Shown piece after piece: positions 1 through 64,000 of a DNA stretch of 64,000 nt. Position numbers and translations under genes: made by a program. The stretch is from Mesaphorura yosii (Eukaryota > Arthropoda > Collembola > Poduromorpha > Tullbergiidae). The stretch's first letter is position 1. The number at the start of each line of letters is the position of its first letter. The notes below the pieces were generated by a model. It saw nothing but the letters and a program-made list of their open reading frames with translations, made no database searches and had not been told where the DNA came from. The stretch covers positions 124,001 to 188,000 of the forward strand of contig WIXG01000069.1 in assembly GCA_009869945.1 (NCBI GenBank). The letters are read 5' to 3'.

Positions 1-30
1 AATCTTTGACTTTTGTTCTACTTCACTTAC

Positions 31-2098
31 CGTTTTGGCAGTAATAACTGTCCACGCAACAACCGCCCCTCTTGTACAACCTGTGGCATGATTCTTTGCC
101 TGGTGGAACTACTCCCAATTGCTCGGGACACTCAATGTTAACACATTGAATTTTGGATTTGTTGCCAACATTGATGCAGGTGCAGGACGCACGACAGTCT
201 TTTATACTAGCCGCATCTTTAATTGTTTCCCCAATCACGTACAGATTTCCCTGATAGCGGCACTTCGGTTCGGATTGAGTACTGGCTGTTAAATTCGAGT
301 CAGCTGCAAAAATGAAAGAAAGAATTCGAAACTGGTAATTTAGGCCAACAACAGTGATGTGATGTTCCTCTTACGGCAATCAAATCGTGTCGGGCAGCAT
401 GAATTTGAGTCATAAATCGGTTTGCAGCCCAATGCTGTATAGTGTGTGTAACGACTCCAGGGGCAGTCAACCTTGGAACAAGACGCGTCTGAAAAATATT
501 ACAGACTTTCAAAATCACAGTTTAAACACTGACGCATGATTACGACAGACAATGATTTACCGTGGGCAGGTTCGTCCCCTCCACAGGTGCGGACACATTC
601 GTCCGCACTATTAAAATTGTTCTCATTACCAGCACAGCCACCAAACACGAATCGTTCGCAGCGATTGTTAACTTGATTAAAATAGTAGCGATCATACAAC
701 GCATAGCATGGGCCCGGGTTCATCGGCAACTTGCAGACTTCTTTTGGCTCCGATTTCAGGCTCGCAGTCGATTGCTTGTATTCTCCGCAAGCCTTCTCAC
801 ACAAAGACTTTGCCCGGAAGTTATTCTTTGTCGCGCCACAGCCTTGAAACATGAACTGGACACACTTCCTTTCACTGGCGTTGTAAGTCCAGCGAGGAAG
901 ATAGCCTTGGCATGAGGAACCTTCTTCGGTGTGAGACAACTCGCAAATGGCGGCTGGTGTTCCGTCATCATGGATTGTAATCGATGCTTGTGGGCGTAAA
1001 TGCTTTGCACACTGTTGTTCGCAATCCCTGAGAGAATCAAACCGATTTTTTGATCCAGCACATCCGCCGTACAAGAACACTTCGCAACGTCCAGTGCCTT
1101 TATTGTAAAAATGTCTGCAAACACAAAGACAAGTAAAGCTGTTCATTTCTAGATAATGTTTTTGTTTCGTAAGACATAATTTTGAAATTTACTTTGGAAT
1201 GGAAGCTCTGCATGGGCCGACAACCTTCTTCTCTAAACATACGTCATCTTCCTGAATCAGGTTTTGCTCAATTTGGAATTCGACCACCTCGGCTTCAACT
1301 TCCTTATTGCCATCTGCCTGTTGTTTTGGCTGAGTGTCATCCTTCGGTGCGTTTATGGGTTCTGAAATTGAGGAAATTGGAACCGTTTGATTGCATTCGT
1401 TGCATGACGCTGCATTTTCCTAGACAAGCCAGTCGCTATTTGCAAGATAGGAATGCATCCTCATTATTTATGCGCATTTATGATGTGTTTCGAGTTTGCG
1501 TTTAAAATTAGAATTGCACGCTTCATATTCACCATTGTTGTCGCCCAATGTCTTGTCCTTGGCCTTCGCCCATTAAACCTGACGCTTAATCCCGACAAAC
1601 TACAAAAAATTCCGCAATGGCAATGCCGTGCGCGTTCATTTGTTCATTGTCAAAGACTAAGCCATCCGATCCTGCGAGAAATCTATGCTCTCCGTCATAA
1701 GCTTTGTTTTACAATTCTTTCTGGTTGAATGCACGCTACGTTCTTGAGAATTAATTGCTTGTCTAGTGATCTGACGCGTATGACACGAATGCCAGTGTTA
1801 CATAAGATTTTTTCAAAGCTTCAACTTCAGTCTTGCAACAAGTAAAATTTAAAACAATTGTGTTTCGAACTGGACAAGAAGTCTGCATATTACACGAATT
1901 CATTACAGAATACTTAATCGGAATTCAGAACTCCAGTGGTTGGTGCTCCATCGAGTTGTATCAACCGTTCATGTCAAGGGCATTTGTAGGCGAGATAATC
2001 AGAGAGCAAGACTTACGTGGGTACGCTGAGACAATTGTTGCACGCCAGTCGTGGGCTTGCAATAGGCAGAAGGTGAAGAGTATGAACTTGAACTCCAT
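31..2098 (-). CDS. Secreted Kunitz x3 / VWC-like multidomain protein, 3' end outside window
   Basis: Exons, in coding order: 2098-2017, 1361-1193, 1114-561, 488-375, 303-31. Phases agree at every junction, and the last exon ends on a donor (GTAAGTG), so the gene continues past the left edge. The ATG at 2098 opens a hydrophobic signal peptide (MEFKFILFTFCLLQAHDWRA), giving a secreted product. A short acidic linker follows, then three Kunitz/BPTI domains. Each has the C...GGC...C...C pattern, for example FLYGGCAGSKNRF, FMFQGCGATKNNF and FVFGGCAGNENNF. The first Kunitz domain is split by the 1192-1115 intron. After them come two cysteine-rich modules of VWC-like type, including SCCPTRFDC and GGCCVDSYYC. 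Kunitz domains usually inhibit serine proteases, so an extracellular inhibitor or matrix protein (papilin-like in flavour) is inferred. Its targets and full length are unknown. Confidence 0.85.
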
Positions 2099-2296
2099 TG
2101 TTTCTCACACACTAAACTGAAAACTGCAGTGTCCGAAAAGCCGGTGACCGGACGTGTTTACATAAAATACTTTTACAAACAGTCCTAAAATTAAATATGA
2201 CAAAATGTCTTAACCTTTTCACAATTTCAACACGAATTTTCGAGCTTATTATGATGTGAACTTGAATCTGTTCGATCAAATGTTGAATGATAATTC

Positions 2297-2325
2297 ACTG
2301 AGACACTGCGGAGGCTATTTATATA
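2297..2325 (-). promoter_or_regulatory. TATA box plus initiator of the Kunitz/VWC gene
   Basis: On the minus strand TATATAAATAG lies at 2325-2315. An initiator-like TCAGT follows at 2301-2297, which puts a start at about 2299, roughly 26 bases below the TATA box. The first coding ATG (2098) lies about 200 bases downstream, a reasonable 5' UTR. The call rests on consensus and spacing only. Confidence 0.5.
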
Positions 2326-3329
2326 ATTCATTACTGAGCGAGTAAAAAATACGCTTTAATTTCGTAATGACGTACATGACATAACACAGAAAATGACTTG
2401 TCAATGACGACCACCTAGAATGTATGTGCACACCTCACACAAGGCAGTAGGTACTGACTTGTAGGGACTGAGATTTGTAAGTCATTCATTTAGTATTACA
2501 CAACCCCATACATCAGCGATCAGTTTGCCGGTACCTGAATCTATCGTTACTCGGCTGATCTTCAAGTCATAACGTTTCACAGAAATCATGAAACAGATTC
2601 CAAGCTCATTCTGCTTAACAGACTGTTGGGAAAATCCTGAGGTTTTATGTTTGCGATTTATTTTACATCTCATCTCATCTGCGTTCTACGTATTTGTATT
2701 TATGTGTACACGCCGCGCAGGATACCACGAGCACGAATATTTAGCACACTTTCTTCCTTGAGCTGACCATAAAAGATAACCTTCCTCCACTGGCTTTTAT
2801 GCGCCAAACACATTTCATGGAATTCGTTTTCCAAGTCAATCGGCTTGACGAGAGACCAAGGCGATGAGGTGGAATGGATTCATGACTTTATTGACGCGTT
2901 GCTAATTCTGGGCTAAAATTACCTGTAGTGTTTGTGATTTGATTCATTTTATTCATTCTGGTTCTGGCATTGAAAAGAGCGTAAATTAATATCGTCAACA
3001 AACTTGTTTGAGTTCTTTTGGGCTTTGTATGGAATTATGGAGAATTGGACAGGAAGTCCAAAAAGTTATGATTGCACGGTTCCCTATGGAAGACTGAGAC
3101 CACTACTCATCAACCTTTGAGAAGCTTCCGCTTAAAATAAAACTTAAAGCTGACGTTAATCCGACCTGAAGTTGGGGCTCATCAAATTCAAATGTACGCT
3201 CGTTGGCAATAAAAAAAAGTTTCTAGCATTTACTTTTAGATTCGTGTTCAGTCCATTATGATTGACTGATAGCATACGAATTTTGATTGTCTCGACCGGC
3301 ATGAGACATGTTTGGTTTCCTAATTGCAG
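2326..3329. other. Divergent intergenic region; missing 5' exons of the colmedin-like gene not identified
   Basis: This kilobase lies between the promoter of the Kunitz gene (minus) and the first recognised exon of the collagen/olfactomedin gene (plus). That exon starts in phase 0 with coding sequence for a linker, so one or more upstream coding exons must exist, probably for a signal anchor. I looked for a plus-strand ATG followed by a phase-0 donor and found no convincing candidate. Short open frames here look spurious. Confidence 0.4.
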
Positions 3330-6300
3330 GTACAAGCATTCGAAGAATTCTGTGAAAGTACTCAAAAGTACTGCCCGCCATCACCACCTGGCCCAGAAGG
3401 AATGCCGGGCAAATCTGGTCCAAAAGGTACTCGTCTCACTTCGTTCTTCAAAGACTAGTCTTGCCAAGGGCCAGTTCCCTATGTGCTTGATTTGTGCATT
3501 CATAGGCGAAAGGGGCGACCAAGGACTAACGGGAGAAAGAGGACCGATCGGACTGACGGCAAGTTTTTGGGTTTCAACTAACTGTGGAATCTTGATCTTC
3601 GCACTTCATTGAATTCCGGTGAATATTTCAGGGCCTCCCAGGGCTTCCTGGATTTAGAGGACCTCCTGGACCAACAGGTTTACCAGGTAATTAATTTGTT
3701 GCCTCTCCAACCGGTATCGAATATTTAAAAGAAGTTGTCCGTCGTCTTGTTAGTACGAAAACGATAGAATGATACAAACGGGAAAAATGTTTGGAAACGA
3801 TTTGCTCCGAGACAATCCAGATAATTGTTTCCAGATAATGGTTCCAGATAATTGGGCCAAGACAAATTGCTTCATGCAAAGGAGTTTTAGTTTCGTAGTT
3901 CATTGCTGCGAATCAGTTGCTAGGAATATTGATGAATCACCTGAACCCTTTTCATGGATTATTCTCACCCCAAATGCACTCAATCACTCAATTCTCGTGC
4001 TTCTCGAGTCACAGCCATAGTAGAAAGAAACTGTAGAGAAATTGAAATACAAGATGAAAACATATTTATTCCCAATAGGACAACCAGGGTCAGATGGTCT
4101 TGATGGATTCCCAGGTGAGTGGTATTCATGATTTAGTGAAGATAGGAGCTAGTTCCTGCATTTGTACTCATTATTACACGTTTACCTTAGGTGACCCGGG
4201 ACTTGATGGAATCCCGGGACGGAATGGACTCGATGGAATTCCGGGATTGCCAGGGTACCTCTCTCTCTCTTTGTACCATTAATGCCATTATCTTAGTGCA
4301 CCATTAATGTTGCATTTTATAACGGATTATAGGACAACCGGACTTCCAGGGCTGGCTGGACGCAATGGCACTGATGGTAAAAAATCAAACTTTCTTCTGT
4401 TCACCTCAATTTTCCTTCGACTCCAATTAGTAGAATGGCATTATTCTATTAAAGGCGTATTGTGCAAAAATATATTCATTTTTTTATTGGGTTCGGATGA
4501 CTTTGTCCGCAGTTTTTGACATTTAATACTCAGATCACAACAGAACCCATTTAATTTGTTAAAGGCCCTCCATTGCTTGAAATATTCTGGATGTAACAGC
4601 CTGCATCTATTCGGTGATTCTGTATCTGTGCAAAGCAAGTTTGTGAAGGCTATCTTTCTACCTCTCCAAAAATGTATAAGCATGAATGCGAAAATGTTAG
4701 CTGGGGCGGAGGTGGTAACCCATTATCTACAGTTGCACTGTAAGTGCCGGTGCACAAAAGGACACAAGTACAAAGTTCTGGGCTTGATTTTCAGAGATAG
4801 CAGACAGAAAGAAAATCTATGCCCGTGTCCATTTTCTCTTTCTCTTCGCCCACATGCATCTTAAGTTTTCTCTCGCCCGGTTGCTGTTCTGGTCTCAGCA
4901 AACTCTGATGAATGGTTTCCTGCAACTTGTTTTCACTCAACTTTTGTCATTTTTTATATTTTAACCACAACCAGACAGAGACCGGAGTGCATGGCTGGAC
5001 AGCAAACAGACGCAGCAGCGCACCAGAGAAAACTCTTTTCTCCAACTCTAAATTTGTCTTATTTATCTTTTTGTGTTAGGAACCCCGGGACAAACCGGAC
5101 CACCTGGACCCACAGGTTTGTTCTTTTCTCTCGGCTTTGTCTTTATGCGCGCTAGGACTTGGGAATCTTGACAGAGATCAATTTGACAGTTGTTAATGCT
5201 AACATATGAATGTTAGATTGATGTGGAATCTCTTTAGTTTCTTTTGTCTTGCTCTGAACTCGCACGCAGGTGCCACTGGACTTCCCGGAATGAAAGGATG
5301 GCCTGGTAAGTGGCGTGGCGTAAGACTACATTTTTCGATTTACATAATTAGCCAGAGTTATATTTTGTCGCTCTGCTGGTTCAGGTGCCAAAGGTGAACC
5401 AGGAAGAAATGGAATTCCAGGCACAGTTGCTTGTGAGCTGAATTGCAGCACAGCGAGTCGTGGTCCGACGCAAGGTCTCATCATTCCTCCATCAATTTTA
5501 GGTAAGAACACCTAGCGGAGGAATTTGCTTACCATTAGTATGTATTTGTGACATTTTTATGAAATAGTTGCGTGTCTTTTTCATCTTGTTCGCTTTACAC
5601 GCATTCCAGGAAGTGAAATTGGGACACTCCGGCCCTTGATTGTGAGGGAAGGCGACAATGTTAGACTTCGATGCAGCGCGTCCGGGTTTCCACGTCCTTC
5701 GGTTGGATGGAGACGTGAAGACTCCAGATTCACCGCTGGTGCAGAATGGTCAGGTAAATCTAAATTGCATGCAATAAGCATTTCCATTTCCATTGGCCAG
5801 TGGTGTCGGAAGCTCTGAACTAAGCATACGGTCGGTATCGCAATCGCAATCATCGTTGTTCATATTGCCATTCTCACCATTAATCGCTGCCACTGACAAA
5901 ACTCCCAAACCAATTACCCTATCATGTCCAGTAACCGAGATGAAATATCTTCAGGACTCCTTTTCTCTTCTCACAATTTATTTCAACCCACAAGTCCAGT
6001 CCGAAAGATGATTTTACGTGACCCTCAGAGACAATTTGAACGATAATATTTCAAACGAACACTTTCTCTTTTCTCCGGACGAATGTCGAACACTTTTGGA
6101 ATGAAACCAGACACCAGTCTGACTGCTTTTGTTGGCCACAACGTTAGATCAAAGAAAGGGATAATCAATTTGTATCTGTCCAATTTTCTCTAAGTTTGTA
6201 TAAATGAACCCGCAAAGTGAATGAGGCAATTCTTTAAAAGTTCAAGAAAGGTTCCGTACGGTCCACTCTCTCGGTGAATGGTCGGACCAACTAAATAAAT

Positions 6301-9300
6301 CAATTTAGGATTTACTGCTCCCTTTCTATTCTGAGCATGTCATGTCACTTTACAACGTGCAGATCTTTTCAATTTTCGCACTCTCTTTCTGTACATTGAA
6401 ATGTCTCCAGAGCGTAATTGTGGAATTCCTTTGAACCAACTCCGGACTAACGCTTAAAGAATCGAGAATCTGAGCCTGGAATAGCAGTTTTTAAGGTTAA
6501 CCAGCTGAATAAAGTGAGACGAGTAAAAAAGTGTCAGAGTACTGAATCCGAAGACTGAAGACGAATTGAAACAAATTGAAAGGCCGCCCACGTTTCGCTC
6601 TGTCCGTCGGACCTCGTTATACATATCGTGTAGATTCAGGGTTCAGAAGACGACGCACTGATAAAATTGCCAATTTGCAGTGTCTGATGTCAATGGCCCG
6701 ATTCTAAATCTGACCGCTGTCAATCGTCGCCACATGGGCAAATACATCTGCCTGGCCAACAATGGAATCAATCCACCAGCCAGCCGCGTTTATGAGATTC
6801 AAGTACATTGTGAGTGCCGTTTTCCAAGAGTCGGTTGCTCATCTTGTGAAACTTTATGAAATGATGCGTTATGTTTCAGTTCCACCATTTATTCGGATTC
6901 TGACTCCTGAAGTCCATGTTTTCCTCGGTCAGCCTGCAACTCTGGAATGTTTTGTGGAAGCATTTCCAAACGGAATTACGTACTGGGAGACTGCGGACCT
7001 GAAGCTACTCAGTTACAGCGACAAGTACCGCATGACAGCAAATGTTACCGACATCTACAGGGTAATTAGCAATTAACGTAAAAATTAATGGGTTCGTTTG
7101 AAGCTGTGCCTGATTGAATTTTGAATTCTCTTCTCGTAGATTCGAATGACGCTCACGATAACCAGAACCGCGCACTCAGACATGCGACTGTATCTCTGCG
7201 TGTGCAAAAACGAATTTAAAACAGTCAAGGGAAAAGTCAGATTAAACGGTAAGCCGAGAGGACGAAAGTCACAAAGCACAGTTTTAATCCCATGAAAGCA
7301 TGAGCCATAATTAATGCGTTTTATGAACTTCTGTTGTTCCACAGAAGTCGATAGCAGCCTTCCAACGCGACCACCTTATGAAGTGGAACCAGCTCGTCCA
7401 ACACAAATATATGGCAAGGTAATTATGTGGTTCCCTAATGGGCACGCGGGCCGCATAAATCGAGTCGTGAAAGTTGTTTAATGTCGTACTAATGTGTTTT
7501 AATTTGCATAATTGAATCTGATCTTTATCCGCAAACATATGGAACTTGAACCGTGATTTACTGTTTGCAGGAAGCGCCGCCACTGGTCGACTTTCCCGAC
7601 GAATGTCCGCCACCCGCGCCGCCAACGACCTGCACGACATGTCCTCCACGAGTGGAAACGAAATGCAATGCCGGAGTCTTTCATTTACTCGATTACACTC
7701 ACTTTGACATTACGAATCTCGGACGACTTACACGTCCAATCAACAACACGGATCCGCAAAAGAGAAACTCATCCGTTGGTAAGATAGTCGATAGTCCAAC
7801 GTCAGATTGGCCACATATGTTAGTATATCATTGGTTTGGCAGAATGTCTGCTGTCCGCGGTGGGAAAGCCTGTCTATCATGGCGTCGCTAGTTTTAATGG
7901 CAGCTGGATGCGTGAGACAGTTTCAAATCATACGGACTACGCGGACAAGTACTGGGTCACAAACATGAATGAACGGCATAAACTTTATGAGTACCCCAAC
8001 AAGACGATGTTTACACTGGCCGGAGCTGGAGGCATAGGAGGGAAAATTTACACTCTGAGACAACCATTCCAGGTAAGTCGACTGGATTGGTGCATTTACT
8101 CCCAATTACCATTTGTGGAGAATAAGAATTTGAAAATCGATGAAGGGATTAAGTTAAGAGCAGGGATTAGTTTAATGACTCCATTATTGGTGAAAAATGG
8201 TGTATGAACCCCGAATTAGAGAACGTCGGATTTAATCCTGGATTACGTGGTCGTGCGTTTGAATTGATAATGATTCTCTTGCGGTGTACCGTATAATTTT
8301 CAAACAATGGTCGACATGAAGCACGGTCTTTCGCAAGCGATTCAAACTTGTCGAACCATTCAGGAATTGCAATTACGAGTTGGTGAGGTCCGCCTTTGAT
8401 TTCGCTGTAAGTCGTGGGAATGGCAAACGAACTAATCAAAGGCTGAAGAACAAGGATCACCTGTATTCGCCGTAGTCCGTACAGTTCAGACTCTGATTTG
8501 CACACGAATGCCAAGATTCACGTTTGGTTGATGACAAGGAATCAATGGTATAAATATTTCATATCTATCTTGTGATCTCTGAAATGATGTTCATGGAATT
8601 CATGGTCATCAGTGAATCGAAATTGCCAACCGGAAAATCAGCAGCGGAGAGGTCGACTCTGTCAGAATTATTGCTTTGAGGACCTCAAATCGTATAGAAA
8701 TGACAGTTTTTGGAAACGCTTTTTCGAGGTCGACGCCAATTTTGTTGAGGCCTTTTCTTATTTGTCGAAGAAAATGAGTGTTGAACCTGGAAATTGGACT
8801 TGCTAATGTACGTTCTTAATTTTTCAACAGGACAATTCTCACGTAGTTTACAATGGATCCTTCTTTTACGTCAAAGAGCAGAACAAATCACGGCCAGACG
8901 AAAAACCTACCATCGTCAGATTTAAGCTCGACGGGGATGGAGTAACATCACAACGTAAATGACGTTTACATTTTCATTCCAACATCTGCGCTATTTCTTG
9001 CAAAAATCATGAAAACGATGTCACAATGTAATTCCAGATATTGAACTTCCATACGCCTCATTCAAGGCCAGGAGACTGTACAGATACAACGAGAAGCGGA
9101 ACTGGACGTGGGTGGATTTGGCAGTGGATGAGAATGGACTCTGGGCCATCCATTCTCTAGAAAATTCTGAAAATCTTGCCGTAGTGAAGGTTCGTGCGAA
9201 TATATCATTTACGCGCGACCAAAATAACACTTGCATGCGACTGTTTAGATTGACTGGAACGAGTACACGTACGAGTATGAAATCACGTACGGATGGAATA

Positions 9301-9679
9301 TCGAAATATTCCACAAGAATGCAGGGGACATGTTTATCATCTGCGGAATAATTTATGCAGTCGATGATGTTGATATCGTCGAAACGAAGATCAGGTAATT
9401 GGTAATAAATCCTCGCGCTCATATTCATGACTCAAGCACAGTTTCGTATTCGCTTGCAGGCTAGCGTTTGACTTGTACCAAGAACTTGTGCTTAAGATCG
9501 ACCTACCTTTCACTAACCCATTTTCCGACACGGTTATGGTCTCCTACAATCCGCGAACAAAAGAGCTTTTCACCTGGGACAAGGGCAATCAGCTGATCTA
9601 CCCCATCAAGCAAATTGGGTTGCACTCAACTGCTTCGCCAGAGGAGAGAAGGAAAGCATTCGAAGAAAGCAACCTTTAA
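3330..9679 (+). CDS. Colmedin/gliomedin-like protein: collagen repeats, two Ig domains, olfactomedin domain (5' end missing)
   Basis: Twenty phase-consistent exons: 3330-3426, 3506-3558, 3632-3686, 4079-4114, 4191-4254, 4333-4376, 5080-5115, 5270-5305, 5385-5501, 5610-5753, 6681-6809, 6880-7061, 7140-7248, 7345-7418, 7571-7778, 7843-8072, 8831-8954, 9038-9189, 9249-9394, 9460-9679. Small exons encode unbroken Gly-X-Y repeats (GLPGLPGFRGPPGPTGLPG). Then come two Ig domains (LRCSASGFP, with GKYICLANN closing the first; LECFVEAFP and LYLCVCKN in the second), a proline-rich linker, and a C-terminal olfactomedin domain with GSWMRE, DKYWVT and the hallmark DLAVDENGLWAI. The order matches colmedins such as vertebrate gliomedin and C. 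elegans UNC-122, type II membrane or shed matrix proteins at cell contacts and synapses. The first exons, expected to carry the membrane anchor, were not found. The donor after 3558 is GC rather than GT. Confidence 0.9.
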
Positions 9680-9789
9680 ATTTCAATAATTGAAGTTCTT
9701 ATACGAATCGAGTACACATCAATTCTGAAGCATTTAAACACATGCTTTAATTTGAAGTTTGAATTTTGTACATAAAACTTGAAATGACA

Positions 9790-9795
9790 AATAAA
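9790..9795 (+). terminator. Polyadenylation signal AATAAA of the colmedin-like gene
   Basis: A canonical AATAAA lies 111 bases after the olfactomedin stop codon. The convergent dynamitin stop (9909, minus) is only about 110 bases further on, so the two 3' UTRs nearly meet or overlap. Confidence 0.6.
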
Positions 9796-9908
9796 TACAC
9801 TTGTCTACAGTTTTGTGGTATTAAAAAAAATAGCAATGATGAAAAACAGTACTCCGGATGTAAGCTTAGCAATTACACCCGGGAGAGGCCATGCCATCAT
9901 TAAATTGT

Positions 9909-11189
9909 TTACATCTTTCCTATGTAAGTTTCCAATGCTGCCTGCAGTTCCTTCAATTGCTTCTCATTGTCAGCTGTGCCTGCTCGAATTGAATTCTGAA
10001 TCGATTTCACCTCGTTCAAATCTTGTACAACTTCCGAAGCTTTCTTGTGTAATTCACGTAACGAGTCTAGTCTTCTTGTTATCTCGGGCAATGCTTCTAA
10101 AGTGGAGGACGAAGATTCCAACAAATCGTATAGTGAGGAGAGCTGCAATAGATGCACAGTATTAATGAATCTGTCCTTGCTATTCAGGTAGTATCTAATA
10201 TAATTGTTTAATCACTACCACTCACCTTTAGCGTTCTTTCCAATTCCTGCACATCCAGTTTCTTTTCCGATATTTTGGTTACCTTTTGAAGAACTGAATT
10301 CAGCTTAGCCTCCAGTAGCTCAATGTGTGATGGTTCCAGTAAACTTAATTTGCTATGTAAAACTGTGATTGCACCAAGAACTGTACTGTTTTTCGGTTGA
10401 AGACCAATGATGCCCTTAAAAACGCATAAAACGGTTTTAGAATCTATAATACTGGAATCGTCAATCGTTGTAATCTTCAGTGGCTTCCGTCAGCTGTAAC
10501 TCACCAGAGGCTGTGTGCTGGTTCCCAGCACACTTTCCAGCTTTTGAAGCCTTGCTTCCAATTCGGTAACCTTTTGGGTTGGGTTCAAACTACTACCAGC
10601 GTATGCACTCTTCTTTCCTTGACTATCTATCGCACCAGTCAACTTTTCTTTAACTGCTTTACTACTGATTTGCACATTACGATGCGAGATGCTTTCCAAC
10701 TCCTTCTCAAGACCGAACAATTCCTTCAAGTCCACCTGTTCCTTTCCTTGTGGTGGGTTTTCTTTCAATTCCTTTTTCAATTCTTCGACTTCCAACTTGA
10801 GTCGCGCCAACTTCAGTGCTGGAGTTTCTTTTACCTCTTCTTCCCCCCAGACGTGGGATCTGTAACCATGATTCTGATCGAAATTCACAGCGCCGAGGCC
10901 ACCAACCATTTGTAGGCGGAATCTCTCATAGGCCGCTTCAATACTTATATGTGGGCGCTCGATACATTCATTGGGCTCCTCTTCGACAAAGTCGATGTAC
11001 TGATCGGATTCAGGCAAATCTTCAGTTTCATAAGTGTCGGGCTGATCACGGGCCTATGAAAGAACATTTGAATGATAATGTATCACGATGATGTACAGCA
11101 GATCGCTTCGTAACTTTATACTGACAGAAACCATTATCTTATTAGTGGCTTACAATCCCGGGAAGATTAGCGTACTTTGGATCCGACAT
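9909..11189 (-). CDS. DCTN2: Dynactin subunit 2 (dynamitin, p50)
   Basis: Four exons: 11189-11154, 11053-10505, 10414-10226, 10142-9909, giving about 335 residues. The first 12 codons, in their own exon, read MSDPKYANLPGI, the near-invariant dynamitin N-terminus. The next exon continues with ARDQPDTYETEDLPESDQ, the acidic stretch that follows in the family. The rest is largely coiled coil (LKLARLKLEVEELKKELKE; VTELEARLQKLESVLG), ending in KQLKELQAALETYIGKM. Dynamitin links the shoulder of dynactin to its Arp1 filament and is needed for dynein-driven transport; these roles are known for the family. The protein is somewhat shorter than the roughly 380-400 residues usual elsewhere. The gene converges on the colmedin-like gene. 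Confidence 0.95.
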
Positions 11190-14100
11190 CTTGCAGCAAT
11201 TAAATTGCAATTTCAGCAGTTTTTCTCTAGTCCCCAAAATGACAGAACAGAGGTACAATTTAGTAATTCATTCTACCGGGAAACGAGTCACGAAGAGAAA
11301 AATGGGGGAGAGTCACGTTAGAGCGCTCTGCTCGCCTTTTACTGAATCTTGAGCCAGGGCCTAAAGTTAAGAAAGCAGTAATGGGGAATTTGCAGAACTT
11401 CTTGAGACTTTACGTGCGTACCAATTCAGTCAATCTCAATCTCTCGTTCCAAAATTTGAAGGCACGTCTTGAAACAAAATCAGCTTGAAGGAGTTGATTT
11501 AGGATGCGCGACAAGTGCTTACTTGGGAGAAAAGTCATCAGTAAGACATTAATTGTGATGCTCTTTATTTTCTGAGCTCAGAAATTCCGAATTCCATTGA
11601 ATCCAAGAGGGTGAAAGAATTTTTACTAAACAGAATCTTGTTAACTTAAAGATGACTTTGGTTTTGACTGGATCAGCAGCAATAACAAGAAAGAGATAAA
11701 ACGCTCGTATAAATACTGCATCGACTCCCTTTCTTTGTGAAGCTTGTTTGTTTATTCAAAGAATTAAGAAGGAGGAGACGAAAGTCATAATTACAGGGCT
11801 TGCTTTTTATTTCTTTGGCCTGGTCATCATGCCAAGATGAAAAGATCCATCTGCTTTGCACTCTGCACGCGGTGCGGCTACTTTTCAGCATTTTATTGCC
11901 ATTCCATCTGGTCCTGCATGGCCAAGCCACGCCAAGCGCTCACCGTTCGTCATCTCCAGTTCCATTTATGATTAGTATGCACGCACGCACACGCACTACG
12001 TAAAGTAAAAGATAAAGGCCAAGGGCCAAGCCAGATCGTTCGTACTCGTACGCATGCACGAAACAAAAGTACGCACTCGTTAATTATCTTATTATCGCAT
12101 TTGATTTAAAGATTCATTTTTCCAATTAAAATAAGTAGGAGCCGAATGAATGAAACATGACACGAGAGGACAGGTGGTTGAAGCCGCGATTAATTAATCT
12201 CACAGATGTGGACTTGCAGACGGGTTCAGGCTTCAGGATGTGGATTCAGTGCACAGACACAAACACAAAACCAGCAACCGCGTCAAGTCTCAAGGCACTC
12301 CAGGGCTGATATTTTTACAATTCGGCACGAAAATGAATGCAGTGTAAGTGCAACGGAGTCCTGATGAGATTAGTTTTCAGTTTCTGTTTCTCCTTCTACA
12401 TTTGGTAAAGTCAATAATAAGATCTTGTCTTGAGAGAAAGAGGCTTCGAACTGCATCGCTGCATGGGAGAAGGAAAAGGCACGCAGCGTCCTTGTATTTA
12501 TTTTTACGAATCCTTTCCTCGCAACGCAACTCGCATTCGGTCTCAAGATGCATTTCATTTCTCATACATTGTACTGTAATTTGAACCCTGGATGCATCAC
12601 CATGCACTCCAGTGCGCCGGAGACTTGACTTGGCTTGGGTTCCTGTGGTGGCATAGCCGTCGTGGTGGTGGTGGAGCTGGTATGAGAATGGAAATGAGCA
12701 GGAATCCAGACTTCACAAAGATTTATATTATCCTGTACATATTTCTCCAGCTCCAGCAGTCCCCTTAGGGAAGGCCGACTTATCTCGTTTGCCAGATGAT
12801 TTATGAGAACAAAAAATCAGGCACTGGCCTGGCTCGGTTGCTCCATCACCCATTCTTGCACTTCTTCCTCTGCCTTGACTTTTCACTTCATCTTCTTAGT
12901 ACTTGTTTACAATTAATGCAACTCATGGTTTGAATTTCAAGTTCTTTATTTCGTGGCTCCAGTCTCCAGCAAACTGGCTTTGGCTTTATTGGTTTCTTTC
13001 AATTGTTCCATGGCGCTCATCCACGCCACGCCACACATCTTTTGCACTTGCACCGGGAATTGAATACGAATATCTTTTAATCTCGTCGTGGTGTTACGAG
13101 CTACGTGCCCGTCCGTCCAGGCGTTGTTTGCATTACGGAACACGGGCATTGTATTTTGACTGCTGTGCTGGCGAGACATGTGGGACCTTTGAATAGATTC
13201 AATTTAAATATTTTGTTGTGTAATGAAATGCATTCACATTCACATTCCTCATCCGAAACAGAACAATAACAATGGGTCCAGAGAGTGCGTCTTCATTTCC
13301 ATACAGGCTTCATGCATGTTAATCTTGGCTGCGTGATTTTGTAACTGTAACTACGCTCACGCTCTGATGCACTTGGAATTCATTATTGCATAATGTCGAT
13401 TATTTATTAAAGATCATGAACCTGATCACTTGACTTGGCGTGGCAGCGCTCCAAATGGTTGATAGACCGTCCTCTTGAGTATTGGCTCATGGCTTCTTGA
13501 TCTTGACGTGATCGAATTCAAATCATAATCGTAATCATAAATTCCTCGCCGCATGTAAACATACTTGAAGCAGCCCGAAAGCCCAGTCGATTTGCATTTA
13601 ATGTATACATGCAGGAATTCATCTCATCTCGTCTCGCTCATCAAACAAACCCGTCCGCGTCCACGTCCGTCCATTAATTGAACATTCTGGATCAAACCGA
13701 TCAAGAAGAAGACGAGAACAAGAACGAGGATGGCAATGATGGGTGGATGAACCACAAACTACGAAACAAGACGCTCACGCTTTGACTCGTGAAGCTCCTT
13801 AATGCAAACCTGAAATTATTGCATTATTGCAAGCCACCATCTTCTTGTTACTCTGCGCTGTCTTCTTTCACCTTGCCCGCTTGCATGTAAGGCATGAATT
13901 GTGATGCTTTTAAACGTTGTCATGAGTTGGGCGGAGTAGTTGGACTGACTTTGTCGGTCGGTTTTTTCAATCACATCATGCGATTTATGCATTAACGCTG
14001 TGATTTCTTAACAAGGCCAGAGGAATATTCATGAATGTCGATTGTGGATGAGACCAACAAGGCATGTGGATTCTGAAGCACAGTCTGCGCTAATTCAAGT

Positions 14101-16215
14101 GCTGTGTTCATATTTTACGACCTTTAATTTCTTAATCATATTTAATATTGGTTTTAATTTAATGGAGCCTCAATCAGCAGCTGTCTGCATTCCTCCTTAA
14201 ATTGAACTCGATGATAGCATGCCAAGTAATTACAGCTTTCCATTAGCATTAGATTTATAGCCAGGCTCATTTCCTTGGACTTGGATTGCTTTGACGAGGT
14301 AGTTTAACTGCTAAGTACGTACGCATACTCATTCCAGTTCCAGCAGCGCGTACTTTGTTAGCAGCTAACAAGTAAGTTTCCAGCAAGCCAGGTGCCAGTG
14401 CCAGGTACCCTTGCCTCGCCTCGCCTTACCTTTTCTCCTTGTTTGTAACTGACAGACAGCACAGCAAGCGAAATCCCATCATATATCATTCTTTGTGTAT
14501 TTATAATTTCAGAAAGGTTGGATCCACTTTTCAGGATGATGAAAATAAATTTTTACTTTTACGTGGGCACACAACAGGCAGACACACACTATAATCATAA
14601 AAATATACAACGAGCGAACGAGAGGAGCCACGCCACGCCGAGTCAAGTAGGAGCTAAGACAATGTACGAGCCCCTTAAAATAGTTACGAGCGTGGAGCCT
14701 CGTTCTTGGGTCTTGTTTAAATAGAATCTGAAAAGGAAGCTAGGCCAAACCAATCCAGTTGTCAAGTCGTAAAATACGGTAATGGTAATGCGTACGTGAA
14801 GACTTGATGACTTGACCCTTCGACGCAAGCCTAATCATCGTCAACTGAAAACTTGTATTTCTTACGGCTAGGCTGAGAAAATCTTAAGAAAGGGTCCAGC
14901 ACAGTTTGTACGTGACAAAAACTAAATTTCTTCCCCACGAGAATCCAAGATATTACCCTCCAAAGAAACACAGCAACAAAACGAAATTCAGCCCAATTTA
15001 GGCACCGCACTGCTACAAAAAAAACTCATCTCATCTTCATCTTCCAATTTCTTATCAAATTCTCAACTTGAATGAAGGACTTCTTTTTAACGTTTAGAAT
15101 TACATTCCCATTTTTATGATTTTGTATTTCCCTCGTCTTTCCTCTTGGAAAGACGAATATCGAAACTCTTTCAATACTCCTTCAATAACTGGTACTCTAT
15201 ACTTAAGTGGGTTCCATTGTTGGATTCGGTCTCGCGGTCTTGGTCTCGGTCTATTCATGGTAACCTTGACTTGACTGTATGGATAAGAAATTCTTACATA
15301 GAAGGAAATGAGTTATTGTTGTGAAATCAAAATGGAATTGTACGTACTTCTCAATAATAAGAAAGAGGAGATTGAACCACTTCTACAATAAAGACAAGAC
15401 GGGCGCAGGAGCCAGTCGTCAGTATGCTTGCTTCATGGTTAGGTGAGTTCATATCTGATTCTTTCCTGCGTCTGGAGAACACATTTAATTCACATTAGGC
15501 ACTGCGCGTATCTTTTCTTCGCCGTAGTCTTACAAATATTTACCGGAGCATAAATGCGTGCGTGCATTAAGTGCATGCATATTTCAAGTAGCTGCAAGAC
15601 TCTTTTGTACTTTTGTACATCGTAATTTTAATGTTCATGCAAAACAGGTCTTCCCTGTTTTATGTCTTATCCAGCCAAGCCAAGCCAGCAGCTCGCAAAT
15701 ACTCGAGGACTAAGTGCATGTTCACGTACTCAACTCGACTTAATTTACAACATCATAATTCTTTTCACGTTATTGACTTCTGTGATTTTCTGACATGTCA
15801 TGATTTTGGTGAAGCAATGTGGCAATGGCATTTCAATTTGGTATGAATAAAGCATGCACCGCCGAGCCGATAATCACTCTGCAATCACGATGAAAAGAAT
15901 CTTGGTAAATTACTCGGTAAGGCAATCATCGTCTTTGTAATAGATTTTATTCAAATTAAATTCTCGTACTCAACTCGACGCGACGTAGAAACTAAAACGC
16001 ATACGCAGCAGGAATTTGCAAAGTTCTTTGGTGGATCGTTCATGGTTCAGTGGAAGAGAGCAAAGGCAAATGTCTTTGGTATTCAAAAATGCAGACTTAG
16101 TAAATAAATAAATAATAGTTAATTTGTAGAAAAGTATAAAACGTGCAGATTCCTTGAAATAAAATGAATCTTTGTCGCTGTTGACAGTGACAGAAATACG
16201 ACACAGGAAGACAGG
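11190..16215. other. 5-kb region with no recognised gene
   Basis: Between the dynamitin start and the Frizzled stop I see no frame with family resemblance or a convincing exon chain. Open frames are short and compositionally like their surroundings. The DNA is AT-rich with many scattered homopolymer and CA/CG-type runs, such as alternating 'acgcacgcacacgcac' near 11980-11996. It may hold enhancers or the 3' UTR of Frizzled-4; nothing specific can be assigned. Confidence 0.4.
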
Positions 16216-19200
16216 CTACAGAATCGTTTCGCCACGTCGCCAGGCGTCAGTTCGTTGGGGTTCAATGACGGGGTTATTTCTTGCTGGTGGGATCGGAGGC
16301 AATGGGTGGTTAATATGATGATGATGTCTAGGAACTATGCTGCCACCGCCGGAGAACTTTGACCGACCGTTCGCTGATGGATGGTGGCCATGCTGTTGAT
16401 GCGATGAGTGACTATGAGTGTGACTGTGGCTGGGCTGACTTTGGAAGGTAGACAAAATCGTGTTGCCGTTTCCATGAAGTGGGGGCAGTTGTGGAGGAAG
16501 CTGCGAAGAATGCACTGACGAGTTGATAGGAATCAAGGGTGTTGTGCTTGGATTGTTGATGTTGCCTGCAGTCAGTACGGACGACGCTGTCGTGCAGCCA
16601 CCAATGCCAATGCCGATCCCAGCTCCGAGCGGCACAGGTTTGCTCTTCTTATTTTGTGAGAACAATTTAAAGCAGCAACAGGAACAAAGTCTGGCGGTAA
16701 GGGAAGACAGCGACTTCCAGGAATATGTTGACAAGACCCAAACACCTAAGAGATAGCACAAGCAAAGACAAGTCAGTCAAAATATTAACGAAGAAGAACG
16801 AGTCAGACAGCAACCTGCAAAAAATGCGAGGCGCTTAAACAAATAACTGTAGCGCAGTAGCTCTGCACGCTGTTCGGCTTATTAAGTCAGTCAAATACAA
16901 CAACATTTAGACAAAAGGTCAACTCGACTGCCTTCTTTTTACAATAATAATGACTACGCATTATTTTTATATTTTGAAAACTGTCTGTCAAGTGTGGAGG
17001 CACGGAGCTCGAAACTTAACTTGAAAACCTGAGAATTTTTTTATTTCTTTGAATCTGTTTCATCAACTCGACGGTTCGCGTTCGAGTAGCATTACAGTGC
17101 AACCAATTTCCACGTCCTGGACAGCTTTAATAAGAGCCCTCCCTGCCTTTTGTACGTGTATTCGAACAAGAAGGGAGTCTCCAAGAGACGAGACTGACTA
17201 CGTGTCTGGGCCTTGGATGGGACTCGATTCAACTTCTTTCTAGACTTGTTCTTTATGCCTACCTAACAAGCTCCGGATTAAATAATCTCAAGCCTTAAAT
17301 GTCATTTCAACTTCTCGCCAGGCAGAACAATGAATTCTGTGTTTACTTTACTGAGTCCTTGAATTGAATAGCCACAGCACGAATGGAGTTTACCTGTAGT
17401 TAGACCAGCAATCAGGTTCATGTTGAGACGAAGCAAGAAGATTTGTACATTTGGACGTCCTTTGCCCTGTTCCCAGGCTTCGCGTCCGGAAAGCTCGTAG
17501 GCCATCGTGCCAACTTGACACGCAAGTGGCAGACTGTGGACGAGGGCAAATATTCCAACTCTCATCCAAACAGATTTGGAGTTCTGCAGCACTTTGATTC
17601 GTTGCATTTGCAGTGCACTGTTGACGCTGTTGGGGCTGCCGCTGCCGCTGCTGCAGGCGCAGTGCGCATGACTCGAAGAGCACCCAGCACCATGATGCAC
17701 GTGGGTGTTGTTGTTCGAGGGCGCGGCAAACACCGGGCTGTAGCCTTGAGGTGCTCGGTGGGTACTCTGGCGATGGTGCCCAAACTCGCAATTGTTCGAA
17801 GATTTTAATCTGTTTAATCCAAACGAGAACAAGTACGGGTTGTTTCGGGACGAAGTGTAGTGTCGCAGAACGATTCCAATCAGGAGAAATAAGAACCCGA
17901 AGCTTAGGCATACATTCAACGGGATCATATTGTAGTAGGTGAGAGCGTCTGTATTCTGCAGGAGCACACAAAATAAGATTCGAGTTACAATTATTAATCT
18001 TCTGAGGCCAAGGCTCCTTTCCTTTCCTGCCTCTGCGTACCTGAAACCCAACTCCACAAAGTCCGGTGAGTTCGTCCACATCCACTTTCTTGTGTATGAG
18101 CGCTGCAGATGTGAGTAACGAAGCAATGCCCCAACTCGCCAGGTGAAACACGGACCATTCCTTCTGTTCGAGGGACAGGGCCAGTCTTCGATTGACAGAA
18201 AACAGCCACGAGAGGCACAAAATGACCCACCTGTGCAACAAGAAAGAAAAAATACACAATCCGTACACGACCCTTCCCCACTTCCTTTCCTTCCAGTTCC
18301 TTTAACTAAGCTCACGAAAAAGTAAAACTGTTGGGACGGGACGAACGAGTTCTTTATACAGCATGGGCAAAAACTTGTACAAGAGTATTGTGAAATAATT
18401 TCTTGGGTTTGAGGATCATTTTTCTTGAGAAAATGTCAAAATGCAACATGAAGTAGTGACGAGAACGAGTTTTCGGGATTCAGTGAACAAATAACGCATA
18501 AAAAGGTACTTTAAATAGGATTTTGCTTATTTGTATTGTTTAGGAAAGGTTCCTTCCGTTTTTAGTACCCCAATAATATGAGCAGGAGGCAACAATGAAG
18601 CATTGTCTTCGTCTCCTCTGCTTCTTGACGTGACAGTAAGTTGCCATGTCCATGCCATGCATTGATGGATGGCTCAGTCTTCATGGCTTAAGAAGAATTA
18701 TCTTTCAGAAAAGTGTCAATAATTCTAAAGGCACACGTGAAATCAGCTCTTTAGTTCTGCCTCGCAGGATGCCCCGAAAAATCAGTTCAAAATTCAATTT
18801 CCATTTTCAATGTAAAGCGAGAAGATGTGGCCTGCCCTGAACTGATAATTAATTACGGGCGAATATTCAATTAAGCTCTGTGCACACTTTACACACATGC
18901 ACACGTATATGTAAAGCCTGCAGTGCAATGCGAGGCTAAATTGAATGCGATTCGTTCCAATTATTATAAAGTGGACTGTGACAATTGTAACTGTGGCCGG
19001 GACACGGACACGACATGTCGCATCTCACATGATTAATGGCTTCTGATGTCGAGAGCGTGAGTGAAGCCATTATCAAATAAAAGATCTCTACATCTTTACA
19101 CGAGACTCGCCAAGCAAAGGAATGTGCATTGTCTTTGTTGTTATCATTTTGTGACTGCGACTGCAACTCAAAACGAAGTGTCAAAGTCAAGTCAAGAGTC

Positions 19201-22200
19201 AAGACACATTCGATGCGATGCCTTGCAGAAGGTGCGATGAGGAATGAGTGTTCGTATTATGTTTCTTGATAAGCGAAAGCAAAAAAAAACAAATATTTGT
19301 GCAGACAAACAAAAAGGATAAACGCTAGCTTTGTAAATGGTGAGGGCTCGACTGTCTCCATAAGAGATTTTCGTTATCGGGATCAAGAAATTCCTTCGTC
19401 GTCGTCGTATTAAGTGGACGTCAAGCCATGAAGTGCTTGATGAAGGTCCAAGAAGGTGAAAAGGGATAAGGATTAGATGACGAATGGAATGCAGCCGTCG
19501 TGGTTGGCATCGAAAGCGAACTGGAACCTTGTTCATTGTTCTTAATTGAGAACTTATGTGTCCAGTCTCTGAAGACAGACACTTATGGATTTACGCACTT
19601 AATCAATTCACCAACTCAGCATGTGAGCCATGGCGGAGGGAGCAAAATGATGCGTCACGTTAATCAAGAAAAAGTTCGTTCACTATTTCGAATAACACCG
19701 ATCCGAAAGTGTGTACATTCGTTTGGTGCTAATGAGGCTAATATATTGAAGATTTAGTCTTATTTCTTAATGGGAAAATGGCACTTACCAAAGCATTGCA
19801 GCCGATCCAAAGAAGTAAGTGAGCAGAAAGACGACGGCGCAAGACGAAGGGACCATTCCGCCGCCCGCTAGCAGCTCCTGCTCGGTCACCCGATCATAGA
19901 AACATGCAACAGGGATGGTGGAGCCAATAATTATGCCGATGCTGAAGAGGACCTGGCAGAGGGCAATGTACAGGATCGGACGCTCTGCGGTGCTGAGTTT
20001 CTGAAATAGTAAATAGAAAAACAAATAAACCATAAAAATTCTACACTGCAAGTTCGACACGGCGGCTCAGACTGGCGGACTCAAATCACATGCACATTAT
20101 TACGAGTCCATGCACAATTTTGGTAATGATTGAGTTCTTGTTTCTGTTGCTGCTGCTATTGTTGTGAAGAAAATTACATCTTGTTATCATCGCGCGGTTT
20201 TCTTTCATTATTTATGCACGTGCAACCGCAACAAGCTCCGTCTGTACAAATGAGCACAGCAAAGCGCGGCGAAGTGATGATGGACTACAAATCGGCACTT
20301 TTGAGGTTTTAAAAGTATTGCTTTAGATTTCCCCTGCCTTTTTTATCGGCTTGCAAAAAAAGTGCACGAGGATGGCTTGGTCGCTGGCTCGGCTCGGCTG
20401 ATTGAGTCTACGTCTGAACTGAATCTTTATCACGAATCAAGAAAACTAAAGCGATGCCTTCCTGATACGGATCAGTGCAGCCAGCCAAAGTCATGCCATG
20501 CCTATGCCATAATGGGTCAATTAAGTACTACAGCCGACACTTACCGGAGAGCAGATAGAGAGTGTGAGAGCGATGAGGGCTGCTGATAACGACAGACTTG
20601 CCCATAGCAGAATGTAGTTTCTTGCAAACATTCCGTCGCTTGGATCGAACAGCGAAACGACTCCATTCTGCCGAGCTTGACGAATCTCGTTCGTATTCGT
20701 ACTCGTACTCGTGCTTGCGACGGAATTTGTTGCTTCATGATAGCTGTTGAGTTCATGTTCCGCTGGACATCTTATCCAACATTCTCCCTTGCTCCAGACT
20801 TTTCTGGGACCGGAACACTGTCCTTGAGCTGGAGTTTTGACATTGGTGTCTTTTGAACTCGCAAGGTTCGACCCGGGAAGTTGTGGCAAATTGTTGATTG
20901 CATGCTGTTTCAGGATTGAGTTAACCTTCTCATTTGTGAAGTGGTGTTGGGAGAAGGGAAACGGCAGATCGAGGTCTGGTGTTAAGTGCGCACCACTGCC
21001 GCCATTGTTAACCGTGATTGGGCGACGTTGCAAGATTGGTGGGTCTCGTGTACTCGGCTTTGGCGCATAGTCACGATTGTTGTTTACACCAGGCGACGAA
21101 GTGAAGGTTGGCGCGTGATGTACACTGTTATGACCTCCGATCCCATTTCTCCCTGGATTAAGTACATAATGGTCTTGTTCCGTAGGTCCCGGGATGCACA
21201 TATGCTGGTGATTGTTTTCCGGGTGGAACTTGGAACAGTTTAGCGAAGGTGGCCAAGAAAAACCAAATTCTGTCAAGATGGGCTCACAGCTCCGGCGCAC
21301 AGACTCACAGAGTGAACGACAGGGACCTGCACAAGCAGCACAACAGTTTTCAAGTAAATATTCATGCCATCAAAGTAAATAAACTGCCAATCCATTTCTC
21401 CAGATGCGTTTCCGTAATTTTGCTTTGTGATGCCAAGAAAAACAACGCCTCAGAGAGCAGTTAATCGCACGTACCAATTGGCTCAGGAACTTTCTCGGTG
21501 CACATCGGCACGTACGCGGAGCACAGGAAGAGTTTCAAGTGCGCCGAGCATCCGTACTGAATAAGTGGAGTGAACGTTTGAAGCAGGGCGTCTGCATCGG
21601 CCTGGGCGTCGTGGCCAACCTGAAATACACACGATACAAATACTTCGGACAGGAGCCACACGAATCTGGCACTGCTAATTAAAATATTTCGGCTCCTAAT
21701 AACAAGCCAGCAGCCAGAGAAAACAACAATAGCAAACGTCATTAAGTAATTACGAAATAACTTACCAGGTTGGGCATTGTTGTCTGATTGTAGCCAACTT
21801 CCATGCACAGTCCTGGAACAGAAAAATAAGAATGCAAGCGTTCAGTGTTCATTCATGAATTGAATTCCTTTTTATTCGCTCTGCTCTGGTCTGGTGCTCG
21901 CATGAATAATTTAAAATGGAAGTGACTCGACTCTCAGTCGACAATTGCAAGGCGACCGCGCGAGAGAAGAGTCTCAGACGTATTCAAAAGATGATTAATA
22001 ACACTGGACAATCGTGCCGGAAAAGAAGTGATTATTTCATAATGATCTCTCGTACACTTAAGACACAATCTTCTCGTGGCTCGAAATGTACAGAAAAACA
22101 AATACCACGGAATCAGAATCAGTAAAAAGTCACGACCACGAGCTTATGGCTTACAAAGAGCTGATTATCAAGCTACTTAATTTACAAGGAGCCATTTTAT

Positions 22201-25200
22201 TGCTGCGAGTAAAGACGATTTCATAAATAAAACGGCGAAGGAGACGGCCAGACTTGTTGAAATGCGTAAACCTGCCGGGCCTTAACTTCAATTTGAATTT
22301 GCATACTGAAGCTTTGAAGTGCAAGCCGAAGTAGGGATTCGTAGTCTTCTCCTTCTCATCTTTCTCAAGACTCAAGAGTAATTCACTATTCACATTTTTA
22401 TGTGTGCTTGCGCTTTGTAATTTGTGATCATCATTTCTTCTTTTAGCTGTCCACACCGCCACGCAGTTAAAGCAAAGTGCAGGTAGGTTTTTTGCCAAAG
22501 GCGTGTCTATCTCATTTGCGCGTGCAATTACGATGCCATTTGCTGCCTGAACATTGTCGTTGTTAATGTTTATTTGCTTTTTGGCCAATTTGTGTTTGTA
22601 CGTGACGAAAAGGAAGGCGATCGGATTGGCTGCTCACGGCTGCTGGTCTCACAATCTTATAGATTTCGCTTGCTCTGCAATTCGAGACCGACTGAGCAAT
22701 GAACATCGAGCGCAGGCGGCAAAAGACACAGAAATCGTTTGAGCTTTTATACGAAGAATTACTGAATTAAAATCCCAAGAAAAGGAGAAATTCTTCCGAG
22801 CGCAAAGCGCAAAAAGTGAATGGATGGCAAAGGCAGACGTAACAATTCAAATTCTTTACCATACGAGATTACAATAAGAGTTTTGTTCGGAATTTAAAAG
22901 GTGAACACGAAATGCAGGACTGAGAACGTACAAACACAATCTCACGCCGTGTAACTTGAGAGAGCAATTCTTTCACTTGGCTTCGCTTCGCTCTTCGCTG
23001 ATCGCGTCTGTTGATTGAATTCAGTACCCAGAGTTCAGGATCAAAATCTCATTACTTCTAATCTTGTGTTATCTTGTGCTGTATCGCGTGAACTTGTAAA
23101 CTCATTCACATTCATTGACTTCACGAGCAACAGAATCATTTCTGGAATTTCAAGACAATGGTTGCGGGACGGCATAGATCATTCTCGGTGCTCAAGTAAG
23201 CACATATAGAACTCTTCTGAGTCTAGTCCAGTCTGAATCCTGGCAAGCCTCGTTGTGAGTGTCCGATAAGACACATGTCAGCGTTTTGTAGTTGTGCAAC
23301 CTTCATTTGGAACACAACGATTATGATTGTTATTTTAGTATTTATGACACCGCGAGATAACGAAACCAAGTTTTCTTATTAATCCTTATACGGAATTTAT
23401 AATACGTAATAAATCTCTGTCAACTTGCATTACATTTACATTTATATGGACGTACGAATGAATGGACACGTTGTTTGCGAACAGGTCAAGCCAAGCCACA
23501 GAAATCTGCTGGATTAAGGAAAGAATATCCACAGCCATCGGCCATCGCATTCATAACAGCCGCAGTCAGCAATCAACGCCAACTGGTCGAGTATTTGGAG
23601 CACAAGGATTTGGAGGGTATTATTGACCGTGGCTTAATGGCTTAAGACAGACCGCGACAGCGACAGTGACAGGAACTGACCTGATAACCATTAACACTTC
23701 ACACGGTTCAAGTGGACAACAAAGCACGGTGTGGCACAAATATGACATGGAATTGATAATTCTGTTATGATTTCAATGATCAGAGGGCGAAGCCGCTAAA
23801 TAAACACAGAATTCGATTATATACGGAGGCTTCTTCATTGCAGCAAGATTTGGCCCGATGATGTTCATGTTTGATCATTTCAGTTCCGAACAAAGAAAGC
23901 AAACAAAGGATTTGCTCTCGCTCTGGTTCTGGTTTCGTCGGTTTTCCGGTAAATCTGGTGCGACCGATCGATCCGCTGAATTTTGTATTGTAAACAGTAA
24001 ATCATAAAAATATTGGATAAGTTGGTCGAACCGCCTTCTTGCATGGCTGCGTGATTTCAATTCTCATGTCTGCACGTTAAAGCAATGAAAGCTGACAGTC
24101 TCGCCTTGGCTTGGATTAACGAATGTGCACGTTCCAAATGGTTCGTGTACATGTTCCAGCACCGCAGAACATCACAAAACTCAATGTTTTGGCAGCTGGC
24201 AGTCCGTATTTGTATTTGTTCTCCTTCACGTTTCTTCATGGCTCATTTTAATTTAAACACAATTTTACGCCTTCGCTTCCCAGGCTCGGTCCAATTTCGA
24301 ACGGATCCAATCGTCTCCTTCCTCAACCCTGCGCTCGGGCTCAAGCCAAGAACATGTGCTTCTAATCAGACATGGCAAACCGAATGCCTGCACCACAGGA
24401 AAGTGAAGACGACCTAATCTGACGCGGAATCTCGAACGAACTTAGCAATCGACAATCCAGCAACGCATAGTTATAATAATAAGATTGTAATGTTGATGTT
24501 TTGAATATGGTTAGAGAAATAAATACAAGCGGGAATTTTTTCCTTCGCCGACCACAGCACAGACAATCGCATCTTCAACTTCTAAATTTGGACTTTTTAC
24601 ATATATGGCCAGAGTCTTTCAGCTCGACTAACAAGGCATGGCGTCGGCACCTTTTAACTATCGCACGTCGTGTCCTTACGACACTTTGGTTCAAATCGTT
24701 TACCAACACATTGTTAACTCGCTAAATGGCAGAGCAATTAGGAAGAAACAATTCATTGACCGTGTATGCAGTGATATTCGAAATTCTTGTTCCTGCTGCG
24801 GAACTCGATTCTTGTTTTAATCGCAGGTAGAAGATCTCAATCTTATAATGGCAACAATCGGAATCAAATCAAGACTCTAAAGTTTACGAATTTGGCCAAT
24901 TTAGGAATCGGAACTGAACGGTGGAGTGAAAACGTCAAAACGCAATTTGGTGCAAGTTTTTGGCAATTGCCAAAAACGCTTACCGATTTTGATGGGCTCA
25001 CAGACCCCTTGTGGCGGTAAATGATCGGGATGGTCCAGCCCAATTGTGTGAAATACTGCATCATGGTGAAGCTCTTCACTGCTCGCACTCCCAAACGTAT
25101 CACGCGAGTTGTAATCACGGATTCCACTGCAGACATTGACTATGCACGTGAGCACAAAGGAAGTAAGTAGCAATGCCGGCACCATTTGGTTCATTTCGAT

Positions 25201-25203
25201 CAT
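16216..25203 (-). CDS. fz4: Frizzled-4-like Wnt receptor
   Basis: Eight phase-consistent exons: 25203-24984, 21812-21766, 21619-21475, 21326-20545, 20000-19789, 18230-18041, 17955-17394, 16745-16216; about 895 residues. The ATG at 25203 precedes a signal peptide ([21 protein letters not shown]); an in-frame ATG at 25275 is less likely. The cysteine-rich Wnt-binding domain carries [36 protein letters not shown] and [18 protein letters not shown], closest to vertebrate Frizzled-4 as I know it. Seven-pass segments include [19 protein letters not shown] and [16 protein letters not shown]. Odd points: a hinge insert of about 100 residues between the CRD and TM1, a long Ser/His/Asn-rich third intracellular loop, and no KTxxxW motif after TM7 ([16 protein letters not shown] there). 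The His/Pro-rich tail ends in ETIL, a class I PDZ-type ending reminiscent of the ETVV of Frizzled-4. Intron 1 is 3.2 kb. Confidence 0.93.
21813..24983 (-). other. First intron of the Frizzled-4-like gene
   Basis: This 3.2-kb intron separates the signal-peptide exon from the rest of the cysteine-rich domain. No supported gene lies in it. One plus-strand frame without an ATG (about 23484-23645) looks mildly coding-like but has no family match. A large first intron is a plausible site for enhancers; that is inference. Confidence 0.5.
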
Positions 25204-25275
25204 TTGGCGCCGGTATCGGCATCTTGTCCTTCTTCTCGATCTGATCTGGACACTGAGCACTGACTCGAAACCCAT

Positions 25276-26940
25276 CTTGGGTACCTTTTAGTCAGATTCG
25301 TCTGTACGCCCACAGCTTCCAATTCAATACATCGTGGGCGACAGAACTTCCACACACCTGACCAGCTTTACTGTCTAAGTATACGACTGACAGATTCCAT
25401 AAGATTTTTATTGACGTCACAAATTTGAAGAAATTGGCTGGACACTGGAAGTCTTGCTTTCTTACATGGTGCTCAAAAATGCGATGTTGAATCTCACTTA
25501 GAACGTACGCACACTCACTACACTGGAAATGGAATTCAGACTTGGAGCAAGAATCGTAGAAATCACCACGGGCACTTAATGGTACTGCATTACAATGGTC
25601 ACGTACCGTGGCTTAACTCACGTAGTTGGTCGCTGGTGCACTCTCAAACAACAACTGAGCCTGAGACTCGATTGTGTACGCTGGAGTAAAAGCCAAACAA
25701 CTCGTTTTTGCCTCTCACCCTTTGAGTGACAGCCTAATCTGAGCAAACGAGGTACGAGCATCGAAGAGGCAGTTGTGTCGATGGGATGAGGTGCAGTAAA
25801 TTTTACCATTTAACATTTGGAGTAGGCTCCGTTGTTCGTTCGTCCATCCGTACAACTTTCTCATGCTATTATAATGGTCCTCGTACTAGCCACCCGTTTA
25901 AAATACTTGAGTACCAGCCGAGATGGAACAGATTAAGTTACCCTCCCCCTCATTTTTCAAATCTTTTCTTCTCGCTGCGTATTCAGCATTCAGGATGCAT
26001 AAATGCACATGAATTGAAGTCTCTTTCCACGCATCTGCACTCCAGAGGGTTCGTTTCAGTTGAAGTTGGTACTTGGTCCTCATTTCTCCTTCTGTCGCGT
26101 TGGATTGCGCATATTTTAGCTGCAGTTCCAATCTCATCGAATCCATTTAGCATTTCACACATTTTCTGTGCACTTAAACAAATATTATGCTAACAACGGG
26201 AATGAGTCAAGAGAAAGAGTCTCAAATTGAATTAGTCGACTCTTAAAAGCCAGCCAACTAGATTCAAGATTCGGTGCCTGAAATATTTCCGATTCAATTC
26301 TATGCCGGTAATGCCGGACAGGGTTGGAAGGAACGGTCATTGAGATGAGAAAAGTGCTCATGTTTATACACGGAGCAATTCAGCTGTCGGAACGAAATAA
26401 TATTTCATCAGCAGGAGGCTTTCAACTTCTCTCAATTTGATCTCCAGTTTGCTTTGATAGTGTTGGAAGTTGACGTCGAAATCCAAGAACCCTTGGTGCC
26501 TGGCCCGCATGCATGCAATTCTGATGGCATTCCTGCTCTTGCAACTGACCAAACAGGAACACTGCGGCTTGAAAAATTAAATGGAGAGCAAAGGCCACAG
26601 GAAGAATTCAGATCGCATTACGAACGCCAAGACAAGGTTTTGATAAATCACATTTATTCATGCTGTATGACAATTACAACATCCATTTTTCACTTAAGGT
26701 ATTGCTGGCTACTTTCTACTATGATTTATTGCATAAATTAATATCAATCATTTGCTCACATGCATTTAAAATCACCAGGATTAGAAATACTACGAAGTGA
26801 TCCTGGTGATTTGGCTAAAATAGAAAATACTCGTTGTATGGCGAAAATAAAACTCAGTGCTCAGTGTTCAGAGGGAAGCTAAAAAGTCTTGATTACAAAC
26901 TTCAATGTAAAAGTAAAATCAATTCCAATGTGATCATGCT
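25276..26940. other. Intergenic region between Frizzled-4 (5' end) and intersectin (3' end)
   Basis: No gene recognised. It should contain the Frizzled-4 promoter on the right side of its start codon and the intersectin 3' UTR on the left of 26941. A perfect 13-bp inverted repeat at 26769-26812 lies about 130 bases beyond the intersectin stop. Confidence 0.45.
26769..26812. repeat. Perfect 13-bp inverted repeat (hairpin) downstream of intersectin
   Basis: aaatcaccaggat (26769-26781) pairs perfectly with atcctggtgattt (26800-26812) around an 18-base loop. It sits where the intersectin 3' UTR should be, so it could fold in the mRNA. A role is not shown. Confidence 0.6.
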
Positions 26941-29900
26941 TTATCTCTCAAAAATCTGCAAGTGTAATTTCACAGTAATATCTCCGGACTCAATTTCATG
27001 TAAATGAAATGTTTTTGTCCATGGTGTCTTCCGATTTCTGGTTTCCTCGTGTATTGTGGAAATTCCAATCTCCATTCGGCCAAGGAACTCTGTAAATGGT
27101 CAAAGGATGCTTTTTGCTTTCTTGCACACAAATCCAGCAAGACCACATAATTTGGGCTTGACACTTACGATCAGGTGAGAACATATCCTTATCATACACG
27201 GTCAAGCATAAGATGTCTTCGTGGAGATCTTTGACAGAAAATTGCATCGAGTCATTCCACTTTGGATTCAACGTTCCCTTTATGACACTCGTTTTCTTGA
27301 CGTCGGATCCAAGACTTACTTCGCAGTACGGATCGCTTTTACCTGAGTAGAGCATTGCAAATTATGTCAGGTCCGCGTGGAACAAGTGATGACACAAGTG
27401 AAGACAAGCAAGCACAGTTAAGACAACACTTTATAGTGTAAATAGTAAATACCGTTGGGATCACGATTCGATAATCGAATGCCTTCAACAACTACTACAC
27501 GAATGTATCCAACGGGCTTCCTTCGGCGAACTACGAAAAATTAAAAGCATAAACAAGCCATGCATCGTTAACTTTATATAGTTGGGTGAAGAAATGAACG
27601 CAGCAAAATGTGTTTTCACATGGGATATAAGGCTATGTTAGCATTTAAGCGCGGTGTAGAATTGATTTACTACCTATCTGCGAACTGTGCTAGTTGAAGC
27701 AAAGGCCTACTCTCAGATTGCTAATTTAAATTGGCGCAGAACCACAACCATGCGATCATAAGGTCCAAATCAGTACAAAATCTTACCACACTTCGATCTA
27801 TCAAGAAGATTATTTGCTTCCAACACAGTTACAAGCAATCTGCCAACTGCGTTCGGTTTCTCTGAAAGTTGGAAAGCTTGGGTGATTGGGACAAACTAAA
27901 ATTCTAACCTAGACACTAGTCCTGTTCTAAAAGTAGTATCGCTTTCAATATCAGATTATGAATGGAATAGCGAATGGGTATGTTCAAATTTCGGATAAAA
28001 CTGTAATCACAATTTCAACTTACTCGATCGCTGACGCTGCAAATGCTGCTGCTCAACTTTGTGATAGTTTTTGGTCGCTGCCTGCAAATTCTTCAACCAA
28101 AGTTTCTTCTCTGAAATTCCCAAAGCACTTACGTACATCTGGTACGTTCTCTTCTGAATTCCAATGATGAAGTTCTCTGAAGTTTCGCTTTCCTCCTCGA
28201 CCGTAATCTCATTTAAAAATATTGGCTGGAAGAATGATAAGGCATGAATTGACAAATTTCAACTAACCGTGAGAAAATTTGACTAATAACTACGTAAATT
28301 ACCTTTCTATAAATTTTAAATTTCAGATTTTTATTTCTATCAAATGAAAACTGTGATTGATTCAGAGGCTTGTTAGGTTGAGCCAAAAGCAGAAAATCAT
28401 TAAACAGGAATCCAACAAGCTCTTTCCCGCTCTTCGTCTAACTCAGAACAAATAATGAAATTAGGGTTTCCATTTCCACCATAGAATTGTAACAAATGCA
28501 ATCTATTTAATACCTTTTTCAAAACTCCATAATGGATAAATTTCCCTGCATGAAGCATACAAGAATAAGAAAATGAGCTTTTGAGCGTCGGCAGTAAAAA
28601 TCAATTAGTGCAACTTACGTGGCCCTAATGCGTTTGTTAATGAGTTGAAAATTAAGCGCTCTTCTAAGCCTTCACAGCTTATATGAGTTTGCATCCATTC
28701 CAGCCTATCAGAGTTTTCTTTCTCCCGAACACCCTCATTAACCTGGGCACAAAGTTCTTCAGCTCGCAGCAAGGCTTCCTCCAAGTTCAAACGATCAGCG
28801 TGGTTTTCTGGAGTATGCTCAAGAATCTAGGCGAAACGTTACAAATTGTTTTCATAAAATTGGTGAAAGCAATTGTTTACTATTTGCAGTTCACCTTTTT
28901 AATAAGAAGTGGGTATTTCGTGATGCGTTGCATCGGCTTAATTAAAAAGGAACTCAACGGCAAATTCTGAGTCTTCGGATTTGCTTGACACTTTTTAGTG
29001 AATTCGCGAAACTCAACACTTTTCTCAGACTTCTGCTGGATGAGAGACGCCGACCTGTGAGCACCAAAAGCTTGATAAGAACTTCGACTTGCTAATCCTA
29101 AAGTCGCGTTGAAACTAGAATTACCTCAGCTGAGCACTGCAAAATCTAATGTAGGTCATCATGGCAGGCATCTAATTAAAGCAAATAGTAATAACTGAAC
29201 GCGTTTTCAGTTTGAGAGTCATATTTATCACGAGAAAAGTAGAAAAAAATGAATCGCATTACTTTTCCTTCTTTCTACTTTCATGACGTCGTCATTCATT
29301 TCAAAATTTGGCAGTCAATTTTAATGCGCTTAAAATCTACTCACATGTGTTATAAGAATATCTCCAATCATTAGGATGATTCCATTATCACAATGCTGTC
29401 CATTATCACAAAGAGTTTTCCTCACTGTGTCTGTAACCAATAAAATCCGATCCATTATTATGACAGGTCTCCTCTCTCTTGTTATGGTGCATTTGTAGAA
29501 AACAGCGACAAATTCATGTGCACATGTTTGGGACTTAAAATTAATTCAATTTGCGTGATCAGTTGAAGTGAACTAAACCGTGCCATGAATCGTCACTATG
29601 GACAAGTCTAAATCAGTAATTAAGCAAGGTACACTCGACAGCTACGTAACCCGTGCAGTGGAATCAAAGTCACAAAATGCTGCGAAGAAACCCGTAGCTG
29701 AGTCGTCCATGGTATGATACGACCTTCGCGTGTTTTGTTCATCCAAACGTTCTTCATTAAATTTGTTTGAACCATTTGTTTGTAGTTGCACAAATCTCCG
29801 AAGGTGAATGTCCACTACGTCAACCATGGAAATGGACGTTATTCATGCAAAAAATGTGTTCCTGCTTTTACTGTTGACAATATTACAATATTTACGAATT

Positions 29901-32900
29901 CATTGTCGTAAATACTACACCGAGTTAACTGAAGCTGCTCGCGTCATGAAGGATACTGTACCGTTAACGTTTTCATTATCATTCAATTAGTTCACGATTC
30001 AATGTCCGAATTCTAGGTACCTTCTATTACCAATACTGTTAATTACTTACTTACTACTTATATGTTATCTCATACTTACTTATTTGGCTTTGTTTTACTT
30101 ACGTTTTCTGACTGCAAACGCTTTGAGTAGCTTACTGCTGCAATCAATGAGATCTTCCCAGTTCACAAATATGGCGGTGAGTTCATCATGAGTTAGAAGA
30201 CCAGAGTTGTACAGCGGTACAATAAAGCACTACAGCAAACACATAGAAAATGGTTACATAAGATCACCCAAACTTTACGCAACATTCTTGCAATAATGAC
30301 GGTTGATTTACTTCTTTCACAATGTTCATATCGACCATGTAATTTTCTTCCGTGCCGATCAGTTCACTGATGCTTTCTTGCCTTTGCATTTCTATCGGGT
30401 CAGCAGTTGCATTGGAATGAGCTGAGTTAGAGAATTTAGCTGCCGAAGGAGCAGGAAGTTCGCCCATCGCTTCGAACTCCGCATGTTTGTAGGACTGATG
30501 CCCAAACCCATTCTTATCGTTACTGCCGCCACCCATGCTGCCATTTCCGACGAAGCCGCCATCCCAATCATCGTCATCATTGTCGAATCCACCACCTGAG
30601 TTGACTACTTCATTCGCCTCCCAGTTGGAGTTTTGAAACGAGATATAAGAAGAGGAAGCTGCATAAAGAAGGCATCCATACGATAACAACACATTGTAAA
30701 TTTATTGCAAATGTTAATTCAACTAGTTCCATTTCCTTTCCTCATCACTACCCTCTACAAAGTATAGTTGATCAACCAGAAAATCAACAATACAACAATT
30801 ATCGCTTTTGATTGTAGGAATGATTGATTATTTTCAGGTCTTGTAAAATGAGAATATTTGTAAAACTATTGCATTCGACTTGGACAACTTCTAAAAAGTA
30901 AAAATCGTTGGCTGGAAATTAATTAATGCTTCAAATCTAGATTCAGACTGAGCGATTCTTTGAATATTGACATTAAAGCATTGCAAGGCTTTGCATTGTT
31001 ATAGTGCCACAGCCGAAATCTCAAAATAGGTGAAACTGACAATCGCATAGGTGAGGAAAATGCTGAGACATTTACGCAAGCAACGTGTACATGTAGTTGA
31101 CAAATAGACACTAGGAAGGAGCACAAAACACATAAGTGGCATGGCTTGCAGGGTTTCCAAAATGAACACCGAGAAAATATCAAAACGTTTCTTAACTAAT
31201 TAGTAAGGCAGAAACATTATTATTAAGTTCATGCTGCTAAATAGTAACAGAGAAGCACAGCTTTTATTGAAGTTCGTAGCAAAGCTTCCTGTTCACTACG
31301 GAAAATACTCCACTACGAATATTGTACTACGAGTAATATGGCTCTCGTGCTATTTCAAGAGACCCCACCTACCATGTTACAGAACAATTGCTAAACAAAA
31401 TTAAATCACTCGCCTTCTTTTGCATAATGTGTCCGTGATAAGTTTAGTTACCGATATCTCTTAATATAAAAACAACTGCTCAAAGAGCTAAAGGGCGCAG
31501 GGACATTATAAGGTCGAAATAAAAAGAATAAAAATTAAAGCACCCAATCATAGCATATTACAATTCTCATTCTGATTGATACGAAGTGACTTCATTCGAC
31601 GAATCTACTCTTACGGGTTTTTATTTGCTCTTACAATTCTCCTCTTTCAAACCTCTTCAACTACATAAATTACTAAAGTCGTGTCTAACATTCTACAATT
31701 CTAAACTTGACTAAAATGGAAGTTCTTATTCGTCTTAAAGACTGATTGAGATTCTTGTTTACTTCGCTTATGTAAAGAATTCAGTTGTAAGACAATTTCA
31801 TGATTCATTCAATTATTGTTATATTAAATTATTGTTACAGATTATGATTAATTCATCGGTTGAAAGGACTAGATTGATCGATCATCATTTTCTTACTCGT
31901 GCAGTAGAAAACAGTCATGTCTTTAACTAAGTTCTGCCTTGTAACATGGATGGTGAGACTCACTCTTCCAAAGATTTCATTCAAGATCAACTTAGTGACT
32001 CAGATCTCCTAAACAGAAAGAAAAGACAGGACAGAATCAGAATTTACATTCAGAAACGTTTTTCTAACAAACTGACAAAGCACCAGCGCAAGTATAGCAA
32101 AGCTAGTGAAGCCATAAGTGGTAGGATGACTGGCTACAACTAATTTGAGTCAAGCAGAAAGCGCAAAGGAACTGCCATTGAACCTCAAAGCAACTTAAAT
32201 ATGGGAAACCCGCACAATTAGGGACATGGAAGAATCTACGAAGCACAGTCGAACTCCTTCCCTTCGACGTTATTTTTTTAATGTACGACCACCTGCTCAT
32301 GCAATTCAGGTCTCAGATCTGTCTCAGTCGACTACGGTTCGCAAAAATTAAAATTAAAAGTTAGGTCTACGAATCCTAGCCTGTTTAATGGAAGGAAAAC
32401 TCTAGCTCTGTTATAAACGCTTAGAGCTTAAAGCAAGAACTTACATTGATTGTCTGCAGAATGTGATAAAGGCTGAACGTAGTTAACAGGGAAAAGTCCA
32501 ATTGCGCTTCCAAGCTGGCCTCTCCACCAATCAGGTTCATCCTTCGAAAGAATGACGATTACGTCATCTTTCACAAAAGTTAGTTCATCCGAATTTTGAG
32601 CAGTGTATGGATACAGAGCGATCATTTGTTCTAAAATTACAATAAAACGCAGTTGAAACATAGGAACATTTGTCCTACCCAGAACATAGTTGGAGTCGTG
32701 GACATAGTTGGAATTTGTCAATCAACTCACCTTTCGTTTCTGCATAAATCGGCGCAACTGTTACAGGCATTTCGATTTCGTCGAAAGGAATTGGAGTTGT
32801 GCGAGACGATGATTGTCTTGATCCACCACCAGGACCCAAAATTTTTACGTACGATCCGGGAAACCATCCAATTTCTCTCTTCTTTCCCTTAGCCTAATCA

Positions 32901-35900
32901 GAAAGATTCAAGCACAACTTATTCCTGACCAAACATATTACTGTGTCGAAAATGGGTCTAAAATACGAATTCCTAGAGAAAATGATTCTGATTCTAAATC
33001 AATGTGGTATTACAGAGTTTGCTAGTTAAAATTTTAAAGGACGGCAAGTAAATGAATTAAAGGAAGGAGACATCAAACACGTTGCAAAGGTCAACGAATG
33101 AAAATTATGTAGATTAGAAACTGAGAAGGAAACGGAAATGTGGCTTCTCCTCTTGAAAAGAGCCATGATTAGAAGAAGTTGATGTACTTGGCACTGGAGA
33201 ATTACATTACGATAGATAAGGATATCACCTGAAGTTCGCCTTCCCACCAACCAGAAGCGTTTTTCTTTCTAACAGTAATGAGTTGTCCCTTTGTTAATGT
33301 TAGTTGACCTTCCGCGTTTCCAGCATAATTAGCAAGCACGGTTCCAATCTCATATTTCTTAGTTTTTCCAGTGGCTTTGGGTGATTTAGGAGGGGCCTGC
33401 TTTGTAAATCCACTGATTTCTCTTTTTAGATCTGCTTCCTCTTCAGGCTCTAATTCTGTTTTGCTTGGTTCAAAAGCTAAACTTCTCTCGAACGCGGTCA
33501 TTGCTGTAGACGTGTACGTGTTATTTGCCTCTTGTTGTACTGTCTTAGTTTCGCTTTCAATCTCAGCAGCAACTTCACTATTTTTCGCGACGTAATTAGC
33601 TGGAAATATGCCGCTTCGATCTCCTATAGACCCTGTCCACCACTCCCCTTCGCTGTGTGTAACAAATATTGATTCTCCAGCTTCAAAAGGCAAGTCGTCC
33701 GGTTCATGGGATTCGTAAGGATAAAGGGCGACATAATACTCTGAAAAGAATCAAAAGTATTTGTTGCTAGTCTTTTAGTACTTAAAAGTGTCACGATACA
33801 GCATTTTACGATTTTACCTCCTCCGGCCTCGGTAGTGCCGTAATTATTCGCAACAGCTGGCGGGCTAGATACAGCTGCTGTCGTGTCACTGCAAGTGATA
33901 AAATGATATTATTATCTTCAGTACTAGCCGAGCAGAAGCAACTACAGTGGATCTGTTAAGAATTAGAGTTGACTTACGGAATGTGATCATCGGGAAGAAC
34001 TTCCACAAAAGATTCAGGAAACCAGCCGGATCGACCGTTTAGCATGCCAGACAACCAGCCTGGGTCGGGAACAATATCCTCGCTTTTCTAAACGTACAAT
34101 AACGAGCATGTAGAAATTGCACAGGTGCATGCAAATTAGCCTTGAAATCTCCCGGACATACTTGAATTATTTCGCCTGCTGCAAAGGAGAGTTCGTCGGG
34201 ATTTCGCGAATCAAAGTCGAATAGTGCCCGATAGAAAACGACAGTGCTTTCGGGAGGACCTTTCGGCTCTCTTGGGCTCGCTGCTCCCCACGCTGCGTTA
34301 TAGTCGAATTCAGCATGATGTTTCTTCCGCAGTACAACAAGCTGATCCCGTTTGTCGCGATACTCTTCGTAAATAGTCTTGCAGCCCTCTACAAGTGTCG
34401 ACAATGAACTCCGCAATTCTGATAGTTCTGATTTAGCCGCGTTGTGGTCAGCTTGTTTTTTCTCAAACTGAAACAATAATAATATTGTGTAAAATATAGA
34501 ATTTCAAATTTTTAAAATGATTATAGACGCACCTCTTCTTTCACATTTTGCTGTTTCTCTCTTAGTTGGTTTAAGTTTATATGCTTCACGTCACTTTCGG
34601 AGGCAAGTTTTTCCAGCCGAACCTTTTCCTGGGCAGCGTGCAACATCCTGTTGTTTTGGTCTTTGAGTTGAGCTTTCAGCATGGCCATGTCATTCATGAA
34701 AGTATCTCGTTTTGTTCTCATTCCATCAATTTCAGACTTTACGGAGGACACGCCTTTTCGTGTTTCTGTGATTTTGTTCGACAATTCCTTCACTTTGTCA
34801 GTCTATAAAAATGATGGACTCGAGTATATTTCTCGACATTATTAGCGGTAACAGAATAGAAATCAGTGCTTACCAATTGCGATACTTCAAGACCCAAACC
34901 GTTATTGACGCCCTTCAGTCTTAAAACTTCATCTTGCTCTTTTTGCCTTCGGGCCAATAGTTCGTTCCTTTTTGTTTCTTCCATCTCCGCCTGTCTTTGC
35001 CGTTCCATTTCTTTTCTAGCAGCCTCCTTTTGCTCTTCAGCTTTTCTCAGTTCCTCCAACCGACGCCCCTCCATTTCTCTCTGAGTGGCGAGTTGGCGTT
35101 CAATTTCTTCTTGCTTTCTCCTTTCAATTTCCAGCCTCTGTTTTTCACGTTTTTCGAATTCTTCGCGCTCTTTTCGCTCTCTCTCTTCGCGCTCCCGGTT
35201 CGCCATGTCCTCCAAAAGTTTCCTTCGTCTGTCCAACTCAGCCTGTCCCTTGTCGTAATTTTGCTTCCTTTTGTCCTCAAACGATGTTCCGCCTATTGGA
35301 ATAAAAGTTCAGTGAGTAATTTCAAGTTCCATATTAATGTACCAAGTAACGAGCCTTTACCAGGTGATAGCAGAGGCTCATCGAAGGTCGGAGTATTTGA
35401 TCCGGTATTGTGGCCACTGGCCGCAACTGAACCTGTCATGGAGGCGCTTTTCATTGACATTCTTCTACTTCCACTACGATATGAGGGTGGTATTAAATCT
35501 GCTGGCAACTTTGGAGGTAGTCGTCCGGTCTGAAAAACATATTAATTCAGTGACTTCTGGGAAATCGGGAGTCTACCGGGAGAGAACCAGGTTTCTTTTT
35601 TAACTGAACTTACCTGCTTAGCTACATCGCAGAGATGTAAAGAGAGAATAAATTCCTCGCACGAAAGCCTACCATCTGAGTCGAGGTCCGAGAGAGCCCA
35701 CACTGTCGCTAAGATTTGTTGTGGCAGTCCAGTTGCCATTAAAATATTCCGAGCTTGAACTCCTGACAAATAGCCGGACTTAGATCTATCATTTTGATTG
35801 AACATTTGGGTGTACTTGAGTCTTGATTGATTTGGAACGGCCCACTCCATTAGTGGGGAACTCCTGAAATCAATAGAACCCCTTCTTAAACTTCGCGTAA

Positions 35901-36797
35901 TTGACGAAGCACGGCATGGGACGAGATTTTATGAACTTACACTGCGACCGCGTCTTGACTGGTAATGGATGCCGATCTACTCAACTGCTGAACAGAAGAT
36001 TGAGACTGTGACGATCTCATCACTGAAAACAGGAAGGAAAAGGTTCAGCAAGAGGGGTTAAGCAGAGAACAGCTGAAAATGTTAGTGATTAGTACCAGGC
36101 TGTTGTGCAGTCTGAACGTATCCCAAAGGAAGCGAAGAAGGTGGCATAGCTGTCATTGGCATTGCAGGGACCATTCCAGGCATGGGCACGCCCATAGCGA
36201 TAGCATTCGGAGCGGAATAAGCAACAGGCTGCGCTGCCATAACTAGTGGAGGCGAAGTAATACCTGATGGCTGAGCCATGACGCCGACATTCATTCCACT
36301 TGACACCGCCATCATCGAATTAGGAATCTGACCAGGCATCATCATGACTGGTTGTATCATTGGCTGCGGTTGTGACGCGAGCATTTGTTGAGAAGAGGAT
36401 GGCGTGAGAACAGGTGTCGTTTGCCCGGTGCCCGCGAGAACCATTCTGAGTGAAGGCGGCAGTGTCTGAGGTACCTCGAAACCTTTCAACTTCATGGTAA
36501 TCAGCTTGCAAGCCACACTGAACTCATTGATGTCCATTTTTCCATCGCAGTTGGCATCTGCTAAACTCCTGAAAGCAGTAAAGCAAAATTCGCGAATGTA
36601 GAAACTTAATATTGAGGCCTACTTTATAAAGTTCGGAAAGTTTACCATATTTGGCCCAAGACTAATGGAGGCAGTTGAGACTGGAGTAAGAACCCCTTCG
36701 CCTGGTCGCCAGTGACAAACCCGCCAACTGGGTTTAATGACTTAAATTGTTCAATGTGTCTTGCCCGCTCGGCAGGAGGTATTGCCCATGCATCCAT
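26941..36797 (-). CDS. ITSN: Intersectin: EH x2, coiled coil, SH3 x4, DH-PH, C2
   Basis: Exons in coding order: 36797-36646, 36568-36096, 36022-35941, 35863-35614, 35529-35361, 35292-34874, 34802-34533, 34467-34162, 34087-33978, 33888-33818, 33740-33229, 32893-32731, 32630-32445, 30658-30312, 30229-30103, 29430-29345, 29171-29125, 29054-28895, 28826-28619, 28545-28514, 28437-28303, 28225-28024, then 27861-27787 and/or 27530-27453, 27342-27169, 27089-26941. Every junction keeps frame: about 1,635 residues. EH1 ([19 protein letters not shown]), EH2 ([14 protein letters not shown]), a long Arg/Glu coiled coil, four SH3 domains ([54 protein letters not shown]), DH ([17 protein letters not shown]), PH ([17 protein letters not shown]) and C2 ([15 protein letters not shown], ending KLHLQIFER). 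Intersectins scaffold clathrin endocytosis, and the long form activates Cdc42 through DH-PH. The SH3B-type domain of vertebrate intersectin appears absent. Confidence 0.96.
27453..27861 (-). other. Duplicated, phase-matched exon pair at the start of the intersectin C2 domain
   Basis: Exon A is 27861-27787 (75 bp) and exon B is 27530-27453 (78 bp). Both have GT-AG borders and both are phase 1 at each end. A encodes [20 protein letters not shown] and then RSKC; B encodes [20 protein letters not shown] and then NRDPN. Each can join the next exon (GKSDPYCEV) and each supplies the same first strand and loop of C2. They therefore look like alternative, probably mutually exclusive, exons. Including both also keeps frame but would duplicate the strand. 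Confidence 0.75.
29598..29911 (+). CDS. Small two-exon antisense gene within an intersectin intron (hypothetical, 79 aa)
   Basis: Exon 1 (29598-29711, ATG) and exon 2 (29786-29911, TAA) are joined by a 74-bp GT-AG intron with a pyrimidine-rich acceptor (tttgtttgtag). The join keeps frame and gives 79 residues. It begins [20 protein letters not shown]; the second exon has [10 protein letters not shown], a CxxC pair that could start a zinc-binding fold. KQGTLDSYV resembles a PCNA-interacting (PIP) box but lacks the second aromatic residue. It is wholly inside the intersectin intron between exons 30229-30103 and 29430-29345, on the opposite strand. I do not recognise the family. It could be a small cellular gene, a fragment of a transposon-derived BED/hAT-like protein, or chance. 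Confidence 0.4.
30659..32444 (-). other. Large intersectin intron (SH3 region to DH region)
   Basis: This 1.8-kb intron separates the last SH3 domain from the acidic linker before DH, the position where the short and long forms of vertebrate intersectin diverge. A plus-strand frame at 31946-32143 and a short frame ending near 31939 occur here but have no support as genes. A short-form 3' end could lie here, but I cannot show one. Confidence 0.35.
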
Positions 36798-37652
36798 GCT
36801 TAAAAGTCTTCTTTTGTGGAATAGGATTCTAAAAGTATACCCCAATAGCAATAGACCGCCTGGAACTGGAACCAAGTGTGAAAGAGGTGACGCGAATCAT
36901 AGAAGAGCCGAGATGCGGATCATCTGTGATAGGACAGTGATTTCGGTTTAAGTATATTTTAGAAGAAGTTCAAGGAGAGATCGTCAGTATTCCTCGTTTC
37001 AAATTACCTGGAGCTCCGAAATCTTGAATTTTTATAAATGAGACACGGACGCCCTCCTTGAACCTGACACAACACAATTAACAATAGGAAACAACACCTA
37101 ACAATACAAAACAGGAACAAGAAAAGCACGCCGATTACAAACTCTTAATTTTACGTGCTAAACGGAACCAGACCCGGCCGATGCACATTCTCTACGCTGA
37201 TCACACATAAAAATCAACATTACATAACCGAATCAATTACACCTCAAGATTATCACACCTCAAAAAATATTTTTCTTGATTGAAAAAGTGGTGGTGGTGG
37301 TGGTAGCTGAACTGAAATAAGGGCGGATACACAAGCACATTACATACTCATATACATGATTCGCACTCGCGTTCGGAAAGTGGAAATAGAAATGAGTCGA
37401 TAAAAGTGCACAGAGAAAGCCTACACTGCAAGCATGACGTTAACACCGAAAACAAGGATACACCGTTTGTATTGACAATCACATGCATGAGACGATAGCA
37501 CCCATTCGAATTCGGGTAAAGTGAAAGTCCAGCCACATTCACATCACATCTGATGATGAAATCTCCTAGAGTTTTATATCAACCCTGAATTTTACATTTA
37601 GCACAATCAACTACCTGTGACTCGTGCCTGAGATAGGTTAAGGTTAGCTGAA
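36798..37652. promoter_or_regulatory. Shared head-to-head promoter region of intersectin and CLPB
   Basis: The intersectin start (minus) and the CLPB start (plus) point away from each other across 855 bases. That interval must hold both 5' UTRs and promoters. No TATA element stands out. A (GGT)n run lies at about 37289-37304. A non-coding first exon of intersectin may lie here, since the coding ATG sits just after an acceptor-like TTTTAAG. Confidence 0.45.
37289..37304 (+). repeat. Simple (GGT)n repeat
   Basis: About five tandem GGT units in the region between intersectin and CLPB. Low-complexity DNA with no evident role. Confidence 0.6.
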
Positions 37653-40307
37653 ATGTCATTGAAGTACGGCATTTGTAAGTATTGTTCGCGATTCCGGAAG
37701 CAGTTGACTCCTCCGATTGCTTCCCTACTACGAGAACATTCTACTTCTACTGGACCTAGTCCACTTGTTACTTCGGCTCGGCTTAGATCAACAATGAAGC
37801 CCGCATCAGTCACTTTACGCCACACCGCAGAAGTAATCAATAATAAAGTAATCATCAAGTATGGACGAGGTGACACCGTTTTACGAACTATGTGCATGTT
37901 AACGTTGGCCGAGTCTTGGACTTGTAAAGCCCTCGAACCAATTCCAGCAATGCTGTTGCAAAAACACAAGCAATATGAATGGTGGTATAATTGGAGGCAG
38001 TGGAGATCGAAACGAAAGCAAAATCAAGATAGACAAAATCGCTGGAAATGGAGCAACATGATACCATTCGGAATCACGGGACTGTTGGGAACCACTGGAT
38101 ATAGTAGCACGCTGTCCGAAAAAGATAGTAAGTCCAACTATAATTCATTTGAGTATATGCACATATTAACGCTTTTCTATTTTCTCCACTCAGAAAATCG
38201 GGTATTTCTAGCAGCAAAAGAAGGACGAGACGATGAACTGATACGAATTCTTAACTTGACCAAGTTTGACATCAATTGCCGTCATAAGTATGGTTGGACT
38301 CTTCTTCAAGTTGCAGCAGCCAATAAAAGAACATCAACTGTCAAGTTACTCTTGGATCTAGGCGCAGATCCAAATTTGGGAGACGACTTTAGCAATGCCC
38401 TGCAAGTGGCCGAAACCTTGAAAGCCCATTCTCTCGATGGTAATTGTATTAACACGGTTTACGAAATTGCAATCCTGAAATGTATTGTTTTTTTTTCTAA
38501 TTTAGTACAAATAACAAGAGAAGATGAATTTTGCGACCGCTTGAACAGTCGAACCAACTTCAAGGGAACCACTGCATTACATTATGCTTGCCTGTCCAAC
38601 GATCAAGAGTCAATGAAGCTCTTGTTGACATATGGTGCAAGCAAGAATATGGCTAATTTTGCGGGCCATCTTCCATATCAGTATGCCACAAGATCAGGTC
38701 AACACCTACTAAACACGTACCAGCCTCCTCCAAACCCGGTAAATTAGCGTTTTACCACAAAGCAAATCAACTTCTTCAAGCATGCAAAGCAATCTTCTTC
38801 ATATTGAGTATTTAACTCGTCCGCTTTTGTTACTTTTAGAAAATCACCGAAGATAATGAAAAGAGAGCGCTGGAACGGAAAAAGATGGAAGCTGCACGGC
38901 GAAGAAAGTTTACATTTGAGCAACATGCCAAACAGCATATCATCGGTCAAGAGAGTGCCATTGCTACAGTTGGAGCTGCGATTCGAAGGAAACAGGCTGG
39001 TTGGTGCGATGATGACCATCCTTTGGTGTTTCTATTCCTTGGCTCCAGTGGTATTGGAAAAACTGAGCTCGCCAAACAAATTGCAAAGTATTTACACAAC
39101 GATGCCCCGAATTCATTTATTCGTATTGACATGTCGGAGTACATGGAGAAACACGAGGTACACCAAGTTGGCGATGGAATTGAAATACCAATATAGAGTT
39201 CTATGAATTTGATTTTATATTTGGCTAGGTTGCCAAGTTCATAGGCTCTCCTCCTGGGTACATTGGACATGAGCAAGGCGGTCAGTTAACCAAGATGCTT
39301 GCGAAATTTAAGAATCCAGTGGTCCTTTTTGACGAAATTGAAAAGGCTCACCCTGACATGATTCCAATCCTGCTGCAGCTATTTGACGAAGTGTGTACTA
39401 ACATTTTTTCAATTTTATGGTACTTGGAATCTCTATTTGAAACTCTTTTAATGATTCTCAGGGTCGAATCACGGATGGCCGAGGCAAAACAATTCACTGC
39501 AAAGACGCCATATTTATCATGACATCGAATCTGGCCAGTGATGAAATTGCGGATCACGCCTTGCAATTGCGAGAAGAAGCGGAAGCAATTCTTAATACTC
39601 CTTCTGAAGAGAAAGGTACAAGTTAACTTCCAATATATTTAAAAAATTAGAAGGTTAGGGCCTCTTGCCTTTAATCCAATCCTACTCGATTATTTGTAGT
39701 TACGGCAAATCAATTCTCATGCGATGATGTTTCAATCTCAAGAAACTTTAAAGAAAATGTGGTCAGACGAATATTGAAGCGACATTTCGGAAGAGACGAA
39801 TTTCTTGGAAGAATCAACGAGTTTGTCTACTTTGTCCCGTTCACTAGTCCAGAGTTGCGGTCGCTGGTCACGAAAGAGCTGGAACATTGGAAAGCGAAAG
39901 CCAAGACGAGGCATGGAATTGACCTCACGGTAAGCTTGTCATATCTTGGTCCATTAAGGGCTTTTTCTGAGTAACTTAACTTTGAGAATTTTAACCTACA
40001 GTGGGACGAGAATGTTCTGGATGCTTTAATTACTGGATACAATGTGTACTATGGTGCTCGCTCAATCAAACACGAAGTCGAGCGGCGAGTGCTGAATCCA
40101 CTGGCCACCTTATACGACACAATCATTGATGATAACCAAAGCCCCAAAATCCACATTTCGGCAATCGAAGACACCGGCGCAAAGGAGTCATCGACCGACA
40201 AAACGTATATTCTCAATCTTAATGTGATCGGATCTTCAAATAGTAACGGTACAATTTTAAACGCAATTGGCTCGCTATTTGGCAATAAAGAAAAGCAAGA
40301 TATTTAA
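37653..40307 (+). CDS. CLPB: Mitochondrial AAA+ disaggregase CLPB (Skd3)
   Basis: Eight exons: 37653-38127, 38194-38439, 38506-38738, 38840-39157, 39229-39390, 39462-39615, 39700-39929, 40002-40307; 707 residues, the length of human CLPB. The basic, Ser/Thr-rich N-terminus fits a mitochondrial presequence. Ankyrin repeats follow ([28 protein letters not shown]). The single AAA+ domain has Walker [13 protein letters not shown], Walker [12 protein letters not shown], the substrate-binding pore loop GYIGHE, sensor region IFIMTSN, and the C-terminal [16 protein letters not shown] with sensor-2 arginine. The family resolubilises proteins of the mitochondrial intermembrane space. The 66-bp introns 38128-38193 and 38440-38505 have no in-frame stop, so the first three exons read through as one frame. 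Convergent with the hexokinase gene. Confidence 0.97.
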
Positions 40308-40496
40308 TTTACGCTACAATTCACATACAAACAATTCTCAAAAATATATTTGTTGCCTTTACTTGCTAGTGTAATATTTTGTCTCGACCACTCCACGGGA
40401 CAGGCTTCGTTCCGTTGCAATTGAATGTTATTCAACAACATAATCATAAGCTTTATAGTAGTTACGTTTTGCCATTGTGTATGTTGACAAGGACAA

Positions 40497-42175
40497 CTAC
40501 AAACGCTGGGCAATCGCCGCTACAAGTGCTGCTCCTTTTCCACTTCCGTCTTCGACGTGTCGTAATGAAAACTATGAGGGACAGCGTGGAAATCAGTTTC
40601 CATTCTATCGAAGCAATTTAAATTCGAGCAATTCGAGTTAAGTTCAGAGTCTCGCTCACCTTTCGTTCCGGAGCATACTCACTAATGTATTTGTTCATCA
40701 ACGTCTCCAGTCTTGGATGGAATTGAAACAGCGACCCGTCGACGCCGATGGTCACGTCAGGCTTGGCCATCCGATCAAGGAGATATGCAAGACCTGCAGC
40801 GACACATTGAAATTAATTAGTTTGACGCAGATAAAACAAAACTACGTGTACATGCGCACTTACAAATAGACACAAGCTTCGCCGCCCGGTTCGTCACGGT
40901 GTAGCAAATGTACTTTACGATGATCATGTCGTCCGTTCCGAAATCTAGCTGCAGCTCGTCCAGAATTACCCTTGTGTTGTCATACGTGCTTGCTAGGCTA
41001 TCCCTGCAATGTTTACAAATTACATGAAAGGCTCGTGTGCTAATCAAATTACGTTTGTGTTGATTCGAGTGTGCACTTACGCTTCGATCATGGACAAATG
41101 TCGTGCAGTAAATTCTCCGTGCTTCGTCAGCTTCTCTGACGCACGCCCATCGAACAAAATTCCGTTCTGCACAAACTTCAAGAGAATGACACGCACGATT
41201 TCACCAATGTACTTGCCCGAAATGTACTTCTCGAATGTGAAAGATTTCGGCAGTAGCGAGTTTTGATCGACTGCCCTGTCGTACTCCGTCTTGATAAAGT
41301 CCAGCACTCCATTGTCACCAAAGGCGCCGGACTCAATGTCTATAATCACCTCGGAAGAGGGATTTGGTGGTTTGATGGCGCCCCATTTGTGAACTCGACC
41401 AGCTTTTTCAATGTAGCACACATTGCTGCCTGTACCCAGGATCAGGCCGATGGCGCAGTGTTTGTCGGAGAATGCTCCTTGAATGAGCGTCCCTGTCGTG
41501 TCATTGAGAATTGCAACAACTTCGACGTTCAGGTCTCCTCGTTTGCGAATGGCAGCATTGAGCATTTTAACGGCATCCTGTAACAAAAGCGTAATTAAGC
41601 ATGGCACAATCACAAATTGCAATGCGAGCGAAAGTGGTTAACATGAAAGTTGTATGACTGGAGCGTGAAATGACAAAGGGCGGGGGAAGTCCTACCTGTC
41701 CAACAACTCCTGGGCAGTTGAAAGTTTTAGTCCACGACACAAGAATTCCGGACTTGATGCTCTTCTGATCCATCGGGAAAGAGAAGGTGAAGCCCAGCGT
41801 CAGCCTTTTGGTGGCCAGATTGTGCTCCTGCAGGAACTGATGAATGCAGCTGGCCAGGAAGTCAAACAGAGCCACTCCGGGACCCAAGCGCATTGCTTCG
41901 GGTACGTGAAAGAACTTGACCTCCTGATGAAGTAGCTTTCCCTTCTCCAGTTTCAGAAATAACATTCGGAAATTTGTACCGCCCAGGTCCAAGGCCAAGA
42001 ATTCTCCGTCTTCCGTTCCGTCGGGCAATTGAGTGATGAAAGTGTTCGCCATTTCAAGCGAAGACTTCTTGGATGGGTTCAACGCAAGGCCCAAGTCCAT
42101 TTCTTCCTCAAACAGCGTCCGGATCTTTTGGATGGTGGAGTCGGACAAAATCAGATCTTCGAGAAGCTTCTTCAC
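40497..42175 (-). CDS. Hexokinase, single domain (first coding exon not placed)
   Basis: Five exons: 42175-41696, 41577-41081, 41003-40864, 40793-40660, 40571-40497; 441 residues plus a short N-terminus. It catalyses ATP-dependent phosphorylation of hexoses, the entry step of glycolysis. Signatures: phosphate-binding LALDLGGTNFRM, the hexokinase pattern LGFTFSFPMDQKSIKSG followed by WTKTF, catalytic NDTTGTL, LILGTGSNVCYI, and the adenosine motif EDGSGKGAAL. The size matches 50-kDa invertebrate hexokinases. The first listed exon opens with a valine codon straight after a CAG acceptor, so a short upstream exon must supply the ATG. A phase-0 candidate at 44224-44213 (encoding MAGL, followed by GTAAGC) fits the frame, but it sits just below a TATA-like sequence and is uncertain. 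Confidence 0.93.
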
Positions 42176-45100
42176 CTGTACGGAGTAAAGAGCAAGAACG
42201 GTGAGTTGAAGTCACATAGCACGATGCCATTAAGCGAGCTGTTAATTCAATGTCAATGTCAACCCGTCACTCGTGCCAGCATCCAACAGCAACACACCTC
42301 ATCACTTTTGATGTGCCGGATGACGCACTTTGCTTAGTCCCTAGAATTCGGTATGCAAAACGGCGACACAGCACGGGCAGGAGGCTTCGCCTTCGCTTGA
42401 CGCCAACCACGCCGAACCACACACGCACACATCACAGGCAGTGCGAAAGTTCAGGAACAAACTCAGAAGCCAAAACCGGCTTCACTTATTAGCCAATACC
42501 CATGCATCTTTTGTGCAGCATGTATACAAAATATCCATTCATGTTATCAGCAGTCTTTTGTGGGTTCTGTGAATAATTTTGGCACAATACAAAGTTGGGA
42601 TACAAAGTTCATCCTAAATAATAACAACGAGTACATCAAAGCTAACATGAATGCTTTTAGGTCGAGGCTATGATTGATTTCACCATACTGCCTGGGCGTG
42701 AACAACTTTCCCCGGTTTTCCTTTCCGCCATGCGAGCAATCAATAAGCACCGTGCCGTGAAAATGTGCCCGGATTTGACAAAGGATCTGCGTACGTCAAA
42801 TTCTATTTTGACATTTACAAAAGGTATTTGTATTTAGTCTAAAGCATTCGTTTTCGCTGAGTGAATCTTCCACAACGTATGTCATGTGCAAAATGTGATA
42901 AATGAGCTTGAACTTGAAACCGTCTTTTCCCTGTTACTCAATCAGGAATTTGAGACGCGTGATTGTCAGTCTCATTTTTCCACCTATTTGCCGATTGAAT
43001 TCAAAATTCTACCCTAACTTTTGCAACAAATTTTGTGCCCCGACGGACAAATACACGTACCAAATTACATTCGATTGGTTTGTGGCTTCAGTATATAAGT
43101 CCCACAATACAGATTTCTGTCTTTTACTTGTAGCGAATATAATCGCGATTGTAAACTTGACCATCACTCTTCTTCTGCTGTGTGCTGCCTGTTGCTTTTT
43201 CCTATAAATACCGCTGTCATATCATGGCATGTCTAAGATCATTAACGACCTTCGTCTACGAACGGAGAGCAAAGATCATCTTCATGTCTGAGTGCGTCTA
43301 GCGCTCGTTCAATTCCTTATCTCAATCCTAATAAGCTGAGAGCAGCGTGGGAGCAAGTCTGATTCCGCGCTAACGCTGCGTCACGAACCTGTTCCGCCTT
43401 TCTCCGGGCGATGTGACACAAGAACTGGTTGTGCACTCCTTTCTCGTGTTTCGCTGTTCCATTAAGAGTCGCACAAGCGACGGCGACCGCTGTCTTCTTA
43501 CTATTTGCGTTGCTATTGAACGACATCCCTGATGCTCGCGGCACTAATTCGTGAAATCTGTGAAACTTATAATTGCTTCTGTTTTTTGTAATTTTTCAGT
43601 ACACTGGGAGAATCTAGTATTGACTGAACTGGGACAGCGAATAATAATCACATCTTTTTACTGCGTCTTTATTTGAACGGGCACCAGGACTAAGTCTTCT
43701 TGGAACTTATAACAGAACAGAAAAATGTGAACCGCGACCTTGTGGAGTTGCAAATGCTCCAGCCTCCAACTGCAGTTCGTACGTTTACCCGCACTCACGC
43801 TCGTCTGAATGAGAACTAAAAGAAGAAGTCGGTTCCGATGCCACGTTTATGGAACCAAGCTCCTCGCATTCAAGGCAAGGCGAAAGCAATAGCCCAGTGT
43901 GCAATCCGCGCGATGTGTTGATATTCGCGCATGTTTGCGGGTTCAATATTATTATTATGATATCAAAGAAGGACTTGTAAAAGCCTTTCCTTCCCTAATT
44001 CAATTGTGAATACGCGCAAGTTCTTTACACATTTGCTTAGCTTTACGCTTTTACGTCATACATTCATTAGCACTCACTTCGTCCTGCAGCCGGTTTCAAC
44101 ACCCATCCTACGATTGCGTCCCATGGTAAACAGATGTAATAACCTCATAAATGAACGTTTGTCTTCTATAGCCCATTTATTGTCGTATCTGGAAGTCTAG
44201 ACTAATGCTTACGAGGCCGGCCATGTACCTTTATATCCTTAGACGATCAGCTCAATGAGTACAATAAAGAAGTGAACCGCAAACCAAAACGCAGCCAAAT
44301 AAAATAGCAAATGGATATCAGGTTTTTTGTCCTGCTTCGTGAGGACAATAATGATTGGTCATGCTGACTTGTGCAGTGGTCATTAAATTGGAGTCCTGAG
44401 CATATTCAATTGCGATGACCCGAAACACATAATATATAAACATATACCCTGGTTTGCGTACGCGTGCTAATCCGCGAAACAACGAAAGTTTTCTAAGTTC
44501 TTGGAGCACACTTTGTCGAGATCAGACCTATTCGGGTTACTCCTGCTCATAACTTATTCAGACCCATTATCGTCGCGCTCCTTCTTTATCGTCGTCAGTT
44601 GTCTTGTCGTTGTCAGTCAATCTCAATCACTTTCTGCATTGCTCAAATTCCACTGCTACAAACCACGAAGCAGCACGTAGCCAAGATTAACTCATTGCAA
44701 TTATGCTCCAAAGTTAAACGAGTGTTGTGAAAGTCAAATTGACTAACGAATACAAGACCGATGGACAAGTGTCCATGCAATGTAAGCGTGGACATGCTCT
44801 TTTACTCTTACGACTTTACCTGAGCCACCTTCCAAATTTCTTCCACTCCATTCAAAATGTTGATAGTTGAGTGGTCAACCTTCATTGTAAAATGCGGGCA
44901 AGATACAAGACGACGAAGTAAAGGAACACGGCTGGACGGTTAACTAAGTAATTGCTACGTTGCACGGGCACGTGGAATAAATTGGCGTCGGACGTGATCT
45001 TGAATTCGAAATGGCAATGATTGAGGGTAAAATTAGAAATCAGCAGTTTGGAATCCGTCAGAATTTATGATGAAACTGGAGTATGAAGGTACGACCCACA

Positions 45101-46451
45101 AGGCAGTCAAATCAAGTAAAATGAAGGCCGCACATTCACTCACGAGGAGTATGCATTTAACACTGACTGACTGACTCGTAACGCACAAAGTGTGTAGTTT
45201 ATAAACATTTATTCAAGTTCAGAAAAAATCCAAGCGTTCAAGGCAAGAGTCACAAGAACCAGCTTATCTTTATCGCTGCTCAGCAGAAACAGGCTTAAAG
45301 TTGCATGCGTGTGCCCTGTACAATTTGTAGCATTCTATGAGTTAAAATATATTAAAGGCTGTGTCAGATATGACTAGCATTCACTTCCAATGAATGGTTA
45401 TACAATAATTTGATGGAAATGTTAATCTTAATACGATAAGCAACGGGCCACACTGTCGTACATCTGGAGACCACATTTACAAGATATGAGGCGGTACAAA
45501 AGTTGTGAAACGGCCTGAAAAATACGCCTGGACGGGTCGAGGATAAACATGGACACGACATGACGCATCGGTAGACTTTGCGACATGATGCATGCTCCGA
45601 GCCATCGAAGGCTTAATTTAGGTGAGCGCACATGAGTTCGACCAAAAACACGAAGCTGAAATGGACAATCATACTCAAGCGTAACCGTTCCTGGATTCTC
45701 GAGAAACCTTCCACCTTCCGTTCCTCCAAGTCGTATGTCGCATGACGCGATGTTACATGAGCATCGAACCAGAGGCACCAGTTCACGAGGGTGGATCATG
45801 AATACTTCGGAACAGCATCCATCCGATGCTCACGCCACGGACTGTCCACTCTAGACTCCAGACAGCCACTCGATTACTGATAAGACTAATCCAAAGTTGA
45901 AAAATGTACTTCAAGGTTTTTTTGTTCATGTGACGAGTTGTCTGCATATCTCGTGATCCACGTATAAAATGTAATAGCATCAATTGTAGATCGAATTAAA
46001 CCTCTCGAGGAAATACAGCGCAGATCATTAAAATCTAATTTAGTATTAGTGTTAGAGTTGATCTTATAAAATGCACAACTGCCACTTGCACCGCGAGCGT
46101 GGTGATGTCATCATGATTTCTCTTCGAATTGTCACACAACGACTGACCGTTCTAAAACGGGTCACGTTGGCGGCCCAGGCTGATGCATGAACTTTTATAC
46201 ATGAACTTCTGTACGAGCTTGAATAAGTGTAAATCTAAAGTTAATAGACGATAGTAAATTGTATACAATTACAATTTCGTCGAAAAACTTTGTGTAAATC
46301 CTTTGTCTTTATTAGCATCTAAAATTCCGTAATGACTATAAATAGCTGTGCTAAAAATTAGAATTTTGAATAAAAAAAGTTGCAAGAAGCTTCAAAGAAT
46401 TGCACTAAAATAACATCTGAAGGTCATGGGTCGTGTTACGTTATCGATCCA
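42176..46451. other. 4.3-kb region: hexokinase upstream DNA and first intron; no other supported gene
   Basis: The hexokinase first exon and promoter should lie here. Open frames such as 42902-43207 (plus; hydrophobic C-terminus) and 45428-45799 (minus; several cysteines) have no exon partners or family resemblance that I can see, and are not called. The composition is otherwise like the other gene-free regions of the window. Confidence 0.4.
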
Positions 46452-48923
46452 TCACTGTTTCTTGGAATAAAAGTCATATAGTCCATACTCCCTAAGCAAA
46501 TCTTCGTATTTCTGTACACTAGCTTCTAACGAAGAGTCTTCCAATTTGATTAGATCCTCTTCTCCTCCCAGTTTATCGGGAATCGTCGACGCGTGCGAAG
46601 AGGGATTACTTATTGCTGTTGCCGTTACTGGCGGTGGCATCGGCGTGGGCACGGCATTTATTGTTTTTGTGCTCTTGAAGTCGTTCACGACGTGGTTCCA
46701 GGAATCGTTCCAGCCAGGATTCATTAAACCTGGTCTCAGGGAATTGGACTTTGTCGAGTTCGAGGTTGCGGATGTTTTTTCACTTGCGGCTTTGTTTACA
46801 TCAGCTTCATAAGCACTGTAGTTATTGTTATTTTTGTACTCTGACTTCGTTCGAGGAAGCGTAGCTGCTGCAACAGGAGAGGTTATTCCTGGTTCATTGA
46901 ATCGAATCAGATCGGGCGTAATTGGCATCGGGTTGCTAAAAATATGCAAAGTATCAAGTAGTAATAAATACAAGCAATCCGCCTGGTAGCAGAGACACAA
47001 AAGTTTCACACTTCACTCACGAAATGCTCAGCGCGGACACGGTACCATTCATGTGCGACCTGTGCAGCTTTCCAGTAGAACACGAAACTTTCTCCCGTTG
47101 CAGTATATTCTTTCTCCCACATGTGTTTCCACACGTCGCTGTCACCGAGTTAATTTCTTGACAGAATATGTCATCACTTCGATTTCGACCAGCTTTGATG
47201 TTTGAAATCAATTCCTCTACAAATTGTTGGAACATTTGCGAATGTAGCAGTTTCGTCTTTATATATTTGCGATGTGAAGATTTAGCGAGCTGAATAAAAC
47301 TGTGCGAATAAACACAAAGAGCGTAAATACGAAGGAGGACTACCGTAAAAATTAATGCTTGGTCTCACCTGTCATTGTCAAGCTTAAGCTGATTCTTGTC
47401 AATCGTGAGCGCATTCTCAACGTGCCCCATCAGTCTTACGAACACATGGAGAAATACTTTGGCGAGTCCGTCTGCACCGATCTTCTTCACAATTTTCAAG
47501 TTTGTCTTGAGAAATGTGAAAATGTCATTCGGCAATTCAAGCATATCTTCAGGGAATGGTGAAGTAACTGTGTTTGCATCCGCGTCCACGCAGATGACGT
47601 CATTCAGATTGGTCTGGGAGAGTTTCCTCGTGAGTATTCCGTTCCTCCAAGTCTGTACGGGAACGCCAACGACAATTGGACACGGCGTCTCCAAATAATC
47701 GGACAATGAATGTGGGAGAACTGGAATCAAGACATGCTGCCAGCACATGGGATACATCAAAATATTGCATGCCATCACAATCGATGAGAGCCGCGACAGT
47801 TTCGCCGAAGTGATAAATATTCGACGTTCTGCAAGTAGCGAAGCGAACAATGTAATCATCGAATCAATGCTGAGCGAGTTGTAGAATTCAGCAAGACATC
47901 TCTGAAAAGAAATCAAACCAGAAAGGTAATTACTTGTTTGCTTTGTGATGCGAATACTTTTTCTACTTAATAATTAAGCGTGCTTGCACAGACGAACTTT
48001 CTCAAGGACACTTGTGCCAAGTTCATGCTTCGGAAGTTGGAATTTGGAACATTAATTCGGAACGAACCTTCGATTTGACACGCAGTGCTAAATGTCACGA
48101 CCCCAGGCCTGTGAGCCGAGGACGTGTGTGTACTCAACGAAACCTCTTCACCGTACTCATAAAACTTACATTATCAAGTGTAGAAGGAAGTTGATTTGTG
48201 TTTGGACAAGTTGTAACAAATGGTGGTAATGATTGTTTGCTTTCCACTGACATGACATAGTTCTCTAACGCAGACTCGGCTACTGAACTGTGTTGCAGGT
48301 TTCGTAAGAATGACTCATGCACATCGTCCCAGTTCCTCAGACAAACACAGTAGTTGAGAATCTTGTAGAATATTGCGTTCCAATACGGCATGCTGGAGAT
48401 TATCATTATACATTCATGACGGCCATTTTCACCGGTGGCACCTGGACCGGAGGTTGCAGGTTGCTGGCGACAGTAGCCAAATGTCCACTCACCGCCACCG
48501 TTTGTAAGTACGAAGCTGAAGTTTTCGATCGTTGTGCTGCAAAAGAACAGGGTGACGTTTATAATTTTCTCATAGTGAGGTAAAATGTACGAGTATTTAC
48601 TGCAGACTGCCAGACTGTTAAGTTTAAGAGCTTACATTGTTTCATCAATTGGGAACGCAAAGTGTTTGACTCGCTCGACCAAATCTTTGTCCTGTTCGTT
48701 AATTGGAGGATACAAATATTTTATCGTCGGGGCTTCACTGACAAATTGGCCAGCAGGCCGGCACTTTTGTTCGAAGATGATGTAATGGTCGTAAATGTGT
48801 CGGATTGACTTCTTGCACCTAGATGAATCAATTTGGGGCAATTCCATGTTTAATTCATTCTAGTGAATGAGGGCTTTGGCCTCAATGAGAGAACTGCGGA
48901 ACTTACCGAATTCGGGTTCCCAT
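46452..48923 (-). CDS. DENND1: DENN domain protein 1 (connecdenn), Rab35 exchange factor
   Basis: Six exons: 48923-48907, 48818-48636, 48536-48170, 47901-47369, 47299-47021, 46935-46452; 620 residues. The start MGTRIR, split by an intron after 17 bases, resembles the MGSRI start of vertebrate DENND1 proteins. The uDENN region holds KHFAFPIDE; the central DENN core has MITLFASLLAERRIFITSAK, ILMYPMCWQHVLIPVLPH and LETPCPIVVGVP; dDENN has MFQQFVEELISNIKAG. The C-terminal tail of about 160 residues is low-complexity (Ser/Asn/Pro) and ends in a short charged helix-like segment. Family members activate Rab35 at clathrin-coated vesicles and endosomes and bind clathrin and AP-2 through their tails. 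The tail is much shorter than in vertebrates; I did not find a clear clathrin box. Confidence 0.9.
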
Positions 48924-50677
48924 GATGGCTTGGGGTCGGCGTTACAGGTTATAACCACAGGATGCAATTCAAACGGCAACAAGCGGATATTTAATTAAAA
49001 CATTATTGCTTTGAAACTTGACACCGAATGCTAGTGAATTGGAGCACAGCACAACGGAGAGAAGAACCACAGCCACAGCAACAACAACGAGCTGGCTTCA
49101 ACCACACTTAAGACTCGACTCAAACCAGCCGAACCAATTGAGTCAATAATAAAAAAAATTGAAAATGTCTGGTGTTCTGCTGCTGGCAAGAATTTATTAA
49201 TAAATTTTAATTTTGTCTCTTCACTGGTGCAAGTACAAGCCGCAGTTGCTGGAGTTCTGGTTGTATGTACTGAATTTGGAGAACCATACAGTACAGTCAC
49301 TGTTATACAATCCTTTGCTTATCAATCATTTGCGTAGCTTTTATGTTTGATCGCCGTGTGCAGTGGTAACGAGATGGGAAGTTGAATGAAATTCAGCTTG
49401 ACCTGTTATCGCTGTGTGATGAATGCCAGGATGACGCATAAAACCGAAGCGTATTTCGTATTTCACAGGACAGTTACGTCAGCAAGAGATAAGAAATTGA
49501 TTCGGTAGTCGGAGATCTTGCAAGCGTCCAACCTGATCCGAGTTTCATACACTGCGTCTCAACCGTAAACCTTGTGGTGTCTCGTGTATTTAATATTGGC
49601 CACACATTTCTCAACGGTGTCTGCGTCGGCCACGCAGTTAAAGCCGAACGTGACCAGTTTCACATCAAAATTGAAAGCCTTTTCAGGATTTGGGTAAAGG
49701 CAATCCGCTATTGAATCACTGAACACTTTTCACTTATAATTAATTACACAGTGGACCGAGCTGCGCTTTAGTGTCATTAAAATCAACGATGCCGTTTAAA
49801 TCAAAGCCCAGACTGTCATTAAGTGCAAACTAAAACTGGGAACTGTTGCTGCGACTGATGACAGGAGCAGAGTGAAGCAACAGGCATCGACCATGAATGA
49901 GGAAAATATGAACAGTCTAATTATAATATGAGATAAATGCAATGCAACAGTTATGGCTATGAATGAGTCATGTCATTCACTATTCATTTGGAACTGGTTA
50001 CTTATGCCGCGTGGCTCACGAACGCAAAGTACAATAGCCACGAAAGGAGCAGAGGTTGCATGGTTGCAATGAGTACTTGATCTTGAGCCACTTGACGTGT
50101 TACTTCTCCGTACTTAGTGCGCTAATCAGTTGAAACCTAAACAAACAGCAACCAACAGTATAAAGTAAACTAATAATTTATTACAGTATTTACAGGATAA
50201 TACAATCACGATACACGCACAAGCATCAGAGGCAAGCAGTAGAAAAAGCAAGTATGAGACATGAGCAATTAAAACATTGAGGTATCGTAACAGTAAACAG
50301 TTCAGCTCGCAATCTTAACGCGCTACACATGCTGAGTCAGCATTTGGAGTAATACTTGATGATCCATTGCATTCCCTGCAAGACAATTTTGATGCTTCGA
50401 TATCGACCACATTTGAGACTAAGAATGAACCTTAGAACACTTGGCCGGAAGGCTCTTGCACCCGCTAACGTTGTACTACAGGAGAGAGCCTTACATTGTC
50501 CAGTCTGATTTAACGATCATGCCAAACTCCATATTGAGTATTGGATAAGCACATGTTATTTAAGCATTTTAACCATTACAACATTAGGTTACGATTCTGA
50601 GTTTAGGTAAGTGGTTTAACAGAATATTGAATTCAGAAATTAGTTAACAAGGAACGTTTTGGAACTGATTGCCTAAA
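48924..50677. other. Intergenic region between DENND1 and the GIY-YIG-like gene
   Basis: Contains the DENND1 promoter and the 3' UTR of the next minus-strand gene. The best minus-strand polyadenylation signal (AATAAA, plus-strand tttatt at 50176-50181) would give that gene a 3' UTR of about 500 bases. No other gene is visible. Confidence 0.4.
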
Positions 50678-51798
50678 TTACCCTCCAACCCCGTTCAATC
50701 CGGCTCGCCCCAGTCCTTTGTAGTCGTAGGAACCAGTCAGTCTTTTGTATTTGTCTTCGACGATTCTTGCCAATCGGCATTTGCCATCAGCTGGAAGTTT
50801 TTCCAGCACTGTGAGCTTCAGAATTTCTCTTCCCTTGAGTTGATGTTCGTAAGCAAAGTGCACATGAGAGTCGCGGCGGAAGTCATCGGGATCGGATTGA
50901 CCCGCGATGAAACCTTCGGTTTCCTGTGACTTCTGGACAGAATCGGTATGGTGGCTTCTTTTACAATACAAATGACCAGCCACAAGGGCATGTAAATCTC
51001 CTGTCGACCCCACACGGTTGGAATAGGAACCCAATTCTTTGCAGGCATTACAGCTGATCATGTAGACTACGTTCAGCGATCCACACGAGAACCGATAGTT
51101 GACACTGATCCTCTTGTCATGGCCATATTCGACCTTCTGAACACAGTCACCTTGTTAGAAAAATCTTCTTCAGGTTAGTGGAGTAAATTCTTCTGAGAAT
51201 CTTCTTTTCCAGTCGCTCTACCAACGCCTTCAATTCGTAAGGAGAACTTTTGTTCATTGGACTGCATCCCATTTATGAAAGACTGCATGATTTTGAGCTC
51301 GGCTGAATTGCCTTGGTAGCTGGCCTTCCCTGTGACCCTGGTGATGCTCTCCGGAACAGATCTCTCCCACGCTATAAAATAAAGTATTAGTATTTCAAGT
51401 AATTAATGCTCATGTATCAAGTATCCCATTAAAATATTACTTCCATTTGTCCGGATTCTCGAAAACTAACTCGGACGTCAGAGGGTTGTACTGTACCGCT
51501 TCCGCGATTCTCTGGTTGATGGTTGGCTGTTCACTTCCTTCCTTTTCTTCACACTAGAAACAATGCCTTTTTCGACTTTTTTCCTCTCTGGGGTCTTGAG
51601 TAGACACATCGCACGTTTCAAATCTTCACTAGTTGAGGAATTAATAACAACTTTCTTGTCTTCTGTCTTCTGTACTGCCGCGTAGACTTTTGATTTCATT
51701 GGACTTTCCTCAGCTGCGCCCAGTCTCTTGTTATCTTTGTTCGATTGAAAGTGTTGTCCCTCATCTTCTTCCTCACTTGAGTCGAGAAATGAGAACAT
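50678..51798 (-). CDS. Divergent GIY-YIG-like protein, unnamed (copy 1)
   Basis: Exons: 51798-51535, 51465-51441, 51371-51222, 51150-50678; 303 residues. The introns are short (69-71 bp), and the last has a clear branch site (CACTAAC). The N-terminus is acidic then lysine-rich (MFSFLDSSEEEDEG; KKRKE), consistent with a nuclear protein. The C-terminal half carries VVYMISCNACKELGSYSN, FRRDSHVHFAYEH, and YKRLTGSYDYKGLGRAGLN. The same features occur in the gene nested in Notum. The order (Cys-rich lead-in, VxYxIxCxxC, Tyr, His, Glu, terminal GLN) is that of the GIY-YIG endonuclease-like segment in Penelope-type retroelements, but the YIG triad is not conserved. Retroelement origin followed by cellular reuse is inferred; no reverse transcriptase is present. 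It starts only 247 bases below the Notum stop. The 25-base exon 2 is the weakest part of the model. Confidence 0.65.
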
Positions 51799-51926
51799 TT
51801 TGTTAAGAATTTTCTAGCTGGCTTGATCTGCCATGCTTTTAAACTAGGATGTTAAGGAATGACTGCAGAAACCAAGATGGAGGACGAAATGATTTGTTAT
51901 TTATTGGCGCAACTGAACTAACGTGC

Positions 51927-52006
51927 CGCCATTGCTACAAACAATTTATAAACAAACAAACAATTTACTCGAACGCGCCATTGCTACAAACGATTTATAA
52001 ACAAAC
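51927..52006. repeat. Near-perfect 31-bp direct repeat between Notum and the GIY-YIG-like gene
   Basis: Copies at 51927-51957 and 51976-52006 differ at one base (cgccattgctacaaacaatt... versus ...acgatt...) and are separated by 18 bases. They lie in the 247-base gap that must contain the end of Notum and the promoter of the next gene. Confidence 0.7.
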
Positions 52007-52044
52007 ATTTCCTGATGCTTAATGTTAATTGTCCTCAGGTTGAT

Positions 52045-55000
52045 CTATCTGTTTATAAATCTCCTCAGTTCCATGCTGTCCATTGCATTCAGGGTAGCAA
52101 TATCGATCCCTAATGCATTAGCCATTAGTTTTAAATCTAGCCCAAAAGATCGCAGTAAATCTTTGAAATCCACTTCTTCGCCTGTGATCGGGTTCAAGAG
52201 CTTCGGGCAGCTCTTGTTGCACTGCGGCCACGAGCACTTCTCGATGAGTCGCATATCACCCGAACCTGCTGTCGCAGGTGCTCCGACGCCAGGCACGGCT
52301 CCTGCGCTGGCACCATCGCATAAACTGAACCACCGCCGCTGCCGCCGCTTGCGCTGCTTTCTCAGGCGGTGGATGCTGTTGTTGCTGGCATCGTCACTTA
52401 AAGTATCTCGATCTCTATGTCTACTTCTACTGTTACTATTTCTAAGCCTATTGTTACTCCTATCTCTAAGCTGCGAGTTTCTCCTTGCATTGTTATGATG
52501 CCTTCTCCTGGAATTGGTGAACAGAAAGTCGCTGGTTCCTTCTGCTTCTGAATTATGGTTACGCTTCTTCTTATTGTTTCGTCTCCGCTGCTTGTTGCTG
52601 TTATTACTATTGTCGTACGCGAATGTCGAACCACTTGCACGACTCGTACGTGGTTCGATTTCGTCTTGTACGAGAAGAAGCTGCTGATCTGCCAGCTTTT
52701 TCTTTCGCCGCAGACCTCGTCGCCTTTTATGATTCGTGTTATTGGCATTGCCGTTTCGGTTTTTATTGTGTCGTCGACGTTTCCTCCGTGTCGAGTCGTC
52801 GGAAATTTCATCAAATCCGCCATCAATTCCATATGACGATCTGTCTTGTGTATTTCTACTGTACAGTTTCTGGCTCCTCACGTTTGGTAGCAGACTAGAA
52901 CTCATGGGGTCGTCCTCGAGATACAGCGGATGCTGATGATGCGACAGATGACTGCAATAATGGAAAAATGTTTGACTTAGGCCGTCCAACGCTTCAATGA
53001 AATGTAAATATTTTGACACACACCCTGAAGGAATATAATTCGACTCTTCAAACAAGCCACCGGATTCCCAACATTTCAGTGCTCGTGGTAAATAAACAGA
53101 ATTTACTTCAACTTGTCTCCAGTCACGGTTCAAGAGCACCGTGTGAGAGATGCATGATGGAATCATGACGGATCTACAAAACAAAGGTAAACATTATGAA
53201 TGACTGAACCCAGAGGTGATAAGTGCGCAATACAAGTTGCAGCGTCGCAGGTTATTAAACTTGATCCTATACGGCATTGCTTTACTATTACAGGGTATTC
53301 ACTTACGTGACATTAATCAATGATTTCTTCAGCTCGTCTCCAACCTTGTATACGAAATCCCATTCTTCCTTCCGCAGCGCTGGAGTCGGAACGTTGCTCA
53401 CTAACATTTGCGCTTCATCAAAGAGCCATTGAAACACGAAAAGTTGTGCTGGATAAAAAAGCGAAAGTTTGTCAATATGTCAAACCACTGAAGAAACATT
53501 CCAAAAATAAAAAATGTACCTTTCAGTGTTGGATAGAGTTTATATCCGAAGAAGCATAACCACGGCTCATCAGGGAACTCGGCTTGACAAGCTTCTGGCA
53601 GGCGCGCATTCCACAAATTCATGCCCTTTGGAAACAAAGCTTAATGAATAATTTATGAATGAATGATTAAATGAGTATGTAATAAATTGTTTGGTGCAAA
53701 CCGGCCTACTATTTAGGATGGTTGGTCTAATGGCGCTAACATATCTAAATTGTACTGAATTACTTGCAAAGCTAGCCAACATGATCAACCGGAATGCTCG
53801 GTATGGATATGACGGCGCCGGTACCTTCTGGTGTCGCAGATCTAACTGCTTGCTGAGAAACTGCGTCACTTCCTCCGCAACCGTCGATTATGGTCATGAG
53901 ACGAACATCACTGTTGATAAATGGTTCACATGCGCCACAAAAAATCATGTTATCTACATGATTCATTGCTCCGCCTGCCAAGAATCCGGCGAGTACTCCA
54001 GTCACGTCACGACTACCGACTCTCATAATCGAATGAGATTCTACATATGTGAAACGAGATCGAAGAAGAATCAGAACGCCCAAATATACTCTCCGAAAGA
54101 GATTGCAAATTTCATCTCGAATGGATCTGACCCAAACGAATTCAGACGTGAATCACACGTGCAATTCGCGTACGAACACAAGGAACGTGGAAGACAGATT
54201 CTTAAAGTTACAACCTTAGTCAAAGTTCCTGACAACGCTAACCCAAGATCCATCGAAGACCATTTTAAACGACTGACCGGTTCCTACGAGTACAAAGGGC
54301 TGGGAAGAGGAGGACTGAACACATTTTGAGGATAATCTGGAGTAGCTCTTAAACACAATTATCATAGACGTAGAAAATTGTTTACTTGTCGATGTTATTA
54401 TAATAGTGTTAATTTTAATTAATCTTGTTCTTCTCAAAACCAACCTACCTATTCTATTCAACTAACTTACGATATAAAAGTTGATTCCACTTACACATTT
54501 CGTATAATAACTAACCTTGCGTAATGAAATTTTTGGTGGACATAAAATGACGTCTTGACAATCACTCTTCTCAGTAAATGGCACTTTGTCGATAAACCAG
54601 CCCGAGTCCGAAATTCCTTTGACGCGGCCTCTTCGGCTGGATGAGTATCCGAAATGCGAATTGAGTCTCGCTTCTACACGGTCCAAATGCATCATGACTC
54701 CTGTCCCGCCAGCACTGTCATATAAAAATCAATTCATCTGGTGACCTGTCTAACAAGAAGAAAAATCTGAGCTCAGATAATTTTACCTGCTGCCAGCCAG
54801 TATGAGAGTCGCATCTTCCCCAAATTTCTCTACGTTCAACAGACTGTAGATTACGGAGTCGATAATGAGAGCGCCCATGAAACTGAAGGGAAGTTGGCTG
54901 TCCTGCATTGAGACGGTGCCACTCCAGCTGTCGCTCGAGCAGTACGGGACGAATCTAGGACACGTATATGGAGATTAGCTAACTATTTAGCGGGGTAATC

Positions 55001-57474
55001 AATTAAATGGGACTTAACTTACATGTGATTCGCATTCCACCAGTACGGATTCTCGATTGAATCGGAGGACAAGATGCCACCAACTAAAAGTTAAACATTG
55101 CGTGTTAGATGCCCTTTTTGAGTATTTCCTGTGGTGTTATCGGTGGAGGTCGTTTACCATGCCTGCGTTGTGGCCACGCACTGGAGCTCATCAGATTCCT
55201 GAGACGAAGCCATCGATTTTGACAACTGCGATCATTAAAGCAGTACCAACCACCTGCAAATGCAAAGTTGAGACACGAATGAAACCTGGCAATAATTTTC
55301 GTCCGTGCAGAAGAATGCAAAGAATTTAATTGGCGTCAGTCTCACCTTCTAAGAAGACAATCCAAATGTTGTTGTTTTTGAATGGTGATTTACGAATGTA
55401 ATATCTGCAAATCAACAACGAAGACTCGCCGTCAAATCGAGACTTACAGATCCATATTTGGTTTATGCTTTTATGAGATCTAAGTTGATGAGTGTGTTGC
55501 ACGAACCCTCGTCGGCTCGCATTGCTAACGAGGTTTTCAAACATACATTGTAATTATTATTTATTGAATGTTGGGCGCATGCATTTAGGCGGTCTTCGAG
55601 TCGTGGTCCATCATCATTTTATCATTAAGCATGCATTCGCCTCGTTTCTGTCTTATTTATTGCGGTAACAAGCTCTGGAGTAAACAAAGGTTAAACAGTT
55701 GTTAAAAGTTTTCATTCTCGTTAATGTTAATAATGGAAAATTATGTGAACTTCACTCTACATCCACCAAGACCAGATTGGACAGACGAGGCAGGCAGGCG
55801 AGGGAGAGCGAAGAACGCGTAAGCGTAAGAATTTCTTTGTCGGCAAAAATCAAAGGGATTATTGAGAGACACATACGACCGTGCAGGCACAAAGAGGAAG
55901 AACAGAAAGAAGAACCCCAAAGGAACGGCGGAGGCTTTGGCTTTGGGTGGACGTTCGGCACACACGAACAATCAAGCGCGCACAACAATGCTCGCCTGGC
56001 TGCCAGGCCAGACACAGCCAAGAGCACATCCATGCAGAGCACGCAACAAAAGAAGACGAAGAAAATAGATTATAAGGTATTTAAGAATTAAGTAGTAAAA
56101 AACGAAGAACGGTTCATAAAAAATCTGTCTTATCAATCAAAGGATAATAAGTAGTTTGTAAACTAGGCAGGTAACTCATAATTTATAAGCTCCACATTTC
56201 GCCATTGAGATTGCCATTCCCACCGCGATGGATTCCTCAAATTCCTCAACCGCAATTCCACACCAGCACAAATTGAATTAAAACTTAAAAGATCAGTTTT
56301 CTGCCACGGTCAATTGACGAATCGGCAATTCGGTCTCAAAAGACGAGCCCTGTCCGTTTTGTTGTAAAATGCGGCCAGATTCTCTCGGCTCGTTGCGCTG
56401 CTACGCTCAAAGAACCTCAAAATACGAGAGCGGGCAGGCAGGCAGGCAGGCAAGCGAGTCCTTTTCATGCCACCACCACCAAAAAAAGATGAAAGGGTGC
56501 CGCTGCCACTCGCTCGAGTACGGCAACAGCACGGATAAAAAAGCTACATTATGCATGTGATGTGTGTAATACAATAATAAAGTTTGGAGATCTGAATGCA
56601 CAATCAATGTGCTGCACTGTTCTGTGCTTGTCAGAAACAGAAACCAGCGCACAACAAAGTTACACAACACTGCAGTTCTTTTGATATAATTTAAGATTCT
56701 TAATGCGAAAACGCCGTGTCTTTGTGGAGACCGACGACCGACTGAACCGACAAAGTCTGCTTTGCTTTGATCAAAATATTATTACATTTCACAAACTTTG
56801 TGCCGTTATGAACTTGCATTTTCCCGAAAGTGTTGCAAAATTGGATTTTCTCAGTATAGCTCAAATTCATTTTTTCTATTCGATATGGATGAATTGAGTT
56901 CTTCTGCATGCTTTCGACAAAAAGTCGCATTCGAAAGTTGAGAATTCGTGTCAACTTTACGTTAAGTAACTCACTACTGGTAAGTATGTAATGAGCGGGA
57001 TCTTCTTACCCTGCTGTCGTTCCATCGTTGCAAGTGATTGACTTGTTGGAAAACTGGACAAGGTTCAGACCGTCACGCTTCAGGCGTCTCGTTGAGTCCT
57101 CCGTCTCATCGAGCCCGGATCCGAAGAGTCCGAAAGACGATGGCGCAGGTGGGGACATGACCGTCGCGTATGAATCCTCTCCATTATCCGATGTCCACCA
57201 AACTCCTCTCTGAAAGGGAATGGAAAACCGTCGTTGACTAAGAAGACAAACTCTCAATTTGTCAATTCTAGTCACTATTCAAGTTGTTCCTTTGCGGCTA
57301 CCGGTCACGAGTAGTAATTAATATACTTACCTCGGCCGAGGCGGCAGCAGCGGTGTCCAAGTTGAATTTTGTGAATCCTCCCCCGCCATAGGACGTGGAC
57401 GAGAAAACAAGAAAACTGCAGAGAAATGTCCGATGAAGGAAGATGGAGAGAATCCACTTGCACTTTTGAGTCAT
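52045..57474 (-). CDS. Notum: Notum, palmitoleoyl-protein carboxylesterase (Wnt deacylase)
   Basis: Ten phase-consistent exons: 57474-57331, 57209-57010, 55404-55346, 55253-55158, 55083-55023, 54954-54787, 54714-54516, 53625-53520, 53448-53307, 53173-52045; 767 residues. A signal peptide follows the ATG (WILSIFLHRTFLCSFLVF). Family landmarks in order: SITCNDGTTAGYY, FLEGGWYCFN, NPYWWNANHMIFVPYCSSD, the nucleophile elbow LAGSSAGGTGV (Ser), GISDSGWFID (Asp), WLCFFGYKLYPTLK, SCISHTVLL (His) and the C-terminal CSWPQCNKSCPKL. The secreted hydrolase removes palmitoleate from Wnt and so blocks signalling. The last exon encodes an unusual insert of about 240 residues, very rich in Arg, Asn, Lys and Ser (RRKRRRHNKNRNGN; NKQRRRNNKKKRNHN), between the LPRALKCWE segment and the final cysteines. 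Intron 7 contains an opposite-strand gene. Confidence 0.96.
53718..54329 (+). CDS. Divergent GIY-YIG-like protein nested in a Notum intron (copy 2)
   Basis: A single open frame of 203 residues, if the ATG at 53718 is the start, lies entirely within Notum intron 7 on the opposite strand. It contains FWCRRSNCLLRNC, VDYGHETNITVDKWFTC, HVIYMIHCSACQESGEYSS, SDPNEFRRESHVQFAYEH, GRQILKVTTLVKV and IEDHFKRLTGSYEYKGLGRG followed by GLN. It is clearly paralogous to the gene at 50678-51798: SDPxxFRRxSHVxFAYEH and KRLTGSYxYKGLGRxGLN are shared. The Cys-rich lead-in plus the VIYxIxC...GLN order recalls GIY-YIG domains of Penelope-like elements, with a degraded YIG. An upstream exon is possible but there is little room (Notum exon 8 ends 93 bases before the ATG). 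The open frame suggests selection or recent insertion. Confidence 0.65.
   Translation: MVGLMALTYLNCTELLAKLANMINRNARYGYDGAGTFWCRRSNCLLRNCVTSSATVDYGHETNITVDKWFTCATKNHVIYMIHCSACQESGEYSSHVTTTDSHNRMRFYICETRSKKNQNAQIYSPKEIANFISNGSDPNEFRRESHVQFAYEHKERGRQILKVTTLVKVPDNANPRSIEDHFKRLTGSYEYKGLGRGGLNTF
55405..57009 (-). other. Large second intron of Notum
   Basis: This 1.6-kb intron contains a (GGCA)n repeat and a plus-strand frame (55699-56091) of low-complexity, charged composition that I do not regard as a gene. Nothing else is recognised. Confidence 0.45.
56433..56452 (+). repeat. Simple (GGCA)n repeat
   Basis: About five tandem GGCA units within the second intron of Notum; a microsatellite with no evident role. 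Confidence 0.65.
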
Positions 57475-60400
57475 GATGTTTTGTTTTTGTTTTGGTTTCG
57501 GAAATTCGCACAATGCGTAGGGAAAACTGCACACATTTCACGACATTCTCAGTCTGCCCTCACTTGCACTTATCACTGACAAATGGTCTAAACAGATAGA
57601 CTTTAAGACAATCAATAGGAGAGCCACGCACGGATCCGAACATGCTCGTTTGGAGTCACTTTACCGAGTGAGCGTGTTTGGAAGTGTTGCTTGTCCTTTT
57701 TCCTTTCCTTTCCTTCCTTTTCCCAACCTGAGCAACTGAAACCTAAGTGGTTGTGCTCTTTTGCTGCTCGTCGGTCTGTCAGTCCGTGGGGAGGCAGAAA
57801 GAGTTTCACCTTCAAGAACGAAAATCTATTTACCACATGTTAGCTGATCACTGATCAAGTCACGTAAAGGGTGAGTTTCATTTTCATCTCTGCTGAAGCG
57901 CTAATTATCGTCGTTAACAAGTACCAATTAAATACACGGGGATTGGCGCAATGCGTCGGCAAGTGAAAATCCCACTCCAATTCAATTCCGCGAAAGCAAT
58001 TGCGACTCGAACTGCGTACTGGATCCGGAATGGGTTTTACCGACGCAACAGATTAGCTGATTGACGATTGACGGCAAGTGCGGCATGTTGCTTTTGATCG
58101 GGGCGGTTTAACAAGCATTATTACTTATTAAATCAAAACTTCAATCGAGCTCTGCCGACAACGACGTTGTGATGACGGTGCCATCAATTTCATTCATTTC
58201 GGATGTGGGAACAGGCAACGGCAGACGTCGGACATCGAGCGTGTACGATATGGAATCTTTTTTTTTTATCGCTGCACTAAATTCTAATTAAATATTTGCT
58301 ATTATTGGAGGCGCAGGTTAGAGCAAAGCAAAGCACCGACGACGATGCAAATGGAAAGCAAGTAAATAGTGAATTGGCTCCAGCACAGATTTCCTTTTCA
58401 TGTTGACGACGAGGACGAGTCGTCCGATGTGCGATCGGTTTTATTAATATATTGTCCCATCATTAATGGCAATGGTTGTCGCTAAAAAGTCAAAGTGGAC
58501 TGGCAGCAGGAGCTCAGCATGGCACGGCACAGGCCGGCGCGTCGGCGGCTCTTTTCAACTCGTCGCGCTCGTCAACAGGTAACCGTTACGCACTCTGTCA
58601 TTCGACTCGAAATGGTCAACAGCTTCACTCGAGTGCTCGTCGCCTGCGCGAGTGAGTGAAGATAGTCTTGCTCAAGACGAGTTCCGTGGACCCGCCCTGA
58701 CGATGACAAGAAACTAATTTATTTATTGTCCAAAGTCGTCCGTGAATGGTATTTGACAGATTTGGATTGTAAATTAACTCTTAAATGACATTTATATTGC
58801 TACTGCTGTGATGCGATGCGGCAGCAGATTGGACAGAAAATTGGTATTCAAACCAGTTAACCGGAGACCAGAGAGCCTTATTTTCGTTGGCTTGCCTTGT
58901 CTCGCCTTGCCTTCGCATTGGGATTGAATGAAATAAGATCTTGCGTCAAGTTCCTTCTGCTTGGGGTAAAGCGCCAAAGAGAACATGCTACGCTCGCTGC
59001 CTGTGTCGGCAAAGATCAAAGGAAAGATTTCGCTGTTTACTTTGTAGTAGTATTTAGTCCCGCAGTGTAGTAGCTCGTATGATCAGCAATAACAATTTTA
59101 CAATTCAAACCACAAGTGTCCGTTCAGCTCAACGCAGAAACGCAGCTCGTTCGGTTCCTCTCTGTGTTCGTTACGAAGCAGAACAGAGCAGATAAATGTG
59201 ATGATGCCGTGCCTGTACGCTCGAGATTTATTATTCGATCATCATGAGACCAAGCCCGCGATACGGGGCAGCGGCTGCGATTTACATGGAGCATCATCAT
59301 AAATCGCAGCCATAATGACGGTGATTAGAATTCAGGATGAGGGCGATGACGACGAGCCGACAGCCGACTGGAGCAGCGCTCCAACAACAAAGCGGTACAT
59401 CAAATATTTCCGGTAAGCCGCGCCACACCGACGGAGGCAAAAGACTGGCAGGATTATGGCGGCGGCCACGGCGTGGCGTCAGAAAGGAATTGGTGCCGTA
59501 AATGATTTAATGACTGGGGAAACGTGCGCGCACATCAACCAACGTCAATGAAATCGAAAATCGATTGCTGAGTCGACAATTAATGCGACTGAGCCTGAAT
59601 TCATGGAAAGCGAACTAGATTGGGAGCAAAAGAAGCGAGCACTGTTCAAAAATCTAAAATATTTTCAATAAATGATTCGGGATGCTAGAAGTTCAGTTAA
59701 ATTGGTTGTGGTTAGTTCCGGTGCTATTTCTGGCATACTCAATTGTTGGGCGCACATTTATAAGCATGATTTCTGTAGAAGTAGTTAAAGAGTTGATTCT
59801 TTGATGTTTACCGATGAAACATCAAGACAACAGGAACTGCATAGGCTCAAGCACGAGAAAGATCAGACAGAAGAAGAAGCGAATCGTGCCTGGATCAGCT
59901 CCCACTGTGCCGTGGAGCGCACAAACAATTTACCGACGGACCAATTCCGATTCCGAGTCTTGTACTTTCATTCTCTTGCTGCTGCTGTAAATGATTATTG
60001 TTTACATACGGCATGGCGGAAGCCGAAATTGAAGCACCAACACGGCAGCAGAAATCAAGACAAATGTTTTGATATTAAATTTCAAGACGTGATTTCCCCC
60101 TTTGAACTTCAGCCGCCTGAAAAGCCGCCGACAATCGACGATGCTTCCGTCGCAGTTCCACTCCCAGTCGTGCTTTAATTAAATAAGACCCATGACCAAT
60201 GACGAATTGCTCTGACGTTCAAATCCTTAAAACGAAAACGTGGATTGTGGCTGAGGCAGCTACCGGAATTGTGCATTTTAGGATTTATTTGAAGAGATTT
60301 TATTGTTATGGGTGAGATGCTGTCAATTATGTAATATACGACCACGCTGCGACGGGGATACTCGGCTCTGGCACGGTAGCAGGAGCATTAATTAAGGTGG

Positions 60401-62651
60401 AGTGGAGTTGTATAGTTTCGAGGATCTCGCAGTCAGTCATTATTACTGTCGTTATGGCCTGGCCATTGTGTCGGCGGCTTTCCTTTGACAACCCGAGAAA
60501 CAGGTGTTCCTCGATCCTGTGCCATTGAATGAAGATAAAAGATGAAGGGAGCCAGCGAAACCAAACTCAGAGAGACTTACGCACTTTTTACTTCTTTATG
60601 TGTCATGTCCCAGTCAGTCACAGTCCACAGCAGTCATGATAAACGACTCCAAATCCAATTTCATGTCATTTTCATTTCGGACGGTTGGGATTTTGGATGA
60701 ATGCAGATTACAAAACCAAAACAATTTTACAGCTGATAAAACCCCGACCAAAGCCAACGACAAGCAGCCGGTTATTATTCCAACAAATTGGTTCCAAGAA
60801 GCCCTTTCAGTACTGTTCGGTTTAACCTTACTGCGGCATTGTCATTTTGTCGTGTTCAGCTTTCTTTATTTGACCGTCTCTAGTCAATCGTTTTACACGT
60901 TTCAGTTCAGCGATGTCTGACGCTGTTACTCGCATTTCAATATCAGAGCATTTTGACTTAATAACGTGAACTGCTATGCAATTTTTCCAATTCAAATTAG
61001 CTCATGATTCCTAACACTCAAAGTATCGCTCTCAGAGTGCTGCCTGAGTTTACACCTCTAAATTAGCTAAAAGCGTAAAATCAGGAACGAAGAAAGATCC
61101 AAGCGGAATTTGTTTTTTGTAAAATCGAAACTTCCAATCCCACAAAATGTGTCAATAAAAAAGGAATAGAATCGATAGAATAGAAGCATGAACTAGCGAA
61201 TATGGAATTGAATTGACCTTATTGGGTTTTTCACAAGATGAAGTGAGCTCCGATTTTCCGGACTCAAATTCTAGGACAAAACTCTTCATGTACAGACACA
61301 GTATGGGGAGTGGGCGAGCACTGGACATGGCATAAGACAAGTCCACTCGCAGAATCGGAACACGGCTCAACCAAGCAGCAAAGCCCATCGCCATCATTAT
61401 TAGGCTATTAGTACCTGGCATTGATGGATTACATGATTAGGACTCTGTGCTCACGGGACAGGAGAATGAATGGGGCTGTTCGTCGTCGGCCGGAGCCATA
61501 AAGTGTCGGTAAGTTCAATTGAGGACATTATTGAATATTTTGATGAATCTTCCAAAAGGACAGGACAAGACCAAGACGGCGAAGTACTCAGTTCTCGTTG
61601 CCTTGCCTGGCCTGGCATGAAATGACTAATCAATCAATCCCTTCTTCTAGGAACTTGTACTCGTTGTACTTGTAAGTCCTTATCTTACGACCGACCGGTA
61701 CGATTTAAGACAAAAGGAAGGAATTCTGGAAATTTTGGTGCCAGCTTTCTATAATGGATTTTTAAGTGTTCTTTTGTCTCCGACTGCGTCTCAACTTAAG
61801 AAAACAAACAAGCCCTGCAGTGTGAGGCATGTAAAATCTTCAGATTCTTTTCAGATCGAATCATCTCAAGCGTCGAATCTTGTTTTGAGGAATTTTCAGT
61901 GGAATTTTGCGAGAAAATCGAAATTATGAAGTCCGAATCCATGAAGTCATCAGTTGACGCTGGTGTTTCTGTTCAATGTGCGTGAGCTTTTAGTTGGTAC
62001 AGAATGCTTGTACTGGCCAGAACTCTTTTCTACACTATTTTCCTTTACAAGCATTACCTTGGATTAAGAAGAGAATGGTCAGACTGTTCTCAGGTGGGCC
62101 TGGCTCGGCGCACGGGAAAAGGAAGACCGTCGTAATCATTTAGACAACAACTGACAGTTTCGAGTCAAGAAGAAAAGGTAAATGAGTTTATTATCAATCC
62201 ATCTTGCCAGAGACAGCTTTTAATGTCACTTTACCAGCGCAGGGAAGGAAAGGCAGCAATGAAGCTCACGTCCGTCGTCATTGTCCCGCACCGTACGGGT
62301 CAAAAACGGTCTCATCAAAGGGACTCTGGAATGTTAGGGTATGAGACAAAAGACAAAGTCGACCTGCCGCCTCGACGCAAAACAAACAGCAACAGCTTAA
62401 GCTGGAGGAGCGTCCCATTGTCCTGTCTCTGCTACAATCAATCCGCGTTGAAGTAGAAAGTGTCTGCAAGAGTGAATGGTGCGGCACAAGCTTCGAGTCT
62501 GTGCATATTTCGAGCATTTCGAGATATCGGCGATCGAATCGAGACTGTGAGTAAATGAAAATGTGACATTTCAGAAGAAAATGATCGATTGCAGCAGCTC
62601 AGTGTTCGAATATTATCGACATGATGAATAGATCAATAAACCATGCTTTAT
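57475..62651. other. 5-kb region with no recognised gene
   Basis: It should contain the Notum promoter at its left end. No frame shows family resemblance or a spliced chain. A perfect 12-bp inverted repeat lies at 59273-59311. The size and apparent lack of genes upstream of a developmental regulator would suit distal enhancers, but that is inference only. Confidence 0.4.
59273..59311. repeat. Perfect 12-bp inverted repeat (hairpin)
   Basis: ggctgcgattta (59273-59284) pairs perfectly with taaatcgcagcc (59300-59311) around a 15-base loop. The stem does not extend far enough for a typical microRNA precursor. Confidence 0.6.
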
Positions 62652-63084
62652 TCACGAGAAAATACGGAACTTGTTGAACCCTTTGTAGCCTCCACAGTCA
62701 CCACCACCGGCCTTGCAACAGGCTTCATTGACACAATTTGAGAAGCACCTCCGTCCTGGTGACTCCGACTCCTGCACCTCACACGGATTACATATCCCGT
62801 AGCACCTCAACATATGGTACGAGCAGAAACAAGTGTAGCCCGTCGGAGCCGGCTTGGTAATGACGCACCCGCCAAGCTTGTAGGAGCAGTCACAACTGGG
62901 TATAGCTTCTTCGGGTTGAAGGATCAAGCAATTTGCGGCCGCTGCTGAAACTGCACGAAATATTTATCAATCGAAACTAAGTTCAAAGCGAGGTGATGTT
63001 ATTCTTGCCTGGATTTTGGTAGTTGATCGACAAAGCCATGAGCACCAGCAAGGTGGAAGAAGTTTTACGTTGGACGCTGGCCAT
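62652..63084 (-). CDS. Small secreted cysteine-rich protein
   Basis: Two exons, 63084-63009 and 62950-62652, give 124 residues. The N-terminus (MASVQRKTSSTLLVLMALSI) is a probable signal peptide. The mature part has about 15 cysteines: SCDCSYKLGGC, TGYTCFCSYHMLRCYGIC, RRCFSNCVNEACC and the closing AGGGDCGGYKG. The pattern (GGCVIxKPAPxG...CxCxY...GGGDCGGY) recalls small secreted proteins of unknown function that I associate with nematodes and other ecdysozoans, but I cannot name the family. The intron has a GC donor (CAG|GCAAGAA) with otherwise ideal context, required for the signal peptide to join in frame. Function unknown; secretion and disulphide bonding are inferred. Confidence 0.7.
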
Positions 63085-63541
63085 ACTTGCACTTATGCGA
63101 TTGCCTGCGCGGATTGTGGCTGATTGTCATGTCTTGCAGTAGGAAGCAGGAATTTAGCACCGGGACAATTGCGATTAAGGAAGGAAAAAATATTCCACAT
63201 CTTACTTCCTCGTTCAATCATTCCCAATTCATTATCGGCTTCATGCCTCAAGGCATCTTCTCTCTTGTGGTATTGCATTGACTGGAATCGATGGTATTTT
63301 CCTCAAGTATTAAACGAGACGCAGCAACGCAACGCTTCCGACAGGCAGATGAAACACTAGTTAAGGACTTGGTCTAGCTCCGCAGAATTGAAATTACACA
63401 TTGACAAAGGACAAATAAATATTTATTATCAAAACGAATAAAACGATTGTGAAAATCCGGACTTGTACGCCAATTGGCGTATCTTCACAGATTCTACTTA
63501 AACTTGACCTGCAGAATGGGTCAAATTAATTTCTTTGTTAA
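63085..63541. other. Intergenic region between the cysteine-rich gene and the membrane protein gene
   Basis: Holds the promoter of the cysteine-rich gene and the 3' UTR of the gene to the right. No TATA box or gene recognised. Confidence 0.4.
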
Positions 63542-63982
63542 TTAGCACCTGCTGACCAATGAACAAACATTGAGCTCAAATTCAGCATGCCATGTCAGGA
63601 AATCAATATACTTTGACACCCAGTAGAATGAGAATATTCGAATCACCATTTCGACAACAGTCAGCGACAATTCTGTCCAATGTGGAATGAAGAGTTTGGC
63701 AATACTGAGAGCAACCATTGTGGTCAACTTGAAAGTCAGTGCGAGCATCAGGAAAATCGAGACCTTCAACCACCACTCGGACACGCGGATTGAGCGTAGC
63801 AGGTTCTGGAAAAAGCATCAAGAAAAATTATGGCGCCAGAAAAGATGAATACGACTCGCAAGTCTTGACCGTTCTTACTCTCCCAAATGTAGTCACGAGA
63901 AGTGTGAATCCCATAAATATCTGCAGGAACTTGACTGATAAAATTGTGGCTGAGATAAGAAGAAACAACGAGACTGGAATTT
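63542..63982 (-). CDS. Multi-pass membrane protein, C-terminal exons only (unrecognised)
   Basis: Two exons, 63982-63879 and 63805-63542, join in frame and end in a stop at 63542. The gene continues past the right edge. The visible 122 residues contain about four hydrophobic segments (IPVSLFLLISATILSVKFLQ, then IFMGFTLLVTTF; VSIFLMLALTF; MVALSIAKLFI; SLTVVEMVIRIFSFYWVSKY), so an integral membrane protein is likely. The acceptor (CTTTTTCCAG) and donor (GTAAGAA) are good. The family is not recognisable from this part. Confidence 0.6.
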
Positions 63983-64000
63983 CTGCAAATGTCATAAATT

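Follow-up and report, generated by a model that had tools for sequence, protein, structure and literature searches.

A candidate pair of alternative exons for strand 1 and loop 1 of the C2 domain in a long-form intersectin gene

Results

A long-form intersectin gene

The window analysed here, a 64,000-nucleotide stretch of the Mesaphorura yosii genome with a G+C content of 42.6%, carries spliced genes, one of which encodes the domains of an intersectin on the reverse strand (Table 1). Pfam searches detected the relevant domain in eight of the ten pieces of this gene, and no Pfam match was found for the pieces at 32678-32893 and 30267-30701. Among solved structures, those of intersectin-2 and intersectin-1 were among the best matches of a roughly joined SH3 query. 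The top match of the C2 domain was human Intersectin 2 (3jzy), both when the domain was assembled with the exon called A below (E = 3.4e-37) and when it was assembled with exon B (E = 5.5e-37). As judged from its sequence, the gene codes for a long-form intersectin, with EH, SH3, DH, PH and C2 domains found together with a coiled coil recognized by eye.

According to one review, invertebrate intersectin consists of EH domains, a coiled coil and SH3 domains only (PMC3753573). In a table of another review, the GEF region is absent from the intersectins of Caenorhabditis elegans and Drosophila and present in those of Nasonia, Apis, Acyrthosiphon and Hydra (PMC3645719). Because of these last four cases, the existence of the long form outside vertebrates is already known.

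Table 1. Features of the intersectin locus, with positions in the window
Feature	Positions	Strand	Remarks
Intersectin gene	~36.9 kb to 26.9 kb	-	EH, SH3, DH, PH, C2
Rest of intersectin visible in the window	28226..36896	-	EH, coiled coil (by eye), SH3, DH (RhoGEF); partial exon model
EH piece	36645-36896	-	Pfam
EH piece	36085-36618	-	Pfam, 20.0 bits, below the cut-off of 22
EH piece	35545-35928	-	Pfam
SH3 domains	between 34503 and 32431	-	Pfam; three pieces, four stretches
RhoGEF piece	28883-29125	-	Pfam
PH_13 piece	28007-28258	-	Pfam
Upstream exon, end of PH domain	28024..28225	-	ends in phase 1 at CGA/GTAAGT
Exon A	27787..27861	-	75 nt, phase 1/1; codes for C2 strand 1 plus loop 1, lacks the canonical aspartate
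A-B intron	27531..27786	-	256 nt; length would allow A-B splicing
GCAUG	27749..27753	-	33 nt into the intron past the exon A donor
UGCAUG (RBFOX-type motif)	27559..27564	-	in the AG-free zone, 28 nt from the intron end, adjoins TTAAC
Exon B	27453..27530	-	78 nt, phase 1/1; candidate second version of strand 1 plus loop 1, Asp where PKC-alpha has D187
Exon C	27169..27342	-	common to both forms, GKSDPYCEV... to ...FSPD; second loop-1 Asp and loop-3 Asps
Last exon	26941..27089	-	C2 end and stop codon

Two exons for the same C2 segment

The first-pass annotation of this DNA had proposed that two adjacent exons, A and B, are mutually exclusive versions of the first strand of the C2 domain. The observation behind this proposal is confirmed, as the coordinates, lengths, phases and peptides of both exons were all as described. 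Exon A is bordered by the acceptor TTCAG/AG and the donor TG/GTAAGA, and exon B by the acceptor CGTAG/TT and the donor CG/GTATTT. The B-C intron spans 110 nt, and exon C is preceded by CTCAG. Either exon joins cleanly to the GKSDPYCEV start of exon C, as had been claimed. The combinations A-C, B-C and A-B-C and the direct skip to C are all four in frame, and the reading frame therefore forces no exclusivity.

That the two exons encode the same C2 segment in different sequence is borne out by the near-equal scores of the domain with A or with B, namely 101.6 and 100.5 bits against the Pfam C2 model and 129.8 and 129.0 bits in the alignment with the ITSN2 domain. The Pfam score was 87.6 bits with neither exon, in a construct that carried one extra glycine, and 104.2 bits with both, the highest of all constructs. 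In this double form, the C2 model aligns from exon B on (residues 33-128), leaving the A strand as an unused linker. The earlier description of the segment as the first C2 strand is correct as far as strand 1 is concerned but too narrow, since in the alignment the swapped piece also takes in most of loop 1.

We scored the splice sites with a matrix derived from this gene itself, for which 12 donors and 12 acceptors were picked by eye. With this small matrix, exon A has a donor score of 5.0 and an acceptor score of 7.5, and the other sites of the gene, scored by leave-one-out, range from 2.7 to 11.3 for donors and from 0.7 to 9.7 for acceptors. The donor of exon B (5.25) scores above 4 of the 12 sites of the gene and its acceptor (2.5) above 2 of the 12. 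The sites had been called good; they do lie within the range of this gene, but the B donor is ordinary and the B acceptor weak, as 12.1% of the AG dinucleotides across the window score at least as high. Such a weak acceptor fits a regulated exon and also a poor one. A second AG is found 15 nt 5' of the exon A acceptor (27862-27876, reverse strand), whose use would add five residues in frame.

Resemblance of exons A and B

The peptides of exons A and B agree at 7 of 25 aligned residues, and their DNA at 29 of 75 bases. We compared this resemblance with chance in two ways. In the six frames of the window, 56,649 stop-free windows of 18 residues were scored against the core of exon A. Besides A itself, two reached a score of at least 27, namely B, with exactly 27, and an unrelated stretch with 33. 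The second test used open pseudo-exons bounded by AG and GT, 60-99 nt long and in 1/1 phase, of which the whole window has 1,993, overlapping ones being counted separately. In end-anchored alignments with ITSN2, exon B scored 30 and was beaten solely by three overlapping variants of A (35, 35 and 31); the best unrelated pseudo-exon scored 21, nine below B. Free local alignment with ITSN2 gave 46 for the exon A peptide and 31 for that of exon B, and one unrelated locus, represented by three overlapping pseudo-exons, scored 32. These comparisons make it unlikely that exon B is open by chance.

As DNA, A and B with their flanks show no clear likeness (35 of 300 shuffles as good), so that the case for their homology is built on the protein pattern, the phase and the position of the exons. 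A duplication, if there was one, would be old. The strand pattern, phase and place that they have in common would be best explained by selection on both exons.

In the A-B intron, the reverse-strand segment 27687-27667 matches the start of exon A without gaps at 17 of 21 positions (1 of 200 shuffles as good) and contains an in-frame TAG recognized by eye; it may be a decayed exon A fragment and thus the relic of a third exon copy. Gapped tests of this possibility were weaker (10 of 300 shuffles as good in a strict version and 27 of 300 in a loose one), and the intron 5' of exon A matched the loose result with 25 of 300. Searches for relatives in viral contigs and prokaryote genome contigs, where none were expected, returned 6 and 37 pattern matches, respectively, none of which was confirmed.

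Calcium-ligand positions

Calcium-binding C2 domains hold the ion with five aspartate ligands, which in PKC-alpha are D187, D193, D246, D248 and D254. We aligned the C2 domain with those of ITSN2, PKC-alpha and synaptotagmin-1. The D187 position, the first loop-1 calcium ligand, is occupied by Asp in B, by Ser in A and by Lys in ITSN2. In the D193 column, exon C provides an Asp where ITSN2 has Asn, and ITSN2 is thus changed at both loop-1 aspartate positions. The loop-3 ligands D246 and D248 are conserved, and Gln takes the place of D254, with an Asp one residue earlier. The five-aspartate set is consequently incomplete in both forms, with four of five ligands in B and three of five in A. Loop 1 reads DPNGKSDPY in the B form, identical at 8 of 9 positions to DPNGLSDPY of PKC-alpha, and SKCGKSDPY in the A form. 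Exon B also encodes seven basic residues (Lys or Arg), including those of its IRRRK start, versus five in A.

Discussion

Probable alternative use of the two exons

The anatomy of the exon pair is confirmed; its interpretation is predicted from DNA and is partly supported. In the account that we favour, the exon encoding strand 1 and the calcium-binding loop 1 in the C2 domain of long intersectin would have been duplicated in tandem long ago to give A and B, and the pre-mRNA would use A or B, one at a time. We consider it likely that A and B are a real alternative exon pair, and probable that they stem from an old tandem duplication whose copies are used alternatively; exclusive use of the two exons is also probable. 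Such exclusivity is not imposed by the anatomy, since all combinations are in frame and 256 nt is no obvious obstacle to splicing of the A-B intron. Both exons might normally be included, A lengthening the PH-C2 linker and B completing the C2 domain, or they might be two independent cassette exons. The open frame of A-B-C, the usable sites at both ends of the A-B intron and the top Pfam score of the double form are all in keeping with joint inclusion. Nevertheless, double inclusion would idle the A strand as a linker and therefore leaves unexplained the full strand-1 pattern of A, which a mere linker does not need, nor does it sit well with A outscoring B against ITSN2 in the free peptide alignment. 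We thus regard joint inclusion or independent cassettes as unlikely. Quite improbable, in our view, is that one of the exons, B or else A, is a duplicate that is degenerating or seldom used, or an unused open frame. The weak acceptor of B, the unclear likeness of A and B as DNA and the possible further fragment of exon A in the same intron point in that direction, but in spite of its low base identity with A, B still has its phase, an intact dinucleotide at each splice site, a frame open over all 78 bases and the C2 pattern, and a neutral duplicate of such age would not be expected to retain these features.

If A and B are indeed used alternatively, the choice between them may toggle a calcium ligand, Asp in B and Ser in A, a possibility that we place somewhat short of an even chance. 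The earlier suggestion that the swap would alter calcium binding can in this way be narrowed to a single residue. The B form should then respond more strongly to calcium and acidic lipids than the A form, because it has four rather than three of the five ligands and more basic residues, and the A form should be calcium-weak or calcium-independent. The absent D254 is a real weakness of this calcium-switch reading. Alternative use could also tune the binding of lipids or partners with no effect of calcium, and the Gln at the D254 position, which leaves the ligand set incomplete with either exon, and the additional basic residues of B would agree with that. Against it stand the close match of the B loop to that of PKC-alpha and the second loop-1 aspartate kept by exon C and absent from ITSN2; we see such calcium-free tuning as possible though not favoured. 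One step further, splicing would provide, through the exon with the first loop-1 aspartate, a calcium-responsive and a calcium-insensitive DH-PH-C2 scaffold and so set the coupling of calcium to endocytosis or exocytosis, which we consider rather unlikely.

One review suggests that calcium binding by the intersectin C2 domain may be key to the roles of the protein in exocytosis and endocytosis (PMC3753573). If our reading is true, intersectin, an endocytic GEF scaffold, would join the proteins in which splicing selects between versions of a C2 domain, and this gene would offer a natural one-gene pair for asking how important it is that the C2 domain of intersectin senses calcium.

Possible control of exon choice

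The 3' splice site of exon B has an AG-free zone of 39 nt with candidate branch points at 27568 (the A of TTAAC), 27550 and 27541. The A-B intron carries a GCAUG near its start and a UGCAUG within this zone. Among 127,488 sliding 256-nt segments, 0.5% have a GCAUG within 60 nt of each end, in a test chosen post hoc, and 4.1% contain two GCAUG anywhere. Over the whole window, both motifs are near chance frequency, with 59 TGCATG versus 49 expected (11 of 100 shuffles with as many) and 157 GCATG versus 145 expected (18 of 100). An RBFOX protein bound to UGCAUG over the branch-point region of B would repress B, and the GCAUG 3' of exon A would support A.

In C. elegans egl-15, RBFOX proteins bind a UGCAUG upstream of exon 5B and repress this exon via that site (PMC3585155). 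The 5A/5B pair resembles the present one in having UGCAUG in the intron 5' of the B exon and, by this analogy, RBFOX is predicted to favour A. The role of RBFOX in egl-15 was shown genetically (PMC3585155), unlike here, where there is the motif alone. We take the motifs as a hint and consider RBFOX control of the A/B choice improbable. Competing base-pairing between introns, of the docking and selector type, was rejected as an explanation, as no pairing among the three introns clearly exceeded shuffled sequence (28, 21 and 40 of 200 shuffles as good). A distant branch point like that of OGDH was rejected as well, because under the AG-exclusion rule the short AG-free zone before B speaks against it.

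Relation to known exon pairs

Mutually exclusive exons that alter C2 domains have been described in invertebrate Syt1, Syt34 and Esyt2, with repeated origin (Craxton 2010, PMC2823689). The intersectin pair resembles them in that duplicated exons would recode a portion of an invertebrate C2 domain. It differs in the part concerned, which is strand 1 and loop 1 rather than the central part of C2B as in Syt1 or the first C2 domain as in arthropod Esyt2 (PMC2823689), and in that the gene codes for an endocytic scaffold with a GEF domain. In OGDH, the choice between exons 4a and 4b switches calcium sensitivity, as we propose for intersectin; unlike intersectin, OGDH is a mitochondrial enzyme, and exclusivity is enforced by distant branch points (PMC7969005). 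An exon switch has also been described for coq-2 in helminths (PMC7434440).

Vertebrate intersectin-L belongs to the same family and has the same domain order, and its minor variants are described as altering the EH, SH3 and DH domains; the passages on splice variants in the review that describes them name no C2 variant (PMC3645719). Among the matches listed in the open-licence literature, where 'intersectin' also matches 'intersecting', no title or beginning of an abstract reports an exon pair in the intersectin C2 domain. As for two articles on intersectin splicing, the words 'mutually exclusive' appear once in the available text of PMC9519902, in a reference on another gene, and are absent from that of PMC6547669. 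C2 exon swaps are known in other genes, and what would be new here is the candidate C2 exon pair in intersectin together with a specific calcium-ligand prediction.

Other genes of the window

Neither an Rfam family at the gathering threshold nor a tRNA was found in the window. Outside the intersectin gene, Pfam screening of 10 ORFs identified Kunitz (502-1188, reverse), olfactomedin-like (9013-9348, forward), dynamitin (10493-11053, reverse), Fz (20524-21369 and 21464-21841, reverse), hexokinase (41570-42211, reverse) and DENN (47368-47973, reverse) sequences, as well as an AAA ATPase piece (38840-39193, forward) preceded by ankyrin-like text recognized by eye. The ORFs 50681-51154 (reverse) and 53667-54326 (forward), for which there was no Pfam match, look alike by eye (CNACKE/CSACQE, YKGLGR...GLN) and perhaps represent a dispersed repeat or a mobile-element gene.
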